From Desulfitibacter sp. BRH_c19 (GTDB lineage Bacteria > Bacillota > DSM-16504 > Desulfitibacterales > Desulfitibacteraceae), in assembly GCA_001515945.1 (NCBI GenBank), contig LOER01000022.1, positions 1 through 64,000 of the forward strand: DNA of 64,000 nt, read 5' to 3'. This document shows, one piece after another, positions 1-64,000 of this stretch. The notes beneath the pieces are model-generated. The model was not told the origin of the DNA, did not search any database, and saw only the letters and a list, made by a program, of their open reading frames with translations. Numbering within the stretch: the stretch's first letter is position 1; each line of letters starts with the position of its first letter. The translations under genes were made by a program, and so were the position numbers.

Positions 1-630
1 TATGATGTCTTATTGATGATGGACGAGGTTGTTTGTGGCTTTGCAAGAACTGGAACTATGTTTGGATATGAGCACTATGGAATAGTGCCAGATATGGTGA
101 CAATGGCTAAAGGAATGGCCAGCTCGTACATGCCCATATCAGCAACCGTTGTAACCCAGGAAATATTTGATATGTTTGTTGATGATCCGTCTAAACCGTT
201 AGCATATTTTAGGGATATTAGTACTTATGGGGGCTGTGCAGGTGGTTGTGCGGCTGCCCTAGAAAATATTCGTATTATCGAAGAAGAAAACCTCTGTGAA
301 AATAGTGCAAAGGTAGGCGCTTATTTTATAGCTAGATTAAACGAACTCCTTGACCTGCCAATTGTAGGAGATGTACGTGGTAATGGATTGTTTGCTGGCA
401 TTGAGATAGTAGAAGATAAGGCATCAAAGACACCTATGAGTGATGCTGTACTTGGACAAATAATGGCCAACATTGCTAATGAAGGTGTTTTAGCAGGTAA
501 AACTAATAGAAGCTTCCCTAATCAGAATAATGTAATCGCATTTGCGCCTGCATTGATTGCGACTAAAGATGATATTGATAGAATAGTTTCAGCTGTGAGA
601 ATAGGGCTTGAAAATTCATGTAAGAAATAG
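1..630 (+). CDS. class III PLP-dependent aminotransferase, C-terminal part (5' end outside window)
   Basis: The reading frame is open from base 1, so the gene starts upstream of the window and about 209 codons are visible. The motif DEVVCGFARTG is the class III aminotransferase signature, and the Lys in TMAKGMASSYMPIS is the expected Schiff-base lysine for pyridoxal phosphate. The C-terminal FAPALIATKDDID segment is typical of the small domain. This group moves an amino group from omega-amino acids or amines (taurine, beta-alanine, putrescine) to pyruvate or 2-oxoglutarate. The nearby sulfonate/taurine-type ABC transporter makes a taurine:pyruvate-type enzyme conceivable, but the substrate cannot be read from this fragment. 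It ends in TAG and is followed by two strong hairpins, so it is probably the last gene of its transcript. Confidence 0.85.
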   Translation, partial: YDVLLMMDEVVCGFARTGTMFGYEHYGIVPDMVTMAKGMASSYMPISATVVTQEIFDMFVDDPSKPLAYFRDISTYGGCAGGCAAALENIRIIEEENLCENSAKVGAYFIARLNELLDLPIVGDVRGNGLFAGIEIVEDKASKTPMSDAVLGQIMANIANEGVLAGKTNRSFPNQNNVIAFAPALIATKDDIDRIVSAVRIGLENSCKK

Positions 631-678
631 CTTCTGCTAGATGATGTAAAGATTTTAATAGAAAAAAGGCATACAAAG

Positions 679-714
679 AGATGTATAGTTGCATCACGAT
701 GCAACTATACATCT
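679..714. terminator. 16-bp perfect inverted repeat
   Basis: Arms 679-694 and 699-714 are perfectly complementary around a 4-base loop (CACG). It lies 49 bases after the aminotransferase stop. There is no good T-tract, so it may be a terminator hairpin or a regulator binding site upstream of the sigma-54 promoter at 839. Confidence 0.5.
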
Positions 715-734
715 CAACAATTATAAAGATTACT

Positions 735-786
735 ATAATAGAGACTGCAAATGATGCTAATATGCATCATTTGCAGTCTCTATTAT
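735..786. terminator. 23-bp perfect inverted repeat
   Basis: Arms 735-757 and 764-786 pair perfectly around TAATAT. This is one of the longest perfect hairpins in the window. It sits 55-105 bases upstream of the -24 element at 841, a usual place for sigma-54 enhancer sites, but also suits termination after the aminotransferase. Confidence 0.5.
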
Positions 787-838
787 TATACTATGTAAAT
801 TTTACTTGATACAGTAGGAGTATGAAGACCATAAATTT

Positions 839-855
839 TTGGCATACTTATTGCT
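839..855 (+). promoter_or_regulatory. sigma-54 (-24/-12) promoter
   Basis: TTGGCATACTTATTGCT has GG at 841-842 and GC at 853-854 with exactly ten bases between them, the sigma-54 spacing. It lies about 140 bases before the 2-KPCC-like gene and presumably drives the 997-6753 gene group. Confidence 0.75.
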
Positions 856-996
856 TATAAATAGATTAAATAAAGTTCATTTTAATAACTTATAATTATT
901 ATTCCTGGTTTCTAAAAAAGGGGGTGTTGGCACACAGGCTATATTGTTTAAAAATTTGTTTTTATCAAACACATTAAAAATACAGGAGGGATTTTT

Positions 997-2490
997 GTGT
1001 CAAAGTATCAAGGATGGCCAAGAGAAAGTATGTATATTCCACCAGGAGACGCACTTACTAAACCAAATAAAGATACTGTATATGATGCTATTTTTATAGG
1101 TGGAGGAGCAGCGGGTAGATTTGGATCTTCATTTTTACGTGCACTAGGAGGCACGCAGTTTACATTTGAAATTGACAATCACTTAGGCGGGCAATGTTGT
1201 AAACATAATTGTGTACCTGAACATTTTGCATATGACAATGCTGTAAATATGGATCACTTGCGTTGGTTTGCTGGGCACATGTGGTATCCAGAAATTCCTG
1301 AGAAAATACCCATGGTACCCATATTTGATACCTTTAGAAAAGTTCGTGATACTAATGTTTATAAATTCATGACAGATCAAAGTAAGGGACAGCTAGGAAT
1401 GGAATTTGAGGTTTTTAAGGAAGCAAAAATCATTGATCCTAATACGGTAGAAGTAGCAGGTGAAAGATACAGGGCCAAAAATATAGTTATTGGGACGGGT
1501 GCTAGGCCCCAAATACCAGATATTCCAGGAGTGAATTTAAAAAACGTACTTACTAACCGTGACCTAGTAAAGCTAGACTACGAACCAGAAAAGGTTGTAG
1601 TAATAGGACAAGGTAAAACTTCTGCTGGGTATACATCATTTTTTAGTGCATGTGGCTGTGATGTAACAATAGTAAACCGGTCTAGGATTTATCGTTGGCT
1701 AGATGATGAAGTACGTGATTTTGTAATATCTAATATGAAAAGACGGGGTATTAAGATACATGAAGGTGTAACTATTAAGGAAATAAAAGGAAGTGAAAAA
1801 GTAGAAGCAGTTATTTTTGAAGAGAATGGCAGGATTGTTGAGGTGCCTTGCGATACTGTCTTATTGGGAACAGGAGTAATTCCAAATTCTGAAATAGCAA
1901 AACCTTTGGGAGTTGAGATAGGACCTAACAATGAAATTGTAGTTAACAAGAAATTCCAAACTAGCATACCAAATGTGTATGCAATTGGAGACGTAAATGG
2001 ACCTCCTTATGTGATGTCAGCAGCTCGCCAATCAGGAATGATAGCAGCGAAAAATATCATGGGTGAAGAAACAGAAATGATGGATAGAACTATGCCTGAA
2101 TTTATGTTCACAACCTATGAAGTGACTTGGGTAGGATTAACTGAGAAAGAGTGTATAGAAAAATACGGCGATGCTGTTGTAATTAAAATGCCACCTTTTA
2201 ATCTAGACATTGGTTTACCTTTAGCTGAAAGATCAATGGTAATGGCTCATGTACATCCAGAAATGTCAGGCTTCCAAAAAGCTATCATTGAGCCTAAGTC
2301 TCGTAAATTTGTAGGATTTCATCATGTAGGGTATGGAGCCAAAGCAGCGTTTCAATATCTAGCTGTGCTTCTAGATAAAGGACTAACAGTAGATGAGCTT
2401 GCAACATATCACGAATTGTTCCTTAATGCAGAGCATTTCATACAGTTAACACGTCTCAGAGCAGGACAGAAGAATTTATCTAGCCTATAA
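997..2490 (+). CDS. 2-ketopropyl-CoM reductase/carboxylase-like FAD disulfide oxidoreductase
   Basis: This 497-residue protein belongs to the FAD/NAD(P) disulfide oxidoreductase family. FAD-binding GGGAAG is near residue 35; the redox-active pair is in GGQCCKHNCVP (Cys-x4-Cys); a second Rossmann stretch starts at VVVIGQGKTSAGY; the second FAD motif is VYAIGDVNGP. The C-terminus (MSGFQKAI, HHVGYGAKAAFQYL, ELFLNAEHFIQLTRLRAG) resembles, from memory, Xanthobacter NADPH:2-ketopropyl-CoM oxidoreductase/carboxylase, including the Phe...His pair (FLNxxH) that replaces the usual His-Glu dyad. That enzyme cleaves a thioether with NADPH and carboxylates the product to acetoacetate. The GTG start follows CAGGAGGG. 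The sigma-54 promoter is upstream. No coenzyme M biosynthesis genes are visible, so the real thioether substrate is unknown. Confidence 0.8.
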   Translation: MSKYQGWPRESMYIPPGDALTKPNKDTVYDAIFIGGGAAGRFGSSFLRALGGTQFTFEIDNHLGGQCCKHNCVPEHFAYDNAVNMDHLRWFAGHMWYPEIPEKIPMVPIFDTFRKVRDTNVYKFMTDQSKGQLGMEFEVFKEAKIIDPNTVEVAGERYRAKNIVIGTGARPQIPDIPGVNLKNVLTNRDLVKLDYEPEKVVVIGQGKTSAGYTSFFSACGCDVTIVNRSRIYRWLDDEVRDFVISNMKRRGIKIHEGVTIKEIKGSEKVEAVIFEENGRIVEVPCDTVLLGTGVIPNSEIAKPLGVEIGPNNEIVVNKKFQTSIPNVYAIGDVNGPPYVMSAARQSGMIAAKNIMGEETEMMDRTMPEFMFTTYEVTWVGLTEKECIEKYGDAVVIKMPPFNLDIGLPLAERSMVMAHVHPEMSGFQKAIIEPKSRKFVGFHHVGYGAKAAFQYLAVLLDKGLTVDELATYHELFLNAEHFIQLTRLRAGQKNLSSL

Positions 2491-2532
2491 AATGCAACAA
2501 CGTATTTAAAGTATAAGGAAGGTGAAAAGAGA

Positions 2533-3936
2533 GTGAATTATAAAAAAGTACTTGTTGATTATTACGATCACAAAAAAGAAATTATGGTGCCAGAGGATTC
2601 AGTAATTGTTGAATCATCCCCCCCAGATGGTGCAGAAGATCCTCAACAAATAGTAAAAGATGCATTGGCAAACCCTCTAGGAATGCCAAGAATATATGAT
2701 TCAATTAAACCGGGATATAAAGTAACCATTGCTATGGATGATTGTACCCGTCCAGCCAGACCAAGACAAGTTATGTTGCCCATAATAATTGAAGAGCTAA
2801 ATAAAGCTGGAGTTCCTGATGCTGACATTACGCTGTTGCTAGGTAATGGTAATCATCAAAAATTTACTCAAGAGCAGATTAGGCAATATGTTGGAGATGA
2901 GATTTTTAGGCGTTTTTGGCCCAAAGGTACAGCTAATAGTATCATAAATCATGACTGTGCCGATCCTGATAACTTAGTTTTCATGGGTGTATCAGAAATG
3001 GGAGACTATGTGGAGTACAACAAACTTTTATATGAATCAGATTTCTTTATTTATTTAGGTTCTGTACTACCTTCCAATTGGGGTGGAATGACTGGTTGCG
3101 GAGTTATTATTGGCTTAGCTGGTGCTAGGAGTATGCGTTCTACTCACGGTTGGGATGTTGTAGGGGATAAAGATTCTTGTCATGCTGACCAACATAAAAT
3201 GCTCTATAGAAAGCATAAAGATGCAATTATGGATCAGATTGAAAAATTCTGTGGCAAAAAAGTTTTTTATGTAGATTCTATTTTGGGCAAGGATAAAGAA
3301 ATAGTTGCTGCCTTTGCAGGTCACTACAAAGAAATACAAAAGCCTGCTTGGGAACTTGTAGAAAAATATTATAGGGTAGAAGTACCTCAGGCTGATATAG
3401 TGGTAATAGGTTTACCTAGAAATTTCATGTATGGCTCAAGTGATAATCCAATGATGCCTTTTGTAGGCACTTGTACTGCACCAAGGCATTGGGTAAATAA
3501 ACCTCTTGTACGTGAAGGTGGAGTAGTTATAGGTGTATGTAGGAGCTCTGGTGAAATAAGCGAAAGAGATCATCCAAACCATAAACAAGCGTTGGAATAT
3601 TGGAAAAGGTGTTTTGATGCTTCAGAAATGCTTAACTATGAAGATGAGTGGAACAACCATCCTGAGTTTATATTTAAATATAGACATTGTTATGGTTATC
3701 ACCCAGTACATGCAAGTTGGTTGTTCTATGAAAGCCAGTATATGTTAGATCATTGCAGCAAAATAATCATGGCAGGAGAGATTAATCCTGGTCCATATAG
3801 AGCACTAGGTGTTACGCCAGTTCGTGATTTTGAGAAAGCAATGATTAAAGCCAAGCAAATTGTGGGTGAAAATCCTAAGGTGGTAGTATTACCTAGTTTT
3901 TGGACTAAACCTAGAATGCAACTTTATGTAAAGTAA
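2533..3936 (+). CDS. LarA-like (DUF2088) protein, divergent lactate-racemase family
   Basis: This 467-residue protein aligns with the nickel-dependent lactate racemase LarA. DDCTRPARP near residue 70 matches the LarA DHTRP motif, and GNGNH matches the region of the catalytic LarA His108. The SGGxK segment that carries the lysine tethering the nickel-pincer cofactor reads MTGCGVIIGLAG here, without Lys, and the preceding His position appears to be Asn. The protein may therefore not use the nickel-pincer cofactor in the usual way. It follows the 2-KPCC-like gene by 42 bases and starts at GTG after AAGGTG, so the two are co-transcribed. The family now includes 2-hydroxyacid racemases and epimerases; a role in the same pathway as the 2-KPCC-like enzyme is inferred from position only. 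Confidence 0.65.
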   Translation: MNYKKVLVDYYDHKKEIMVPEDSVIVESSPPDGAEDPQQIVKDALANPLGMPRIYDSIKPGYKVTIAMDDCTRPARPRQVMLPIIIEELNKAGVPDADITLLLGNGNHQKFTQEQIRQYVGDEIFRRFWPKGTANSIINHDCADPDNLVFMGVSEMGDYVEYNKLLYESDFFIYLGSVLPSNWGGMTGCGVIIGLAGARSMRSTHGWDVVGDKDSCHADQHKMLYRKHKDAIMDQIEKFCGKKVFYVDSILGKDKEIVAAFAGHYKEIQKPAWELVEKYYRVEVPQADIVVIGLPRNFMYGSSDNPMMPFVGTCTAPRHWVNKPLVREGGVVIGVCRSSGEISERDHPNHKQALEYWKRCFDASEMLNYEDEWNNHPEFIFKYRHCYGYHPVHASWLFYESQYMLDHCSKIIMAGEINPGPYRALGVTPVRDFEKAMIKAKQIVGENPKVVVLPSFWTKPRMQLYVK

Positions 3937-3949
3937 ATTTTTAAAAATA

Positions 3950-3983
3950 TAGAGGTAAAGGCTATTTAAGATCTTTACCTCTA
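3950..3983 (+). terminator. hairpin between larA-like gene and binding-protein gene
   Basis: Arms 3950-3960 and 3973-3983 are perfectly complementary (11 bp, 12-base loop). No T-run follows, so it is more likely an mRNA processing or stability hairpin than a full terminator. Confidence 0.45.
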
Positions 3984-4010
3984 AATAAAACAATGAGAGG
4001 AGGAAGATTG

Positions 4011-5063
4011 GTGAAAAATTTTGTTATAATCCCCTTACTTGCTGTATTGATATTTACTATTATAGGTTGTAGTGATGAAAAAATAGAAGAAAACAACAAT
4101 ACTAAAATCATTCAAAGTGCTCCAGTTGATATGCTTAATAGGTTAAAAGCAGGCGAAATAGATGGATTTATTGCCTGGGAGCCATTTAATTCAGAAGCTG
4201 TACAGCAGGATATTGGAAGATACTTGGTGCAATCTGGAGATATATGGGATCAACATCCATGTTGTGTGCTAGCTGTAAGTAAAGACTTCCAAAATGAAAA
4301 TGTCCTAACAGCAGTAGTGTGGGCTCATATTAAAGCTACACAATTCATCAATAACCCCAACAATTTGGAAAGTATATTTGAACATGCTGCAGCATTTACT
4401 GGCAAAGATAGGAAGATTGTTGAAAAAGCTTTAGAAAACATTGAATATGTTGAGTATCCCCAAACTGAGGGTTTTATAACATACTACACAAAACTCCAAG
4501 AAAATGGTTTGTTAGTTCAAGAGCATCAGGACATTGGTTATAGTGGGGGTGATAGTTTTTTTGAAGACTTTTTACGCAAAGACATTTACAATTTGGTTCT
4601 AACAGAAATGTCAAAAGATGATAATTGGAGGCCGCTAGTAGATGAAACAACAAAAATTACTATTGGTTTCCTTGCGAGGGATTTACACCAATTAGCGTTT
4701 TTTGTAGCTCAAAAGGAAAAATATTTTGAAGAAGTGGGGTTAAAAATTGGCGACAATATAGAAATTAGAGAATATGCTAATGGTGTCGCAGTCATGGAAG
4801 CATTTAGGGCCAAAGAAATAGATTTTGCTTACCTAGGTGGCGCACCTGCTATGTTGAAACGTGTGAATGATGATATCCATATTCAGGTAATTGCAGGTGC
4901 AAATAATGAAGGATCAGCAATTGTAGTAGGCAAGGATAGTGGAATTAGTAATATAAATGACCTAGGCGGTAAAACGATAGCTATACCTGGTATAGGTACA
5001 GTACAACATTTTGTGGTTGATAGTGCTCTACGTGAGGCAGGGATAATGCCTGTATTGGAATAG
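4011..5063 (+). CDS. SsuA/TauA-type substrate-binding lipoprotein with swapped (circularly permuted) halves
   Basis: The protein starts with a lipoprotein signal (FVIIPLLAVLIFTIIGC, Cys at about residue 20), so it is anchored on the outer face of the membrane. GTG 4011 is preferred over ATG 3993 because the AGAGGAGGA site (3995-4003) lies between them. In NMT1/SsuA proteins the order is KITIGFLARDLHQLAFF, the GGAPAML region, GKTIAIPG, then APVDMLNRLKAGEIDGFIAWEP. Here the DMLNRLKAGEIDG half comes first (residues about 35-200) and the KITIGFLARD half second (about 215-350), ending right after ALREAGIMP. Joining the C-terminus to the N-terminal IIQSAP would rebuild a normal protein. It precedes its permease and ATPase. 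Ligand: probably a sulfonate or similar small anion, not proven. Confidence 0.8.
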   Translation: MKNFVIIPLLAVLIFTIIGCSDEKIEENNNTKIIQSAPVDMLNRLKAGEIDGFIAWEPFNSEAVQQDIGRYLVQSGDIWDQHPCCVLAVSKDFQNENVLTAVVWAHIKATQFINNPNNLESIFEHAAAFTGKDRKIVEKALENIEYVEYPQTEGFITYYTKLQENGLLVQEHQDIGYSGGDSFFEDFLRKDIYNLVLTEMSKDDNWRPLVDETTKITIGFLARDLHQLAFFVAQKEKYFEEVGLKIGDNIEIREYANGVAVMEAFRAKEIDFAYLGGAPAMLKRVNDDIHIQVIAGANNEGSAIVVGKDSGISNINDLGGKTIAIPGIGTVQHFVVDSALREAGIMPVLE

Positions 5064-5079
5064 TTCATTTATTTACTAG

Positions 5080-5108
5080 AATAGGATAAACATAGAGTTT
5101 ATCCTATT
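5080..5108 (+). terminator. hairpin after binding-protein gene
   Basis: Arms 5080-5091 and 5097-5108 form a perfect 12-bp stem with loop ATAGA, followed by a short T-rich stretch. Position between the abundant binding protein and its permease suggests partial termination or transcript stabilisation. Confidence 0.6.
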
Positions 5109-5158
5109 TCAATAAATATCCACCAATCAATTAATCAAAAAATAAGGAGGACCTTTTT

Positions 5159-5980
5159 TTGAATAATGATACAGGTGTCTCCATAAAGCATGGTCGCGAA
5201 AAATATAAAAACAACAATTCCATCATAAGTATGAGTTCGTTAATCATCTTTTTCCTTGTATGGTATTTTTTGGCACACAATAATCTAGTCAATTTGCCTG
5301 GACCTGTGCAAACCATGAAAGTATTTTTTGTACTTATTACAACTGGAGATCAACTTTATAACAAAAGTATTCAAGAGTTAACTTTATCTAGCTTGAAAGT
5401 TGTACTACAAGGAGTATCTCTCAGCTTTATTCTAGGATTTAGTCTAGGAATGATTATGGGGTATTTTAAAACTTTTGAACTTTTTATTAATACAATAATT
5501 GAGATGTTAAGGCCCATTCCTCCGCTTGCCTGGATTCCTTTGGGATACATTTTATTTGCTTTTACTGATAAACCAAGTACCTATGTGCAGTTGTTAGTAG
5601 TTTTTGTTGGAGCATTTTTCCCCGTGCTAGTAAATACCGTAATGGGTGTAAAACAGATAGATAGAATACTTCTGGATGCAGCTAGAAGCTGTGGTGCCAA
5701 GAAAAAGGATATTATTTTCAGAGTGATTTTTCCAGCTGTATTACCATCAGTCATTACAGGTTTAAGGATTGGTTTAGGGGTTGGATGGATGTGTATTGTT
5801 GCAGCGGAATTTGTAGGAGGTAGATCCGGTATAGGCTATTATATTTGGTCTGTTTATAGCATTGGGGGAAGAAGTGCAGAAATAATTTCTGGGATGATAG
5901 CAATTGGAGTAGTCAGCTACTTCTTAAATAAGAGTGTACTAGTGTTAGAAAAGAGGTTGACTCCATGGCGCTATTGTTAA
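5159..5980 (+). CDS. ABC transporter permease, nitrate/sulfonate/taurine family
   Basis: This 273-residue membrane protein has about six hydrophobic segments. The inner-membrane permease signature, which docks to the ATPase, is present around DAARSCGAKKKDIIFRVIF (EAA-like loop). The REM segment EMLRPIPPLAWIPLGYILF is characteristic of the SsuC/TauC/NrtB group. TTG 5159 is used because AAGGAGG ends eight bases upstream. The gene overlaps the ATPase gene by 16 bases, indicating translational coupling and one operon. It forms the membrane channel for the binding protein encoded just upstream. The ligand is unknown; a sulfonate or taurine-like compound is the family default. Confidence 0.88.
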   Translation: MNNDTGVSIKHGREKYKNNNSIISMSSLIIFFLVWYFLAHNNLVNLPGPVQTMKVFFVLITTGDQLYNKSIQELTLSSLKVVLQGVSLSFILGFSLGMIMGYFKTFELFINTIIEMLRPIPPLAWIPLGYILFAFTDKPSTYVQLLVVFVGAFFPVLVNTVMGVKQIDRILLDAARSCGAKKKDIIFRVIFPAVLPSVITGLRIGLGVGWMCIVAAEFVGGRSGIGYYIWSVYSIGGRSAEIISGMIAIGVVSYFLNKSVLVLEKRLTPWRYC

Positions 5981-6753
5981 ATTCAATTTGTAAAAACTTT
6001 AATGAATTGGTTGTGTTAAAAGACATCTCATTACAAGTAAATGAAAGAGAGTTTATCTGTATTGTGGGCCCAAGCGGTTGTGGTAAAAGTACACTTCTTA
6101 GAATAATTGCTGGATTTGAACATCCAACCTCTGGCTCTGTAAAAATCGATAATGAAAAGGTGTACCTGTCCGATGGCGATATAGGTTTTGTTTTTCAAGA
6201 AAACTCTTTGTTCCCCTGGTTGACTGTAAAGGAAAATATTGCTTTTGGATTGAGAGTAAATACAACAAAATCCAGAAAGAATGAAAAAATCATTCATTAT
6301 TTTTTGGATTTAATAGGATTAAAACACTTTGCAGATTATTATCCTCATCAGCTATCAGGCGGAATGAAACAACGAGTTCAGATTGCTAGGGCTATGGCAT
6401 ATAATCCGAAACTATTACTAATGGATGAACCGTTTGCTTCTCTTGACGCACAAACAAGAAACATGATGCAAGATGAATTGTTAAATATTTGGTTTAGGGA
6501 ACAAAAGACGGTTCTTTTTATTACACATAGTATTGATGAGGCAATTTATTTGGCTGATAGGATATTGATTTTTGACATAAACCCTGGAACTATTAAGGAA
6601 ATTTTAGAAGTTAAAATTCAAAGGCCTCGTGTAAGAACAGCTAAAGATTTTAATGAAATTAGGGAGTATGCATTAAAATTAATAGAAAATGAAGAGACTT
6701 CTTCGGGAGCTCAAAAAAATGGGAAAATTATCAAATTATCAGTTAACAGATAA
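5965..6753 (+). CDS. ABC transporter ATPase, SsuB/TauB family
   Basis: A 262-residue cytoplasmic ATPase with Walker A GPSGCGKST (about residue 33), Q-loop FVFQENSLFPWLTV, signature LSGGMKQR and Walker B LLLMDEPFASLD, followed by the switch His in FITHSIDEA. FQEN..LFPW is typical of nitrate/sulfonate/taurine importers. It begins inside the end of the permease gene. With the two upstream genes it completes an importer (binding lipoprotein, permease, ATPase). After its stop the coding strand is empty for 370 bases, so it is likely the last gene of the sigma-54-driven group. Confidence 0.9.
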   Translation: MALLLNSICKNFNELVVLKDISLQVNEREFICIVGPSGCGKSTLLRIIAGFEHPTSGSVKIDNEKVYLSDGDIGFVFQENSLFPWLTVKENIAFGLRVNTTKSRKNEKIIHYFLDLIGLKHFADYYPHQLSGGMKQRVQIARAMAYNPKLLLMDEPFASLDAQTRNMMQDELLNIWFREQKTVLFITHSIDEAIYLADRILIFDINPGTIKEILEVKIQRPRVRTAKDFNEIREYALKLIENEETSSGAQKNGKIIKLSVNR

Positions 6754-6795
6754 AAACTAAAGCCTAAAAATTATGTTTATAACAAACAGGATTCT

Positions 6796-7055
6796 TTATT
6801 CAGTTGGAGTTTCCCACAGGATTAGTTCAACTAGAGTTCCGGGAAAAGCACCTGAACTAAGTTTCACTGAATGACTCCATCTGAATAATATAGAGCGAAA
6901 CTTGCCAACTTGTTTGGCGTAGCTGAGCTAATCCTTTAGGGAAAACCGTTATCCAGGGGCTTAGTACCACTTATCTTCCACTACGCCAGTAGTTCTAGCA
7001 GTGTGATTTAGCAATGCGTAGAAATACCAGTGCAAAGCAAGAGGTGGGAGTCTTA
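6796..7055 (+). ncRNA. candidate structured non-coding RNA or element with competing stems
   Basis: No open frame explains 6754-7123. The stretch holds nested complementary segments: 6796-6810 with 6874-6888 (14 of 15 pairs); 6819-6829 with either 6853-6860 or 6924-6934 (11 bp, one G-T); TGGCGTAG 6915-6922 with CTACGCCA 6981-6988, the latter also able to pair with GCGTAG 7016-7021; and CCAC...TTCCAC near 6967-6981 with GTGGGA...AGTGG near 7044-7058. Mutually exclusive partners suggest a switching RNA or a non-autonomous mobile element. I do not recognise any known riboswitch consensus. Strand is assumed from the downstream gene. Confidence 0.4.
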
Positions 7056-7123
7056 GTGGTAGTTAGCCATCGGATAAAATTTCAAACTAATCTTAAAGTG
7101 GAAACAGTAGAGGAGGATTGTGT

Positions 7124-7948
7124 ATGCTTAGTGAAGAAATTAAAACTTTAGTGGCTGAACGTTATAATAAATTTTCCAGATATGGTGGGGTAAAAAGGTA
7201 CCGGTCTCCAGGTAATATGGGTCCGGGACTTGGATGTATAGGACAAAAACTTTATACTCCAGATGAAATAGAAAAAATTCCAAATTTTGCTTTTGACTAT
7301 TCTATGGGTTGTACTACCCCTACTAGGTTAGTTGAAATTAAAAAGGATAATGTGGTTTTAGACATCGGTTGTGGAGTTGGAATTGATGTTATTCTTGCAG
7401 CGAAAAAAGTAGGTGATAAAGGCAGAGTATATGGAATTGATATTTCTACGTGGATGATTAAAAGGGCTACGAAGGCTGCAAAAAAAGTAGGATTACAAAA
7501 TGTAGAATTTCATGTTGCGGATATGGAAAAATTACCATTAAAAAATAGTTTTGTAAACATTATTATTTCTAATGGAGCAATTAATTTAAGTATTGATAAG
7601 GTAACTGTGTTTAATGAAGCCTATCGAGTTATGAAACCAGGAGGAAAAATGGCAATAGCTGATATTGTTACTTCAGAAAAAATTGACCCAAGAGTATTAG
7701 AAAATTTTAAAACTCAGTGGCTTGGATGCATGGGTGGTGCAACATCAGAAGAAGAATATCTTAATGCTATTAAAGATGCCGGATTTAAAAAGATAGAGGT
7801 TCTATCTAGACGTAAACTATGTCCTAATGAGCTGAGTATGATGGTAAGGTGTCCAGGTGAAGATTTTACACCCGCCCCAATGAAAGAGGATGTTGAAGCT
7901 ATCCAGGGTAAAGTAATAAGTATTAAAATAATTGCTAGCAAGCTATAG
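7124..7948 (+). CDS. ArsM-like SAM-dependent methyltransferase
   Basis: A 274-residue class I methyltransferase. Motif I is VLDIGCGVGIDVILAA (about residue 82) and the post-I Asp is in VYGIDIS. The order GCTTPT, VEFHVADMEKLPL, IISNGAINLS, EAYRVMKPGGKMAIADIV and WLGCMGGA follows arsenite methyltransferase (ArsM). In ArsM the SNC-INLS motif carries an arsenic-binding Cys; here it reads SNGAINLS, so one of the three conserved Cys is missing. It may methylate another thiol or metalloid. ATG 7124 is chosen because AGGAGG at 7111-7116 fits it better than TTG 7118. It sits between the structured region and a sigma-54 activator; no arsR or arsB is nearby, which weakens an arsenic role. Confidence 0.75.
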   Translation: MLSEEIKTLVAERYNKFSRYGGVKRYRSPGNMGPGLGCIGQKLYTPDEIEKIPNFAFDYSMGCTTPTRLVEIKKDNVVLDIGCGVGIDVILAAKKVGDKGRVYGIDISTWMIKRATKAAKKVGLQNVEFHVADMEKLPLKNSFVNIIISNGAINLSIDKVTVFNEAYRVMKPGGKMAIADIVTSEKIDPRVLENFKTQWLGCMGGATSEEEYLNAIKDAGFKKIEVLSRRKLCPNELSMMVRCPGEDFTPAPMKEDVEAIQGKVISIKIIASKL

Positions 7949-7996
7949 AAGTAGTATGAAACGGTTCTTAAGGTTCTCTGTCTGGGAGGGAGATAA

Positions 7997-9790
7997 ATGG
8001 GGAAAAGCGATGAAACAAGTAAAGAACTAGTATCTTTGATTAATGACAATTCTGAAATTTTAAATGTAATTTATAGCGGTGTGTTAATTATTGATTTAAA
8101 AGGAACCATTGTTTACTGTAATCCCGCTGCTCATAGGATTATAAATAAAACATTTAGTGACATAATCGGAAAAAATATAGAAGAAATTAATAATAGTTCT
8201 TTATTGTACACAGCAATAAAAGAAGATAACAGCTATGAAAATACATTGATTCAATTTGAGGGTAAATCCATACTCACAAGCGGAACTACAATTAAAAAAA
8301 ATGGCCAAAAAATAGGCGGAGTATCTATCTTTCATGATGTTAAGGACTTTGAAGATGTCTTTGTGAACGAATTTAAGGTAATACAAGACATAAATAGGGA
8401 ACTCAATGCTATCATAGAGTCATCTTATGATGGTATATGGATAAGTGATGGTAAAGGCGTTACTTTAAGAGTAAATAAAAGTTATGAAGATTTCGCAGGA
8501 ATTAAAGCAGAAGAAGTTGTGGGACATTCCTTGTATGATCTTGTTGGTGAAGGATATGTTACTGATTCAGCTGCCCTCCGTGTTATTGAAAATAAAGCTC
8601 CGGTAACATTAATCCACGAGATTAGGACAGGGAAAAAGGCAATGGTAACAGCCAAACCAATTTGGGATGAAAATGGTGAAATCTGGAGAATAATTACTAA
8701 CGTTCGTGATATCAGCTTAATAAATAATATGAGGGAAGAAATCGAGCGATTAAGACAGAAATCCATCAGGGATGAAATGGAACTGAAACAACTTCGAAAA
8801 GAAAACCTTCACATTGAAATAATTGGTTCTAGCATAGGAATTTTAAAAGTAGTCGATTTTTGTAAAAAAGTAGCTGACGTTGATTCTACTGTTCTATTAC
8901 TAGGAGAATCAGGTGTTGGAAAAGATGTTTTTGCAAGACTAATTCATAAGTGTAGTCCACGCAAAGAAGAACCCTTTGTTAAAATAAACTGTGGGGCTAT
9001 TCCTGATAATCTTATTGAATCTGAATTATTTGGATATGAAAAGGGTTCTTTTACTGGTGCTAACATTTCTGGGAAACTAGGGATGTTTGAAATGGCAGAC
9101 GGTGGCACTTTATTTCTTGATGAAGTGGGCGAATTACCCCTTAGATTGCAAGTTAAATTATTACAAGCCATTCAGGAGTGTAAGTTTTATAAAGTTGGTG
9201 GCACCCAACCAATAAAAGTTAATGTTAGAATACTAGCTGCTACCAATCGAGATTTAATATCTATGATAAGAGAAGGAACATTTCGAAAGGATCTTTACTA
9301 TCGTTTAAATGTGGTATCCTCAGAGATACCTCCTCTAAGAGAACGAAGAGAGGATATACCCTTGCTGGTTAAGTATTTTTTAAACAATTATAATAATGTT
9401 TTTAAAATTAAGAAGATTATTGATGCGGATGCAATGAAGTGTTTAATAGATTATGATTGGCCAGGAAACATACGTGAACTAGAGAATATAATAGAAGGTT
9501 TAGTTGTATTAACCAGAGATCAAATTATTAAGAATTATGATTTGCCTAAGCATATTCAAAAGAAAGCCTTAGATAATTCTGATAGTAATAATTATAGTGA
9601 TGAATTAACTCAAATTACTATTTCAAAAAATAGTACCTTAAATGATGCCATTGAAGTTATCGAAAGAAAAATATTAAGCGAAGCTTTAATTGAACATGGT
9701 AGTACAAGACAAGTTGCGAAACTTCTTAATGTTGACCAATCTACAATAGTTCGAAAGGCACAAAAATATAATATAAAATGGGCCAAATAA
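7997..9790 (+). CDS. PAS-containing sigma-54-dependent transcriptional activator
   Basis: A 597-residue enhancer-binding protein. Two PAS-like sensor domains lie at about 15-115 and 130-245, then a coiled-coil linker rich in Glu/Arg. The AAA+ domain (about 275-505) has Walker A GESGVGKD, the sigma-54-contact loop KGSFTGA and Walker B GGTLFLDEVGELP. A Fis-type helix-turn-helix (TRQVAKLLNVDQSTIVRKAQ) ends the protein. The PAS domains imply that it senses a small molecule or redox signal rather than a phosphorylated receiver. Its likely targets are sigma-54 promoters such as that at 839, upstream of the 2-KPCC-like operon, and possibly the CoA-transferase genes downstream, although no -24/-12 site is visible before those. 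Confidence 0.92.
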   Translation: MGKSDETSKELVSLINDNSEILNVIYSGVLIIDLKGTIVYCNPAAHRIINKTFSDIIGKNIEEINNSSLLYTAIKEDNSYENTLIQFEGKSILTSGTTIKKNGQKIGGVSIFHDVKDFEDVFVNEFKVIQDINRELNAIIESSYDGIWISDGKGVTLRVNKSYEDFAGIKAEEVVGHSLYDLVGEGYVTDSAALRVIENKAPVTLIHEIRTGKKAMVTAKPIWDENGEIWRIITNVRDISLINNMREEIERLRQKSIRDEMELKQLRKENLHIEIIGSSIGILKVVDFCKKVADVDSTVLLLGESGVGKDVFARLIHKCSPRKEEPFVKINCGAIPDNLIESELFGYEKGSFTGANISGKLGMFEMADGGTLFLDEVGELPLRLQVKLLQAIQECKFYKVGGTQPIKVNVRILAATNRDLISMIREGTFRKDLYYRLNVVSSEIPPLRERREDIPLLVKYFLNNYNNVFKIKKIIDADAMKCLIDYDWPGNIRELENIIEGLVVLTRDQIIKNYDLPKHIQKKALDNSDSNNYSDELTQITISKNSTLNDAIEVIERKILSEALIEHGSTRQVAKLLNVDQSTIVRKAQKYNIKWAK

Positions 9791-9853
9791 GTTTTTTGAA
9801 TTTCAATCTAAAAACAATTATTAATTGGATTTGAGGATATAGGAGGATAGAGC

Positions 9854-10516
9854 ATGGTACAAATACTTTCCGCTAAACAAGCTATAAGTAAAATGGAGGA
9901 TGGAATGACTATAGCCGTAGGTGGCTTTCTTGGATGCGGCTGTCCTGACATGCTAATAGATGAGGTTATTAAACAAGGCTGTAAAAACCTAACACTAATC
10001 TGCAATGATAGTGGTTTCCCTGGAAAAGGAGTAGGAAAACTTCAAGATGAAAATAGACTTTCAAAGGTTTATGCATCATATATCGGAGGTCACCCCGAAA
10101 CAGGTAAACAAATGCAGACAGGGGAGATGGAAGTAATCCTTACACCTCAGGGCAGCCTAGCTGAAAAGCTAAGAGCTGCAGGTGCAGGGTTAGGGGGGAT
10201 CCTAACACCAACCGGTGTAGGAACCATAGTAGAAGAAGGAAAAGAAGTTATAGTAGTAGACGGAAAACAATATTTATTAGAATTACCATTAAAAGCAGAC
10301 ATTGCATTACTAAAGGCACATAAGGCTGATGAAAAAGGTAATCTTGTATATAGGAAGGCAGCAAGAAACTTCAACCCCGTAATGGCAACAGCCGCTGACC
10401 TGGTAATTGTTGAAGCAGAGGAAATCGTAAAAGCAGGTGAAATAGATCCTGATATGATACATACACCTGGAGTATTTGTCAACATTTTGGTAAAAGGAGG
10501 TAGCCAAAATGGATAA
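9854..10516 (+). CDS. atoD: acetate/acetoacetate-type CoA-transferase, alpha subunit
   Basis: A 220-residue family I CoA-transferase alpha subunit. The N-terminal [20 protein letters not shown] and the central [16 protein letters not shown] and PTGVGT motifs match AtoD/CtfA/ScoA. It overlaps the beta subunit gene by eight bases, so the two polypeptides are made together and form the heteromeric enzyme, which moves CoA between acetyl-CoA (or butyryl-CoA) and acetoacetate through a glutamyl-CoA intermediate. ATG 9854 follows AGGAGG. Acetoacetate is the product of 2-KPCC, so this pair would be the natural next step if the enzyme at 997 makes acetoacetate. Exact acyl specificity cannot be read. 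Confidence 0.85.
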
Positions 10517-11171
10517 AAAAGAGGCCAGAATAATGATAGCAAAAAGAATTGCCAGAGAGCTTGTAGGTGGAACAGTTGTTAACCTTGGTATTGGCATGCC
10601 AACCTTATGTGCCAGCTATGTGCCAAAAGATATTGACGTGATGTTTCAGTCTGAAAACGGTTTTATTGGCATAGGACCAGCACCCAAAGCTGAGGAAATG
10701 GACAAAGACTGCGTTAATGCAGGAGGAAGCCCAGTTACGATACTGCCTGGCGGATGCTGCTTTGACAGTTCAACCTCCTTTGGGATTATAAGGGGAGGCC
10801 ATATTCATACTACTGTACTTGGAGCATTGCAGGTAGATCAGGATGGAAATCTGGCTAACTGGATGGTACCTGGCAAAATGGTACCGGGCATGGGTGGAGC
10901 AATGGATCTTGTAGTAGGTGCAGGCAGGGTGATAATTGCTATGGAGCATTTAGCTAAAGACGGAAGTACCAAGATATTGAAAAAGTGCAATTTGCCGCTT
11001 ACTGCGAAAAATGAAGTTGATTTAATAGTAACTGACATGGCTGTAATGGAAGTTACCAAAGATGGTTTGGTATTAAAAGAAATTGCACCTGGTATTACTG
11101 TAGAAGAAGTTGTTAACTCTACTGAGGCGGATTTAATAATATTTACAAATATAGAAACCATTTCTGTTTAA
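10509..11171 (+). CDS. atoA: acetate/acetoacetate-type CoA-transferase, beta subunit
   Basis: A 220-residue beta subunit. [10 protein letters not shown] contains the catalytic Glu of the family I SENG motif, which forms the covalent glutamyl-CoA. [23 protein letters not shown] and [10 protein letters not shown] are also typical. The start overlaps the end of the alpha gene (GGAGG lies inside atoD), so translation is coupled. A cupin gene follows 18 bases after its stop, and a stub of a thiolase gene follows that, which recalls the common atoD-atoA-thiolase arrangement for acetoacetate breakdown to acetyl-CoA. Confidence 0.86.
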
Positions 11172-11189
11172 AAAGGAGGAGAAACGAGA

Positions 11190-11561
11190 ATGTATTTTGA
11201 TAAGAATACTCTTACAGAACATAAGGCGCTTGAGCCATTTACGCGATACGCTAAAATTATTTTTGATGACAGAACTATTGATAAAGCCTCGTTGAGTATA
11301 GGTGTATTCCGTTTCGGAGAAGACCAAACAGGTCCCAAACATAGTCATGAAACAGAGGTTGAGGTATACTTTTGCTTAAAAGGTGAGGGTTGTGTAATAG
11401 TTGATGAAAAAGAATTTATATTAAAAGAGGGTAATATTTTGTACATTCCCCCTAAAGCAGTACATGAAACTAAAAATGTAGGGAATAGTGATTTTGAGTT
11501 TTTAGCGATTTTTTCTCCATGCTTAAATATGGATAATATTAGACAGTGGCCAGCAGTATGA
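11190..11561 (+). CDS. small cupin-domain protein
   Basis: A 123-residue single-domain cupin. KHSHETEVEVYFCLKGEG (residues about 50-67) is cupin motif 1 with His, His and Glu metal ligands, and PPKAVHETKN supplies the motif 2 His. Such proteins bind a divalent metal and act as isomerases, dioxygenases or small-molecule sensors. The Shine-Dalgarno AAAGGAGGAG precedes ATG 11190, and the gene follows atoA by 18 bases, so it belongs to that operon. Function unknown; a role in handling a keto-acid intermediate is a guess. Confidence 0.7.
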   Translation: MYFDKNTLTEHKALEPFTRYAKIIFDDRTIDKASLSIGVFRFGEDQTGPKHSHETEVEVYFCLKGEGCVIVDEKEFILKEGNILYIPPKAVHETKNVGNSDFEFLAIFSPCLNMDNIRQWPAV

Positions 11562-11593
11562 AGAGACGTTTAAAGAAGGGGGAAAAGTAGTTC

Positions 11594-11698
11594 ATGAAAA
11601 AAGCAGTTATAGTAAGTGCAGTAAGAACACCAATAGGTGCCTTTGGAGGTACATTAGTAAATACGCTAGATACTGGTTCTTGGGATATAAGGGGGTAA
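11594..11698 (+). pseudogene. thiolase (acetyl-CoA acetyltransferase) N-terminal stub
   Basis: ATG 11594 opens a 34-codon frame beginning MKKAVIVSAVRTPIGAFGG, the canonical thiolase N-terminus, then diverging (VNTLDTGSWDIRG) to a TAA at 11696. A full thiolase needs about 390 residues, so nearly all the gene is missing. A ribosome site (AAGGGGGAAAAG) is retained. The stop codon lies within a terminator hairpin, suggesting a deletion that joined the thiolase start to the end of another transcript. It follows the CoA-transferase genes, where a complete thiolase would be expected. Confidence 0.85.
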
Positions 11699-11719
11699 CT
11701 AATCCCCTTTTCTTTTTTT
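11689..11719 (+). terminator. rho-independent terminator
   Basis: AAGGGG at 11689-11694 pairs with CCCCTT at 11704-11709 and is followed by TCTTTTTTT. It ends the atoDA-cupin transcript and overlaps the stop of the thiolase stub. Confidence 0.8.
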
Positions 11720-11765
11720 ATTCAGATTGTGGTAGAATGTTCATAACAAATATTGAATTTTAGCT

Positions 11766-12272
11766 TTGGAGGAGATTGCCATCAATTCGGCTTTGATTAT
11801 AGTTAACTGTATAAATAAGTATTTTGATTTAAATGGTGAAAAATATCTAGGAAATAACTGCCAACAAGTAATTAGAAATATACGTGAGAAACTAATCATA
11901 GCAAGAAAAGTAGGAAATCCAGTTATTTATGTTAATGATGGTATGCCCCAACCAAAAACAAAAAGGCAAAAATTTAATAATGCTGTTAAAGAAGAGCTTG
12001 AACTACTAGCTGGGGAAAGTGTAATTTATACGGATACAATAAGCTCTTTTTATAATACTTCTTTGGAGATGGAATTAGATAGAAAGAACATAAATGAAAT
12101 TATACTGGTAGGAGCCCATACAAATACCACTATTTTTTTTACTGCTGTTGAAGCTAGGATTAGAGGGTTAAGCGTAATTGCTTTCGAGGAGTGCATTATT
12201 TCTAATGATAAGATAGCCCATGCAGTATTTATTAATCAAATGGTAAAAAACCATGGGATAGAAGTTTTTTGA
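11766..12272 (+). CDS. isochorismatase-fold protein lacking the catalytic cysteine
   Basis: About 165 residues with the cysteine-hydrolase (isochorismatase/nicotinamidase) fold: ALIIVNCINKYFD at the N-terminus and EIILVGAHTNTTIFFTAVEAR at the usual nucleophile loop. Active members have D in the first motif and Cys in GxxTxxCVxxTA. Here the first reads VNC and the second TNTTIFF, so both the Asp and the Cys appear replaced; hydrolase activity is doubtful. Start is unusual: the only Shine-Dalgarno (GGAGGAG, 11768-11774) lies inside the first codons of the TTG 11766 frame and is well spaced from ATC 11781, so a rare ATC start is possible; TTG 11793 is the other choice. It precedes a methyltransferase gene by 16 bases. 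Confidence 0.65.
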   Translation: MEEIAINSALIIVNCINKYFDLNGEKYLGNNCQQVIRNIREKLIIARKVGNPVIYVNDGMPQPKTKRQKFNNAVKEELELLAGESVIYTDTISSFYNTSLEMELDRKNINEIILVGAHTNTTIFFTAVEARIRGLSVIAFEECIISNDKIAHAVFINQMVKNHGIEVF

Positions 12273-12288
12273 TATTCGGGAGGTACGT

Positions 12289-12906
12289 ATGGTTGATTAT
12301 ACTGGTGAAAGAGTTATCCCAAAACTCATGAATCGCGAAAATGGCCTTCTTATTGAGCATATTGCCAGGTACAAATTTGCAAGCAACTTCACATGGGGAA
12401 GGGTGTTAGATATTGCTTGTGGAGTAGGGTACGGTAGTGAAATTATATTAAAAGGACCTAGTAGATGGTTAATCAAGGAAATGGTTGGGGTTGACAATGA
12501 CTTAGCTACCATCGAGTATGCTAGAAACTATTACTCTCTTCCACTAGCTAAATACGTATTGGGGGATGCCCTAGATCCAAATCTAAAGAAATCTCTAGGT
12601 GGCTTTGATGTAATAATTAGCTTTGAAACAATTGAACATCTAGAACAAGATGAAGCATTTATACATAACTTAAAAAGTCTCTTAAACGATGATGGACAAC
12701 TTATTATTTCTACTCCATTGGGGCAGGGCAGAGAATATCCATGCATTTGCCCATTTCATTATTTTCAATATACTATGGAAGAGTTTGAGGACTTGTTAAA
12801 GAGAAACTTCAGAGAAGTGGATATATATTTGCAGAAAGGTATAATAATTGAAAAACCCATTCCTGATAAAAAGTATTATCTTGCAGTAGCTGTTTGTAAG
12901 CAATGA
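12289..12906 (+). CDS. class I SAM-dependent methyltransferase
   Basis: A 205-residue methyltransferase. YTGERVIP near the N-terminus is seen in methyltransferases linked to glycan or polyketide modification. Motif I is VLDIACGVGYGSEII (about 38-52), the acidic post-I residue is in MVGVDNDL, and motif II is FDVIISFETIEHL, followed by LLNDDGQLIISTP. It starts at ATG 12289 after GGGAGG and forms a two-gene unit with the isochorismatase-like gene. The methyl acceptor is unknown. A hairpin terminator follows. Confidence 0.75.
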   Translation: MVDYTGERVIPKLMNRENGLLIEHIARYKFASNFTWGRVLDIACGVGYGSEIILKGPSRWLIKEMVGVDNDLATIEYARNYYSLPLAKYVLGDALDPNLKKSLGGFDVIISFETIEHLEQDEAFIHNLKSLLNDDGQLIISTPLGQGREYPCICPFHYFQYTMEEFEDLLKRNFREVDIYLQKGIIIEKPIPDKKYYLAVAVCKQ

Positions 12907-12927
12907 CATTAGAAGATGCGACATGTG

Positions 12928-12958
12928 AGTCTCCTTGATTAAGGAGGCTTATTTCGTT
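12928..12958 (+). terminator. rho-independent terminator
   Basis: AGTCTCCTT (12928-12936) pairs with AAGGAGGCT (12941-12949) around GATT and is followed by a T-rich tail. Ends the 11766-12906 unit. Confidence 0.75.
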
Positions 12959-13033
12959 TTACTGTTGATAGATAATATAATGGATTTTGTCTGTCTTTGA
13001 ATAGTCAAAATTATTTAAAATTTCAAAATAGGC

Positions 13034-13063
13034 TTGAAATTATATTCTTGTACATGTTATAAT
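13034..13063 (+). promoter_or_regulatory. sigma-A promoter of the peptide-transport operon
   Basis: TTGAAA (13034-13039) and TATAAT (13058-13063) with an 18-base spacer, about 90 bases before the first dpp-type gene. Confidence 0.65.
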
Positions 13064-13154
13064 GAAAAAAATAAATCATATAATATTATATGAAAATAAT
13101 TTTTCATATAAAGCATTATTTCTTATAAGCCTTTTAGGAGATGAGATTTAAGAT

Positions 13155-14162
13155 ATGGCTTTCTACAAATATTTTATTAAACGATTTTTTCTTACCGTAC
13201 CTACATTAATTGGAGTAAGTATTATTGTATTTTTATTAATACACATGATACCTGGAGACCCTGTTACTGTCATGTTAGGAGAGAGGGCAACTGATGCAGC
13301 AAGAGTTGCTCTTGAACAAAGGCTTGGACTTGATAAACCATTACATATTCAATATTGGAATTGGGTTAGCCATGCCATTAGGGGTGACTTTGGGATTTCT
13401 ATTAAGAGCCATGAACCAGTTTTTAGGGAGATCATCAGTAGACTACCTGCCACTCTTGAACTTACCTTAACAGCAATGTTTATAGCTATAACTTTTGGGA
13501 TGTTGTTTGGAGTAACTGCAGCTAGGTATAGAAATACAGCAATTGATCAAATGGCAATAGGTGTTTCATTATTGGGAGTATCCATTCCAATATTCTGGTT
13601 GGGAATGATGATGATTTTCCTCTTTTCAGTAATAATGGGTTTATTGCCTGTATCAGGGCGTATTACTATGGGCCTAACTATATCACATGTTACTGGTTTT
13701 TACTTAATTGACACTATCATAACTGGTAACATGCTGCAGTTTTGGAATGCTGTAAGGCATCTTATTATGCCTGCGACAGCTCTAGCTACAGTTTCTTTGG
13801 CCCTGATAGTGAGGATTACCAGATCTAGTATGCTTGATGTATTAAATGAGGACTACATTCGTACTGCTAGAGCCAAGGGGTTACCCATGAATATAGTTAT
13901 ATATAAACACGCTTTAAAAAATGCAATGATACCTATTGTTACAGTTGTGGGGTTACAGTTTGCAAAGCTCCTTGGGGGAGCAATTTTGACTGAAACAGTC
14001 TTTTCATGGCCAGGAATTGGAAGGTTACTGATAACAGCAATAGGTAACAGGGACTATCCTATGATACAAGGTGTTGTGTTTTTCATTTCATTTGCATTTA
14101 TCTTAATTAATATCTTAGTTGATATGCTTTATGCTTATTTAGATCCGAGAATACGCTATTAA
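13155..14162 (+). CDS. dipeptide/oligopeptide ABC transporter permease, DppB/OppB type
   Basis: A 335-residue inner-membrane permease with six hydrophobic segments. The N-terminal FLTVPTLIGVSIIVFLLIHM, the LGLDKPLHIQYWNW loop and the coupling region around DYIRTARAKGLP (EAA motif) are hallmarks of DppB/OppB/GsiC. AGGAGA precedes ATG 13155. It is the first of five transporter genes in order B-C-D-F-A, followed by an amidohydrolase. A sigma-A promoter lies upstream. The solute may be a peptide or a peptide-like amide rather than nickel; sequence alone does not decide. Confidence 0.93.
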   Translation: MAFYKYFIKRFFLTVPTLIGVSIIVFLLIHMIPGDPVTVMLGERATDAARVALEQRLGLDKPLHIQYWNWVSHAIRGDFGISIKSHEPVFREIISRLPATLELTLTAMFIAITFGMLFGVTAARYRNTAIDQMAIGVSLLGVSIPIFWLGMMMIFLFSVIMGLLPVSGRITMGLTISHVTGFYLIDTIITGNMLQFWNAVRHLIMPATALATVSLALIVRITRSSMLDVLNEDYIRTARAKGLPMNIVIYKHALKNAMIPIVTVVGLQFAKLLGGAILTETVFSWPGIGRLLITAIGNRDYPMIQGVVFFISFAFILINILVDMLYAYLDPRIRY

Positions 14163-14177
14163 TAGGGAGGTGAGCTA

Positions 14178-15035
14178 GTGAATAACGAGTTGAGCCAAAT
14201 TGTAAGGCAATACAGAAAAAACAAACCAGCTGTATTTGCATTTTTTGTAGCAATTATATTAATCTTTTTAGCAGTCTTTGGTCCTATGATGGCACCTTAT
14301 GATCCAATTGATACAAACTTAGAGAATAGACTTCTTCCGGGTTTTTGGGCAGGTAATACAGATAATCCATTAGGCACAGATAATTTGGGAAGAGATATCT
14401 ATTCAAGATTATTATATGGTGCAAGTATTTCCTTAAAGATAGGTTATTCAGTAATTTTTATTACTGCGATAGCTGGAATCTTTCTGGGTATTGTATCAGG
14501 GTATTTTGGTGGCATAGTAGATAATATTGTCATGAGATTTGTTGATATACTCCTTGCTTTTCCTCCGCTGTTATTGGCCCTAGTAATTGCAGCTTCACTA
14601 GGTACTGGCATCGAAAAGGCAATGCTTGCTATTGCAATTGTGTATATTCCTAGTCTCGCTCGTATTGTGCGGGGTTCAGTACTGACAGTAAAGGAACTAC
14701 CCTATATTGAAGCCTCTATGGCGATGGGTGGAAATCACTTCTGGATTACTCTAAGACATGTCCTACCAAACATTATGACACCGGTTGTAGTATATTTAAC
14801 ATTACTTTTAGGGGACGCAATTTTGTATGCCGCTGCTCTAGGGTTTTTAGGGGTAGGAATAGATCCGTCCATGCCAGAATGGGGTGCAATGTTAAGCTCA
14901 GGAAAAGATTTCCTGCTTCTTGGCAAATGGTGGATAACAGTATTTCCAGGAATTATGATATTTTTCGCAGTATTATCATTTAACCTTTTAGGTGATGGTT
15001 TAAGAGAAGCAATAGATTCTAAACTTAGAATATAG
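14178..15035 (+). CDS. dipeptide/oligopeptide ABC transporter permease, DppC/OppC type
   Basis: A 285-residue permease. The N-terminal OppC domain (residues about 5-55, FGPMMAPYDPIDTNLENRL), HPLGTDNLGRDIYSRLLYG-like loop and LPYIEASMAMGGNHFWIT coupling region place it with DppC/GsiD. GTG 14178 follows GGGAGGTGAG, 15 bases after dppB. It pairs with DppB to form the transmembrane channel. It ends in TAG within a few bases of the ATPase gene start. Confidence 0.93.
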   Translation: MNNELSQIVRQYRKNKPAVFAFFVAIILIFLAVFGPMMAPYDPIDTNLENRLLPGFWAGNTDNPLGTDNLGRDIYSRLLYGASISLKIGYSVIFITAIAGIFLGIVSGYFGGIVDNIVMRFVDILLAFPPLLLALVIAASLGTGIEKAMLAIAIVYIPSLARIVRGSVLTVKELPYIEASMAMGGNHFWITLRHVLPNIMTPVVVYLTLLLGDAILYAAALGFLGVGIDPSMPEWGAMLSSGKDFLLLGKWWITVFPGIMIFFAVLSFNLLGDGLREAIDSKLRI

Positions 15036-15052
15036 TGGAAGAGGTGCTAGTA

Positions 15053-16039
15053 GTGACTAGTGAGACAATCTTAAATGTGGAAAACTTACGCGTAGAGTTT
15101 GAAACTGGACGGGGAAAGGTAATTGCCATAGATGGAGTCGATTTTACTCTGCGTAAAAACCAAACCCTTGGAATTGTAGGAGAATCAGGTTGTGGCAAAA
15201 GTGTTACAGCTTTAACAATTATGGGACTGTTAGCAAATAATGCAGTAACTGGGGGAAAGGTATTATTTAAGGAAGAAAATCTCTTGGAAAAATCAGAAAG
15301 GGAATTGACTAAAATCAGGGGAAACAGGATTTCAATGATTTTTCAAGAACCAATGACTTCACTTAATCCAGTCTTTACAATAGAGGATCAGCTCTCAGAA
15401 GTTATATTCCTACATCAGGGCGGTACAAGAAGAGAAATTCAGAAGAAGGCTATTGATATATTAGCTAAGGTTGGAATACCTAACCCAGAAAGAAGAATGT
15501 TGGATTATCCACATAGATTAAGTGGAGGCATGCGGCAAAGAATCATGATTGCTATGGCATTAGCATGTAATCCTGATATTTTAATCGCTGATGAGCCGAC
15601 AACTGCTCTGGATGTTACCATTCAAGCTCAAATCCTATTGCTGATAAAAGGATTGCAGGAAGAGTTGGGAACAGGCGTAATTATGATAACCCATGATTTG
15701 GGGGTTATTGCACAGGTTGCCCAAGAGGTAGCTGTAATGTACGCGGGGCAAATTGTTGAATATGCAAAAGTAGCCAATATTTTTGAAAGACCTTTACATC
15801 CATATACTCAAGGACTTATTAGAACCATACCAAATATTAAAAAAGAGCAGGTAAGGTTAGAGGAAATAAAAGGAATGGTTCCTGAACTATCTCTTCTACC
15901 TAAAGGGTGTCGCTTTCATCCGCGTTGTCCAGAAAAAATTGAAAGATGTCATTTGGATACGCCAGACATGATAGCATCTGATATTGGGGCTGTGAGATGC
16001 TGGTTGTGGCAAAATAACGAACTGTTTAAAGGAGCATAG
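15053..16039 (+). CDS. peptide ABC transporter ATPase, DppD/OppD type
   Basis: A 328-residue ATPase with Walker A GESGCGKS, LSGGMRQRIM signature, Walker B ILIADEPTTALD and the C-terminal oligopeptide-transport region with Cys cluster (CRFHPRCPEKIERC) that can hold an iron-sulfur cluster in this family. GTG 15053 is preferred over GTG 15035 because AGAGGTG sits six bases before it; the longer version adds six residues. It acts with the DppF-type ATPase encoded three bases downstream. Confidence 0.9.
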   Translation: MTSETILNVENLRVEFETGRGKVIAIDGVDFTLRKNQTLGIVGESGCGKSVTALTIMGLLANNAVTGGKVLFKEENLLEKSERELTKIRGNRISMIFQEPMTSLNPVFTIEDQLSEVIFLHQGGTRREIQKKAIDILAKVGIPNPERRMLDYPHRLSGGMRQRIMIAMALACNPDILIADEPTTALDVTIQAQILLLIKGLQEELGTGVIMITHDLGVIAQVAQEVAVMYAGQIVEYAKVANIFERPLHPYTQGLIRTIPNIKKEQVRLEEIKGMVPELSLLPKGCRFHPRCPEKIERCHLDTPDMIASDIGAVRCWLWQNNELFKGA

Positions 16040-16041
16040 CT

Positions 16042-17013
16042 ATGGTTGAACCTATTATAACAGTTAAGGATCTTAAAAAATATTATCCGATTAAGAAACA
16101 AGATAGTTTATTTAAATACGATTACCTAAGAGCAATTGATGGTATAAGTTTTAAACTATATGAAGGGGAAACACTAGGACTAGTTGGAGAATCTGGCTGT
16201 GGTAAATCTACAACTAGAAAACTTCTATTAAATGTTGAGCCTCCAACTCAAGGAGAAGTTTTGTTTAATGAGAAAAATATTTTCACGATGAATAATCATC
16301 ATATTAAGGACTATCGAAGGAATGTGCAAATGGTATTTCAAGATCCTTATGCCAGCCTTGATCCTAAATGGAAGGTAATAAACCTTATTTCCGAATCACT
16401 TAGAATACATAAAATTGGTAGCAAAAAGGAACAAACCGTTAAAGTCTTAGAACTAATGAAGCTTGTTGGGCTGAAAGAAGAGCACTGCCACAGATATCCA
16501 CATGAGTTTAGTGGCGGACAAAGACAACGTATATGTATTGCCAGGGCTTTGGCTTTAGATCCCAAGGTGATTGTTGCAGATGAACCAGTCTCGGCATTGG
16601 ATGTTTCTATCCAGGCACAGGTATTAAATCTTTTTAAGGACTTAAAAGAAAAGCTTAACCTTACATATCTATTTATATCCCATGATTTAAATGTTATTAA
16701 ATACATTTCCAACAGGGTTGCAGTAATGTATTTAGGAAGAATTGTTGAAATTGCTGATACCCAAAAGCTGTTTAATAATCCCAGACACCCGTATACAGAA
16801 GCTTTGATGAATGCTATACCTGTACCTGACCCTAGAGAATGCATGGAAATGAGAGTTTTAGGAGGTGAAGTACCAAGTCCAATAAATCCACCTGATGGAT
16901 GTACCTTTCATCCAAGATGTCCAAATGTTATGGAGATTTGTAAAACTATAATTCCTTCCTTAACAGTAATAAATAAAAACCATCAGGTAGCATGTCATTT
17001 GACAAAATGTTAG
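16042..17013 (+). CDS. peptide ABC transporter ATPase, DppF/OppF type
   Basis: A 323-residue ATPase with Walker A GESGCGKST, FQDPYASLDP Q-loop typical of OppF, FSGGQRQR signature, Walker B VIVADEPVSALD and the C-terminal FHPRCPNVMEIC cysteine segment. It starts three bases after dppD, with GGAGC inside the end of that gene. Second nucleotide-binding subunit of the importer. Confidence 0.92.
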   Translation: MVEPIITVKDLKKYYPIKKQDSLFKYDYLRAIDGISFKLYEGETLGLVGESGCGKSTTRKLLLNVEPPTQGEVLFNEKNIFTMNNHHIKDYRRNVQMVFQDPYASLDPKWKVINLISESLRIHKIGSKKEQTVKVLELMKLVGLKEEHCHRYPHEFSGGQRQRICIARALALDPKVIVADEPVSALDVSIQAQVLNLFKDLKEKLNLTYLFISHDLNVIKYISNRVAVMYLGRIVEIADTQKLFNNPRHPYTEALMNAIPVPDPRECMEMRVLGGEVPSPINPPDGCTFHPRCPNVMEICKTIIPSLTVINKNHQVACHLTKC

Positions 17014-17060
17014 CATATCTACTTATCTATAAGGAATTAATTTGGTGGGGAGGTAAAAAG

Positions 17061-18632
17061 ATGGAGAAGAAGTATAGACTCGTTGCTTTAGTATTAATTT
17101 GTTTATTTACGGCTTTTATTTTTCTCGGATGTGGTGGAGGTAATGAGCAGGTTGAACCAGTTGATGAAGAAAAAATATTTATTATTGCTAGAAGTAATGA
17201 TGCTGGAACACTAGATGCTGGATATGGTTATTCAGAAAGTGAAATAGATTTAGTATATCATTTATATGAAGGTTTAGTTCAGTTTGTCGATGATGACTTA
17301 AACGTTGGTCCCGCACTAGCTGAAACATGGGATGTATCAGAAGATGGAAAGGTATGGACGTTCAATCTAAGACAAGGAGTAAAGTTTCATGACGGAACAG
17401 ATTTCAATGCTGATGCAGTAGTTTTTAGTTTTATGAGAGTATTGGATGAAAGTCACCCATACTATGGGCTGGGAGACTATTCATATTTTGATTACCTTCT
17501 TTCAGAAGCAGTAAATGATGTCAAAGCTATAGATGAGTTTACTGTTGAAGTAACACTTAATGATGTTTTTGCACCTTTTCTAACATATATGGGCTTATAC
17601 TCACAGTTTATCGGAAGCCCAACTGCCGTTGAGAAGTATGGGGAAGAGTACTTTAAAAATCCTGTGGGTACCGGTCCTTTTATGCTGGAGGAATGGAAAA
17701 GAGATGAGTATATTAAAATCACCAAGTTTGAGGATTACTGGGGATCAAAACCGGAGATGGACACTATAATTTGGAAGGTAGTTCCAGAGGGTTCTACTCG
17801 TTTAATGGAACTACAATCGGGACAAGTGCATGCAATTAAAAATATTATGCCTGAACAGGTAGCGACTATAACTAATGATGATAGTTTAGAGCTTATAAGA
17901 GTACCTGGTGCAAACCTATTTTATATTGTCTTGAATCATCAGGCTGAACCAATTGATAATTTGAAAGTTAGACAGGCTATAAGTCATGCCATTGATTTTG
18001 ATAAGCTAGTAGATGGGATTTATGAAGGTCTTGGAACACGTGCTATCAATCCAATGCCATCTACAATTTACGGATTTAATAATGACATAAAACCGTATGC
18101 TTATGATCCTGATAAAGCCAAGGAATTGCTTGCTGAGGCAGGCTATGCTGATGGTTTTGACATGGACATTCATGTATTCTCTGGTGCAAGAACATATGTA
18201 GGAAGGCCAGTTGATGCAGCAGAGGTAATGGCTGATGATTTAAATAAAATCGGCATCAAAGCAACTGTTGTTGTGAATGAGTGGGGTTCTCATAAAACTG
18301 TACTAGATAATTTCGACCATCAGTTTGGGTTAATTGGTTGGTTTGATGTACCATATCCAAGTAATTTCCTAAAGGTAATGCTTTTAGAAGGAGCTCGTAC
18401 AAATTATCATTCAGAGGAACTTGTGGACCTTGCTAATAAGGCTCTAAGCTCCTATGACAGAGCGGAGCAAGAAAAGTATTATCAGGAAATACAATTAAAG
18501 GTTCATGAGGACGTAATAATTATACCTATCGCTCATAGTGATTATACAGCAGCCATTTCAAAGAATGTCAAAGGTTTTAGAATAGATGCAATAGGTAATG
18601 CATTAATTCATAATGTAACCCTTGAGAACTAA
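17061..18632 (+). CDS. peptide/solute-binding lipoprotein, DppA/OppA (SBP_bac_5) family
   Basis: About 523 residues. The N-terminus has a lipoprotein signal ending in FIFLGCGGG (Cys at about residue 23). The family pattern follows: LAETWDVSEDGKVWTFNLRQGVKFHDG, GTGPFMLEEW and LKVRQAISHAIDFDKLV. ATG 17061 is chosen because GGGGAGG lies seven bases upstream; an upstream in-frame ATG overlaps dppF and would bury the signal peptide. It captures the solute outside the membrane for the permease pair. Being last in the operon and next to an amidohydrolase, it may bind a peptide-like amide that the hydrolase later opens. Confidence 0.92.
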   Translation: MEKKYRLVALVLICLFTAFIFLGCGGGNEQVEPVDEEKIFIIARSNDAGTLDAGYGYSESEIDLVYHLYEGLVQFVDDDLNVGPALAETWDVSEDGKVWTFNLRQGVKFHDGTDFNADAVVFSFMRVLDESHPYYGLGDYSYFDYLLSEAVNDVKAIDEFTVEVTLNDVFAPFLTYMGLYSQFIGSPTAVEKYGEEYFKNPVGTGPFMLEEWKRDEYIKITKFEDYWGSKPEMDTIIWKVVPEGSTRLMELQSGQVHAIKNIMPEQVATITNDDSLELIRVPGANLFYIVLNHQAEPIDNLKVRQAISHAIDFDKLVDGIYEGLGTRAINPMPSTIYGFNNDIKPYAYDPDKAKELLAEAGYADGFDMDIHVFSGARTYVGRPVDAAEVMADDLNKIGIKATVVVNEWGSHKTVLDNFDHQFGLIGWFDVPYPSNFLKVMLLEGARTNYHSEELVDLANKALSSYDRAEQEKYYQEIQLKVHEDVIIIPIAHSDYTAAISKNVKGFRIDAIGNALIHNVTLEN

Positions 18633-18639
18633 TTTTTGG

Positions 18640-18662
18640 GAGCAGACCAATTTGGTCTGCTC
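18640..18662 (+). terminator. hairpin after the binding-protein gene
   Basis: GAGCAGACC (18640-18648) pairs with GGTCTGCTC (18654-18662) around AATTT. There is no T-run, so partial termination or mRNA stabilisation is likely before the amidohydrolase gene. Confidence 0.55.
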
Positions 18663-18690
18663 TACTCACAAAGTGAGGTTGAGCTAAAAA

Positions 18691-19890
18691 ATGAAAACAA
18701 TATTAAGAGGAGCCACCCTTATTGATGGCACAGGAAGACCTCCTATTTATAATTCAGTAATAATTGTTGATAATGGAATAATAAAAAATGTTGGAGCTAC
18801 ATCGTATACTGATACAATAGAAGGTGGTGCACAAGTCATAGAATTAGATGGTCATACTATAATTCCTGGCTTAATTGATGCACATATTCACATGGATCTT
18901 CACGGCATGGCCAATACATATGAAGAAAACCTTGTTGAGGATAAGTTACGTTCCATAAGAACAGCTTGTGATATGGAGGTTACTTTGAAAAGGGGAATAA
19001 CTACCATTAGGAATGCAGGAAGTGTTAATCACATAGATTTTGCGGTAAAAGAAGCTGTTGATAATGGTTGGTGTAATGGACCAAATATTATTACTTGTGG
19101 TAGAATACTCAGTATAACTGCTAGCGGAAATGATTATTTCAAAGGAATGTACAGAGAAGCAGATGGTGTGCATGAGGTGCGTAAAGCTGCTCGTGAACAA
19201 ATAAAAAATGGTGCGGGTTTTCTAAAAGTTATGGCAACAGGTGCATATATGAACCCGGGAGGTGTACCTGGGGCTACTCAATTTGAAGAAGATGAATTAA
19301 AAGCAATTGTTCAAGAGGCAAACAAGCTAGAATTGAAGGTAGCTGCCCATGCTCATGGTAAGGAAGGAATAATGAATGCTATAAGGGCAGGGGTAGATAC
19401 AATTGAACATGGGACCTTTATGGATGATGAAGCAATTGATTTGTTAATTGAAAAGCAGATTTATTTAATACCAACCTATGTTGCCGGACATCTAATGTTG
19501 AAAAATGGAGTAGAAAATGGTGTACCTGCTCACATGATCCAAAAGAATTCACGTATCAGAGAGATTAGAGGTAAAAACCTGAAGAAAGCTATAGATGCAG
19601 GAGTGAAAGTAGCATTTGGTTCAGATGCCGGAACAAACTATAATTACCATGGCAATAATGCGCTGGAATTAATTCTATATGTTAACGAAGGTTTTATGGA
19701 TTCTATTAAGGCAATTTGTAGTGCTACAAAGATGTCTGCCGAGGCTTTAGGGATATCAGATAAAACAGGAACTTTAGAAGTTGGTAAAGCTGCGGATATA
19801 GTAGTTGTAAATGGAGTACTTGAACAATCTCTAGAGCCTTTAATGGATTCTGTTATTATGGTGTTTAAGGATGGACAATTAGTAAAATAG
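18691..19890 (+). CDS. metal-dependent amidohydrolase (imidazolonepropionase/prolidase-like)
   Basis: A 399-residue amidohydrolase superfamily enzyme. The metal-binding HIHMD motif follows IPGLIDA (residues about 59-68). Other ligands fit FLKVMATGAY (carboxylated Lys region), AAHAHGKEG and TIEHGTF, with the catalytic Asp in AFGSDAGTN. The C-terminal GTLEVGKAADIVVVNG closes the beta-sandwich. This branch contains Xaa-Pro dipeptidases and other imidazolonepropionase-like hydrolases acting on cyclic or peptide amides. It is in tandem with the peptide importer, which suggests that it cleaves what the importer brings in. Cytoplasmic, no signal peptide. Confidence 0.85.
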   Translation: MKTILRGATLIDGTGRPPIYNSVIIVDNGIIKNVGATSYTDTIEGGAQVIELDGHTIIPGLIDAHIHMDLHGMANTYEENLVEDKLRSIRTACDMEVTLKRGITTIRNAGSVNHIDFAVKEAVDNGWCNGPNIITCGRILSITASGNDYFKGMYREADGVHEVRKAAREQIKNGAGFLKVMATGAYMNPGGVPGATQFEEDELKAIVQEANKLELKVAAHAHGKEGIMNAIRAGVDTIEHGTFMDDEAIDLLIEKQIYLIPTYVAGHLMLKNGVENGVPAHMIQKNSRIREIRGKNLKKAIDAGVKVAFGSDAGTNYNYHGNNALELILYVNEGFMDSIKAICSATKMSAEALGISDKTGTLEVGKAADIVVVNGVLEQSLEPLMDSVIMVFKDGQLVK

Positions 19891-19933
19891 TTTCACTTAG
19901 GATTATTATTAATATAAAAGGTGTGGACATCAA

Positions 19934-20794
19934 TTGCAAAATCAAAGTTCATTTTTTGAAAAAGTTAAAGAAAAGAGCCATGAATTATCTCCGAAACAAA
20001 CTCAACTTGCTAAATATCTTATGAATAACTATAAAAGTGCAGCTTTCCAGAATATTATCAAAATTGCTAAGGACGCAGAGGTTAGTGAAGCTACTGTTGT
20101 ACGATTAGCAACTACTCTTGATTATTCTGGCTTTCCAGAAATGTTGGATGATCTGCAAAAGATTGTTCAGTATGAATTAAGTGCTTTTGAAAGTATTAGA
20201 AATACATACAAGGGAGAAAAAATTAAGCAGTTAAATGTTTTGGAAACAGTAATAAATTATGACCAAAAAAATGTACAAAAGACTTTGCAAAGTGTATTAT
20301 TATCTGATATTGAATGGATTGCCCATGCTATACAGGCCTCAAAAAAAGTGATAATCGTGGGTTTATATGCATCAAGCTTTTTAGCACAATACTTTGGCTA
20401 TAATTTGGGAAAGGTAAAGGAAAATGTTCATATAATTAATGAAGATAGCGTGGTATTAAATAACATATTATTGGATTGTGGACCTGATACCATAGTATTT
20501 TTAACTGCTTTTCCTAGATATCCTAAAAAGATTCAATACTTAGGAGAGATGTTTAAGAAAAAAGGAGCAAATGTAATTGGGATAACTGACAGTATCCTAT
20601 CGCCTTTAAAGGCTGTATCAAATAAGCTATTAATTGTACCTCTGCAGTATATGTCCTTTACAGACCCATGTTGTGCAATTCTTTTTTTGCTCCAGTCAAT
20701 TATCATGGAATTCATGTCAATAGACCCAGAAGGGGCGGAAGAAAAGCTAGGAGCTTTTGATGATTATGTAGAACAGATGAAATATTTTAAATAA
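19934..20794 (+). CDS. RpiR/MurR-family transcriptional regulator
   Basis: A 286-residue regulator. An N-terminal helix-turn-helix (KIAKDAEVSEATVVRLATTLDYSGFPEM, shown in part, residues about 40-66) is followed by a SIS domain (about 120-250, KKVIIVGLYASSFLA) that binds phosphosugars or related ligands. TTG 19934 is the start, after AAGGTGTGG. Located just after the peptide-transport/amidohydrolase genes, it is the likely local regulator of that unit. Confidence 0.88.
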   Translation: MQNQSSFFEKVKEKSHELSPKQTQLAKYLMNNYKSAAFQNIIKIAKDAEVSEATVVRLATTLDYSGFPEMLDDLQKIVQYELSAFESIRNTYKGEKIKQLNVLETVINYDQKNVQKTLQSVLLSDIEWIAHAIQASKKVIIVGLYASSFLAQYFGYNLGKVKENVHIINEDSVVLNNILLDCGPDTIVFLTAFPRYPKKIQYLGEMFKKKGANVIGITDSILSPLKAVSNKLLIVPLQYMSFTDPCCAILFLLQSIIMEFMSIDPEGAEEKLGAFDDYVEQMKYFK

Positions 20795-20909
20795 AACCAT
20801 ATAGATAAACTCAATATGGTTTCCTTATAAAAACTCACAATTTATATACAATAATTCTTCATTTTGGGTAAAATAATATCAAATATCCACAGGAGGTATA
20901 GATTTTGCC

Positions 20910-21959
20910 ATGACTAATTCTAAGGAAAAAGAAACTATTGAAAGTAAAAATAAGACAACTATTAATAAAACTGAAGATGAGTGGAAAAAGCAACTTCCTC
21001 CGGAGGCTTATCATGTATTAAGAGAAAAGGGAACAGAAAGGCCCTTTACAGATAATAAGTACTATGAACACAAGGAGAAGGGTTTATACAGCTGTGCTGG
21101 ATGTGGAAATCCATTATTCAGTTCAGAAAAGAAATTTGACTCTGGAACAGGATGGCCAAGCTATTATGATGTTCTCTCAGAAGAAAGTGTTGAAGTAAAA
21201 AAAGATCGGAGTCTCGGAATGGAAAGGACAGAGGTTCTTTGTGCAAAGTGTCGGGGTCATTTAGGGCACCTATTTGATGATGGTCCCCAACCCACAGGGC
21301 AACGATACTGTATAAATTCAGCTTCATTAGATTTTAAAAAGGATGAAAAACAGAAGGCTTCTTTTGGATTGGGTTGATTCTGGGGCCCAGATGCCCAGTT
21401 TGGGTTATTGAATGGAGTCATAAGCACAAAGGTAGGGTATGCAGGAGGAACAACAATTAATCCTACATATAGAAATATGGGAGACCATACTGAATCATTG
21501 GAGATTGAATATAATCCTACTGTTATAAGTTATGATGAAATAGTAGATTTCTTTTGGAACAGTCATAATCCAACTAGTGAGCCATGGTCAAAGCAGTACA
21601 TGTCTATAGCTTTTTACCATAGTAATCTACAGAAAGAAGTCTTACTTACCTTGAAAAAGGAGCAGGAGCTTAAGAAGGGTAAAAAAATATATACGGAATT
21701 GATGGAAGCAGATATGTTCTACTCGGCAGAGGATTATCACCAGAAATACTATCTACAAGGAGTAAGCGAACTGATGAAAGAATTGCTAGCACTTTATCCT
21801 AACTTTAATGACTTTGTAAAATCAACAGCAGCAGCAAAGATTAATGGTTATGTTGCTGGTTATGGTTCTATTGAAAATCTAAAACTTGAGATAGATAGTT
21901 TTGGCTTATCAAACAAAGGGCAGGAACATCTCACGAGATTGGTAAAGAAATTAATATAG
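20910..21959 (+). CDS. msrAB: MsrB-MsrA fusion methionine sulfoxide reductase, selenocysteine (UGA) at the MsrA catalytic site
   Basis: Two frames, 20910-21377 and 21408-21959, are in the same phase and separated only by a TGA at 21375-21377. Read through, the junction is [14 protein letters not shown], and every MsrA has GCFWG here with Cys as the nucleophile, so UGA falls exactly on the catalytic residue. The product would be 349 residues with Sec at 156. The MsrB half has zinc pairs SCAGC and CAKC and the resolving/catalytic [11 protein letters not shown]. The MsrA half has the conserved GYAGG and EDYHQKYY. It repairs R- and S-methionine sulfoxide with thioredoxin. A short hairpin just after UGA (CTGGG 21380-21384 with CCCAG 21394-21398) may be the SECIS. 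Selenoprotein MsrA is known in some Clostridia. Sec machinery is not in the window. Confidence 0.88.
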
Positions 21960-21967
21960 ATTATGAA

Positions 21968-22007
21968 ATAGCGGTGTATATATGAATACTGATATATACA
22001 CCGCTAT
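21968..22007. terminator. bidirectional terminator between msrAB and tetR
   Basis: Arms 21968-21983 and 21992-22007 pair perfectly over 16 bp with an 8-base loop. It lies between two convergent genes and has T-rich sequence on the plus side. Confidence 0.8.
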
Positions 22008-22023
22008 CTGTTTAACTGCTTTT

Positions 22024-22689
22024 TTACCTATATGCATAAATTATTTTTTTTATGTATTTCATAGTTTTTTGAACTGCCTCATCAACAGAATAATCAACCT
22101 GCTTATTTATTATCCTCAGTAGCATTCCTTGGTATATAAGTAAAACTACCTCATTTACTTCTACTAGGTCTTTCTCTTTTATATACCCCTCTTTGACACA
22201 AGCCTCTAAGATAGTCCTTGCTCTGGCGTATATATCTTGTTTCAATAGCATTGGCAACAAATCTTCAGGTTGCTCTCCAAGATCCTGGGGGTAGAGTTCA
22301 TAATATATTTTTATGGATTCCTCTAATGGAATATCTAGCTTAGCAAAAAATATAGCATGATATATTTCCGGTTTATCATATGAATAAAAACAAAAAGTCT
22401 CCCATACTCGAAAGTATCTTTCTAAAGCATTGGTTATTCCAGTAACATATCTTGGTAGGCTTTGTGCATATTCCCTAAGAAATCGCATGGATGCAAAAAA
22501 TATAAGGTGATCTAAATTTTGGAAGTAGTTATACAATGTTGCACTATTATAGCCAGCTAGATCAGCTACTTTTCGAACTGTAACACCACCCAAACCTTCT
22601 TCTTCAACAATTTGGGAAGCTGCTTCTATAAAGTAACGCATCATTCTTTGCTTTTGAATTTCTCTCATGACTCTCCTCGCAATATCCAT
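22024..22689 (-). CDS. TetR-family transcriptional regulator
   Basis: A 221-residue repressor. The N-terminal helix-turn-helix reads GGVTVRKVADLAGYNSATLYNYF in the usual place (split here as VTVRKVADLAGYNSATLYNY, residues about 35-54). The rest is an all-helical ligand-binding domain with no recognisable specificity. It is divergent from the BCCT transporter gene, and a 7-bp inverted repeat overlaps the -35 region of that gene's probable promoter. It therefore probably controls uptake of a betaine-type compound and the MttB homologue downstream. Confidence 0.88.
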   Translation of the reverse strand: MDIARRVMREIQKQRMMRYFIEAASQIVEEEGLGGVTVRKVADLAGYNSATLYNYFQNLDHLIFFASMRFLREYAQSLPRYVTGITNALERYFRVWETFCFYSYDKPEIYHAIFFAKLDIPLEESIKIYYELYPQDLGEQPEDLLPMLLKQDIYARARTILEACVKEGYIKEKDLVEVNEVVLLIYQGMLLRIINKQVDYSVDEAVQKTMKYIKKIIYAYR

Positions 22690-22764
22690 TTAATGATTCC
22701 TTGAACAGATTATATATTATAGAATATATATTTACAATGCATAAACACATTTGTTTTAATATAT

Positions 22765-22797
22765 ATGTTTACTAAATAAACATGATTATGATAGAAT
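22765..22797 (+). promoter_or_regulatory. promoter and candidate TetR operator of the BCCT gene
   Basis: ATGTTTA (22765-22771) and TAAACAT (22777-22783) form an inverted repeat with a 5-base spacer. TTTACT (22768-22773) and TAGAAT (22792-22797) make a plausible -35/-10 with an 18-base spacer, so repressor binding would block the polymerase. Confidence 0.5.
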
Positions 22798-22914
22798 ATA
22801 TCCATAAATACGATAATTTAAAAAATTGATGAAAGGAGAAAAGGATTAGAATTGCCTAAATTTTAAGAAAATTTACTATTATTTACCTTACAAAATATTC
22901 TAAGGAGTGTTAAA

Positions 22915-24399
22915 ATGGAACATAAAGGCAAGATTGACCCTATAGTTTTTTATGTGTCATTAGTTCTATGTATGATTTTTGTTGCTTGGGGGGTAATATC
23001 ACCAGCAAATCTAAACAGTGTTTCAGGAGCTGTTTTAAACTATCTTATTGCTAATTTTGGATGGTTATATCTTTTGTCAGCATTTATATTTTTAATTTTT
23101 GTGATTTATTTAGCTGTATCACGATATGGAACAATAAAACTAGGCAAGGACAATGAAAGCCCAGAATATTCAACTTTTGCCTGGCTAGCAATGCTTTTCA
23201 CAACAGGCATGGGAATTGGACTAGTATTTTGGAGTGTTGCTGAACCTATGACTCATTATATAAATCCACCCATGGGAGAAGGAGGCACAACTGAGGCAGC
23301 TGGTATGGCTATGAAATATACCTTTTTCCATTGGGGTTTACATGCGTGGGCAATTTTTGCACTAGTTGGCTTAGCGCTTGCATATTTTCAATTCAGAAAA
23401 GGAAAGCCTGGTCTAATTAGTTCAGTCTTTTATCCAATATTAGGAGACAAAGTAGATGGACCAATAGGTAAAACGATTGATATCTTAGCAGTTTTTGCTA
23501 CTATATTTGGTCTGGGGACATCCCTTGGACTTGGCACACAGCAAATAAATAGTGGTTTAGAATATCTCTATGGAATACCGAATAGTCCAATGGTAAATAT
23601 TATTATTATTGTAGTAATCACAACTATTTTTACTGGTGCTGCTATAGTAGGTATCGAAAAGGCAATAGCATTGATTGCCAAATTAACTGTTTATGGAGCA
23701 ATTGGACTTTTAGTATTTTTGATTCTTTTTGGTCCAACAAGGTTCATATTTAATATATTTTCAGAAACCTTAGGTAGCTATCTAGGGCAAATAATTCCTA
23801 TGAGCTTATGGACTGATGCCATAGAACAAAAGGGTTGGTCTGGTGGATGGACAATCTTTTATTGGGCATGGTGGATAGCCTGGGGACCCTTTGTAGGCCA
23901 GTTTATAGCTAGAATATCTCGGGGTAGGACAATTAGAGAATTTGTTTTAGGAGTTTTATTGGTACCAACAGTATTTAGTGTTCTCTGGCTGTCTGTTTTT
24001 GGAGGAAGTGGTTTATTTCTAGAAATAGTAGGTGGCGTAGATATTAGCACAGCTGTTAACAATGATATGGCATCTGCTTTATTTGTTACATTGTCTAATT
24101 TTCCAATTAGCTCTATTACCTCAGTTTTAGCCATATTATTAATATCTGCTTTCTTTATCACATCAGCAGATTCTGGAACATTCGTAGTTGGGATGTTGAC
24201 TTCTAAAGGAAGCTTTGAACCGAGTAATTGGGTAAAAGGTATATGGGGGACTATTCTTGGAGGCGTGGCTGCGGTTCTATTATTATCCGGGGGATTAGGA
24301 GCTTTACAGACTGCATCTATTGTTTCTGCATTTCCCTTTATGTTGGTCATGTTGGTGATGATGTATTCATTATTAAAAGCCTTTAGTGAAGAGGTTTAA
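22915..24399 (+). CDS. BCCT-family betaine/carnitine/choline transporter
   Basis: A 494-residue membrane protein with twelve predicted segments. The BCCT signature is present: GMGIGLVFWSVAEPMTHY (residues about 98-115) and the Trp-rich WTIFYWAWWIAWGPFVGQFI (about 310-329) that forms the aromatic cage for a quaternary ammonium group. It lacks the long C-terminal osmosensor tail of BetP. The next gene, 77 bases downstream, is a glycine-betaine-type MttB homologue, so the pair probably imports and demethylates glycine betaine or a related compound as in Desulfitobacterium. Confidence 0.93.
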   Translation: MEHKGKIDPIVFYVSLVLCMIFVAWGVISPANLNSVSGAVLNYLIANFGWLYLLSAFIFLIFVIYLAVSRYGTIKLGKDNESPEYSTFAWLAMLFTTGMGIGLVFWSVAEPMTHYINPPMGEGGTTEAAGMAMKYTFFHWGLHAWAIFALVGLALAYFQFRKGKPGLISSVFYPILGDKVDGPIGKTIDILAVFATIFGLGTSLGLGTQQINSGLEYLYGIPNSPMVNIIIIVVITTIFTGAAIVGIEKAIALIAKLTVYGAIGLLVFLILFGPTRFIFNIFSETLGSYLGQIIPMSLWTDAIEQKGWSGGWTIFYWAWWIAWGPFVGQFIARISRGRTIREFVLGVLLVPTVFSVLWLSVFGGSGLFLEIVGGVDISTAVNNDMASALFVTLSNFPISSITSVLAILLISAFFITSADSGTFVVGMLTSKGSFEPSNWVKGIWGTILGGVAAVLLLSGGLGALQTASIVSAFPFMLVMLVMMYSLLKAFSEEV

Positions 24400-24476
24400 A
24401 AACATAGTATTGTAAAAAATTTTGCAAAGCGTTTTTTAAAGTGCGCAAATATAATAAAATACTAGGGGGTCTTAAA

Positions 24477-25865
24477 ATGCAAAAAATGTTAAGTGAGGAG
24501 CAGCTAGAACAAATTCATAAGTCGTCTGTGGATATTCTTACAAATACTGGCATGGACTTTTTATATGATCCTGCAATAGATTATTTTACAAAAGCAGGAT
24601 TTAAGGTAGAGGGTAAAAGGGTATTTTTTACCGAGGAACAGATAACGAAATACCTTGCGACTGTGCCAAAAGAATTTTCCATGTATGGTAGAGATGGTAA
24701 TGATGTTGTAATAGGGGGAGATAACATTTGTTTAGCACCTGGATATGGTGCTCCCTTCGTTATGGAAAATGGTAAGAATAGAAAAGCATCATTAGAGGAC
24801 TTTAAAAAATTTGCTAAGCTAGCAGGTTCCAGTAAATATATTGATGTTACTGGTGGAGTGTTAGTAGAACCAAATGATATTCCTGTAAATGAAAGACATA
24901 TGGAAATGACTTACAACCTTGTCAAGCATTCCCCAAAACCATTTATGGGAAGTGCATCTGGGAAAAAAGAAGCAAGGGACACAATTGAGATAGCAAAAAT
25001 CCTATTTGGATCAGATTTCGTAGATGAAAAACCTGTTATGGTTACCTTGATTAATTCATTAACACCTTTAAAGTACGATGATAGGATGTTAGCGGCTCTT
25101 GTGGAATATGCTGAGGCTGGGCAACCAGTAATAACAGCTTCCTTAGCAATGGCAGGCTCTACAAGTCCAGCAACCCTGGCAGGCACACTTGCAGTTCAGA
25201 ATGCAGAAGTTCTTGGGGGTATGGTATTAACCCAAGTAATCAATCCTGGAACACCAGTTATTTATGGTGCAGCATCTTCAATTACTGCGATGAGATATGG
25301 AAGCCTGTCCATTGGAGCTCCTGAATCAATGATGGTTATAAGTGCAAGTGCTCAGCTAGCAAAATGGTATGGTGTACCAGTTAGGGGTGGCGGATCACTT
25401 ACTGACTCCAAAATTCCAGACAATCAAGCCAGCTATGAATCAGCGATAGTAATGCTTGGTACTGCTGCATCAGGGATCAATTTCGTGTTACACGCAGCTG
25501 GCATCTTGCAATATTATAATGCCATGAGTTATGATAAGTTTATGATTGATGAAGAGGTTTGTGGAATGGTTAAAAGAATTAAAAAAGGCATAGAGGTTAA
25601 TGAAGAAACATTAGCCACAGATTTGATTAAGCAAATTGGTCCAGGTGGAGAATTCCTAACAACTCAGCATACACTTAAGCACCACCGTAGTGAATATTTC
25701 CCTGCAGTTATATCGGATAGAGCGGCTTATGACGTATGGGGGATAGAAAGACATGATGCCATAGCGAAGGGTAAGTTAGCAATGCAGGAAAGACTAGCTG
25801 CAGATGTTAATTTCCTTGATGAAGATGTAGATAAAGCAATAAGAAACTATATGTCCAAAAAATAG
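24477..25865 (+). CDS. MttB-superfamily methyltransferase without pyrrolysine (glycine-betaine MtgB-like)
   Basis: A 462-residue member of the trimethylamine methyltransferase superfamily. It transfers a methyl group from a quaternary amine to the cobalt of a corrinoid protein. The active-site stretch PVRGGGSLTDSKIPDNQ aligns with PSWVAGG-Pyl-CDSKLPDAQ of the UAG-containing paralogue at 35204, with Leu in place of Pyl, as in non-Pyl members such as glycine betaine methyltransferase MtgB. ATG 24477 has AGGGGG upstream; the longer frame from 24441 adds 12 unsupported residues. The BCCT gene upstream supports a betaine substrate. No corrinoid protein or activase is encoded in the window, so partners must be elsewhere. 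Confidence 0.85.
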   Translation: MQKMLSEEQLEQIHKSSVDILTNTGMDFLYDPAIDYFTKAGFKVEGKRVFFTEEQITKYLATVPKEFSMYGRDGNDVVIGGDNICLAPGYGAPFVMENGKNRKASLEDFKKFAKLAGSSKYIDVTGGVLVEPNDIPVNERHMEMTYNLVKHSPKPFMGSASGKKEARDTIEIAKILFGSDFVDEKPVMVTLINSLTPLKYDDRMLAALVEYAEAGQPVITASLAMAGSTSPATLAGTLAVQNAEVLGGMVLTQVINPGTPVIYGAASSITAMRYGSLSIGAPESMMVISASAQLAKWYGVPVRGGGSLTDSKIPDNQASYESAIVMLGTAASGINFVLHAAGILQYYNAMSYDKFMIDEEVCGMVKRIKKGIEVNEETLATDLIKQIGPGGEFLTTQHTLKHHRSEYFPAVISDRAAYDVWGIERHDAIAKGKLAMQERLAADVNFLDEDVDKAIRNYMSKK

Positions 25866-25900
25866 ATATATATTGAATCCTATAGTAACTAACAGAAAGA

Positions 25901-25941
25901 TGGGCTGAGCCAAAGAAAATTTTGGACAGTCCATATTTTTG
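25901..25941 (+). terminator. probable terminator after the MttB homologue
   Basis: TGGGCTGAGCCAAA (25901-25914) is mostly complementary to TTTGGACAGTCCA (25921-25933), followed by TATTTTTGTTT. Confidence 0.6.
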
Positions 25942-26141
25942 TTTAACTGAAACTAAACTGACCTTACAGTTAAAAAAGCGATACAAAATTTTAAGTGTGA
26001 GTCTTTTTTTACAATATTATATAGTCTTCGACACAATTTGTTTGTTTTCCCGAAGGAATTAGCGGTTATAATAGGAAACTATTCCTAAATCAAAGTAGTG
26101 ATAATATTCAAATATTTATTGATTTAGGAGGAATAATTTTA

Positions 26142-27596
26142 ATGCCGGAAGCTAAAGAAATTAATCTTTGTACAAGACATAAAGAAGTAGAGTACTCTAA
26201 CTTACTTGAAACATTTTTTGAAGAGAGTGTAGCCATGTACGCCATTATGGATAGAGATTTTAATTTCATTAAAGTTAATAATGCATATGCTGCAGCAGAC
26301 AACCGGGGCCCATCTCAATTCCCAGGACGTAATCATTTTGATCTTTATCCATCGGATGCTGAATTAATCTTTAAAGAAGTTGTTAACACAAAAAAACCAT
26401 ACCAAGTCTATGCCAGGCCTTTTGTGTATCCGCATAACCCAGAACGGGGAATAACATATTGGGACTGGACACTTGCACCAATCATAGATTCTAATGGAGA
26501 AGTTGATTTGCTTCTCTTTTCACTTTACAACGTTACGGAAAGTGTCAAAGCTACTGAAGAACTCGAGCGGTTTTTTACACTTTCAATTGATATGCTTTCT
26601 ATTATGGATTTTGAAGGTAAATTTCTAAAAGTTAACCCTGCTTTTGAAAAAACCTTAGGGTATACAAGCGAAGAACTCATTACAATGGATTTATTTGATT
26701 TAACTCATCTTGAAGATAAAAAAAGAACTATCCATTCAATAGAAAATGCTATTACTTCCGCTGAACCCATAGTATACTTTGAAAATCGCCTATGTTGCAA
26801 AGATAAAACCTATAGATGGCTTGAATGGGATGGCTTTACAGATAAAAACAAAAGAGTAATTTATGCCATAGCTCGTGATATAACTGAACGTAAAAAATTA
26901 GAGGATGAGATACAACGGCTAGAAAGTTTGAGCCTACTGGGTACTCTGACTGCTGAAATTAATCATGAAATAAGAAATCCTATGGCGTCAGTCCGTGGCT
27001 TTCTGCAACTTTTATATAATAAAGAAGAATGCAAAAAGTACAAAGAATACTTTGATCTGATGATTAGCGAACTTGATCGAGCTAATTCAATTATTACTGA
27101 CTACTTATCACTTAGCAGAACCAGTACAGTAAAGTTAAGAAAGACTAACCTTAATGAAGTAATAAGAAAACTAGAACCTTTTCTTGAAGCGAATGCAATG
27201 AATAGTAGTAATACCTTAGTAATAAAATTTGGTGAAATACCAGATGTTTTGCTAGATGAGAAATTAATTAGGCAGCTAATTTTAAATCTTGTACGCAATG
27301 GTTTAGAAGCTATGGATAATAGTGGAATATTATTGGTATCTACTTTTTACGAAGGTGGAAGTGTTGTTTTGGCAGTCCAGGATCATGGTAGCGGTATTGA
27401 ACAAGACATTTTAAAAAAAATAGGAACACCTTTTTTAACCACTAAGAATAACGGTACAGGTTTAGGGCTCTCTATTTGTTATAATATCGTTAAAAAACAT
27501 AATGCTACAATTGACATTGATACAGGAGCGGAAGGAACTACTTTTTATATCAGATTTCAGACGGAAAAAATTGAAGCAGCCTATTCCACCTACTAA
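26142..27596 (+). CDS. PAS-domain sensor histidine kinase
   Basis: A 484-residue kinase with no membrane segments. PAS domains occupy about 20-130 and 140-255 (the second ends RDITERKKLEDEI). The phosphoacceptor box is LTAEINHEIRNPMASVRGFL (about residue 268), the N box is LILNLVRNGLEAMD, and G boxes DHGSGIE and GTGLGLSI complete the ATPase domain. This arrangement resembles sporulation KinA-type and NtrB-type cytoplasmic kinases. No response regulator is adjacent, so its partner is unknown; in spore formers such orphan kinases often feed Spo0F/Spo0A. AGGAGG precedes ATG 26142. Confidence 0.9.
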   Translation: MPEAKEINLCTRHKEVEYSNLLETFFEESVAMYAIMDRDFNFIKVNNAYAAADNRGPSQFPGRNHFDLYPSDAELIFKEVVNTKKPYQVYARPFVYPHNPERGITYWDWTLAPIIDSNGEVDLLLFSLYNVTESVKATEELERFFTLSIDMLSIMDFEGKFLKVNPAFEKTLGYTSEELITMDLFDLTHLEDKKRTIHSIENAITSAEPIVYFENRLCCKDKTYRWLEWDGFTDKNKRVIYAIARDITERKKLEDEIQRLESLSLLGTLTAEINHEIRNPMASVRGFLQLLYNKEECKKYKEYFDLMISELDRANSIITDYLSLSRTSTVKLRKTNLNEVIRKLEPFLEANAMNSSNTLVIKFGEIPDVLLDEKLIRQLILNLVRNGLEAMDNSGILLVSTFYEGGSVVLAVQDHGSGIEQDILKKIGTPFLTTKNNGTGLGLSICYNIVKKHNATIDIDTGAEGTTFYIRFQTEKIEAAYSTY

Positions 27597-27741
27597 CGTC
27601 ACCAAGGATTTAATTTATTCCAAAAGACGCTTAAACTAAAAGGTTTGGGCGTTTTCAAAGGCCATGTCTTAAACCAGGGCCTTTTATGTGTTAGAATAGG
27701 TAATAAACTAAATCACCCTTGTTTAACAAAGGAGTCGCAAA

Positions 27742-28446
27742 ATGAAAATAAGGCATAATAAGTTTATTATTATCATTGCAATTATTATTGTTCTATTATT
27801 TGCATTTGACATAGTTTTCAAAGGTAAGGTTTATCAAATTTCATGTTATGTTATTAATGAGTTAAAATTTAAAGTTGAAGAAAAATTTGTGTCAGATTCC
27901 CTTGTTGAGGCAAAGCCTGTTGAAGAGCTGACAATACAGGACTTGATCCTTCTAGGAGCCCGTGAGGAAGCAGAAAATAAAACACTTTATGATGCATCAT
28001 ATGCTGCAATGGCTTACCCTGAAGGTGATGTATCATCGGATATAGGTGCTTGTACTGATGTTGTCATAAGAGCTTTAAGAAATGCTGAGATTGATCTGCA
28101 GCAGTTAATACATGAGGACATGAAGGAAAATTTTGAATTGTACCCACAAAGATGGGGACTCTCAGAACCTGACCCCAATATTGACCATCGACGTGTTCAT
28201 AATCAGATAGTTTTTCTAGAAAGACATGGGGAATCATTATCTACTGAAGTGAGAGGAAACTTAGAAGAATGGAAATGGGGGGATATAGTTTACTGGAGTT
28301 TTCCTGATGGGAGTTTACATACAGGTATAGTAAGTGATCGAGCAACCAGGGAAGGCATTCCTCTTGTTATTCACAATACGAGCGTTACTAAAGAAGAAAA
28401 TTGTCTATTTAGATGGCAAATAATTGGCCATTATAGATTTCCTTAA
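27742..28446 (+). CDS. DUF1287 (YiiJ-type) exported protein
   Basis: A 234-residue protein with an N-terminal hydrophobic anchor (IIIIAIIIVLLFAFDIVF). The remainder matches the DUF1287 pattern: YPEGDVSSDIGACTDVVIRALR, HRRVHNQIVFLERHG, WKWGDIVYWSFPDG and HTGIVSDR. The Cys-Thr-Asp and later His resemble an NlpC/amidase-type cysteine hydrolase fold, so a cell-wall or murein-peptide role outside the membrane is possible. Function is unproven. It stands alone between the kinase and an MFS gene. Confidence 0.75.
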   Translation: MKIRHNKFIIIIAIIIVLLFAFDIVFKGKVYQISCYVINELKFKVEEKFVSDSLVEAKPVEELTIQDLILLGAREEAENKTLYDASYAAMAYPEGDVSSDIGACTDVVIRALRNAEIDLQQLIHEDMKENFELYPQRWGLSEPDPNIDHRRVHNQIVFLERHGESLSTEVRGNLEEWKWGDIVYWSFPDGSLHTGIVSDRATREGIPLVIHNTSVTKEENCLFRWQIIGHYRFP

Positions 28447-28506
28447 AGGGGAAACTGAATACTAGAAATATATAAAGCAAATACATTAAATTCTTGGAGG
28501 CAAGAA

Positions 28507-29682
28507 ATGAATAATAAAGAGGCTCTTTGGACAAAGGATTTTATCTTGATTTGTATACTTAATCTATTAGTTTTCACAAGTTTCTATTTTTTATTACCTA
28601 CACTTCCAATCTTTGTAACTGATGTGTTAAATGGGAATGAGAGTCAAGTAGGATATATTATTGGAATACTAACTTTAGTGGCCGTTTTGGTACGACCTTT
28701 GTCAGGTTATCTTATAGATGCTATTGGAAGAAAACAAATATTTTTCCTGGCGTTAGTGGGTTATGTTATAAGTATTGCAGGATATACATTTGTAACTAGC
28801 TTGTTTTTGCTATTTTCCTTGCGGATATTCCATGGATTAGCTTGGGGATTTACTACCACGGCAGCTGGTACGATTGTTTCGGATATTATGCCACCCTCTA
28901 GAAGAGGAGAGGGGATGGGTTATTATGGATTGTCAAATACATTGGCAATGGCAGTAGGACCTGTTTTCGCTTTACTCATCGTAAACCAGGCTGGGTTTGA
29001 TATGCTATTTTCTTCTGCCTTAATTTTTTCTATATTAGGTTTAATATGTATGTTTGGTATTAAATATCCGGTAACTGCAAAGAAAACAACCAAATTCACG
29101 TTTACCTTTGAGAGTTTTTACGAACCAAAGGTATTATCCCTCTCGTTAATGCTGTTTTTTGTTACTTTTGGTTATGGGGGTATTGTATCTTTCATTACTA
29201 TTTATGCGAAGGAACTAAATATTGATAACCCGGGAATTTTCTTTTTTGCATATGCTATTGCTTTACTTTTTGTGAGACCATATGCAGGAAGTTTGTTTGA
29301 TAAAAAAGGTCCCAAAAAGATTATGGCAATAGGGTTTATAGCTATTATCCTATCTTTTATTGTCTTGTTTTTAGCTAAGGATTTACTATTATATATTATC
29401 TCAGCTCTAATTCTGGGGATTGGTTTTGGAATTGTACATCCAACTGCAGTTGCTATGGCAATTAACAAAGTAGAGCCATTTAGAAGAGGAGCAGCAAATG
29501 CTACTGTATTTAGTGCTTTTGATTTGGGGATTGGGTTAGGTTCCATACTTCTAGGGTACTTATCAAGATTTGCTGGACTGTCAGTTATGTATTTAATTTG
29601 TGGATTAATAATTGTTATACCCTTATGGCTATTTTACAGTAAGGTAATACCGGATTATTATTCAGAAAAAAATTTCCAATAA
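28507..29682 (+). CDS. MFS transporter
   Basis: A 391-residue, twelve-segment major facilitator protein. The loop 2-3 motif reads GYLIDAIGRKQ, and the motif between segments 8 and 9 reads AGSLFDKKGPKKIM. The length and pattern suit small multidrug or sugar exporters of the AraJ/YfcJ type. TTGGAGG precedes ATG 28507. A perfect hairpin terminator follows. Substrate unknown. Confidence 0.85.
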   Translation: MNNKEALWTKDFILICILNLLVFTSFYFLLPTLPIFVTDVLNGNESQVGYIIGILTLVAVLVRPLSGYLIDAIGRKQIFFLALVGYVISIAGYTFVTSLFLLFSLRIFHGLAWGFTTTAAGTIVSDIMPPSRRGEGMGYYGLSNTLAMAVGPVFALLIVNQAGFDMLFSSALIFSILGLICMFGIKYPVTAKKTTKFTFTFESFYEPKVLSLSLMLFFVTFGYGGIVSFITIYAKELNIDNPGIFFFAYAIALLFVRPYAGSLFDKKGPKKIMAIGFIAIILSFIVLFLAKDLLLYIISALILGIGFGIVHPTAVAMAINKVEPFRRGAANATVFSAFDLGIGLGSILLGYLSRFAGLSVMYLICGLIIVIPLWLFYSKVIPDYYSEKNFQ

Positions 29683-29697
29683 TTCTATAACAGATGA

Positions 29698-29730
29698 ATA
29701 GTTCCTCTAATATAGAGGAACTATTATTTA
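29698..29730 (+). terminator. rho-independent terminator after MFS gene
   Basis: ATAGTTCCTCT (29698-29708) and AGAGGAACTAT (29714-29724) form a perfect 11-bp stem with loop AATAT followed by TATTTAT. Confidence 0.75.
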
Positions 29731-29744
29731 TGAGGTGAGGTTTA

Positions 29745-29855
29745 ATGGAAAAAACAAGATTATCTTATAAATACTTATTCTGGTTTTTAGGATTAGTGGC
29801 AGTACTATATTTTACTGCTAGGTTTATCATACCCATTATATGGCATTTAATTTAA
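29745..29855 (+). CDS. 36-residue single-pass membrane peptide
   Basis: ATG 29745 is preceded by GAGGTGAGG at good spacing and encodes 36 residues ending in TAA. After a basic start (MEKTRLSYKY) the rest is one hydrophobic segment (FWFLGLVAVLYFTARFIIP). It sits right after a terminator and before the ywlG-like gene. No homology can be judged at this length; the strong ribosome site and membrane-like composition support a real small protein. Confidence 0.5.
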   Translation: MEKTRLSYKYLFWFLGLVAVLYFTARFIIPIIWHLI

Positions 29856-29944
29856 CGGTTTAATTGAAATTTATTTTCAAACACGTGGAAACTTGGTAGT
29901 CAGCAGGATATAATTAGAAGAAAGATGGTTAATGGGGTGATTGT

Positions 29945-30487
29945 GTGGATAATTTGAAAATTTATACTAAACAGGCTCAAGAGGCAATTGAAGGTTTGTT
30001 AGAAGTTGCTAGGTTAGAAGTAGAGGAAATAGTTGTAATAGGATGTAGTACTAGTGAAGTTGCTGGGAAAAGAATAGGCACTTCCTCTAGTTTAGAAATT
30101 GCACGAGCCATAATGGAAGGAATTTTTCCGGCAGTTCAAGGAAAGGGTATATTTATGGCGGTTCAGTGCTGCGAACACTTAAATAGAGCTTTAGTTGTGG
30201 AAAAGCAGTGTGCAAAAAAATATGCTTTAGAAGTAGTTTCTGCGATACCCCATGAAAAAGCTGGTGGTTCATTACCAACAGTAGCACTAGGTAAGTTTAC
30301 TGATCCTGTTTTAGTGGAAACTATCTCTGGACATGCGGGTATGGATATTGGGGACACCTTTATAGGCATGCATTTAAAAATGGTTGCAGTTCCAGTTAGA
30401 CTTGATATAAAAAGTATTGGTAGTGCTCACTTGACCGTAGCACGTACAAGACCTAAATTTATAGGTGGAGAGAGAGCCTGTTATTAA
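29945..30487 (+). CDS. ywlG: YwlG/UPF0340 (TIGR01440) family protein
   Basis: A 180-residue cytoplasmic protein. VVIGCSTSEVAGKRIGT, VQCCEHLNRALV, PHEKAGGSLPTVAL, GMDIGDTFIGMHL and VARTRPKFIGGERA are the conserved blocks of the TIGR01440/YwlG family found throughout Firmicutes, often near glyA. Its biochemical function is not established. GTG 29945 follows GGGGTG. Monocistronic here, followed by the regulated promoter of the cobalt-transport operon. Confidence 0.85.
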   Translation: MDNLKIYTKQAQEAIEGLLEVARLEVEEIVVIGCSTSEVAGKRIGTSSSLEIARAIMEGIFPAVQGKGIFMAVQCCEHLNRALVVEKQCAKKYALEVVSAIPHEKAGGSLPTVALGKFTDPVLVETISGHAGMDIGDTFIGMHLKMVAVPVRLDIKSIGSAHLTVARTRPKFIGGERACY

Positions 30488-30541
30488 GTGACTTAATATA
30501 GTTTTAAGGAATACCTTCCATAAACCATGCATAAGTTTATG

Positions 30542-30597
30542 TTGACATGTCTTAATTAACAAGGTAAATTGTAGATATAGATGCAACTGTGTTGCAT
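30542..30597 (+). promoter_or_regulatory. promoter and candidate metalloregulator operator of the cbiMQO operon
   Basis: TTGACA (30542-30547) and TAAATT (30565-30570) have a 17-base spacer. ATGCAAC-TGT-GTTGCAT (30581-30597) is a perfect inverted repeat just at the expected start of transcription, a suitable operator for the Fur-family protein encoded at the operon's end. Confidence 0.6.
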
Positions 30598-30642
30598 TGC
30601 GTATGCATTGACATCAGGAACTAAATGAGTGGGGTGATTTTT

Positions 30643-31395
30643 TTGAGCCATATACATATCCCTGATGGTATTCTACCTACAGTCATATGGGTAACTAGCT
30701 ATTTAATTACTTTAGTAATTATATTTGTATTATGCAAAAAAATGGATGGGGAAGATGTCAGAAGAAAAGTACCTATTGCTGGAGTAATGGCAGCAATTAT
30801 GTTGATAGCCATGTCCATCCCATTAGGGTTTATACCTCTTCATTTTAGTTTGGCAGTTTTATGCGGAATACTTATTGGACCGGGTTTAGGTTTTATTGTA
30901 GTTTTTGTTATTAGCATGATGCTTGCTTTTTTTGGACATGGAGGCATTACAGTAGTGGGGCTGAATACTCTTATCATAGGTTCTGAGGTTTTAATAGGTG
31001 CTTATATGTTTAGGGTGCTACTAAAACACCAAAGAATAGTACCGAGGGTTGTTTTGGCTACAGTAATAGCACTTTTAGTTTCAGTATCTTTGATGGTGGC
31101 TGTGGTTGGCACTACTATAGGAGTGGCTGAAGCTTTACCTGCCAACCAGTCTAACCATGATCATCAAGACGAAGTTGGAGATGACAAATATTATTATCAC
31201 GAAGATCAAGAAGTGATAAATTATACATTAGATGAAGCCGTTGACGGCCAGAAATATATAAATTTTACTGGTTGGAGTGCGGTATTAACAATTTTATTAC
31301 TAGGTATCTTTTTAGAGACATTTGTTACTACACTAGTAGTGAAATACTTTGTTAAGGTTAGACCTGATTTGCTCCAAACTAAAACAAATACTTAA
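30643..31395 (+). CDS. cbiM: cobalt/nickel ECF importer substrate-binding membrane component, CbiM/NikM
   Basis: About 250 residues with seven hydrophobic segments. TTG 30643 is chosen because it gives the N-terminus MSHIHIPDGILP, and CbiM/NikM proteins bind the metal through this extreme N-terminal His motif; GGGGTG lies seven bases upstream, whereas ATG 30625 would bury it. A His/Asp-rich loop (NHDHQDEVGDDKYYYH, about residues 165-180) followed by a last hydrophobic segment may be a fused CbiN/NikN-type part, as no separate cbiN is present. It works with CbiQ and CbiO. Cobalt fits the abundant corrinoid enzymes nearby; nickel cannot be excluded. Confidence 0.88.
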   Translation: MSHIHIPDGILPTVIWVTSYLITLVIIFVLCKKMDGEDVRRKVPIAGVMAAIMLIAMSIPLGFIPLHFSLAVLCGILIGPGLGFIVVFVISMMLAFFGHGGITVVGLNTLIIGSEVLIGAYMFRVLLKHQRIVPRVVLATVIALLVSVSLMVAVVGTTIGVAEALPANQSNHDHQDEVGDDKYYYHEDQEVINYTLDEAVDGQKYINFTGWSAVLTILLLGIFLETFVTTLVVKYFVKVRPDLLQTKTNT

Positions 31396-31444
31396 ATTAA
31401 TCAGAACTAATTTATGGAAACAGTACCAAAGAGAGGTATGAAAA

Positions 31445-32161
31445 ATGCATATATCAGAAATGGATCATATTGCTAATAATGGTCATAGCTTTTTTCATAG
31501 AGCAGGGGTTTTAGCCAAAATGTTTTTCACCCTGATTATGTTGACTGCCATAATCATTGCAAATACAATCAATACATTAGCTTTGCTTATTATAATTCTA
31601 ATGGGAATGTTCTTAGTAACTAGAGTACCTTTACTAAAGGTGGGACATTTAGCAGTTTATCCTGCTTTTTTTAGTGTTCTTTTTGCCATAATAAAGTTCC
31701 AGGAATCTCTTACAAGTGGATTAATTGTTGTACTTAAGGCACTAGGCGCTGCTTTGACCATGATATTTTTAATCAGCACAACTTCCTATGTTGAAATTTT
31801 TGCCGTTTTGTCTCTCGTTTTGCCAAGGCTTTTAGTGGATATTTTCTTTTTTACCTACAGAGCAATTTTTATTTTACTTGATAAGGCTCAAAATTTGTTT
31901 ACAAGTATTAAACTAAGGGGAGGATATCGTCCTTTCAGTATGATTATGAATATTAAAAATTTACCAAAATTGATTGGTACCCTTTTAATTCATTCCTTTG
32001 AGATGGGAGAACGAATGCATAAAATATATTCGCTAAGAGGCTATAATGGTCACATATATGTTCAGTTTAAATGGTGGCCTCTAAATAGTAGTGATATAAT
32101 AATTTTTACTATATCAATTGGGATTTTGATAGGGACGGTGATTAGATGGAATCCCTGGTAA
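31445..32161 (+). CDS. cbiQ: energy-coupling membrane component CbiQ/NikQ
   Basis: A 238-residue transmembrane coupling protein. The characteristic ATPase-contact region is RAIFILLDKAQNLFTSIKLRGG (given in part as QNLFTSIKLRGG) and a second coupling helix lies near HSFEMGERMHKIYSLRGY. ATG 31445 is preceded by AGAGAGG. It overlaps cbiO by 16 bases, so the two are translationally coupled. It links the metal-binding CbiM to the ATPase. Confidence 0.9.
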   Translation: MHISEMDHIANNGHSFFHRAGVLAKMFFTLIMLTAIIIANTINTLALLIIILMGMFLVTRVPLLKVGHLAVYPAFFSVLFAIIKFQESLTSGLIVVLKALGAALTMIFLISTTSYVEIFAVLSLVLPRLLVDIFFFTYRAIFILLDKAQNLFTSIKLRGGYRPFSMIMNIKNLPKLIGTLLIHSFEMGERMHKIYSLRGYNGHIYVQFKWWPLNSSDIIIFTISIGILIGTVIRWNPW

Positions 32162-33009
32162 AGGTCCGGTGTTTAAAACATGTTTACCCTGACAAGACGG
32201 AGGTAAGCCTAAGTGGTTTGGATTTTCTAGTTAATGAGGGTGAAAGGGTTGTTGTGCTTGGGTCAAATGGAGCTGGAAAGACAACTCTTTTGTCACATAT
32301 TCTTGGACTACTGGCACCTACGGAAGGATCTGTAGAGGTAATGGGCTTACGGCCAGATAATAACTTTAATACTATACGTAAAAGCATTGGTGTTGTTTTT
32401 CAAAACGTTGATGAGCAGATAATAGGACCTACTGTATTTGATGACATTGCTTTTACTATGCGTAATGAAAGACTGCCCAATACAGAAGTAGAGCAAAAGG
32501 TAAATCAGATAGCTAAGGAATTAAAAATTGAACACTTGTTAAATAAAATTCCCCATTATCTTAGTGGTGGACAGAAAAAAAAGGTTGCCATGGCGGGAGC
32601 AATTGTTATGATGCCTAAAATTTTGGTTATGGACGAGCCTTTTGATTCCTTAGACGCAAAATCAAAGTGGGAAATGATATATCTCCTAAATAAGCTAAAT
32701 TCCGAATATGGTATCACCTTAATTATAACTACTCACAATATGGATTTAGTGCCTTACATTGCAGATACTATTTATTTAATTGATGAGGGTAAAATTAAAT
32801 CTAAAGGAAGTCCAAGGAAAATACTTAATGATATTGAAATGATTAAAAAAGCAAACTTAGAACCTCCTATCCTCGTAGAGCTCTTTTCAAGGTTGAAGGA
32901 GAAAGGTTTTAGTGTTAATATCCCCATTGATTTAGAGGAAGCTGAGAAAGAATTGGTTATTATATTACAACAAAATGAACAACAAGAAGGTGAGATGATT
33001 GAACAATAA
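32146..33009 (+). CDS. cbiO: energy-coupling ATPase CbiO/NikO
   Basis: A 287-residue ATPase. Walker A is GSNGAGKTT, Q loop VVFQNVDEQIIGPTVFDDIA (typical of ECF/cobalt ATPases), signature LSGGQKKKVAMAGA and Walker B ILVMDEPFDSLD. It starts inside the end of cbiQ and overlaps the Fur-family gene by 11 bases. It powers cobalt or nickel uptake. Confidence 0.93.
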   Translation: MESLVKVRCLKHVYPDKTEVSLSGLDFLVNEGERVVVLGSNGAGKTTLLSHILGLLAPTEGSVEVMGLRPDNNFNTIRKSIGVVFQNVDEQIIGPTVFDDIAFTMRNERLPNTEVEQKVNQIAKELKIEHLLNKIPHYLSGGQKKKVAMAGAIVMMPKILVMDEPFDSLDAKSKWEMIYLLNKLNSEYGITLIITTHNMDLVPYIADTIYLIDEGKIKSKGSPRKILNDIEMIKKANLEPPILVELFSRLKEKGFSVNIPIDLEEAEKELVIILQQNEQQEGEMIEQ

Positions 33010-33415
33010 TACTGCCATAAAAATACTTGACGGAGTAGGGTTAAAGAAAACTCCCGGTAGAATTGCTCTTATGGATATTTTACTAGAGGCAAAAAATCCC
33101 ATGACGCAACAGGAGATAATGAAAAAGCTATCAAAGGTTAAATTGAACTATGTTAGTATTTATAGATCTTTAGAAACATTTGTGCAGGTGGGTATTATTC
33201 ATAGGGTTGAGAGTGGGGACAGAATATGGCGATTTGCATTAGGTAGTGAAAAGAAACAAGGTCATGATCATCCTCATTTTACTTGTAGAGAATGTGGAAT
33301 AACTGAGTGCCTTGATGGTATTGGGATACCTATTACAATACCCCTAAGAAAAGGATATACTGTAGAAAGGAAAGAGCTATACTTAAAGGGGCTTTGTCCA
33401 AAATGCTCGGGATAG
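32999..33415 (+). CDS. Fur-family metalloregulator
   Basis: A 138-residue Fur/Zur/Nur-type repressor. A winged helix spans about residues 5-75 (TQQEIMKKLSKVKLNYVSIYRSL), then a His-rich metal site GHDHPHFTCRECGITECLD and a C-terminal CPKC; the two Cys-x2-Cys pairs form the structural zinc site. TTG 32999 overlaps cbiO, so it is the last gene of the cbiMQO operon and probably represses it in response to cobalt or nickel through the inverted repeat at 30581. Which metal it senses is not visible. Confidence 0.87.
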   Translation: MNNNTAIKILDGVGLKKTPGRIALMDILLEAKNPMTQQEIMKKLSKVKLNYVSIYRSLETFVQVGIIHRVESGDRIWRFALGSEKKQGHDHPHFTCRECGITECLDGIGIPITIPLRKGYTVERKELYLKGLCPKCSG

Positions 33416-33534
33416 ATTTAAGTGTTTTACACATAATTATAAAACCTTTGAAGGAGATCTAGGACATTTATAGAAGACTTTTAAAATACTTTGAATATTG
33501 GTAAATTAGGCAGAGTCTCAGGGGGAATTTGCAT

Positions 33535-34956
33535 ATGACAAATAATCATAAGAAAGATCCTGCTAAGCTTGATTTTAATACCCTAAAAAAAATTCTTGAT
33601 AATTCTCATGATGAAATATACGTTACGGATGCTGATGGTACAGTAATATATGTAAATAAGGCAAGCGAAAAGCATTATGGTCTAAAACCGCATGAGGTAA
33701 TTGGAAAGAGTTCCAAGGAACTTACTGAGAACAACTATTGGAGTCCACGAATAAGCCCTATTGTATTTAAAAAGAATCAGAGTATTACCCTTGAGCAAAA
33801 GACATGTCTTGGCAAAACATTATTAACTACTGCAACACCTTTATTCGATAAGAGTGGCAATATTGAACTTATAATTGAAAATTCGAGAGATACTACCGAG
33901 GCAGAAGGAATAAAACATGAGTTAGAAATGAGTAAGCAACTTCTTAAGAGATATAAAACAGAGGTTGAAGAATTACGAAAGAAGGAAATTGATACACCTG
34001 GTTTTGTATGTCATAGTAAAAAAATGAAAAATATTTTGGAATTGACTAATAGAATTGCGAGTATAAACTCAACTGTATTGCTGCTTGGGGAGTCAGGTAC
34101 CGGCAAGGGAGTTCTTGCTAAGTATATTCATAGAAAAAGTAATCAAAGAAAAGGACCTTTTATTGCAATAAATTGTGCTGCAATTCCATCAGAATTGATG
34201 GAAGCAGAACTTTTTGGTTACTCAGGGGGGTCTTTTACAGGAGCCCATGAGAAAGGAAAGATTGGTTTAATTGAGCTTGCTAATGGAGGCACGCTATTTT
34301 TAGATGAGATTGCAGAAATACCTCTAAGATTACAGGCCAAACTACTCCAGGCTTTACAGGAAAAACAGTACTTTCAAGTAGGAGGTCGGGAAGAAAAGCG
34401 TGTTAATTGCAGAATTATTGCCGCAACTAACAGCAACCTCCAACAAATGGTAAACAAAGGCGAATTCAGGGAAGACTTATTCTATAGAATAAATGTGTTT
34501 GAAGTGGATATTCCTCCACTTCGGGAAAGAGTAGATGATATTGTACCTCTTGTAAAGTTCTTTCTGAATAAATTTTGTGAAAAATACGATATCTCACATC
34601 AATTTTCTCAGGAGGTATTAGATGTCTTTCTGCTATATTCCTGGCCTGGAAACGTTAGAGAGTTAGAAAATACAATAGAAAGATTGGTTGTCATGGTTCA
34701 GGAACAAGTAATAAATGTATGCCATCTTCCAAAGACCTTTCAATATGATTCTAAATCAGAATCTTTAATTACATTTACGAGTAATCACATGCCTTTAGAT
34801 GATGCAATTTCAGAACTTGAAAAGAAGCTTGTTGAGACTGCCTATAAAGAATTGGGTAGTTCTTATGCAGTTGCAAAGGTTTTAAAAACCAGTCAAAGTA
34901 AAGCAAATAGGTTAATAAGGAAATATTGTGTGAAGGATCAAACAAAAAATGCCTAA
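33535..34956 (+). CDS. PAS-containing sigma-54-dependent activator
   Basis: A 473-residue enhancer-binding protein with one PAS domain (about 15-115), a coiled linker, an AAA+ domain (about 140-375: Walker A GESGTGKG, GGSFTGA loop, Walker B GGTLFLDEIAEIP) and a C-terminal helix-turn-helix (SSYAVAKVLKTSQSKANRLIRK). ATG 33535 follows GGGGGA; TTG 33529 is too close. It lies upstream of the UAG-containing MttB and a sigma-54 promoter, and AGTCA-type repeats recur before that promoter and those at 38201 and 43499, so it is the best candidate to activate the amine/ethanolamine genes. Confidence 0.92.
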   Translation: MTNNHKKDPAKLDFNTLKKILDNSHDEIYVTDADGTVIYVNKASEKHYGLKPHEVIGKSSKELTENNYWSPRISPIVFKKNQSITLEQKTCLGKTLLTTATPLFDKSGNIELIIENSRDTTEAEGIKHELEMSKQLLKRYKTEVEELRKKEIDTPGFVCHSKKMKNILELTNRIASINSTVLLLGESGTGKGVLAKYIHRKSNQRKGPFIAINCAAIPSELMEAELFGYSGGSFTGAHEKGKIGLIELANGGTLFLDEIAEIPLRLQAKLLQALQEKQYFQVGGREEKRVNCRIIAATNSNLQQMVNKGEFREDLFYRINVFEVDIPPLRERVDDIVPLVKFFLNKFCEKYDISHQFSQEVLDVFLLYSWPGNVRELENTIERLVVMVQEQVINVCHLPKTFQYDSKSESLITFTSNHMPLDDAISELEKKLVETAYKELGSSYAVAKVLKTSQSKANRLIRKYCVKDQTKNA

Positions 34957-34970
34957 ATCATTTTTGACTT
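34956..34970 (+). promoter_or_regulatory. candidate upstream activator site for the Pyl-MttB promoter
   Basis: AATCATTTTTGACTT is almost the same as AGTCATTTTTGACTC upstream of eutB. It lies about 111 bases before the -24 element at 35081, suitable for an enhancer site. Confidence 0.45.
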
Positions 34971-35046
34971 AACCTACTAAATTATTTATAGAAAGATATA
35001 TCGTTTTGTTCAAAAAATAAATCTTGGGGTTACTGTAAATAGGCAT

Positions 35047-35070
35047 GTCCGGTCATTGTACCGGACTTTT
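35047..35070 (+). terminator. rho-independent terminator of the activator gene
   Basis: GTCCGGT (35047-35053) and ACCGGAC (35060-35066) form a perfect stem followed by TTTTTATATTTT, immediately before the sigma-54 promoter. Confidence 0.85.
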
Positions 35071-35078
35071 TATATTTT

Positions 35079-35095
35079 ATGGCATAAGAATTGCA
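35079..35095 (+). promoter_or_regulatory. sigma-54 promoter of the Pyl-containing MttB gene
   Basis: ATGGCATAAGAATTGCA with GG at 35081-35082 and GC at 35093-35094, ten bases apart. Confidence 0.85.
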
Positions 35096-35203
35096 AATTA
35101 AGAGTTGTAACTGTGTATGATACAAAAATTAGGAGGTGAGCCTACCAATAGGTATTTTAATTCAGATAAAGTAGATTACTAAAAAATTATGGAGGTGAGC
35201 ATT

Positions 35204-36700
35204 TTGGTAAGAGGTTTAAATGCTGGTTCTTATAGACATAATGGGCTTGGATTAAACATGTTTTCCGAAGATGAATTGTATGACATTCACTTGGCTACAT
35301 TAGATGTACTTTGGAATACTGGTGTTAGGGTAGATAGTGCAAAAGCAAGAGAAATTTTTCATAGTAGTGGATGTCAAGTGGATAAGGAAACTAACATTGT
35401 TAAGATTCCTGCCCACCTTGTAGAGGACGCTATTCATTCAATACCAAGTACATTTAGAGCTTGTGGTAGAAATCCAAAAAATGATTGGTATTGTGAGTCA
35501 AATAGAACAGGCTTTGTTAACTTTGGTGAAGCTGTAAAAATTATTGATCCTTATACAAGAAAAATCAGAAAACCTAACAAGCAAGATGTTTGGGATTCGG
35601 CTAGGGTTTGTGAATCTTTAGATAATATTGTTGTTTTTGAGAGATGCTTGATGCCAGAGGAAGTAGATCCTGATGTAGGGCAAGTATATGTTGCTGAAGC
35701 ATTTCTTAATAATTGTACGAAGCACGGTTATATAGGAATGAACAGACCAGAAAATGTTCGTGCTGCTTTTAAAATGGGAGCTTTGGTAGCTGGTGGAGAA
35801 GATAAGTTTAGACAAAGACCTCTTTTCTCTACAAGTACTGATCCAATCAGCCCGCTTTTACATTCAGAGCATGCAGTAGATTCTCTTCTACAGGCAATTG
35901 AATTAGGTCTTCCTGCAAAGATTAATGCTATGGGTCTTGCGGGAGGAACGGCATGTGTTAATTTGGGTAGCGTATTGGTAACTCATAATGCCGAGATTCT
36001 TAGTATGTTTGTTCTAGGACAACAAGTGAAGCGTGGTTTCCCCATGGTTTATGGGACATCTACCACTATGATTGACTTGAGAACTACCATTGCTGCAGTA
36101 GGAACACCGGAATTAGCACTATTTAGTTCAGCTGTGGCAAAACTTGCTCAATATTATAAAATTCCAAGCTGGGTAGCTGGTGGATAGTGTGATAGTAAAT
36201 TACCTGATGCCCAAGCAGCTCACGAGTTTACTTTAACTGCGCTATTACCAGCGTTGGCAGGTGCCAACATGATATATGGTTTAGGTATGCTTGAGGGTGG
36301 ATTGACTTGGGACTATGCTCAGCTTTTAATGCAAAATGAAATGGCTGAGATGTTGCTTCACACAATAAAGGGAATACCCATAAGTGATGAAAAAATGGCT
36401 GTTGACCTAGTTTCAGAGGTAGGACCCGCTGGCGAATTCCTCAGTCACCAACACACTTATGAAAACTTTAAAGAATTGTCAAGAACCAAATTGATTGATA
36501 GAAACCCTCGCGAAGTTTGGACAGAGAGAGGTTCTAAGGATATAGTTGAAAGATCTTATGAAGCTGCAATAGATATTCTTGAAAACTTTAAACCAGATCC
36601 ACTACCAGAAAATATTCAAAAGGGATTAAAGGATATCTTAGCAGAAGCAGAAGCAGAAACAGCAGAACTCAAGGCGAAAGAAAGTGAAAAGAGAAGATAA
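35204..36700 (+). CDS. mttB: trimethylamine methyltransferase MttB with in-frame UAG (pyrrolysine)
   Basis: Two open stretches in the same phase, ending at TAG 36185-36187 and continuing to TAA 36700, give one protein of about 498 residues. Around the TAG the sequence is PSWVAGG-[TAG]-CDSKLPDAQA, and the codon falls near residue 328, close to the Pyl position in archaeal MttB (about 334 of 495). A complete pyrrolysine system lies at 56-60.6 kb. The enzyme takes a methyl group from trimethylamine (or a relative) for a corrinoid protein. TTG 35204 is preferred because GGAGGTG (35191-35197) lies seven bases upstream; ATG 35189 would overlap it. It is driven by the sigma-54 promoter at 35081 and followed by a bidirectional terminator. 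No mttC corrinoid gene is adjacent. Confidence 0.95.
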
Positions 36701-36704
36701 TAAA

Positions 36705-36734
36705 TTAAAGGGACTGGCTTTTCAGTCCCTTTAA
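36705..36734. terminator. bidirectional terminator
   Basis: TTAAAGGGACTG (36705-36716) and CAGTCCCTTTAA (36723-36734) pair perfectly around GCTTTT between mttB and a convergent gene. Confidence 0.85.
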
Positions 36735-36818
36735 TAATTCAATTACTGTTTAAAAAAGGATTGTTTGAACAGTCCCTTCTTGCTGTACTATTAGCATAGT
36801 ATCGTGGTAGATAGAATA

Positions 36819-37778
36819 CTACTCTTTAATTGCTGCTATATAATTATCAAAGTTTTCATCGTTCATAAAACCAAGTGCTCTGTTAAATCTGTTTAAACCG
36901 TATGGCCAATACTCTTCGTGTGGCTTACCAGTAGCAATTTGTAGCAAGGCCCATACTGACCAAAGAGCATCACATAAGAATTTATTGATAACAACCTGAC
37001 CATATTGTTTCATAGTCAATTCGCTACCGAAATATCCTTCCAAGAATACCTTTTCCAATTCTGGTGTCAAATTGTTCTCAATAATTAAAGCTGCTAGATC
37101 AAAGGAAGGATCGCACATTCCGGAGTACTCCCAGTCTATTAAGTACATTTTGTCTCCATTTAGAATATAGTTCTCTGGTAAAGGATCATTGTGACAGGCT
37201 ACTAGTTTTGGAGGGTTCTTTTCAAAAGCATTTTTGATCAGTTCAAATTTTTCTTGAACCTTATCAAAGCCTTCAAAGAATTCCTTGAAATTCTTTTTTG
37301 CTAGTAGGGCATTGTATTCATCAGTAATCCTGATTGGATCAAAATGGTCCATGAATTCTTTGCCACAACTGTGATATTGCTGAAAAATTTTCGCAGCTTT
37401 TCTTAAAATTTCAGGCTCTTGGAAATCAGGTATATGAAGGGTTTTACCTTCAATGAAATGGCAAATTTGATTTCCGGTAGTTTCATCGTAATAATAAATA
37501 TCGGCGCTAATGCCCATCTCAGACATCAAGGAAGCATTATTCTTTTCAGCTGGACGATTTAGATATTCTGTAGTTCCATCACCTGCAACACGTATGGCGT
37601 AAGGTGTTCCATCAATATATACCTTGTAGTTGCTATTTGTTAAGCCACCTGGTAAGAATTCCACTTGACTTACTCTTGCATCCTTGTCCGCAAAATAAGG
37701 GGTTTTACTCACCATATTTAGAATTCTAGCAATGTGGTCTAGCTTCATGGATGAGTCTATGGTAATTTGTTCCCGCAT
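36819..37778 (-). CDS. choline/ethanolamine kinase family phosphotransferase (LicA-like)
   Basis: A 319-residue small-molecule kinase. QVEFLPGGLTNSNYKVYIDG and YAIRVAGDGT are the N-lobe, CHNDPLPENYIL is the catalytic loop and LIDWEYSGMCDPSFDLA the metal-binding motif; this pattern matches LicA and choline/ethanolamine kinases. It would phosphorylate choline or ethanolamine with ATP in the cytoplasm. The start at 37778 is chosen because GGAGG lies between it and an earlier ATG. It is the only minus-strand gene in this block and is divergent from a second kinase-like gene and a LicB-like transporter, suggesting that phosphorylated choline-type compounds are part of this locus. Confidence 0.8.
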   Translation of the reverse strand: MREQITIDSSMKLDHIARILNMVSKTPYFADKDARVSQVEFLPGGLTNSNYKVYIDGTPYAIRVAGDGTTEYLNRPAEKNNASLMSEMGISADIYYYDETTGNQICHFIEGKTLHIPDFQEPEILRKAAKIFQQYHSCGKEFMDHFDPIRITDEYNALLAKKNFKEFFEGFDKVQEKFELIKNAFEKNPPKLVACHNDPLPENYILNGDKMYLIDWEYSGMCDPSFDLAALIIENNLTPELEKVFLEGYFGSELTMKQYGQVVINKFLCDALWSVWALLQIATGKPHEEYWPYGLNRFNRALGFMNDENFDNYIAAIKE

Positions 37779-38114
37779 GTTGATATCCTCCATTCAAATA
37801 AATAAAGTTAGAATTACAAATGTAATGAAAGAAACACAAAAAAACTGTTATGATAAAGTTCCGAATAACGCACCTTTTAAAACTCAACTGCCCCCCTTTT
37901 TATATAATAAGTTAGGGAAATATGTTTCTTGTAAGATATTAAAAGCAAGTTTCATGCCGAAATTAGAGTTTTTCTAAAAATAATGAAAAAAACATTGCTG
38001 TTATAGAGAGACCATACTCTAATTTGAAGTATATAAATAATTTTGCGAGAACAAAATTAATCAAATTAATTTTAAATTTCAATCTATTCTCACAAACATC
38101 GAGTCAATAGCAAC
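37779..38114. other. intergenic region, no gene recognised
   Basis: The divergent gap between the LicA-like gene and the second kinase-like gene. One plus-strand frame (37732-37977) overlaps the 5' end of the minus-strand gene, lacks a ribosome site and is not protein-like. I see no clear promoter for the minus gene. Regulatory sequences begin at 38115. Confidence 0.5.
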
Positions 38115-38142
38115 TTCAATAAGTCAGATAAGACTTATTGAA
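38115..38142 (+). promoter_or_regulatory. candidate activator binding site (11-bp inverted repeat)
   Basis: TTCAATAAGTC (38115-38125) and GACTTATTGAA (38132-38142) are a perfect inverted repeat with spacer AGATAA and contain the AGTC core. It lies 59-86 bases upstream of the -24 element at 38201. Confidence 0.55.
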
Positions 38143-38198
38143 AGGTAATATCTAATTAATAATTGCATGATTATTAAGGTTTATGGTTTAAAAGACCA

Positions 38199-38215
38199 TT
38201 GGCACATTAATTGCA
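38199..38215 (+). promoter_or_regulatory. sigma-54 promoter
   Basis: TTGGCACATTAATTGCA with GG at 38201-38202 and GC at 38213-38214. Close to consensus; drives the kinase-like and LicB-like genes. Confidence 0.88.
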
Positions 38216-38367
38216 ATACTGTATAATTGACGTACTTTTTTAAATATTTTATAAACTGGTAAATTTGTATCATACACAGGAACAATATACCAAACTAGGG
38301 GGTGAAAGAGGGCTTAAGTAGCAAGATTTGCAATACCATTAAATTCGACCTTGTAAGGAGGACTACT

Positions 38368-39585
38368 ATGGATACCAGCAGGATGTTACATTTGAAAGAA
38401 ATTGGTACTAAGGAAGCAACTGCCTTGTTTGCACAGAGTGTACAGTTAAAGGAATTTGCACAAGGCCTATATGAAACAATGGAAATTACTCTAGTCAGAA
38501 ACCAGATTCTTGATATTGTAAGAAACCAATATGATATCGGTAGTATTGAGGACGCGTATGAGATTTTTGGAGGCTATGTTAATAAAAGCTTTGGTATTTA
38601 TGTAGAAAAAAATGGAAAGAAACAAGAATATTTTATCAGAAAATACAAAAAAGGTATTGCTGAAAATGAAATTAAATTTGAACATGCACTAATAAGCTGT
38701 GCTATTGAGAATGGATTGGACATAGCGGCTGGACTTATTCCTGCCAAGGATGGAAATACTTACGTAAAATTAATTGAGGAAAATGGTTCCAGCAAAACAG
38801 AAAGATTTTTTGCGATTTATGAATATCTTGACGGTGAAGACAAATATACATGGGATAATCCAACCTTAAATGATGAAGAATACGCAAGTGCTGCTGAAGT
38901 ATTAGCACTATTACATGATTCAACCAAAAACTTTGATCCAATGGGACTTGAAAGAGTAGAGCCCAAAATAATGGAATTTATTCCTACACTCCCTGAAACT
39001 TATAAAGAATTTGCTCAAATGGGGATAGATAACAAATTCCATACTTATTATAAGAAAAATTTAAATGAGATTTTAGAAGAAATTGATAGAGTAATGAAAT
39101 TAATACCTGATGCTGTTTTAACAAAACTGCCAATGATACCTATACATTGTGATATACATCCAGGCAATCTTAAGTACAAAGATAATAAGGCTGTTGGTAT
39201 CTTTGATTTTGATTGGGCAAAAATTGACTTGAGATTATTTGATGTTTGTGAGGCATTAATCTATTTTTGCAGCTCATGGGATGAAGAAACTGACGGACGC
39301 CTATTGTTAAGTAAATGTGCTATCTTTTTAAAGTATTATCAGGATAAGCTTTCTGCAATTGATGGTTTGGAGCCGTTAAGTGAGGCTGAATTGCAGTATT
39401 TGCCTGACATGATGTCAATAGTGAATGTTTATTTGATTAACTGGGCTGTAAGTGCTTATTATGAAGACCCAGAAAACCTAAATGTTTTTGAATATAGGGT
39501 ATATCTGAGTCATCATATCAAACTATTAAGATATATTAAACGCCATAAACTTGATATTGCTGAAATGGTTAAGACTATTCAATAA
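38368..39585 (+). CDS. APH/CotS-type small-molecule phosphotransferase
   Basis: About 405 residues. EIFGGYVNKSFGIYVEKNG and YFIRKYKKG form the nucleotide lobe, IHCDIHPGNLKYK is the catalytic loop (Asp, Asn) and VGIFDFDWAKIDLRLFD carries the metal-binding Asp. This is the aminoglycoside-phosphotransferase fold shared by choline, homoserine and methylthioribose kinases. ATG 38368 follows AAGGAGG; the longer frame from 38302 adds 22 residues with no ribosome site. It is first after a sigma-54 promoter and is followed by a LicB-like transporter, so a choline-like or amino-alcohol substrate is likely but unproven. Confidence 0.75.
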   Translation: MDTSRMLHLKEIGTKEATALFAQSVQLKEFAQGLYETMEITLVRNQILDIVRNQYDIGSIEDAYEIFGGYVNKSFGIYVEKNGKKQEYFIRKYKKGIAENEIKFEHALISCAIENGLDIAAGLIPAKDGNTYVKLIEENGSSKTERFFAIYEYLDGEDKYTWDNPTLNDEEYASAAEVLALLHDSTKNFDPMGLERVEPKIMEFIPTLPETYKEFAQMGIDNKFHTYYKKNLNEILEEIDRVMKLIPDAVLTKLPMIPIHCDIHPGNLKYKDNKAVGIFDFDWAKIDLRLFDVCEALIYFCSSWDEETDGRLLLSKCAIFLKYYQDKLSAIDGLEPLSEAELQYLPDMMSIVNVYLINWAVSAYYEDPENLNVFEYRVYLSHHIKLLRYIKRHKLDIAEMVKTIQ

Positions 39586-39612
39586 TTATTTTGAGAATAA
39601 GGGGGAAAAGCT

Positions 39613-40620
39613 TTGAGAACTCAAATTGATGCAAAGAAAATGCTTGAACAGCATGAACTTGGACACGCAAAAAAAGGACTTGTATGGGGTGTTATTTCCG
39701 GTGCTACATGGGGTCTAGATGGTGTAATCTGGGGAATGGCTTATATGTTCTTGCCTTTTGCTATTGAATCAGATGTATTAAAGGTAATTATCGCTGTTTC
39801 AGTAGCCTCCGCTGCAATGCATGATGGTTTTTCTGGTTTCTGGTTGTTCTGGTACAACCTGTTTACGGGTAGATGGAAAGAGTATATCAGAACACTTCGT
39901 ACGAAGCCTGGTATGATAGTATGTCTAGGTGCACTTTTTGGTGGTCCGATAGCCATGACAGGTTATTCGGCAGGGATTATGTTAGCGGGTGCATCGTATG
40001 CTCTTGCGGTAACCGCCATGTATCCTGCTGTAGGTGCAATTTTAGCCGTATTTATTTTAAAGGAAAAGATTGTGCCCCGTGTTTATATTGGAATTGCAAT
40101 GTGTATACTTGGTGCAGTTGTTGTAAACTGGACTCCACCAGCAGGGGATGCATATCCCATGTTCTATCTTGGAATGGGTCTATCATTATTAGCTACTTTT
40201 GGATGGGGTGTTGAAGGTGTTTTAGCCGCCTACGGAATGGATATGGCTGACCCAGATGTAGCTATAGGTATTCGTCAAGCAACTTCCTTTGTAGTATATT
40301 TTGTTTTAATATTACCAGTATTTGCTGGAACAGCATTATTTTTTGAAGCATTTACTACTGGTGCCCTTGGCTATATGGCACTTGCAGGTCTCATGGGTGC
40401 AATTTCATATCTTGCCTGGTATAGAGCGATTAATATGACTGGTGTGGGACGTGCAATGGCATTTAATGTTACCTATGCATTATGGGCAATTGTATTTGGA
40501 TACCTTTTAACTGACATTGAAATAACTACTAACTTGGTAGTTGGAGCTCTTATTATTACAGGTGGGACTATATTAGTCTTAGCTAATCCAAAAGAATTAT
40601 TAAACTTAAGAAAAGTATAA
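39613..40620 (+). CDS. DMT/EamA-type transporter, LicB-like choline permease candidate
   Basis: A 335-residue membrane protein with ten predicted segments in two EamA repeats; GVISGATWGLDGVIWGMAY and, in the second half, LATFGWGVEGVLAAYGMDM. The C-terminal TGGTILVLANPKE resembles LicB, the choline permease encoded with licA in pneumococcus and Haemophilus. TTG 39613 follows AAGGGGGA, 28 bases after the kinase gene, so the two form an operon. It is the best candidate importer for the choline-type substrate of this locus. Confidence 0.8.
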   Translation: MRTQIDAKKMLEQHELGHAKKGLVWGVISGATWGLDGVIWGMAYMFLPFAIESDVLKVIIAVSVASAAMHDGFSGFWLFWYNLFTGRWKEYIRTLRTKPGMIVCLGALFGGPIAMTGYSAGIMLAGASYALAVTAMYPAVGAILAVFILKEKIVPRVYIGIAMCILGAVVVNWTPPAGDAYPMFYLGMGLSLLATFGWGVEGVLAAYGMDMADPDVAIGIRQATSFVVYFVLILPVFAGTALFFEAFTTGALGYMALAGLMGAISYLAWYRAINMTGVGRAMAFNVTYALWAIVFGYLLTDIEITTNLVVGALIITGGTILVLANPKELLNLRKV

Positions 40621-40642
40621 TTATAACTCTTAAACTTGAAAT

Positions 40643-40658
40643 AAGTCATAAATGACTT
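40643..40658. promoter_or_regulatory. AGTCA-type palindrome
   Basis: AAGTCAT-AA-ATGACTT is a perfect palindrome 46 bases before the winged-helix gene at 40705. It has the same AGTCA/TGACT core as the sites upstream of eutB; it may be an operator of the adjacent small regulator-like protein. Confidence 0.45.
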
Positions 40659-40704
40659 AAGGAAAGAGGATTATTTTCAATTTAAACTTAAGGAGTGTGA
40701 GATA

Positions 40705-41013
40705 ATGGCTCAACAGGTACTTCCCTTGAGATTTAGGATATTACATTTGTTGTCGGATAACGAAAGCTACTCAGTTGATGAGGTCATGGAAGCTCTGAAA
40801 ACTGAGTATATGGGTGAAGGTCAGTTTACAAGACCGTTGATGGCTGTTCACCTTCAATCTCTAAAGGCAGTTGGAATTCTTGAACATTCAGAGGTATATT
40901 TTAATGAAAAAGACGAACTTATGACAAAGTTTAAGATTACAGAGTATGGATTTAGTAGATTATCATACCTTCCTAAGGGCTGGAATCCTATAGCAAAGTC
41001 ATTTGGAGCTTAA
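40705..41013 (+). CDS. small winged-helix-like protein
   Basis: A 102-residue protein. LRFRILHLLSDNESYSVDEV and RPLMAVHLQSLKAVGILEHS, followed by a beta-rich FKITEYGFSRLSYL, look like a winged helix-turn-helix similar to PadR or ArsR folds. There is no metal-binding or ligand-binding extension. AAGGAGTGTGAG precedes ATG 40705. It lies between the LicB-like transporter and the third MttB homologue, and a palindrome lies just upstream, so it may regulate this locus. I do not recognise a named family. Confidence 0.6.
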   Translation: MAQQVLPLRFRILHLLSDNESYSVDEVMEALKTEYMGEGQFTRPLMAVHLQSLKAVGILEHSEVYFNEKDELMTKFKITEYGFSRLSYLPKGWNPIAKSFGA

Positions 41014-41037
41014 TAAAGCTAGAATACAGTAGAAAGT

Positions 41038-41070
41038 GAAAAAGATCAGAATTATTTCTGGTCTTTTTCC
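41038..41070 (+). terminator. rho-independent terminator
   Basis: GAAAAAGATCAGAA (from 41038) pairs with TTCTGGTCTTTTTC with one G-T pair; the 3' arm itself supplies the T-run. Ends the 38368-41013 operon. Confidence 0.8.
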
Positions 41071-41100
41071 AAGCTATCAAATATTTATGGAGTCTAGAAT

Positions 41101-41117
41101 TTGGCATAAAACTTGCT
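41101..41117 (+). promoter_or_regulatory. sigma-54 promoter of the third MttB homologue
   Basis: TTGGCATAAAACTTGCT with GG at 41103-41104 and GC at 41115-41116. Transcription would start near 41127, after the ATG at 41121, which supports the downstream start at 41163. Confidence 0.85.
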
Positions 41118-41162
41118 AAAATGAGAGTTATGTCGAAAAAGTTACGAAAGGGAGACTATACT

Positions 41163-42605
41163 ATGCAATTTACAAAACTATTAACTCAGGAAGAAGTCCA
41201 AAAGGTTCATGATGCCTCACTTATAATACTAGAGGAAGTTGGACTTTTAGTTCACAATGAAAAAGCTCGGGATATATATGAAAAACATGGTTGTGATGTG
41301 AATAAAGAAACTGGACTTGTAAAAATTCCAGGTAAAGTGGTAGAGGAGTATAGAAAGGGGTTTGGACCTAAGTATACATTTACAGCTCGTGTGCCGGAAT
41401 TTGATAAAACAATTCCAGATGACAGGCCACTAGTAGTTACTGGAAGTTCGGCACCTAATGTAATTGACCCTCATACCGGAGAAGAAAGACGTGCAACTTC
41501 AACTGATATTGCCAATATTGCTCACCTTATTAATGAATTGCCTGGATTTGATGTATTCTCGATTTCCACTTTGGCAGCAGATGCTCCTAAGGGGCAGTTT
41601 AGCTTATCTCGTTTTTATCCAGCGTTAAAGAACTGCAAAAAACCAGTTAGAAGTAACACTCCCGATATGAAAGATCTTTACCAGGTGCTTGAGTTAGGTT
41701 ACCTAATAGCTGGTAGTAAGGAAGCTTATTTCGAACGTCCATTTATTAACCACCACTACTGTCCGGTTGTTTCTCCACTTACTATGGATGTAGAGTCGAC
41801 CGAAGCAGTAATTTATTTAGCAGAGCTAGGTTTGCCGATTTATGGCACTATAGTACCAAATGCAGGAATGACCTCGCCAATGACAATGATCGGTACACTT
41901 GCACTAGGAAATGCTGAATTCCTTGCCCTAAGTGTATTGCTACAAATGGTTCGACCAGGCAACCCAGTTATCTATGCAACACTTCCTACTGTTGCTGATA
42001 TGCGCACAGGAAATTATACACCAGGAGCTATTGAAACAGGAATGCTGCATATGGCACATAGCCAAATGGCTCAATTCTATGGAGTACCATCTGGTGGTTA
42101 TATAGGTTTGACTAATGCACATTCTAATGATGCCCAGTCAGGTTATGAAACAGGGATGAATACTACTGCTGGTTTACTAGCGGGTGTTGATCTATTCAAC
42201 ATGGGTGGACTATTAGATAGCCTTACAGCTTTTGATTTTGCTAAAGCAGTAATTGACAATGAAATAGCCATGATGCTTAAACGTGTTAAACGTGGAATGG
42301 AGTTTAGTGAGGAAAATTTATGCCTAGATCTTATAAAAGAAGTTGGGCCAGCTGGCATGTATATGGATAAAGAACATACTGTGAAGAATATGCGTGACAT
42401 AGCCTTTTTGACAAAAGTTACGTCTCGAGAGATGAGAAGCCAGTGGCAGGTAGAAGGCAAACCTGACACCCATGTACGTGCAATGAAGCAAGTTGACCAG
42501 ATCTTTAGCGGAGATACCTCTCCAAAGTTTTCTGCAGAAGTTGATGAAAAAATTCGTGCCCATTTTCCAGAAATAGTAGAAGGAAACGTCAGTTGGAAAA
42601 AGTAG
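41163..42605 (+). CDS. MttB-superfamily methyltransferase without pyrrolysine
   Basis: A 480-residue corrinoid methyltransferase of the MttB/MtgB superfamily. The active-site stretch PSGGYIGLTNAHSNDAQ aligns residue for residue with PSWVAGG-Pyl-CDSKLPDAQ of MttB; Pyl is Leu, and the following DSK is NAH, so it differs from both other paralogues and probably has a different quaternary-amine substrate. AAAGGGAG precedes ATG 41163. It has its own sigma-54 promoter and terminator. Position between the choline-kinase/transporter genes and the ethanolamine operon makes choline, carnitine-like or N-methylated ethanolamines candidates; this is inference. Confidence 0.82.
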   Translation: MQFTKLLTQEEVQKVHDASLIILEEVGLLVHNEKARDIYEKHGCDVNKETGLVKIPGKVVEEYRKGFGPKYTFTARVPEFDKTIPDDRPLVVTGSSAPNVIDPHTGEERRATSTDIANIAHLINELPGFDVFSISTLAADAPKGQFSLSRFYPALKNCKKPVRSNTPDMKDLYQVLELGYLIAGSKEAYFERPFINHHYCPVVSPLTMDVESTEAVIYLAELGLPIYGTIVPNAGMTSPMTMIGTLALGNAEFLALSVLLQMVRPGNPVIYATLPTVADMRTGNYTPGAIETGMLHMAHSQMAQFYGVPSGGYIGLTNAHSNDAQSGYETGMNTTAGLLAGVDLFNMGGLLDSLTAFDFAKAVIDNEIAMMLKRVKRGMEFSEENLCLDLIKEVGPAGMYMDKEHTVKNMRDIAFLTKVTSREMRSQWQVEGKPDTHVRAMKQVDQIFSGDTSPKFSAEVDEKIRAHFPEIVEGNVSWKK

Positions 42606-42625
42606 ATTAATCTAAGTGGCAGACT

Positions 42626-42664
42626 ACTCTTGATCCCCTGCTCACAAGAGTAAGGGGATTTTTT
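42626..42664 (+). terminator. terminator with interleaved stems
   Basis: ATCCCC (42633-42638) pairs with GGGGAT (42654-42659) before a T-run. ACTCTTG (42626-42632) can also pair with CAAGAGT (42645-42651), interleaved with the first stem as in an H-type pseudoknot. Confidence 0.7.
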
Positions 42665-42722
42665 AGGTAATCTAGCTTAGCAATGTGGCATACGTTACCA
42701 GTACTGATAGAAGGTGATTTTA

Positions 42723-43349
42723 ATGGTAAAAAGTGGCTTAATTATGTTTGACTATGATGGCGTAATCGTGGATTCCTTTGAAGTGCATGCTAGGAACTTT
42801 ATCGTCGCATGCCAGGAAAATGAATTTAATGAAGTGAACAATTATAAGGATCTCTTGGATTTATATGAAGGGAATATCTATAGCGGCTTGTCTGCTAAAG
42901 GATTGACAAAAAGCACTATAGATCAGATATTAAAGGACTATGCTATTAAGCAAAAAACCAGCTTGCAAGGGGTTAGATTATTCCAAGGAATGAAAGAGTG
43001 CATCGAAATTCTTGCAAAATCCAATGAGATTTATATTATTACATCCAATGTATCCGATGCAGTAGTAGATGTTTTAGAGAGACTTAAGGTTAGGGGGTTC
43101 CAGGATGTAATAGGTGCTGAGAAAGAAAAGAGCAAGGTCAAGAAGATAAAGACTTTGAAGTCTAAATATTCAAATCTAGCTTCATTTTATGTAGGTGACA
43201 CAAAGGGAGATATTTTTGAAGGTAAGGAAGCAGGCGTAAAAACTATTGGTGTATCCTGGGGGTGGCACGGGAAAGCAAGGCTTATGGAAGCTGTTCCCGA
43301 TTATATCGTGGAGTACCCTGAGGAGCTAGTAAACTTACTTTCAAATTAA
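42723..43349 (+). CDS. HAD-superfamily phosphatase (subfamily IA)
   Basis: A 208-residue haloacid dehalogenase-like hydrolase. Motif I is MFDYDGVIVDS (nucleophile and acid Asp), motif II is IITSN, the Lys lies in EKEKSKVKK and motif IV is FYVGDTKGDIFEGKEAG. The helical cap between motifs I and II is of type C1. Such enzymes hydrolyse small phosphomonoesters. ATG 42723 follows AAGGTG; GTG 42714 overlaps the ribosome site. In this locus, next to choline/ethanolamine-kinase-like genes, a phosphocholine or phosphoethanolamine phosphatase is possible but not shown by the sequence. Confidence 0.8.
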   Translation: MVKSGLIMFDYDGVIVDSFEVHARNFIVACQENEFNEVNNYKDLLDLYEGNIYSGLSAKGLTKSTIDQILKDYAIKQKTSLQGVRLFQGMKECIEILAKSNEIYIITSNVSDAVVDVLERLKVRGFQDVIGAEKEKSKVKKIKTLKSKYSNLASFYVGDTKGDIFEGKEAGVKTIGVSWGWHGKARLMEAVPDYIVEYPEELVNLLSN

Positions 43350-43354
43350 AATAT

Positions 43355-43425
43355 GAGTCATTTATACTTAAATGAAGTCAAAAAGCATCAAGTCATTTTT
43401 GACTCGATAGATGCAAATTTGACTC
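43355..43425 (+). promoter_or_regulatory. cluster of AGTCA/TGACT half-sites upstream of eutB
   Basis: AGTCA occurs at 43356, 43376 and 43391, and TGACT at 43400 and 43420, the middle pair forming AGTCA-TTTT-TGACT. They lie 75-145 bases upstream of the -24 element, the usual enhancer distance. Confidence 0.6.
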
Positions 43426-43496
43426 TAAAGCGGTTATTTTCTTGGTATGTAAAGGCTTAAAGCCATAGTAGACAGCACTTATATTAATTAAAAGTG

Positions 43497-43513
43497 GTGG
43501 CACGGTTCTTGCA
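43497..43513 (+). promoter_or_regulatory. sigma-54 promoter of the ethanolamine operon
   Basis: GTGGCACGGTTCTTGCA with GG at 43499-43500 and GC at 43511-43512 is a near-perfect -24/-12 site about 90 bases before eutB. Ethanolamine operons of other Firmicutes are usually controlled by EutVW antitermination, which is not seen here. Confidence 0.9.
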
Positions 43514-43602
43514 ATTATTTTAAATAGTAGAAATAGGGCAAGTTTAAGTTTTGCCACAAGTGGCACACATAATGGTAAAAGTTTCTGAAGGGAGGCATTT
43601 GA

Positions 43603-44967
43603 ATGAAATTAAAAGCAAACATTTATAACAACGTCTTTACGTTTAAGACCGTAAAAGAAGTTTTGGCAAAGGCCAATGAGGAGAAATCAGGTGACATCCT
43701 AGTAGGTATAGCAGCAGGGTCTTCGTCAGAAAGAGTAGCAGCCAAGCTAGTATTAAGCAGAATGAGCCTGGAAGATATTTATGAAAATCCGGTAATACCT
43801 TATGAAGAGGATGAAGTAACCAGGTTGATCTATGATACATTAAACACAAGTATTTACAATAAAATAAAGGGTAAAACAGTAGGAGAACTAAGAGAGTATA
43901 TCTTGGATCTTGAAACAACAGGCGAGGATCTTCTTCATATCAGTCGTGGGTTAACAAGTGAAATGATAGCAGCAGTAGCAAAGATAATGTCAAATATGGA
44001 TTTGGTATACGCATCCAAAAAGATTAGACCTTATGCCCATTGTAATACTACCATTGGAGTATCTGGCACATTAGCTTTTAGAAACCAACCAAACCATCCA
44101 ACAGATGACATAAACGGGATAATAGCATCAATGAAAGAAGGATTAACCTTTGGATCAGGTGATGCTGTAATAGGAATTAATCCAGTAGAAGATAATGCAG
44201 AAAACACAGCATATATGCTAAAAACAGTAAAGGAATTCATGGAAAAGTGGGAAATACCAACCCAAAACTGTGTTCTTGCTCATGTATCAACCCAAATGAA
44301 AGCAATGGAAAAGGGAGCACCAGTTGATTTGTTATTCCAAAGTATTGCAGGAACTCAAAAGACAAACGAGGCTTTTGGAGTGGATGCAGCTCTTCTTGAT
44401 GATGCATTAGCACTAGCAATACTTCAAGGAACAGGAACGGGTCCAAATGTAATGTACTTTGAAACAGGACAAGGCTCAGAGGTTTCCTTAAATGCACATT
44501 GTGGTGTTGATGAAATGACACTAGAATCAAGAACCTATGGCTTTGGCAGAAAATACAGACCATTTATGGTAAACAATGTATCAGGGTTTATAGGTCCTGA
44601 AACCATCTATGATGGCCGTGAGGTAATAAGAGCTGATTTAGAGGATCTATTTATGGGTAAATTTCACGGACTGCCAATGGGAATAGCTCCATGCTATACA
44701 AACCATATGAAAGCAGACCAAAATGACCAAGAAATAGGTTCAATGTTATGTGCCATGGCAGGAGCATACTTCTTCATGGGAGTACCAGGTGGAGATGACG
44801 TAATGTTGAATTATCAGGATACAAGCTATCATGATGATGCTACATTGAGAGAAATACTCGGACTAAGACCTCTCCCTGAATTTGAAAAGTGGCTAGAGAA
44901 AATGGGATTAATGGAGAATGGCAGACTTACCAAAAAAGCCGGAGACCCATCAATATTTGATAAATAA
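43603..44967 (+). CDS. eutB: ethanolamine ammonia-lyase, large subunit
   Basis: A 454-residue EutB. AAGSSSERVAAKLVLSRMSL, KKIRPYAHCNTTIG, DAVIGINPVEDNAENT, YFETGQGSEVSLNAHCGVD and PGGDDVMLNYQDTSYHD are highly conserved EutB blocks that bind ethanolamine and adenosylcobalamin. With EutC it converts ethanolamine to acetaldehyde and ammonia by a radical mechanism inside the microcompartment. GGGAGG precedes ATG 43603. It is the first gene after the sigma-54 promoter and leads a compact operon to 55972. Confidence 0.97.
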   Translation: MKLKANIYNNVFTFKTVKEVLAKANEEKSGDILVGIAAGSSSERVAAKLVLSRMSLEDIYENPVIPYEEDEVTRLIYDTLNTSIYNKIKGKTVGELREYILDLETTGEDLLHISRGLTSEMIAAVAKIMSNMDLVYASKKIRPYAHCNTTIGVSGTLAFRNQPNHPTDDINGIIASMKEGLTFGSGDAVIGINPVEDNAENTAYMLKTVKEFMEKWEIPTQNCVLAHVSTQMKAMEKGAPVDLLFQSIAGTQKTNEAFGVDAALLDDALALAILQGTGTGPNVMYFETGQGSEVSLNAHCGVDEMTLESRTYGFGRKYRPFMVNNVSGFIGPETIYDGREVIRADLEDLFMGKFHGLPMGIAPCYTNHMKADQNDQEIGSMLCAMAGAYFFMGVPGGDDVMLNYQDTSYHDDATLREILGLRPLPEFEKWLEKMGLMENGRLTKKAGDPSIFDK

Positions 44968-44984
44968 TACAGGAGGTGAGATAG

Positions 44985-45884
44985 ATGACAGTATCAAATG
45001 AAATGGAAAAAGCAATCATAGAAAGTGTTTTACAGGAGTTGAGTAAAAGAGGAGTAAACCCTGCGGCAGCAGTTGAAGAGAAAGTAAAAAATGTGGTAAC
45101 TCAAGAAAAAACATCAAGTGAAGTTTCAGACGAAATTATAGATATGCCAGATATAACAAAACACTGGATACCAGAACCAGCAAATGAAGAAGCTCTTGAA
45201 GCAATGAAAAAGTCAACAAATGCTAGAATTGGATTATATAGAGCAGGGACCAGACAAAAGACAGATTCTTTAATAAGATTTCTCGCGGATCATGCAGTAG
45301 CAAGAGATGCAGTATTCATGGATGTATCAGATGAGTTCCTTCAGAAAATGAATTTATTCGGGGTATCTTGTGTAGCAGCAGATAAGGAAGAGTTTCTAAC
45401 AAAGCCTAATCTAGGAATGAAACTTTCAGATGAGGCAGTACAGACAATAAAAGAAAAGTGTGAGAGCAATATACAGGTACAGATAGTCATAGTAGACGGA
45501 TTAAGCTCAACTGCCATTGAAAGAAATATACCCGATATCTTACCAGCATTAACACAAGGGTTAAAAGCAGCAGGCATAAAGGTAGGAACACCATTTTTCG
45601 TAAAAAATGGCAGAGTAAGAGTAATGGATCAGATTGGGATGCTCCTAAACGCAGAAGTGGTATTAGAGCTAGTAGGAGAAAGGCCAGGTCTTGGAACGGC
45701 AGAGAGCATGAGTGCATATTTAATATATAAGCCAAGTGAAAAGACAGTAGAGGCAGATAGAACGATGATATCAAACATCCATAGAAGAGGAACTCCACCG
45801 GCTGAAGCGGGAGCACAAATAGTTGATCTAGTAAAACAAATGCTTGATAAAAAAGCTAGTGGTATCAAACTAAACAAAGCATAA
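44985..45884 (+). CDS. eutC: ethanolamine ammonia-lyase, small subunit
   Basis: A 299-residue EutC. The N-terminal MEKAIIESVLQELSKRG is an amphipathic helix of the kind that targets enzymes to microcompartments, joined by a flexible linker to the conserved core (ARIGLYRAGTRQKT, VIVDGLSSTAIERN, VLELVGERPGLGTAESMSAY, HRRGTPPAEAGAQI). It completes the adenosylcobalamin binding site with EutB. AGGAGGTGAG precedes ATG 44985, 17 bases after eutB. Confidence 0.97.
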   Translation: MTVSNEMEKAIIESVLQELSKRGVNPAAAVEEKVKNVVTQEKTSSEVSDEIIDMPDITKHWIPEPANEEALEAMKKSTNARIGLYRAGTRQKTDSLIRFLADHAVARDAVFMDVSDEFLQKMNLFGVSCVAADKEEFLTKPNLGMKLSDEAVQTIKEKCESNIQVQIVIVDGLSSTAIERNIPDILPALTQGLKAAGIKVGTPFFVKNGRVRVMDQIGMLLNAEVVLELVGERPGLGTAESMSAYLIYKPSEKTVEADRTMISNIHRRGTPPAEAGAQIVDLVKQMLDKKASGIKLNKA

Positions 45885-45912
45885 ACAATAATTAAGAGAT
45901 TGCTTAATCAAG

Positions 45913-47391
45913 GTGGTGATTCATATAGGAGAGGCTGGGCACCAGAAAATAATAAGCGTAGGAATTGACATAGGTACTACAACAACCCAACTGGTAATGA
46001 GTCGATTGACTATTAAGAATTCATCACCTGGAGCAGTAATACCAAAGATGGATATAACGGACAAAGAAATATTATATAGAAGTAATATTCATATTACACC
46101 AATAAATGAACATTTATTAATAGATGCGCATCAAGTAAAAAAAATCATAGAGGCAGAATACAAGCTAGCTGGTGTTAAAAAAGAAGCAGTAGAAACTGGA
46201 GCAGTAATCATAACAGGTGAAACTGCAAAAAAGGGCAATGCCAAGAACATTTTAGAAGCTACAGCAGGTTTTGCGGGAGATTTTGTTGTGGCTACAGCAG
46301 GAGTGAATCTTGAATCCATACTAGCAGGTAAGGGTTCAGGAGCTGCAAAGTACTCAAAAGAAAATCACAAAATTGTAGCTAATATAGATGTGGGGGGAGG
46401 AACCTCAAATATAGGAGTCTTTAAAGGTGGAAGGACATTAGATACAGCATGCATTAACATAGGAGGTCACCTAATCGAGCTGGAAAAACACAGCGATAAG
46501 ATAACCTATATATCTGACCCTGCAAGACTTGTAATAAATGATATGGGATTACAACTAGGCGTGGGAGAGAGAGTCACACAAAGCCAGCTTATACAGATAT
46601 CCAAAAAAATGGCAGAGGCAATCCTAGAAACCATTACAAAGAGAAAAGTAGCTGGACTTGCTCAACAATTAATGATGACACCACCACTAAAAGAGGATTA
46701 CAAGATAGAGAAGGTAATGATTTCAGGTGGGGTCGCAGATTATGTATATAGTGACTATCGTCCAGTATCAGTAACAGATATCACAAAATATGGTGATATG
46801 GGACCAATACTTGGCTGGGCAATACAAGAAGCGTTTAAAAAAGAAGGAATTCAACTGGCTAAACCTGCAGAAACAATACGTGCTACAGTCATAGGTGCAG
46901 GCATTCATTCTTTAGAAATAAGTGGTAGCACAATTCATGTCAATAGTGGCACGCTGCCTTTAAGAAATATAACAGTAATATCACCATTTCCAGAAGGTGT
47001 ACCTGAAAAAGCAGCAGATATAGCAAAGCTATTAAAGAATCAGGTAGATAGGATAACGGTACAGGATATAACAGAACAGAATCTTGCAATAGCTTTGAAA
47101 GAACCCTATGATATGTCATTTAACTCAGTAAATGAATTAGCCCATGGTATTTTTGAGGCAATGGAGGAATATATAACACAAAAAAAACCACTTATTATAG
47201 TCATTGAAGCAGATTGTGGAAAGGTGTTAGGTCAGTGCTTAAGCATAATAGCTAAAGCTTCAAATGAGTTAATATGTATAGATCAGATACAGGTAGATGA
47301 AGGTGACTACATAGATATTGGAAAACCCGTAATGGGAGGAAGAGTAGTCCCTGTAGTTGTAAAAACCTTAGTGTTCGAAAAAGCAAAGTAA
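45913..47391 (+). CDS. eutA: ethanolamine ammonia-lyase reactivating factor EutA
   Basis: A 492-residue ASKHA-fold ATPase. SVGIDIGTTTTQLVMSRL is the phosphate-1 motif, NIDVGGGTSNIGVF the phosphate-2 motif and MISGGVADYV the adenosine motif. EutA exchanges damaged cobalamin on EutBC for fresh adenosylcobalamin at the expense of ATP. GTG 45913 follows AAGGTG. The gene lies 28 bases after eutC. Confidence 0.94.
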   Translation: MVIHIGEAGHQKIISVGIDIGTTTTQLVMSRLTIKNSSPGAVIPKMDITDKEILYRSNIHITPINEHLLIDAHQVKKIIEAEYKLAGVKKEAVETGAVIITGETAKKGNAKNILEATAGFAGDFVVATAGVNLESILAGKGSGAAKYSKENHKIVANIDVGGGTSNIGVFKGGRTLDTACINIGGHLIELEKHSDKITYISDPARLVINDMGLQLGVGERVTQSQLIQISKKMAEAILETITKRKVAGLAQQLMMTPPLKEDYKIEKVMISGGVADYVYSDYRPVSVTDITKYGDMGPILGWAIQEAFKKEGIQLAKPAETIRATVIGAGIHSLEISGSTIHVNSGTLPLRNITVISPFPEGVPEKAADIAKLLKNQVDRITVQDITEQNLAIALKEPYDMSFNSVNELAHGIFEAMEEYITQKKPLIIVIEADCGKVLGQCLSIIAKASNELICIDQIQVDEGDYIDIGKPVMGGRVVPVVVKTLVFEKAK

Positions 47392-47397
47392 GTTGGG

Positions 47398-47414
47398 GAG
47401 GTGTGTCCCCGTAC
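47398..47414 (+). repeat. REP-like half element
   Basis: GAGGTGTGTCCCCGTACATT-type right half between eutA and eutL. The same sequence recurs at 49749 and, degenerate, at 53180 and 53202. Confidence 0.65.
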
Positions 47415-47436
47415 ATTAAAAGGAGGTTTTAAATTA

Positions 47437-48096
47437 ATGGGTATTCTAGATCCAATAAAACCAGAAATTCTGGCAGTTAAGTTTATCCCAAATGTTTCAG
47501 AAGACCTAAAAAGAGACTTAAATCTTACATCTGACCAAAGAAGTATTGGAATGTTTACTTGTAATGTAGATGATGCAGGTTATACCGCTATAGATGAAGC
47601 AACAAAAAAAGCAGCAGTAGAGGTAGTATACGCCAAAAGCTTTTATGCTGGAGCAGCTCATGCATCGGGTCCTCTATCAGGAGAGTTTATAGGCATACTT
47701 GCAGGGACCAACCCAGCAGAAGTAAAGGCGGGATTGGAAGCAGCTACCATGTGCATTAAAGAAGAGGCTTGGTTTTATACAGCTAATGAGGAAGGTACAA
47801 TAGCTTTTTATGCACATTGTATCTCAAGAACAGGATCATATCTTTCAAAGGTGGCAGGGATAAATGAAGGTGACTCATTAGCATATCTTATTGCACCACC
47901 TATAGAATCTGTTTATGGAATAGATGCGGCATTAAAAGCTGCTGATGTAAAAATGGCATTATGGTATGGCCCTCCGGGAGAAACCAACTTTGGAGGAGGC
48001 TTACTTACAGGATCACAAAGTGCTTGTAAAGCAGCAACAGAGGCTTTTCGAGATGCAGTAGTAAGCGTGGCTAGAAGTCCAAAGGATTATGAATAG
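47437..48096 (+). CDS. eutL: microcompartment shell protein EutL
   Basis: A 219-residue tandem BMC-domain shell protein. ILAVKFIPNVSEDLKRDL, SIGMFTCNVDDAGYTAIDEATKKA, GPLSGEFIGILAG and a repeat starting YLIAPPIESVYGIDAALKAADV match EutL, which forms trimers with gated pores. ATG 47437 follows AAAGGAGG; an upstream in-frame start at 47401 lies in the REP-like sequence and is unlikely. Ends with TAG. Confidence 0.94.
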   Translation: MGILDPIKPEILAVKFIPNVSEDLKRDLNLTSDQRSIGMFTCNVDDAGYTAIDEATKKAAVEVVYAKSFYAGAAHASGPLSGEFIGILAGTNPAEVKAGLEAATMCIKEEAWFYTANEEGTIAFYAHCISRTGSYLSKVAGINEGDSLAYLIAPPIESVYGIDAALKAADVKMALWYGPPGETNFGGGLLTGSQSACKAATEAFRDAVVSVARSPKDYE

Positions 48097-48108
48097 GTTG
48101 TATAAATT

Positions 48109-48117
48109 GGGGACATT
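48109..48117 (+). repeat. short REP-like remnant
   Basis: GGGGACATT between eutL and eutT, a shortened copy of the element found whole at 49713-49768. Confidence 0.45.
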
Positions 48118-48135
48118 AAAAGGAGGTCTTTTAAA

Positions 48136-48867
48136 ATGAGGGTAGTAACAGAGATTGAACTTAGAGATGAATATAAAAAGGTGCCTTTTACCTCCTTTAA
48201 GCTACCTGAAGGATGTAGGCTAACACCCTCGGCCGCCCAGTTTCTTAGTGAACGCAAGATTGAAGTTATAACTGGGCAGCAAGCCCAAGCTCATAAAAAA
48301 GCAAAAGATACTAAGCCGACTAATAATGATAAGTCCGGATCTGGAAATGTAAAACCGGAGCACATGACCCATTTAAGAGGTACAGAATTGGTATCAAAAG
48401 ATCATCCAGCAATTAAATTTAGGGGAAGACTTGATACTTTTGAAGCTCACTTACTATCTAGCATATTGGAGGCACAAAGTGCAGGGTATCAGGAATTAGT
48501 ACGGGATTTACAAGATCTGCTCGATTATGCTAGACAAATGATGCGAGCTGAAGTGATGAATGAGCCCCTTGCACAGATTAAAATACGTGGTTGGTCTCCT
48601 CAGGAAATACGAGAGAGATCCCATTATATAAAAAAGTTTTATGATATCAATCATTTTACTCCGCAGACTGGACACGGTAGATTAATTGTGCAGCTAAATT
48701 ATCTTAGAACCCAGGCTAGAGAGCTGGAGCTAACTGCTATAGATGCTTTTTATAATGACAACAAAGTGGAAAGAGAAGATATTATACAAGCACTTAACCG
48801 CTTTAGTAGCCTTATTTATATCTTTATGGCACAGCTTTTATCAGGTCACTATAAGATTGGAAACTGA
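48136..48867 (+). CDS. eutT: EutT-type cobalamin adenosyltransferase
   Basis: A 243-residue protein. The N-terminal YKKVPFTSFKLPEGCRLTPS and AAQFLSERKIEV match the start shared by EutT and EutQ-like proteins. The C-terminal helical domain (HLRGTELVSKDHPAIKFRG, LDTFEAHLLSSILEAQ, HFTPQTGHGRLIVQLNYLR) is a EutT/PduO-type cobalamin adenosyltransferase. It makes adenosylcobalamin from ATP and reduced cobalamin for EutBC. The PduS-like reductase downstream may deliver the electron. AAAGGAGG precedes ATG 48136. Confidence 0.87.
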   Translation: MRVVTEIELRDEYKKVPFTSFKLPEGCRLTPSAAQFLSERKIEVITGQQAQAHKKAKDTKPTNNDKSGSGNVKPEHMTHLRGTELVSKDHPAIKFRGRLDTFEAHLLSSILEAQSAGYQELVRDLQDLLDYARQMMRAEVMNEPLAQIKIRGWSPQEIRERSHYIKKFYDINHFTPQTGHGRLIVQLNYLRTQARELELTAIDAFYNDNKVEREDIIQALNRFSSLIYIFMAQLLSGHYKIGN

Positions 48868-48884
48868 CGTAGGGAGTGGCATAA

Positions 48885-49781
48885 GTGGAATCACTAATCA
48901 ATGCAAATAACCTAATAAAAAGCTTCGAAAACACCTTCAAAGAGCCAGCTTTAATGAATGGAAAAAAACTATATACAGGTGTAGACCTTGGTACTGCTTA
49001 TATAGTACTAGCGGTTGTAGACGAGGATGGGAACCCTATAGCTGGAGCCATGCAGTTTGCTCAGGTGGTCAGAGACGGTCTTGTAGTTGATTATATTGGT
49101 GCTGTGGATATAGTTAGAAGGTTAAAAGATAAGCTTGAAAAAATACTAGGTTGTGAGCTTCTGATAGCAGGAGTTGCTTACCCACCTGGTACAATTAGTG
49201 GGGACCAGAAGGCAATAGGTTATGTTGCAGAATCAGCTGGATTTGAAGTTGTTTCCATGATTGATGAACCAACTGCAGCAAATAAGGTTCTAAGCATTGA
49301 AAATGGCGCTGTTGTGGATATTGGAGGAGGAACTACAGGAATAGCGGTTTTTAAGGATAGGGAAGTAGTTTATGTGGCAGATGAAGCTACAGGTGGAACA
49401 CACTTTAGCCTAGTGATATCAGGATCTTATAAGATACCATTTTTGGATGCAGAAAAATTAAAAACTGATACTACAAGGCATAAAGAATTATTTCCAGTAA
49501 TTAAACCTGTCGTTGAGAAGGTATCTACAATAATCAAAAGACATATTGAAGGTCATAATGTGGACACGGTTTATCTGGTTGGCGGAACAAGCTGTTTTGA
49601 GGGTATGGAAAAAATTATTGAGAAGGAACTTGACATACCTGTCATAAAGCCAGACAATCCGCTTTTAGTAACTCCCCTTGGGATTGCCCTTGGTGTTCAA
49701 GAAGCAAATGTTGGGGACATTCCTCAGCGACAAAGGATAGCTACAAAAGAGGTGTGTCCCCGTACATTAAAGGGAGGTTGA
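48885..49781 (+). CDS. eutJ: EutJ chaperone-like ATPase with a repeat-derived C-terminal tail
   Basis: A 298-residue DnaK/actin-fold protein. YTGVDLGTAYIVLAVVDEDG, GAVVDIGGGTTGIAVF and VYLVGGTSCFEGME are the three ATP-binding motifs; the family is EutJ/PduJ-associated reactivase-like proteins of unknown exact role in Eut operons. The normal ending is around LGIALGVQEANV; the last 22 residues (GDIPQRQRIATKEVCPRTLKGG in two parts) are encoded by an inserted REP-like element at 49713-49768. GTG 48885 follows GGGAGTGG. Eight bases separate it from eutN. Confidence 0.88.
   Translation: MESLINANNLIKSFENTFKEPALMNGKKLYTGVDLGTAYIVLAVVDEDGNPIAGAMQFAQVVRDGLVVDYIGAVDIVRRLKDKLEKILGCELLIAGVAYPPGTISGDQKAIGYVAESAGFEVVSMIDEPTAANKVLSIENGAVVDIGGGTTGIAVFKDREVVYVADEATGGTHFSLVISGSYKIPFLDAEKLKTDTTRHKELFPVIKPVVEKVSTIIKRHIEGHNVDTVYLVGGTSCFEGMEKIIEKELDIPVIKPDNPLLVTPLGIALGVQEANVGDIPQRQRIATKEVCPRTLKGG
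49713..49768 (+). repeat. complete REP-like inverted-repeat element inside the 3' end of eutJ
   Basis: GGGGACATTCCTC (49713-49725) is complementary at 11 of 13 positions to GAGGTGTGTCCCC (49749-49761). The element adds the final residues of EutJ and provides the region just before the eutN ribosome site. Confidence 0.75.
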
Positions 49782-49788
49782 TTAAAGA

Positions 49789-50055
49789 TTGAAAATAGGA
49801 AAAGTAATTAACAGTATCTGGGCGACTAGAAAAGAAGAATCACTAGTAGGAGTTAAGCTGATGATAGTTCACCTTCATGATAGGACTAAAGAAGAAGACG
49901 GACGGATAATAGTAGCAGCAGATCTAATTGGAGCGGGAATTGGAGAAAAGGTATTGGTTACTGAAGGAAGTTCGGCCAGACGTATGGGAGGACTAGAGGA
50001 TTCTCCCGTAGATGCAATGATAGTAGGGATAATTGACGAAGAGAAAGAAAGCTGA
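49789..50055 (+). CDS. eutN: microcompartment vertex protein EutN
   Basis: An 88-residue EutN/CcmL-type pentamer protein. MKIGKVINSIWATRKEESLVG and DLIGAGIGEKVLVTEGSSAR are characteristic, and VDAMIVGIID ends the domain. Such pentamers cap the vertices of the icosahedral shell. TTG 49789 follows GGGAGG. Confidence 0.94.
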   Translation: MKIGKVINSIWATRKEESLVGVKLMIVHLHDRTKEEDGRIIVAADLIGAGIGEKVLVTEGSSARRMGGLEDSPVDAMIVGIIDEEKES

Positions 50056-50068
50056 TGGGGAGACAGAC

Positions 50069-51400
50069 ATGGGAGAACAGATGATTGAAAAAATTCAAGA
50101 TGCAGGAGTAGTAGGAGCAGGAGGAGCAGGTTTTCCAACACATGTTAAAGTATCATCTACTGCAAAAACAATTGTAGTAAATGGTGCAGAATGTGAACCC
50201 CTTCTAAGGGTAGACCAGCAGCTTATGAGTATGAAAACTAAGCAGATGGTAAAGGGCTTATGTATCGTCATGGAAATATCGAGAGCTGGTCAAGGTGTAA
50301 TAGCATTAAAGGCTAAGTATAAGGAAGCAATTGAGCAATTGAAAAAAGAAATAGCAGGAAAGCCTATAAGACTGAACATTCTAGATGATTTTTATCCTGC
50401 TGGAGATGAACACGTTACAGTATATGAAGCTACTGGTAACCTTGTACCCCAAGGAGCAATACCTCTAAAAGTTGATTGTGTTGTAATTAATGTGGAAACA
50501 TTAATCAATGTTGCAGAAGCATTAGAAGGAAAGCCTGTTATGGATACCTACTTAACAGTCACAGGAGAGATTGCGAAACCTATTACCATGAAACTACCAG
50601 TAGGAACCCCCATTAAAGAGGTGCTTGCAATCGCTGGAGTCAAGTCCTTAAAAGGACTGAAGGTAATAGATGGGGGACCCATGATGGGTAAGATAGTGGA
50701 AGATTTGACAGACTCAATTACTAAAACCACAAAGGGACTCATAGTACTTCCAGAGGATCACCCATTGATCAGAAAAAGACTAAAAGTTATAGATAGAATT
50801 ATAAAAGAATCGAATGTTGCTTGTATACAGTGTAGATTTTGTACAGATTTGTGTCCTAGATATTTGTTAGGGCATAAACTGGAACCCCATAAAATCATGA
50901 GATCATTAGGACACATACATGGGCAGGAGGATGCCCTAAAAATGGCATTAGTTTGCTCGGAATGTGGTGTATGTGAACAATATGCATGCATAGTGGACCT
51001 TTCCCCAAGGAAAGTAAATGCTATGCTAAAACAAGAATTAAGCAAAAAGGGTATTAAGCCTGATATGCCAAAAGAGCAGACTGTTTCACACATGCAGGAG
51101 CATAGAAAGATACCAGTAAAAAGGCTTATTTCCAGACTTGGACTTACTGCGTATGACAAAAATGCTCCTCTAGAGAAAATGGAATACCAAGTGAAAAGGG
51201 TGCATATAAAGCTTCATCAGCATGTAGGAGCGCCATCAATTCCAGTAGTAGAAGTGGGACAAAAGATACAAAGGGGTAGCCTTATAGCAAGAATACCTGA
51301 TAATGCACTAGGAGCAAATATCCATGCCAGCATAAGTGGAATCGTCATGGAAGTATCTGATAGCATAGTCATTACATCAGGGGAAGGAAGTGGTGAGTAA
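50069..51400 (+). CDS. PduS/RnfC-like cobalamin reductase (SLBB, iron-sulfur, FMN)
   Basis: A 443-residue flavin/iron-sulfur protein. GAGGAGFPTHVK near the N-terminus is the nucleotide-binding motif shared with RnfC and NuoF, the middle has an SLBB domain (LKGLKVIDGGPMMGK), and two 4Fe-4S motifs follow: CIQCRFCTDLCP and CSECGVCEQYAC. PduS reduces cob(III)alamin for the adenosyltransferase or moves electrons across the shell. ATG 50069 follows TGGGGAGA; the frame from 50033 overlaps eutN. Next to a PduT-type shell protein, which suggests electron transfer through its iron-sulfur pore. Confidence 0.88.
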   Translation: MGEQMIEKIQDAGVVGAGGAGFPTHVKVSSTAKTIVVNGAECEPLLRVDQQLMSMKTKQMVKGLCIVMEISRAGQGVIALKAKYKEAIEQLKKEIAGKPIRLNILDDFYPAGDEHVTVYEATGNLVPQGAIPLKVDCVVINVETLINVAEALEGKPVMDTYLTVTGEIAKPITMKLPVGTPIKEVLAIAGVKSLKGLKVIDGGPMMGKIVEDLTDSITKTTKGLIVLPEDHPLIRKRLKVIDRIIKESNVACIQCRFCTDLCPRYLLGHKLEPHKIMRSLGHIHGQEDALKMALVCSECGVCEQYACIVDLSPRKVNAMLKQELSKKGIKPDMPKEQTVSHMQEHRKIPVKRLISRLGLTAYDKNAPLEKMEYQVKRVHIKLHQHVGAPSIPVVEVGQKIQRGSLIARIPDNALGANIHASISGIVMEVSDSIVITSGEGSGE

Positions 51401-51948
51401 TGATACAGGCTATTGGCTTAGTTGAGTTTATAAGTATTGCTAAGGGAATAGAAGCCGCAGATATAATGTTGAAGGCATCATTAGTAGACCTACTAGAAGC
51501 TAAACCAATCTGTCCAGGAAAATACATTGTCCTTGTATGTGGAGATGTATCGGCAGTAGAAAACGCAGTAGAGGCTGGGAAAAATGTAGGCTCTACAGCA
51601 GTAGTTGATGACTTTGTACTGGCAAATGTACATTCATCTGTTATAAAGGCTATCTCAGCAACAACCGCTGCAACTGAAGTCGTAGCTCTTGGGATTATAG
51701 AAACCTATTCAATCGCATCTCTAATAGTAGCTGCAGATATAGCAGCAAAAGCAGGAGATGTTGAACTAATAGAAATCAGAGTGGCAATGGGCATAGGAGG
51801 AAAATCCTTTGTAACCCTAACGGGAGACGTTGGCTCTGTAAAGGCAGCCATAGAAGCTGGATCAGCTTCAGTTTCAGAAAAAGGTATGCTTGTGGAAAAG
51901 GTAGTAATACCCTCACCACATAAAAGCCTAAAGAAAACATTATTATAA
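51400..51948 (+). CDS. PduT-type tandem BMC shell protein with pore cysteine
   Basis: A 182-residue protein with two BMC domains (about 1-88 and 92-180; AIGLVEFISIAKGIEAADI and ALGIIETYSIASLIVAADI). Cys38 (AKPICPGKY) is at the position that ligates a 4Fe-4S cluster at the trimer axis in PduT. The start codon overlaps the stop of the PduS-like gene, supporting a joint electron-transfer role across the shell. Confidence 0.9.
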   Translation: MIQAIGLVEFISIAKGIEAADIMLKASLVDLLEAKPICPGKYIVLVCGDVSAVENAVEAGKNVGSTAVVDDFVLANVHSSVIKAISATTAATEVVALGIIETYSIASLIVAADIAAKAGDVELIEIRVAMGIGGKSFVTLTGDVGSVKAAIEAGSASVSEKGMLVEKVVIPSPHKSLKKTLL

Positions 51949-51949
51949 A

Positions 51950-51980
51950 ACCAACCATGGGGACGGTTCTCCTGGCTGGT
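51950..51980 (+). repeat. short interspersed inverted repeat (GGGGACGGTTCT type)
   Basis: ACCAACCA (51950-51957) pairs with TGGCTGGT (51973-51980) at 7 of 8 positions around GGGGACGGTTCTCC. Such GGGGACGGTTCT elements occur between genes in many Firmicutes; a related GTGTGTCC string follows at 51994. Confidence 0.55.
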
Positions 51981-52027
51981 AAATCCATTAAGAAGTGTGT
52001 CCATATTCCGCTTAAGGAGGTGAATTT

Positions 52028-52723
52028 TTGAAAACATTAATTACAGTTTCAGAGATAAAGCAATTTTTGGGTAAGGGCAAAAAGACAATGTATGTAGATA
52101 CTAATACAATTATTACTCCAGCAGCAAAAGATGCAGCAGGTGAGTATGGAATCAAAATAGTACTTGGTGCACAAGCAAAGGAAGTTTATGAAACTAAGCA
52201 GGATGACGCAGAAGTCAAAGCATGTACAGATACTATCGAGACTGTCAAGCACGAAGTTACAGGGGTAGATCCAGCAATGATTGCAAAAATAGTTGGAGAG
52301 GTAATGAAAAACCTCAATCAAACACAACGGCCATCCCAGCTAGTTAAAGAAGCCGATGCAAGTGGATTAAGGCTTGTAAAAGGTGATACTGTTGTATTAG
52401 AAAATTTTAATACAGGAGATCCAAATCATAACGTAAAGATAAAAGAAATTCTAAATATTAAAGAGAGTCCAAATATGGCAACCGGCTTTATGTCAATGGA
52501 AAAAACAACTTTTGATTGGCATCTAACCTATGATGAAATTGACTATATAGTAGAAGGAACTCTTGAGTTCATAATAAATGGAAAGAAATACACAGGAAAA
52601 GCGGGAGATGTATTTTTTATCCCTGCAGATACCAAGGTAACATTCTCTGCACCTGATAAGGTTAAATTTTTCTTTGTAACCTATCCAGCTAACTGGGCTG
52701 AATTGTCAGGGTATGAGAAGTAA
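52028..52723 (+). CDS. eutQ: EutQ (acetate-kinase-like cupin protein)
   Basis: A 231-residue protein. The N-terminal region (TLITVSEIKQFLGKGKKTMYVD, TNTIITPAAKDAAGEYGIKI in the usual order) and C-terminal cupin (TFDWHLTYDEIDYIVEGTLE, AGDVFFIPADTKVTF) define EutQ. EutQ of Salmonella has acetate kinase activity. DPAMIAKIVGEVMKNLNQ in the linker resembles an encapsulation helix. TTG 52028 follows AAGGAGGTGA. Confidence 0.92.
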   Translation: MKTLITVSEIKQFLGKGKKTMYVDTNTIITPAAKDAAGEYGIKIVLGAQAKEVYETKQDDAEVKACTDTIETVKHEVTGVDPAMIAKIVGEVMKNLNQTQRPSQLVKEADASGLRLVKGDTVVLENFNTGDPNHNVKIKEILNIKESPNMATGFMSMEKTTFDWHLTYDEIDYIVEGTLEFIINGKKYTGKAGDVFFIPADTKVTFSAPDKVKFFFVTYPANWAELSGYEK

Positions 52724-52737
52724 TAAGGTTTAAGTGC

Positions 52738-52776
52738 AGAATTCAGAAGAATGGGGTCTACTGACTCCTGTATTCT
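52738..52776 (+). repeat. short interspersed inverted repeat (GAATTCAG...CTG.ATTC type)
   Basis: AGAATTCAG (52738-52746) pairs with CTGTATTCT (52768-52776) at 8 of 9 positions around a GGGGTCTACTGACTC core. A different repeat family from the GGGGACA elements. Confidence 0.5.
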
Positions 52777-52814
52777 ATATTACAAAAAACAAAAATTCAA
52801 GGAGGTAATTTTAA

Positions 52815-53090
52815 ATGAATAGTGCATTAGGAATGATTGAAACTAAAGGTTTGGTAGGATCAATAGAAGCAGCAGATGCAATGGTAAAAGCAGCAAATGT
52901 TACATTGATAGGAAAAGAACATGTAGGTGGTGGACTTGTAACAGTAATGGTAAGAGGAGACGTGGGAGCAGTTAAAGCGGCAACAGATGCTGGAGCAGCA
53001 GCTGCACAAAGAGTAGGAGAACTTATTTCCGTACACGTAATTCCAAGACCACATAGTGATGTAGAAGCAATTTTACCAAGTACTAAGTAA
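52815..53090 (+). CDS. eutM: hexameric BMC shell protein EutM
   Basis: A 91-residue single BMC-domain protein. [40 protein letters not shown] and [16 protein letters not shown] are canonical EutM/PduA features. It tiles the facets of the shell and passes small metabolites. AAGGAGG precedes ATG 52815. Confidence 0.96.
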
Positions 53091-53109
53091 ATACTGGTTA
53101 AAAAATGCT

Positions 53110-53221
53110 GGGGACATTCCTCAGCCCAAAAGCTATGTAATTGGGGACATTCCTAAGCCCAAATGATAGACCTTGAAAAGGTGTGTCCCCTTACATTATT
53201 TGAGGTGTGTCGCTGTACATT
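53110..53221 (+). repeat. tandem/nested REP-like elements between eutM and the second shell gene
   Basis: Two left halves (GGGGACATTCCTCAGC at 53110 and GGGGACATTCCTAAGC at 53143) are followed by two right halves (GGTGTGTCCCC at 53180 and GAGGTGTGTCGCTGTACA at 53202), so one element appears nested in or duplicated beside another. Confidence 0.7.
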
Positions 53222-53240
53222 AAGAAGGGGGTTGGGGGAC

Positions 53241-53732
53241 ATGAATCGATCGGCACTTGGAATGGTTGAAACCAGGGGTTTGGTTGGAGCAATAGAAGCA
53301 GCAGACGCAATGGTAAAAGCTGCAAATGTGGTATTGGTAGGCAAAGAAAATATAAGTGGTGGATTAGTAACGATAATGGTAAGAGGAGATGTAGGAGCAG
53401 TTAAAGCCGCAACAGATGCTGGGGCATCAGCAGCTCAGAGAGTGGGAGAACTTATTTCTGTACATGTAATTGCCAGACCTCATCTAGAATTAGAACCAAT
53501 CCTTCCTTTTCCAACCCCTGATAAACCTTATGAAGAAGAGCAGGTTTTAGAGGAACCGAAGGAAGAAGAAAAAGCACCAGAAGAAGAAAATGACGTAGAT
53601 TTAGATAAGCTAACAGTAGGTCAGTTAAGAAAATTAGCAAGAAAGATAGAGGGCATTTCACTAACTGGACGTCAAATATCTGTAGCAAATAAGGAAGTTC
53701 TTATCAAAGAAATAACCAAAACAAAAAACTAA
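53241..53732 (+). CDS. BMC shell protein with acidic linker and Rho-N/SAP-like C-terminal domain (EutK-like)
   Basis: A 163-residue protein. Residues 1-90 are a BMC domain nearly identical in pattern to EutM ([20 protein letters not shown]). A Glu/Pro-rich linker (about 100-120) leads to a small helical domain [20 protein letters not shown]...[11 protein letters not shown] resembling the Rho N-terminal/SAP fold, which can bind nucleic acid. E. coli EutK likewise carries a C-terminal DNA-binding-type domain. ATG 53241 is preferred because the longer frame from 53163 crosses the repeat elements. Likely arose by duplication of eutM. Confidence 0.85.
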
Positions 53733-53810
53733 TAAGAGCAATATTTGAGAGTTTTACGTTATTCGCAGCTATAGATAGACAACGTACCGGAGAGAGAAAG
53801 GGGGATATAG

Positions 53811-55271
53811 GTGGCAATAGATTATGATTTACGGATAATTCAAGAAGCAAGGGATACCGCAAGAAAAGCAAAAGAAGCTCAGGAGGTTTTAGCCACCTTC
53901 TCAGAGGAACAAATAAATAAAATTCTTGCCTACATGTCCGAAGCAGTTGTGGAAAATGCTAGGTGGCTTGCAAAAATGGCTGTAGATGAAACCAAATATG
54001 GAATAGTTGAGCACAAAGTTATTAAGAATTTATTTGCAGGTAAGGATGTATATGAATATATAAAAGAGTTAAAAACAACAGGAGTAATAAAAGAGGATAC
54101 TGTTAATAAAGTAGTTGAAATTGCAGTTCCTGTAGGAGTGATACTTGGAATTATTCCTACAACAAATCCAACATCAACATTGATACACAACGCTTTGTGT
54201 GCCATAAAGGCAGGTAATGCAATAGTTTTCTCACCACACCCAGCCGCAATTAAATGTAGTTGTGCAACTGCTCAAATAATTAATGAAGCTGCCGTTAAGG
54301 CAGGAGCTCCAGATGGCGTAGTAAGCTGTCTGTCAAAGGTGAGTATGCAAGCAGTTAACGAGCTTATGCACCATGAGGCAATATCGGTAATAGTTGCCAC
54401 AGGGGGATCTGCCATGGTTAAGGCAGCATATAGTGCGGGAAAACCAGCCTTAGGAGTAGGGCCTGGTAATGTTCCAGCCTTTATAGAAAGAAGTGCTAAT
54501 ATAAAGCAGGCAGTAAAAGATATTATCACAAGTAAGACATTTGATAATGGAATGATATGTGCCTCAGAACAGGCAATAGTAGTTGATGAACCAATAAAGG
54601 ATCAAGTGATCAAAGAGCTAAAAAACCAGGGAGCTCACTTCTTAAATAGAGAAGAAACAGAGAAGGTTAGTAGACTTATAATGACACCTAAAGGTGGAAT
54701 GAATCCAGCCTTTGTGGGAAAAAGTCCTGACTTTATAGCAAATAAAGCAGGTGTACAAATACCCGCAAAAACTAAGATTTTAGTTGCACCATTGGATGGA
54801 TATGGTCCGGAATACCCATTATCCCATGAAAAATTAACCACAGTCCTAGGTTTTTATGTAGTTAAAGACTGGCATGAGGGTTGTCTACTAAGTATTGAAC
54901 TACTAAAACTTGGAGGAATAGGTCACTCATTTGCAATTCATTCTCAAAATGAAGAAATTATTAGAGAGTTTATTGTAAAACCTGTTTTTAGAATTTTAGT
55001 TAACACGCCATCAGCACTAGGTGGTGTTGGTTTTTCAACAGGACTTGCACCTTCAATGACATTAGGATGTGGTACTTGGGGAGGAAGTAGTCTTTCTGAT
55101 AACCTTACTCCATTACATTTAATAAACACTAAGAAGCTTGCTTATGGAACTGTAAATGTAGATTTTGAAAATAATACAGAAAGCACCTCTTCAGACATGT
55201 ATAGCCCAGATCAAGTTGCAGAGGTAGTGAAGCAGGTAATAGCCAGACTTCAAGAAGGAAAACATGCGTAA
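53811..55271 (+). CDS. eutE: CoA-acylating acetaldehyde dehydrogenase EutE/PduP
   Basis: A 486-residue aldehyde dehydrogenase. IPTTNPTSTLIHNALCAIKAGNA is the NAD-binding region, VATGGSAMVKAAYSAGKPALG the glycine-rich part, and Cys in DNGMICASEQA is the catalytic thiol. It oxidises acetaldehyde to acetyl-CoA with NAD inside the shell. The C-terminal SPDQVAEVVKQVIARLQ is an amphipathic helix like the encapsulation peptides usually found at the N-terminus of this family. GTG 53811 follows GAAAGGGGG. Confidence 0.95.
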   Translation: MAIDYDLRIIQEARDTARKAKEAQEVLATFSEEQINKILAYMSEAVVENARWLAKMAVDETKYGIVEHKVIKNLFAGKDVYEYIKELKTTGVIKEDTVNKVVEIAVPVGVILGIIPTTNPTSTLIHNALCAIKAGNAIVFSPHPAAIKCSCATAQIINEAAVKAGAPDGVVSCLSKVSMQAVNELMHHEAISVIVATGGSAMVKAAYSAGKPALGVGPGNVPAFIERSANIKQAVKDIITSKTFDNGMICASEQAIVVDEPIKDQVIKELKNQGAHFLNREETEKVSRLIMTPKGGMNPAFVGKSPDFIANKAGVQIPAKTKILVAPLDGYGPEYPLSHEKLTTVLGFYVVKDWHEGCLLSIELLKLGGIGHSFAIHSQNEEIIREFIVKPVFRILVNTPSALGGVGFSTGLAPSMTLGCGTWGGSSLSDNLTPLHLINTKKLAYGTVNVDFENNTESTSSDMYSPDQVAEVVKQVIARLQEGKHA

Positions 55272-55285
55272 AAGCAGGTGAAGTA

Positions 55286-55972
55286 ATGAATCAAAAGCAA
55301 TTGATTGAACTTGTGACAGAAGTAGTATATAGGCATCTAAAAGATCAAAAAAAGGATAAAATAGAATGCCAAATTTTAGATAAGGATACAATTCCTATAG
55401 GCATCTCTAATCGCCATGTCCATCTTTCCCAAGGTGATTTAGAAGCCTTATTCGGAAAAAATGTAAATTTGCGCATTTTCAAGGAGTTGTCTCAACCTGG
55501 CCAGTATGCCTGTGTAGAAACAGTTACCTTAGTTGGTCCAAAAGGTGTAATAGAAAAGGTTAGAGTTTTGGGTCCTACAAGAGATAAGACACAGGTTGAA
55601 ATTTCATTGTCGGATTGCTTTAAACTAGGTGTTCAAGCACCTATAAGAGACTCCGGAAAACTACAAGGATCAGTTGGCTTAACCCTAGTTGGTCCTGCTG
55701 GGGCTGTTACTATAAATGAAGGTACTATGATAGCAGCAAGACACATTCACATGCACACCTCTGATGCTCTTAAGTTGGGAGTTAAGGATGGAGATAAGGT
55801 AAATGTTAAGACCTCAGGCCAAAGGGTGATGGTTTTTCTAGAAGTCTTGGTCAGAGTTAGTGACAAATATAAGCTTGAAATGCATGTTGATATTGATGAA
55901 GCAAATGCTGCTTCTTTAAAAAATGGTGATACTGTTCAGTTAATCAATTTTTCTGATAGCTGTTTTAATTAG
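55286..55972 (+). CDS. pduL: PduL-type phosphotransacylase
   Basis: A 228-residue phosphotransacylase with two beta-barrel repeats. IPIGISNRHVHLSQGDLEAL and MIAARHIHMHTSDA carry the zinc-binding His residues. The N-terminal MNQKQLIELVTEVVYRHLK is an encapsulation helix. It turns acetyl-CoA into acetyl phosphate and recycles CoA within the shell, supplying substrate for ATP formation. AGCAGGTGAAG precedes ATG 55286, 15 bases after eutE. Last gene of the operon. Confidence 0.95.
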   Translation: MNQKQLIELVTEVVYRHLKDQKKDKIECQILDKDTIPIGISNRHVHLSQGDLEALFGKNVNLRIFKELSQPGQYACVETVTLVGPKGVIEKVRVLGPTRDKTQVEISLSDCFKLGVQAPIRDSGKLQGSVGLTLVGPAGAVTINEGTMIAARHIHMHTSDALKLGVKDGDKVNVKTSGQRVMVFLEVLVRVSDKYKLEMHVDIDEANAASLKNGDTVQLINFSDSCFN

Positions 55973-56067
55973 ATATATCTCGGTAAAATTATGGTAAACT
56001 GTAGATTTAGGAAGGATTTATTCATTCCATGTCTAATATAATAATAGTCGTGCTTTTTCACAATTAT

Positions 56068-56140
56068 GGGGGGTGGATCGGCATAGATCGCGTAGACTCT
56101 AAATTTACGTAGCCGGGTGGAACCCCCGGACTCCTCGCCA
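56068..56140 (+). tRNA. pylT: tRNA-Pyl (CUA anticodon)
   Basis: A 73-nucleotide tRNA with encoded CCA. Acceptor GGGGGGT pairs with ACTCCTC plus discriminator G. The D arm is GATC-GGCATA-GATC with the shortened loop typical of tRNA-Pyl; the anticodon stem CGTAGA/TTTACG has six pairs, also typical; the loop CTCTAAA gives anticodon CTA at 56099-56101. The T arm is CCGGG-TGGAACC-CCCGG and the variable region is very short. It closely resembles the Desulfitobacterium tRNA-Pyl. A TATAAT at 56037-56042 is a possible -10 element. A terminator follows. Confidence 0.96.
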
Positions 56141-56153
56141 AACTTTGTTTAAT

Positions 56154-56184
56154 AAAAGATTCTAGCAATGGCTAGAATCTTTTA
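56154..56184 (+). terminator. terminator of pylT
   Basis: AAAAGATTCTAGC (56154-56166) and GCTAGAATCTTTT (56171-56183) form a perfect stem with loop AATG. It separates the tRNA from pylB. Confidence 0.85.
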
Positions 56185-56212
56185 TAATAATACTTTAAAA
56201 GAGGTGGCCTAA

Positions 56213-57322
56213 GTGCAAAGGATTGATCCAAAAGCAAGCTTGGAGCAAATACTGGACAAGGCAGATAAAAACCAGTTTTTATCTAGAAATGAAATAGTTT
56301 ATATTTTAACATTAAATAAAAAAGAAGAACTTCAAAAGGTTTACGAAAAAGCACGTGAATTACGTAATAGGTATTTTAGCAATAAAGTGTTTCTTTATGG
56401 CTTTGTTTATTTTTCAACTTGGTGTCGTAATGATTGTGCTTTTTGCTATTATAGAAAATCCAATACACAAAGTCAAAGGTACAGAAAATCCAATGATGAA
56501 ATAATGAACACAGTACTGGGCCTTGCAGAATCTGGAGTTCATCTTATAGACTTAACAATGGGTGAAGACCCTAAATACCATTTAAATAGTGGTGGGTTTA
56601 ATTCATTGATGGAATTAATTGAAGATGTCAAATTACAAACCAAGCTACCTGTTATGGTTTCTCCTGGTGTAGTTTCTGAAGAAAATCTCAAGAAATTTGT
56701 AACCTTAGGTGCAGATTGGTATGCTTGCTACCAAGAAACACATAATGAAGAATTATTTAAGACTCTGCGTATCAATCAGAGCTATGAGGAGAGGCTTCAA
56801 AGTAAAATAAAAGCTATTGCAGCAGGACTATTGGTGGAAGAAGGGATCTTAACAGGTGTAGGTGATACAGCCCAAGATATAGCCCTTTCGATGGAAAACA
56901 TGAGAAATTTAGGAGCCCATCAGGTTCGTGTCATGAGCTTTGTTCCACAGACGGGAATTACTATGGAGGCCCATTCGAAAACTTCACCGGATACAGAGAT
57001 TAAGGTAATTGCTCTTTTAAGACTTTTGTTTCCGGATAAGCTAATACCTGCTTCTCTTGATATTGATGGGATTGAAGGTTTACGGGAACGTCTAGATGCA
57101 GGAGCAAATGTAATTACCTCTATTATACCTCCAATGTCTGGGTTGGCTGGTGTGGCACAAAATAGCAAGGACATAAAGGAAGGCCATAGAACAGTTCAAG
57201 GAATTACTCCAGTTCTCCAAGAAATGGGTCTTAAAAAAGCCTCAGTAGAGGAATATAAAAACTGGGTAGATGAAGAGAAAAAGAAAAAAGTTCATAATTT
57301 GCCAACAGGGTCTGTCATATGA
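56213..57322 (+). CDS. pylB: 3-methylornithine synthase PylB
   Basis: A 369-residue radical-SAM mutase. The cluster motif is CRNDCAFC (Cys-x3-Cys-x2-Cys, about residue 71), followed by GVHLIDLTMGEDP and LTGVGDTAQDIALSM of the PylB/BioB-like barrel. It rearranges L-lysine to (3R)-3-methyl-D-ornithine, the first step in pyrrolysine synthesis. GTG 56213 follows AGAGGTGG. The end overlaps pylC by four bases (ATGA). Confidence 0.96.
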   Translation: MQRIDPKASLEQILDKADKNQFLSRNEIVYILTLNKKEELQKVYEKARELRNRYFSNKVFLYGFVYFSTWCRNDCAFCYYRKSNTQSQRYRKSNDEIMNTVLGLAESGVHLIDLTMGEDPKYHLNSGGFNSLMELIEDVKLQTKLPVMVSPGVVSEENLKKFVTLGADWYACYQETHNEELFKTLRINQSYEERLQSKIKAIAAGLLVEEGILTGVGDTAQDIALSMENMRNLGAHQVRVMSFVPQTGITMEAHSKTSPDTEIKVIALLRLLFPDKLIPASLDIDGIEGLRERLDAGANVITSIIPPMSGLAGVAQNSKDIKEGHRTVQGITPVLQEMGLKKASVEEYKNWVDEEKKKKVHNLPTGSVI

Positions 57323-58488
57323 AGGTAGTAATAGTGGGTGGAAAATTACAGGGAGTAGAGGCTACCTATTTAGCGAAAAAAGCTGGATGGGAGGTTATCC
57401 TTGTTGATAAGAAGGAAAATGCAGCAGCAACAGGTATGTGTGATGTCTTTCATAGAATTAATATAATGAATGATCAAAGTGAAACCTTTGCCGAAATTAT
57501 ACGCGGCAAGGATTTAATTATCCCTGCTTTGGAGGATGCTGATGCTGTAAAAGTCATTGAAAAGATAGCTGTTAAAGAAGATATTCCAGTTGCCTTTGAC
57601 ATAAAATCCAATATAATATCATCTTCCAAATTAAAATCTGACAAGCTATTTGCGAAGAACAATATACCATCACCAAAATATTGGCCTAATTGTAGTGTTC
57701 CTGTAATAGCAAAACCTTCAGGTTTAAGTGGCAGTCATGGTGTAAGAAGATTTACTGACCTTAGGACTTTAGAAGAATTTATTAACAACAATATTCAGAG
57801 CAAAGATGAAAAATGGGTAATACAAGAATACTTGGATGGACCATCGTATTCTTTAGAGGTAATGGGGTATAAGGGTAAGTATGTTACATTTCAAACTACA
57901 GAAATACAGGTAGACTCAACCTATGATTGTAAGAGAGTCTTAGCACCAGTAAATATTGGGGATAACCTCGAAAAACAATTGCATGAAATAACAGAAAAGA
58001 TAGCTAGTGTTTTAAACCTCACAGGAATAATGGATGTTGAGGTAATTAATCAAAATGGTAAACTAAAGGTATTGGAAATTGATGCCAGATTACCAAGTCA
58101 AACACCTATAACGGTTTATAAGTCTACTGGAATTAATATGCTAACTCAACTTGCTGATATCTATGTATTTGGCAAATTACCTGTTATCAAAAAAAGTTTG
58201 AATATCAGTCATGTAATCTTTGAACATATATCAGTATCTTCTCAGAGAATAGAGATACTTGGTGAACATATAATGGCTAACGCTGGCCCGTTAAACCTTA
58301 AAGAGGATTTTTTTGGAGCTGACGAAGCCGTAACTAATTATAGACCAGGCAAAGAATTTTGGGTGGCTACTTTAATAATGACAGCAGAGGGCTATCATGA
58401 AGTTTGGAATAAGCGGGCAAAGGTGCTAAAGAATATCATGGATCATCTCAAAATATCGGAGCATAGTGATTCTTGTCCAACAGGATAA
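57319..58488 (+). CDS. pylC: 3-methylornithine-L-lysine ligase PylC
   Basis: A 389-residue ATP-grasp ligase. VVIVGGKLQGVEATYLAKKAG is the N-terminal nucleotide fold, VIAKPSGLSGSHGVRRF and WVIQEYLDGPSYSLEVMGY the ATP-grasp core, and VLEIDARLPSQTPITVYKSTG the metal site. It joins methylornithine to the side-chain amine of lysine. ATG overlaps the pylB stop, so translation is coupled. Confidence 0.95.
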   Translation: MKVVIVGGKLQGVEATYLAKKAGWEVILVDKKENAAATGMCDVFHRINIMNDQSETFAEIIRGKDLIIPALEDADAVKVIEKIAVKEDIPVAFDIKSNIISSSKLKSDKLFAKNNIPSPKYWPNCSVPVIAKPSGLSGSHGVRRFTDLRTLEEFINNNIQSKDEKWVIQEYLDGPSYSLEVMGYKGKYVTFQTTEIQVDSTYDCKRVLAPVNIGDNLEKQLHEITEKIASVLNLTGIMDVEVINQNGKLKVLEIDARLPSQTPITVYKSTGINMLTQLADIYVFGKLPVIKKSLNISHVIFEHISVSSQRIEILGEHIMANAGPLNLKEDFFGADEAVTNYRPGKEFWVATLIMTAEGYHEVWNKRAKVLKNIMDHLKISEHSDSCPTG

Positions 58489-58512
58489 TTCTCGAATTGG
58501 AGGGTATGGAAT

Positions 58513-58842
58513 ATGACTGAAAAGAAAAGGTACTATAGAAAGCAAGTTGATTTTTTCCGACTATTAAACAAAATAAAGCTTTGGCCCTCTCGTACTGGTG
58601 TGATTCATGGTATTAAGTCCATCAAGGAAAAAGGAAAATATGCTGAAATAACCACTCATTGTAATCAAACCTTTACAGTTATGAACTCAAAAAATAGTCG
58701 TGCAGCCAGATGGCTACGCAATAAATGGATGACTGGCACCTGTAAAGCATGCAAGATACCTAGTTGGAAGCTAGAAAAATTTTCAACTACTATGTTTACT
58801 CAACATTATGGTTCGGAATTAAGAGAGAAAAAGAATGGATAA
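58513..58842 (+). CDS. pylSn: pyrrolysyl-tRNA synthetase N-terminal subunit PylSn
   Basis: A 109-residue basic protein. LWPSRTGVIHGIKSI, NSKNSRAARWLRNKW and TCKACKIP match the N-terminal domain of archaeal PylS (WMSRTGTIH, NSRSSRTARALR, TCKRC). In bacteria this domain is a separate protein that grips the tRNA-Pyl variable and T arms and strengthens charging by PylSc. GGAGGGTATGG precedes ATG 58513, 24 bases after pylC. It shares a terminator with the convergent pylD. Confidence 0.95.
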   Translation: MTEKKRYYRKQVDFFRLLNKIKLWPSRTGVIHGIKSIKEKGKYAEITTHCNQTFTVMNSKNSRAARWLRNKWMTGTCKACKIPSWKLEKFSTTMFTQHYGSELREKKNG

Positions 58843-58844
58843 AC

Positions 58845-58869
58845 AAAGTCCGCCTTATGGCGGACTTTT
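58845..58869. terminator. bidirectional terminator between pylSn and pylD
   Basis: AAAGTCCGCC (58845-58854) pairs perfectly with GGCGGACTTT (58859-58868), flanked by A and T runs. Confidence 0.9.
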
Positions 58870-58877
58870 ACTTCTGT

Positions 58878-59702
58878 TTAGCTCTTGTTGTTTGCTCCTT
58901 GGACTGCCATGGCTAGCATTGTTACTACGCCTATTTGTAATGGGTCATGGATAATTCTATTTTTAAATACCTCATAAGCTTCATCAGATACACCTAGTGG
59001 CATTCCTGGAGCGGATATTTTGGCCTCCTGGTGTAAATTATTTAAAGTCATAAAGGCTTTTTCAGGAGATGCATCGATAATATATTTGTATTTTGGAATA
59101 GCTTCAGAAAGGCTTTCTTCAATAATGATACTTGGATTTAGGGAGGATAATTTATCTTTATCTATATCACATACTGCAACCTTTGCTTCCATATTTAAGA
59201 GATAATCTATACAATGGCTTCCTACTATCCCAGCCCCAACTACTAAGACCTCACAGTTTTTTAATCCATTGGATAATAGACTCAAGGCTTTTACAAACCC
59301 TTTCCCTGTTGCTTCTCCATTGTCTACCACTTTTCTAGATGCCAGGTTGATAGCTATAAATTGGTTGTCATCAGCCATAAAAATAATATCAGCATCCCTG
59401 TTAATAGCTTCTGCAATACCTGATACATCGTAGTTATTTGTTACAAAAACATGAAAACCTAAATAATTTATAAAGCTTTGTATTGATTGAGAAAAATTAC
59501 CAATTATTCCTTGGCCAGATGTTATTGGCACAACAGCGACTTTACTGTTTGAAATAGCTTCTTTGAAGTCTTTGATGGTTATACCCGCTGCAGAGACAGC
59601 AATTTCAGCCAGATTTACTCCACAATTTTCAAGTAATCTTCTATCATAAGCTCTAATCTGTTGATTTAAATCTTTCAGGTCCACTTCAGTTAATCTTGTC
59701 AC
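58878..59702 (-). CDS. pylD: pyrrolysine synthase PylD
   Basis: A 274-residue NAD-dependent dehydrogenase. The N-terminal LNQQIRAYDRRLLENCGVNL and the Rossmann motif VLVVGAGIVGSHCIDYL (about residue 156) define PylD. It oxidises the lysine-methylornithine dipeptide so that it cyclises to pyrrolysine. It lies 33 bases after pylSc on the minus strand. AGGAG precedes the ATG. Confidence 0.95.
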   Translation of the reverse strand: MTRLTEVDLKDLNQQIRAYDRRLLENCGVNLAEIAVSAAGITIKDFKEAISNSKVAVVPITSGQGIIGNFSQSIQSFINYLGFHVFVTNNYDVSGIAEAINRDADIIFMADDNQFIAINLASRKVVDNGEATGKGFVKALSLLSNGLKNCEVLVVGAGIVGSHCIDYLLNMEAKVAVCDIDKDKLSSLNPSIIIEESLSEAIPKYKYIIDASPEKAFMTLNNLHQEAKISAPGMPLGVSDEAYEVFKNRIIHDPLQIGVVTMLAMAVQGANNKS

Positions 59703-59735
59703 AATTCATAACTCCTCCAGTCTAAATAAAATGGT

Positions 59736-60572
59736 TTAAATATTTAAACGGGACCCATCAAGGTATGAAATACTTCGCCCAGTCCTTCGAATATTTTTAA
59801 AACCTTTTTTAACAGTTACCAATCTTTCTAAGCCAAAACCTATTCCTACCCAGGGGTCAAATATACCCCAGCTATTGTCCAAGGAATGAGGTCCATAGGC
59901 TCCTGATCCTATTTCCAAATCATTTACGACTACATCGATAGTCTCAATATAGACTTCTGATTCGCAGTTCTCCAGACTATAATTTGTTATATCTGCTGCT
60001 TCCATGACAATATGTGCAAGCTCTTTGAGCCTCTCGGTTTGTTTCCCCTCGAGCTCTCCCAATTCAACAAGATTAAGCATGGTAAACTCATTTAAATGGT
60101 TTGCTCCCTGAGATTCTTTGCGAAAGCATGTACCAATCTCAAAAATTTTAATAGGTTTTTCCCATATTCGCTCTAAGTCTCTCAATAGAGAATAGAGATT
60201 AGGAGCAAGCATGGGACGGAGACATTTGTTTTTGTCTACCCAGAATACCTGATTTGACAGAGGATGTTCACTTGTGATGGTCATTTTATCAAGCATTTCT
60301 TTTGGCAAAATATGTGGAGTAACTACCTGTACAAAGCCCTCCTGTGTAAGGCGTTCAGTAAGCTTACTTTCTAGTTGACAAAGTAAAGGACGAAATTCAT
60401 TAGTTTTTAGTTTAAATAAGTTTTTCTTGTTTTCTGTTACCAGCTTTTTATCGAGTTCTTGAAAAGCCTTGTCTCTTGCTCTTGTATTCTCAAAAAGATG
60501 CTCCAAAAATGAAGGATCTGCATTTAATTCAACTAGTCTTTGCCTTTGAACTTTACTCCAAGCAATGTCCAT
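59736..60572 (-). CDS. pylSc: pyrrolysyl-tRNA synthetase catalytic subunit PylSc
   Basis: A 278-residue class II synthetase. RPMLAPNLYSLLRDL forms the deep Pyl side-chain pocket, FEIGTCFRKESQGANHLNEF is motif 2 and GIGFGLERLVTVK motif 3. Asn in FTMLNLVELG matches the Pyl-binding Asn346 of Methanosarcina; the neighbouring Cys348 is Val here. It charges tRNA-Pyl. The tRNA-binding N-terminal domain is encoded separately (pylSn). AGGAGTGG precedes the ATG. First gene of the minus-strand pylSc-pylD unit. Confidence 0.96.
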   Translation of the reverse strand: MDIAWSKVQRQRLVELNADPSFLEHLFENTRARDKAFQELDKKLVTENKKNLFKLKTNEFRPLLCQLESKLTERLTQEGFVQVVTPHILPKEMLDKMTITSEHPLSNQVFWVDKNKCLRPMLAPNLYSLLRDLERIWEKPIKIFEIGTCFRKESQGANHLNEFTMLNLVELGELEGKQTERLKELAHIVMEAADITNYSLENCESEVYIETIDVVVNDLEIGSGAYGPHSLDNSWGIFDPWVGIGFGLERLVTVKKGFKNIRRTGRSISYLDGSRLNI

Positions 60573-60761
60573 TTAAACCACTCCTATGAAAATATATTCT
60601 ATTATAATTATTACCATTAAATGCATTTACATATATTATGTATATATTTCAACAGCATAATTGACGAATCCTTCATTTATCCCAATACTTACTAGCTCAA
60701 AGAATAATTCTTTTAAAAGGAGGGAAATATAACATGGAAAAACACGAAAGGGAGGTTGTTT

Positions 60762-61247
60762 ATGAGACAGTTTATAGGTGGCTTCATACTTGGTATATTC
60801 TTGGTTGGTATAGCCTTTGGAATGTTTTCTGCTGTTCAGCAGGGAGCTATAGATCAGTTCATACCAGCCCAGGGTGGGGTGGGTCAACCACGGCAAGATG
60901 ATGTATGGATGATTTCCAGAATGGTAGCAGCTGAAGCTCGGGGAGAACCTTTCGACGGGCAAGTTGCTGTTGCAGCCGTTATTGCTAATAGGATAAGGGA
61001 TCCACGTTTTCCCCCTACAGTAAATGGTGTAATATATCAGCCACTAGCTTTTGAACCAATATTAAATGGTAGTTTTTGGAATGTGAATCCTTCAAGCGAA
61101 CATGTTAGAGCAGCCAGATTAGCACTTAATGGTTGGGATCCTACTGGTGGGGCGACATTTTTCTGGAACCCTGCTACAGCAACGAGTAGATGGATTTGGA
61201 GTAGAACAGTCACATCAAGAATAGGTCGACATGTTTTTGGCTTTTAA
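60762..61247 (+). CDS. sleB: spore cortex-lytic enzyme SleB/CwlJ-type hydrolase
   Basis: A 161-residue protein with an N-terminal hydrophobic segment (FIGGFILGIFLVGIAFGMF) and a hydrolase_2 domain: RMVAAEARGEPFDGQVAVAAV contains the catalytic Glu, then NRIRDPRFPPTV and GATFFWNPATATSRW. The N-terminal peptidoglycan-binding domain of Bacillus SleB is missing. It acts on spore cortex peptidoglycan during germination. ATG 60762 has GGGAGG six bases upstream. Adjacent to ypeB, its usual partner. Confidence 0.93.
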   Translation: MRQFIGGFILGIFLVGIAFGMFSAVQQGAIDQFIPAQGGVGQPRQDDVWMISRMVAAEARGEPFDGQVAVAAVIANRIRDPRFPPTVNGVIYQPLAFEPILNGSFWNVNPSSEHVRAARLALNGWDPTGGATFFWNPATATSRWIWSRTVTSRIGRHVFGF

Positions 61248-61272
61248 CTGAAAAGAAGGTGAGGTGAAAATT

Positions 61273-62649
61273 TTGAGTTATAGAGATTGGTTTGCAAATT
61301 ATAAGAACGTACTTTTAGGTGTTTTAGCGGCACTTTTAATCGGTGCAGGTTTAATGTGGTATTCAGGAATAGGCAACAGGACTTATGCAATGGACAATGC
61401 CCTAGAAGCCAGATACCAAACAGCGTTTTTTGATTTGATTGATAGTACTGAAAATCTAGATGTACTCCTTGGAAAAGCACTTGCTTCAAACTCTAACAGC
61501 CACAATATAATAACCCTGTCAACAGCTTGGCATGAGGCGGAGAGAGCAAGAGGTAGTTTAGGTGAACTCCCATTAGAGATGCCATCTATGATGCGGAGTC
61601 AGCAATATATGGCACAGCTCGGTGACTTTTGTTACTCTTTAGCTACAAAGCTAGCTGATAATGTTGAAATAAGTGAACAAGAAAAGGAAACCTTAGAAGA
61701 ACTCCATGGTGAAACACGAACGATGCATAGAGAATTAAGGGAATTAACTACTTTAGCACAGGATAGAAAGTTTAGATTTGGAAATTTAACAAGTGACAAT
61801 CAGCAGCGCTTAACTCCAGAAACACAGAATGTGGTTGATGGTTTTGGCAAGATGGATGAGCGTCTTCAAGATGAAGTGCCAACTCTAACATATGATGGAC
61901 CATTTTCTGACCATGTTGTCAATATGGAACCAAGAGGGATAACCGGAAAGGAAGTCAGTCCACAGGAAGCAGCAAATATAGCCCAGGAATTCATGAGTGA
62001 ATTGGGTTATGATTTTGATACTAATAGAAGTGAATCATCAGAAGGAGATATTCCTATATATCATGTACAGTTTGGAGAAGCCGACCAAAGAGACGAAGCT
62101 GCAGGTGTAGGAATTAGCCAACAAGGCGGTCATGTAGTCTGGATGATAGTAGCAGATACTCCAGATGGCGAACAATTAGATAGGGGAGAAGCTTTTTCTA
62201 GGGCACAGGAGTTTGTTGATGATTTAGGTCTAGGTGAGTTTACTCCTATCGGTCATCTTGAAGAAGGAAACGAATTGCTGGTAAACCTAGCATTGGTGCA
62301 GGATGAGGTTATTATTTATCCTGATATGGTTCAGGTGACTATTTCTCTTGAAAATGGCAATATAATTGGCTATGATGCAGCAAAGTATTACACATCACAT
62401 ACAGAAAGAGATTTGCCTGAATCAGAAATTACTGAGGAAGAAGCAAGAGAAAAAGTTAACCATGAATTACAAATCGAAGAGGTTAGACTTGCTCTTATTC
62501 CGCTAAGCAATCTAGAAGAAAAATTGTGCTATGAAATACGAGGAACAATGGGCGAGGACATTTATTATGTATATATCAACGTAGAAACAGGTCAAGAAGA
62601 GATGGTACTCTTAGTTGTAGAGACGGAGGGTGGAACTAGAAGTATTTAG
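61273..62649 (+). CDS. ypeB: germination protein YpeB
   Basis: About 458 residues with one N-terminal membrane anchor (NVLLGVLAALLIGAGLMWY), a helical region (about 30-190) and tandem PepSY domains (SPQEAANIAQEFMSELGYD; EEAREKVNHELQIEEVRLAL). YpeB is needed for SleB assembly in the spore. TTG 61273 is preferred as GAGGTG (61261-61266) precedes it at good distance; GTG 61264 lies within that site. Ends with TAG and a terminator. Confidence 0.92.
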   Translation: MSYRDWFANYKNVLLGVLAALLIGAGLMWYSGIGNRTYAMDNALEARYQTAFFDLIDSTENLDVLLGKALASNSNSHNIITLSTAWHEAERARGSLGELPLEMPSMMRSQQYMAQLGDFCYSLATKLADNVEISEQEKETLEELHGETRTMHRELRELTTLAQDRKFRFGNLTSDNQQRLTPETQNVVDGFGKMDERLQDEVPTLTYDGPFSDHVVNMEPRGITGKEVSPQEAANIAQEFMSELGYDFDTNRSESSEGDIPIYHVQFGEADQRDEAAGVGISQQGGHVVWMIVADTPDGEQLDRGEAFSRAQEFVDDLGLGEFTPIGHLEEGNELLVNLALVQDEVIIYPDMVQVTISLENGNIIGYDAAKYYTSHTERDLPESEITEEEAREKVNHELQIEEVRLALIPLSNLEEKLCYEIRGTMGEDIYYVYINVETGQEEMVLLVVETEGGTRSI

Positions 62650-62659
62650 ATTATAAGTT

Positions 62660-62702
62660 AGGAAAAGGCCTCAGTTTTAAAAAGAGCTGAAGGCTTTTTC
62701 TA
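62660..62702 (+). terminator. terminator after ypeB
   Basis: GAAAAGGCCTCAG and CTGAAGGCTTTTTC pair around an A/T loop; the 3' arm ends in a T-run. Confidence 0.75.
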
Positions 62703-62855
62703 TTAAAGACTGCTTACCCCCAAAGAAGTAGCATTTTTTGCATGATATGAAGGATTAATACAAAAAAAATAGAAACATGAATATAGTTAACTGTTGAATA
62801 GATTTAGTGCCTTTGACATAAATAATAACAAAACATTTTTTGGGGAGTGAAAAGC

Positions 62856-63194
62856 ATGACAGGTTTACTAGTAAGATGGGTAATTAATGCTCTCGGTTTG
62901 ATTATAATTGCAAATATAATTCAGGGGATTAATTTACAGGGCTTTGGAGCAGCTTTAATTGCTATTTTAGTTTTAGGAATAGTAAATGCAATTATTAGAC
63001 CCATATTGTTATTACTTACTTTGCCAATAAATATTTTGACTTTGGGTCTCTTTACCTTTGTAATCAATGGTTTTATATTATTTATGGTGGCCTCTGTCGT
63101 AGATGGTTTTGAAATTTCAGGGATTTTAGCTGCTATTATTGGCACCATACTGCTCTCTTTAATTAGCGCTATTACCAATAAACTAGTGAAATAG
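62856..63194 (+). CDS. YvlD/phage-holin-4 family membrane protein
   Basis: A 112-residue protein with four hydrophobic segments. LGIVNAIIRPILLLLTLPIN and LTLGLFTFVINGFILFMVAS are the conserved core of the YvlD (holin family 4) group. Members are small membrane proteins linked to envelope stress; the function here is unknown. ATG 62856 follows GGGGAGTG. Confidence 0.85.
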   Translation: MTGLLVRWVINALGLIIIANIIQGINLQGFGAALIAILVLGIVNAIIRPILLLLTLPINILTLGLFTFVINGFILFMVASVVDGFEISGILAAIIGTILLSLISAITNKLVK

Positions 63195-63241
63195 TGTACC
63201 CTTAACAGTTGTTAAACACCTTCATAAAAGGAGCACAATAA

Positions 63242-64000
63242 ATGACAAATATTGATCTAACTAAATTCGAAAAAAAGATTGTATTAAGAAATATAACCAG
63301 AAAGGACATTGATTATATTATTGAGCTAGGAAGAATATGTTTTCCTAAAATGGAAACATGGACGCGGGGACATCTTGAGAGCCATTTAAAAATTTTTCCT
63401 GAGGGTCAATTTTGTGTTGAATATGAAGGACAAATTGTGGGATCATGTTCTAGTTTGATTGTTGATTTTGAAGAGTATGATGATCAGCATACTTTTGATG
63501 AAATTACTGACGATGGTTATATTACTAATCATGATTCAGAAGGCACAAATTTATATGGAATAGAAGTAATGGTGCATCCGGATTTTCGTAATATGAAAAT
63601 TGGCAAAAGGCTTTATGATGCTAGAAAAGATTTAGTCCAAGAACTGAACCTAAAAAGTATTATAATTGCAGGAAGAATTCCAAATTATCATTTACATGCT
63701 GATCAAATGACTCCAAGGCAATATGTAAAAGAAGTAAAAATTCATAACATTTTTGACCCTATATTAGGCTTTCAATTAAAAAATGACTTTGTAGTCAAGA
63801 GAGTAAATACCAATTACTTACCGGATGATGAACGCTCTCTAAATTATGCTATTCTTATGGAATGGTTCAATATTGATTATCGCCCTCAAACTAAAAAACA
63901 TTTTAAGACTGCATTCCCAGTAAGGGTATGCGTTATTCAATACATGATGAAAAGTATATCCTCTTTTGAGGAGTTAGCTAACCAATGTGAGTATTTTGTT
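63242..64000 (+). CDS. GNAT acetyltransferase, probably fused to nitrilase domain (3' end outside window)
   Basis: ATG 63242, after AAAGGAG, opens a frame that runs to the window end without a stop (253 codons). The visible part is a GNAT domain: IVLRNITRKDIDYIIELGRI, QFCVEYEGQIVGSCSS and the acetyl-CoA loop IEVMVHPDFRNMKIGKRLYDARK. The following HNIFDPILGFQLKNDF and PVRVCVIQYMMKSISSFEEL fit the start of a carbon-nitrogen hydrolase (nitrilase) domain, the arrangement of YhcX-like proteins. Substrate unknown. Confidence 0.85.
   Translation, partial: MTNIDLTKFEKKIVLRNITRKDIDYIIELGRICFPKMETWTRGHLESHLKIFPEGQFCVEYEGQIVGSCSSLIVDFEEYDDQHTFDEITDDGYITNHDSEGTNLYGIEVMVHPDFRNMKIGKRLYDARKDLVQELNLKSIIIAGRIPNYHLHADQMTPRQYVKEVKIHNIFDPILGFQLKNDFVVKRVNTNYLPDDERSLNYAILMEWFNIDYRPQTKKHFKTAFPVRVCVIQYMMKSISSFEELANQCEYFV

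Follow-up and report, generated by a model that had tools for sequence, protein, structure and literature searches.

At positions 35204–36700 (+) of the window, here the 64-kb stretch formed by the first 64,000 nucleotides of contig LOER01000022.1 of Desulfitibacter sp. BRH_c19, lies an mttB-family gene with an in-frame UAG, assigned by the NCBIfam model TIGR02369, by alignment with PDB 7xcl/7xcm and by the fold match of an AF2 model. Its frame comprises 498 codons from TTG 35204 or 503 codons from ATG 35189. The TTG, where the earlier note began the gene, is the better supported start, as a Shine-Dalgarno sequence GGAGGTGA (35191–35198, +) stands upstream and this SD-TTG arrangement recurs in relatives. 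Further upstream lies a sigma-54 (-24/-12) promoter-like site, TGGCATAAGAATTGCA (35080–35095, +). Sites of the TGGCA/TTGCA type also precede the gene in the related genomes G001, G002, G113 and G060, with a weaker site in G069; none was found upstream of the G109 gene. The probable regulator is a sigma-54 activator with PAS and AAA+ domains (33529–34956, +; Pfam Sigma54_activat, 228 bits).

The in-frame UAG at 36185–36187 (+) is predicted to encode pyrrolysine (Pyl), the 22nd amino acid. The earlier note had stated that the frame keeps its phase beyond this codon, that it is MttB-like on both sides, and that standard gene calling would split it, all of which holds. The TAG is followed by 170 sense codons before TAA 36698–36700, an open frame with a chance of ~1.4e-5 at the local GC, while the remaining two frames downstream contain 14 and 20 stops. 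Table 11 gene calling breaks the gene into 35189–36187 (332 aa) and 36254–36700 (148 aa); the joined product covers positions 2–469 of the 469 in TIGR02369 and scores 637 bits (cut-off 525). An alignment with Methanosarcina MttB, the check that the note proposed, places the UAG on the Pyl column as the note had claimed, opposite the X (Pyl, M. barkeri position 334) of PDB 7xcl, the nearest relative of solved structure. Pyl or UAG fills that column in 42/42 sequences (41 bacterial plus M. barkeri), and the TAG is kept in the ~90%-identical orthologues of the two nearest species. Against one congener, omega is 0.028 before the TAG and 0.065 after it, and by this measure purifying selection on the protein is confirmed to carry on past the UAG. 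In-frame TAA codons noticed in some relatives proved on checking to be terminal stops.

The window also holds the full Pyl system reported previously, with all proteins above their NCBIfam cut-offs. Behind an ethanolamine utilization operon stand, on the forward strand, pylT, a tRNA-Pyl with anticodon CUA (56068–56140, +; ARAGORN), pylB (56213–57322, +; TIGR03910, 499 bits vs a cut-off of 348), pylC (57319–58488, +; TIGR03909, 445 vs 248) and pylSn (58513–58842, +; TIGR03912, 132 vs 51). Facing them are pylD (58878–59702, -; TIGR03911, 263 vs 150) and pylSc (59736–60572, -; TIGR02367, 352 vs 178). G001 shows the protein-coding genes of this set in the same arrangement.

UAG also serves as a stop in this organism, since 16 of the 61 genes in the 64-kb window, on which alone stop usage was counted, end in TAG; this is 26% of window gene ends, and the next in-frame stop then follows within 31 codons. 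A 2014 paper set archaea, where amber stops are rare, against bacteria, which handle Pyl by regulation (PMC3941956). Such stop usage favors a genuine stop at 36185–36187, with separate halves or a decaying gene, a reading made hardly credible by the open frame and its low omega beyond the UAG, the retention of the UAG across genera and the full pyl set. Alignment, family model, UAG conservation, purifying selection and the complete pyl set together bear out the earlier claim of a UAG read as Pyl and strongly support a Pyl-containing MttB-family corrinoid methyltransferase; from the same sequence evidence we infer Pyl incorporation at the UAG.

The gene is one of several of its kind. The 3.85-Mb genome (G000) contains at least 12 Pyl genes, namely seven UAG-containing mttB and five UAG-containing mtbB, along with ~30 non-Pyl MttB-family matches, some of them partial; its four mtmB matches were searched for UAG and have none. 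The UAGs of all seven mttB share one alignment column, at which 23 non-Pyl paralogues carry Cys, Leu, Thr, Asn and other residues. Cys is found there in 11 of these 23 (L009–L013, L015, L016, L018–L020 and L026); the TAG in L013 and L018 is the terminal stop. His (CAT) occupies the column in L181 (G072) and L183 (G031), which are ~45% identical to the Pyl enzyme and, as judged from the alignment, present a natural Pyl replacement. In G003 (80% complete), which has a UAG-containing mttB (L065, G003:C5:2624-4096), no PylS was found, and this absence may reflect genome incompleteness.

Among 398 genomes of the phylum, UAG-containing relatives of the gene at ~58–74% identity occur beyond the genus in G113, G060, G109, G069 (three copies), G072, G359 and G270. 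In a maximum-likelihood tree, 11 sequences, the G270 fragment being omitted, form one clade with support of 100/100, to which neither M. barkeri MttB nor the other Pyl-MttBs belong.

Comparison with M. barkeri MttB (PDB 7xcl, PMC9842639) reveals a shared fold with a number of replaced residues. An AF2 model in which the UAG residue was built as Lys (mean pLDDT 86) has M. barkeri MttB as its best fold match (TM 0.88) at ~38% identity, and a corrinoid mechanism is to be expected. Gly110 and Tyr364, which activate Pyl in MttB (PMC9842639), are kept in 11/11 clade sequences and correspond to G113 and Y363 of the product; Gly372 is kept in 10/11. In contrast, 16 columns conserved in other Pyl-MttBs are changed in the clade, with clade-wide replacement at Cys219, Asn245, Leu247, Pro257 and Ala238. 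Cys219 becomes Asp, at a site following a predicted barrel strand of the AF2 model, while Asn245 becomes Lys and Leu247 becomes Asn; these two lie close in sequence to the active-site residue Met249, which changes position in the MttB-MttC complex (PMC9842639), and occupy every other position along its strand or the end of that strand. The positions of these three replacements suggest that they may line the pocket; Lys244 would be a fitting partner for a phosphate or hydroxyl, and Asp218 for a hydroxyl or amine.

The neighborhood of the gene, which sets it apart from M. barkeri mttB, is rich in choline and ethanolamine functions. A choline kinase-like protein (36819–37793, -; PF01633, 92 bits) matches the bacterial choline/ethanolamine kinases PDB 3dxq and 4r77. 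It is followed by an APH/homoserine kinase-like kinase (38302–39585, +; PF01636, 72 bits), a LicB-like choline transporter of the EamA/DMT type (39613–40620, +; PDB 7b0k LicB, E 1.5e-29), a non-Pyl MttB-family methyltransferase with Leu at the Pyl column (41121–42605, +; TIGR02369, 356 bits, below cut-off) and a HAD-family phosphatase-like protein (42714–43349, +; best match PpaX, 70 bits, below cut-off). Next comes the ethanolamine microcompartment operon (43603–55972, +), annotated from NCBIfam and Pfam as EutB, EutC, EutA, EutL, EutT, EutJ, PduS-like, PduT-like, EutQ, BMC shell, aldehyde dehydrogenase and PduL. A cognate corrinoid protein gene (TIGR02370) was sought in the 64-kb window with no match; one adjoins the clade member in G060, G109, G072 and G359.

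This neighbor order is conserved in G001, and like gene kinds surround the clade member in G113, G060, G109 and G072. In G109, G072 and G359, mttB-Pyl, the corrinoid protein and a choline kinase follow one another, and the fragment also carries eut genes; in G113, an ethanolamine permease scoring above its cut-off is present as well. Within 10 kb, a choline or APH-like kinase accompanies 8/12 clade genes vs 1/30 other Pyl-MttBs (Fisher 3.4e-5), a LicB-like EamA protein 4/12 vs 0/30, a relative of the 41121 MttB likewise 4/12 vs 0/30, and eutBCA 5/12 vs 2/30 (p 0.014, modest), all in tests that treat related genomes as independent and include many clade contigs ending near the gene.

Part of this gene set has a characterized parallel. 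In Eubacterium limosum, MthK phosphorylates choline and the non-Pyl MthB demethylates the product to dimethylaminoethanol phosphate (PMC12155760). The kinase, EamA transporter and non-Pyl MttB stand together in its mth cluster as 38302, 39613 and 41121 do here, which makes 38302 and 41121 candidate counterparts of MthK and MthB, equated by arrangement and annotation only. Whereas the E. limosum pathway ends at dimethylaminoethanol and its MttB members are without Pyl (PMC12155760), the window adds a Pyl enzyme and ethanolamine breakdown to this trio. Methanococcoides is described as demethylating choline fully to ethanolamine, with di- and monomethylethanolamine as intermediates (PMC7374477, relaying Watkins 2012; PMC13044021), which matches the route proposed below; there, however, a non-Pyl MtmB homologue does the choline step, and in the literature cited we found no named dimethylethanolamine enzyme.

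Based on gene neighbors and altered active-site residues, which suggest a choline breakdown product over trimethylamine (TMA) as the substrate, we interpret the gene as encoding a Pyl-dependent demethylase of N,N-dimethylethanolamine, free or phosphorylated, that would feed choline into ethanolamine breakdown, a reading to which we give a probability of roughly 0.58. We envision that the LicB-like transporter would import choline and that phosphocholine would be made by kinase 38302 and/or 36819. The non-Pyl MttB 41121 would then take off the first methyl, like MthB in E. limosum. In the mechanism proposed for Pyl, a tertiary amine joins it to give a quaternary adduct (PMC12155760, PMC9842639). 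As dimethylethanolamine is a tertiary amine, we propose that the Pyl enzyme takes the second methyl; with PylSn/PylSc charging tRNA-Pyl with the Pyl from PylB, PylC and PylD, and UAG 36185–36187 read as sense, this enzyme would form a Pyl-amine adduct and transfer the next methyl onto a corrinoid protein, which would be encoded outside the window, perhaps by G000:C31:2927-3559. The HAD protein 42714 may remove the phosphate, and EutBC would cleave ethanolamine inside the microcompartment. Transcription is probably sigma-54-driven, with 33529 as the activator. A demethylase for monomethylethanolamine, taking the last methyl, is missing from this proposed path.

Two further readings keep the Pyl enzyme and change its substrate. 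The enzyme could be a TMA:corrinoid methyltransferase, one of seven paralogues, whose choline and eut neighbors reflect TMA as a choline product. TIGR02369 indeed assigns an MttB equivalog over cut-off, the fold match is MttB, and the Pyl-activating Gly110 and Tyr364, with Gly372 nearly throughout, are retained. The Pyl-MttBs of Bilophila (PMC7593587) and Acetohalobium (Prat 2012, cited there), which share with this one the UAG at the conserved mttB position, the pyl gene set and pylS as two genes, are, unlike it, assigned to TMA; the TMA of Bilophila comes from choline via the choline-TMA lyase CutC, or from betaine (PMC7593587). A relative outside the clade, G345, combines eut genes with CutC. 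Within the clade genomes, on the other hand, no CutC was found over cut-off, leaving CutC-type cleavage of choline unsupported there as a TMA source. Three CutC-like glycyl-radical enzymes (G000:C14, C5 and C30) fall below the CutC cut-off and count against the choline proposal. So do the G069 clade genes, next to which no eut genes were found on the sequence examined, and two Pyl-MttBs outside the clade that also adjoin eut genes.

Against TMA as the substrate stand the clade-wide alteration of positions conserved in other Pyl-MttBs, the almost clade-specific association with choline kinases, and the six more Pyl-MttBs of the same genome that could handle TMA. We therefore regard this reading as rather unlikely, and a plain TMA methyltransferase function probably falls short of describing the clade. 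It is less likely still that the enzyme serves another amine of the pathway, tertiary or secondary (e.g. monomethylethanolamine), or an unrelated amino alcohol. The charged or polar residues at three clade positions would fit this, and the substrate may differ among the three divergent G069 copies, but known MttB chemistry concerns tertiary amines, with a secondary amine being without direct support. Demethylation of dimethylethanolamine or its phosphate is the reading that we prefer.

A separate feature follows the UAG in the RNA. A hairpin, GUUGGC-AGGU-GCCAAC (36253–36268, +), at +69 to +84 from the UAG, is a candidate cis element on the grounds of covariation, synonymous constraint and overlap with an Rfam family. 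Over the first 33 codons beyond the UAG (36188–36286), synonymous identity is higher than ahead of it in 7/7 orthologue pairs; the Mantel-Haenszel odds ratio is 1.92 (z 3.3) for four Pyl G000/G001 pairs vs 0.68 (z -3.3) for twelve non-Pyl pairs. By these counts, synonymous sites in this stretch are under constraint in Pyl mttB but not in the non-Pyl paralogues. In a further synonymous test the excess over codons 1–33 was marginal (p 0.04), with serine columns inflated by the AGY/TCN split.

The hairpin was first spotted by eye and afterwards tested. In the unselected test, all six pairs form in ~21/37 sequences, and third positions covary across the 37 (Watson-Crick p 0.004 and 0.019; with G-U 0.053 and 0.007). 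In the selected alignment A2, 91% of cells pair vs 23–53% for slid controls, although A2 omits eight sequences mostly without the motif, so that its pair counts lean towards structure. Over the 102 nt that begin at the UAG, RNAalifold detected in a set of 37 sequences no stable shared fold exceeding that of recoded controls (z 0.11), and the energies of single sequences are only slightly low (mean z -0.45). A 2013 study found no common structure in mttB (PMC3639795). Rfam PYLIS_3 (RF02510) matches the 100 nt from the UAG in mttB and overlaps the AGGU hairpin, which is itself absent from the PYLIS_3 consensus structure. In mtbB (L136–L140 and 17 further copies), a near-invariant UGCCGG-AGAU-CUGGUA lies at +75 to +90 after the UAG, its third positions covary (22 sequences), and the consensus hairpin of PYLIS_2 (RF02509), which matches the 100 nt from the UAG there, spans this block. 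The mtbB and mttB hairpins are alike in loop and spacing, while MtbB and MttB are without significant sequence similarity. We view the mttB hairpin, from tests that treat sequences as independent of kinship, as a lead and not a proof of a cis element, and a direct effect on decoding at that distance from the UAG is uncertain.

UAG read as Pyl was already known in bacterial mttB; new here are the clade, its choline/eut context and the replaced residues, and the clade counts as new in function if the substrate inference holds. In the literature cited, natural Pyl enzymes are linked with mono-, di- and trimethylamine, with some transposases and Thg1 in addition (PMC8211752). Taken together, our results raise a possible but still doubtful broader picture, in which a Pyl enzyme class for dimethylethanolamine or its phosphate would link choline to ethanolamine in a microcompartment, and AGNU-loop hairpins ~70–90 nt after the UAG of bacterial mttB and mtbB would aid Pyl reading where UAG also stops. 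Whether cis signals mark Pyl codons is disputed, and the hairpin allows this to be tested directly in bacteria. If the substrate reading is true, it would be the first Pyl job beyond the three methylamines in the literature cited, widening what Pyl serves, and it would provide choline demethylation with an enzyme for its second step. It would also open a route from choline to ethanolamine without trimethylamine, a matter relevant to both TMA formation and methane production.
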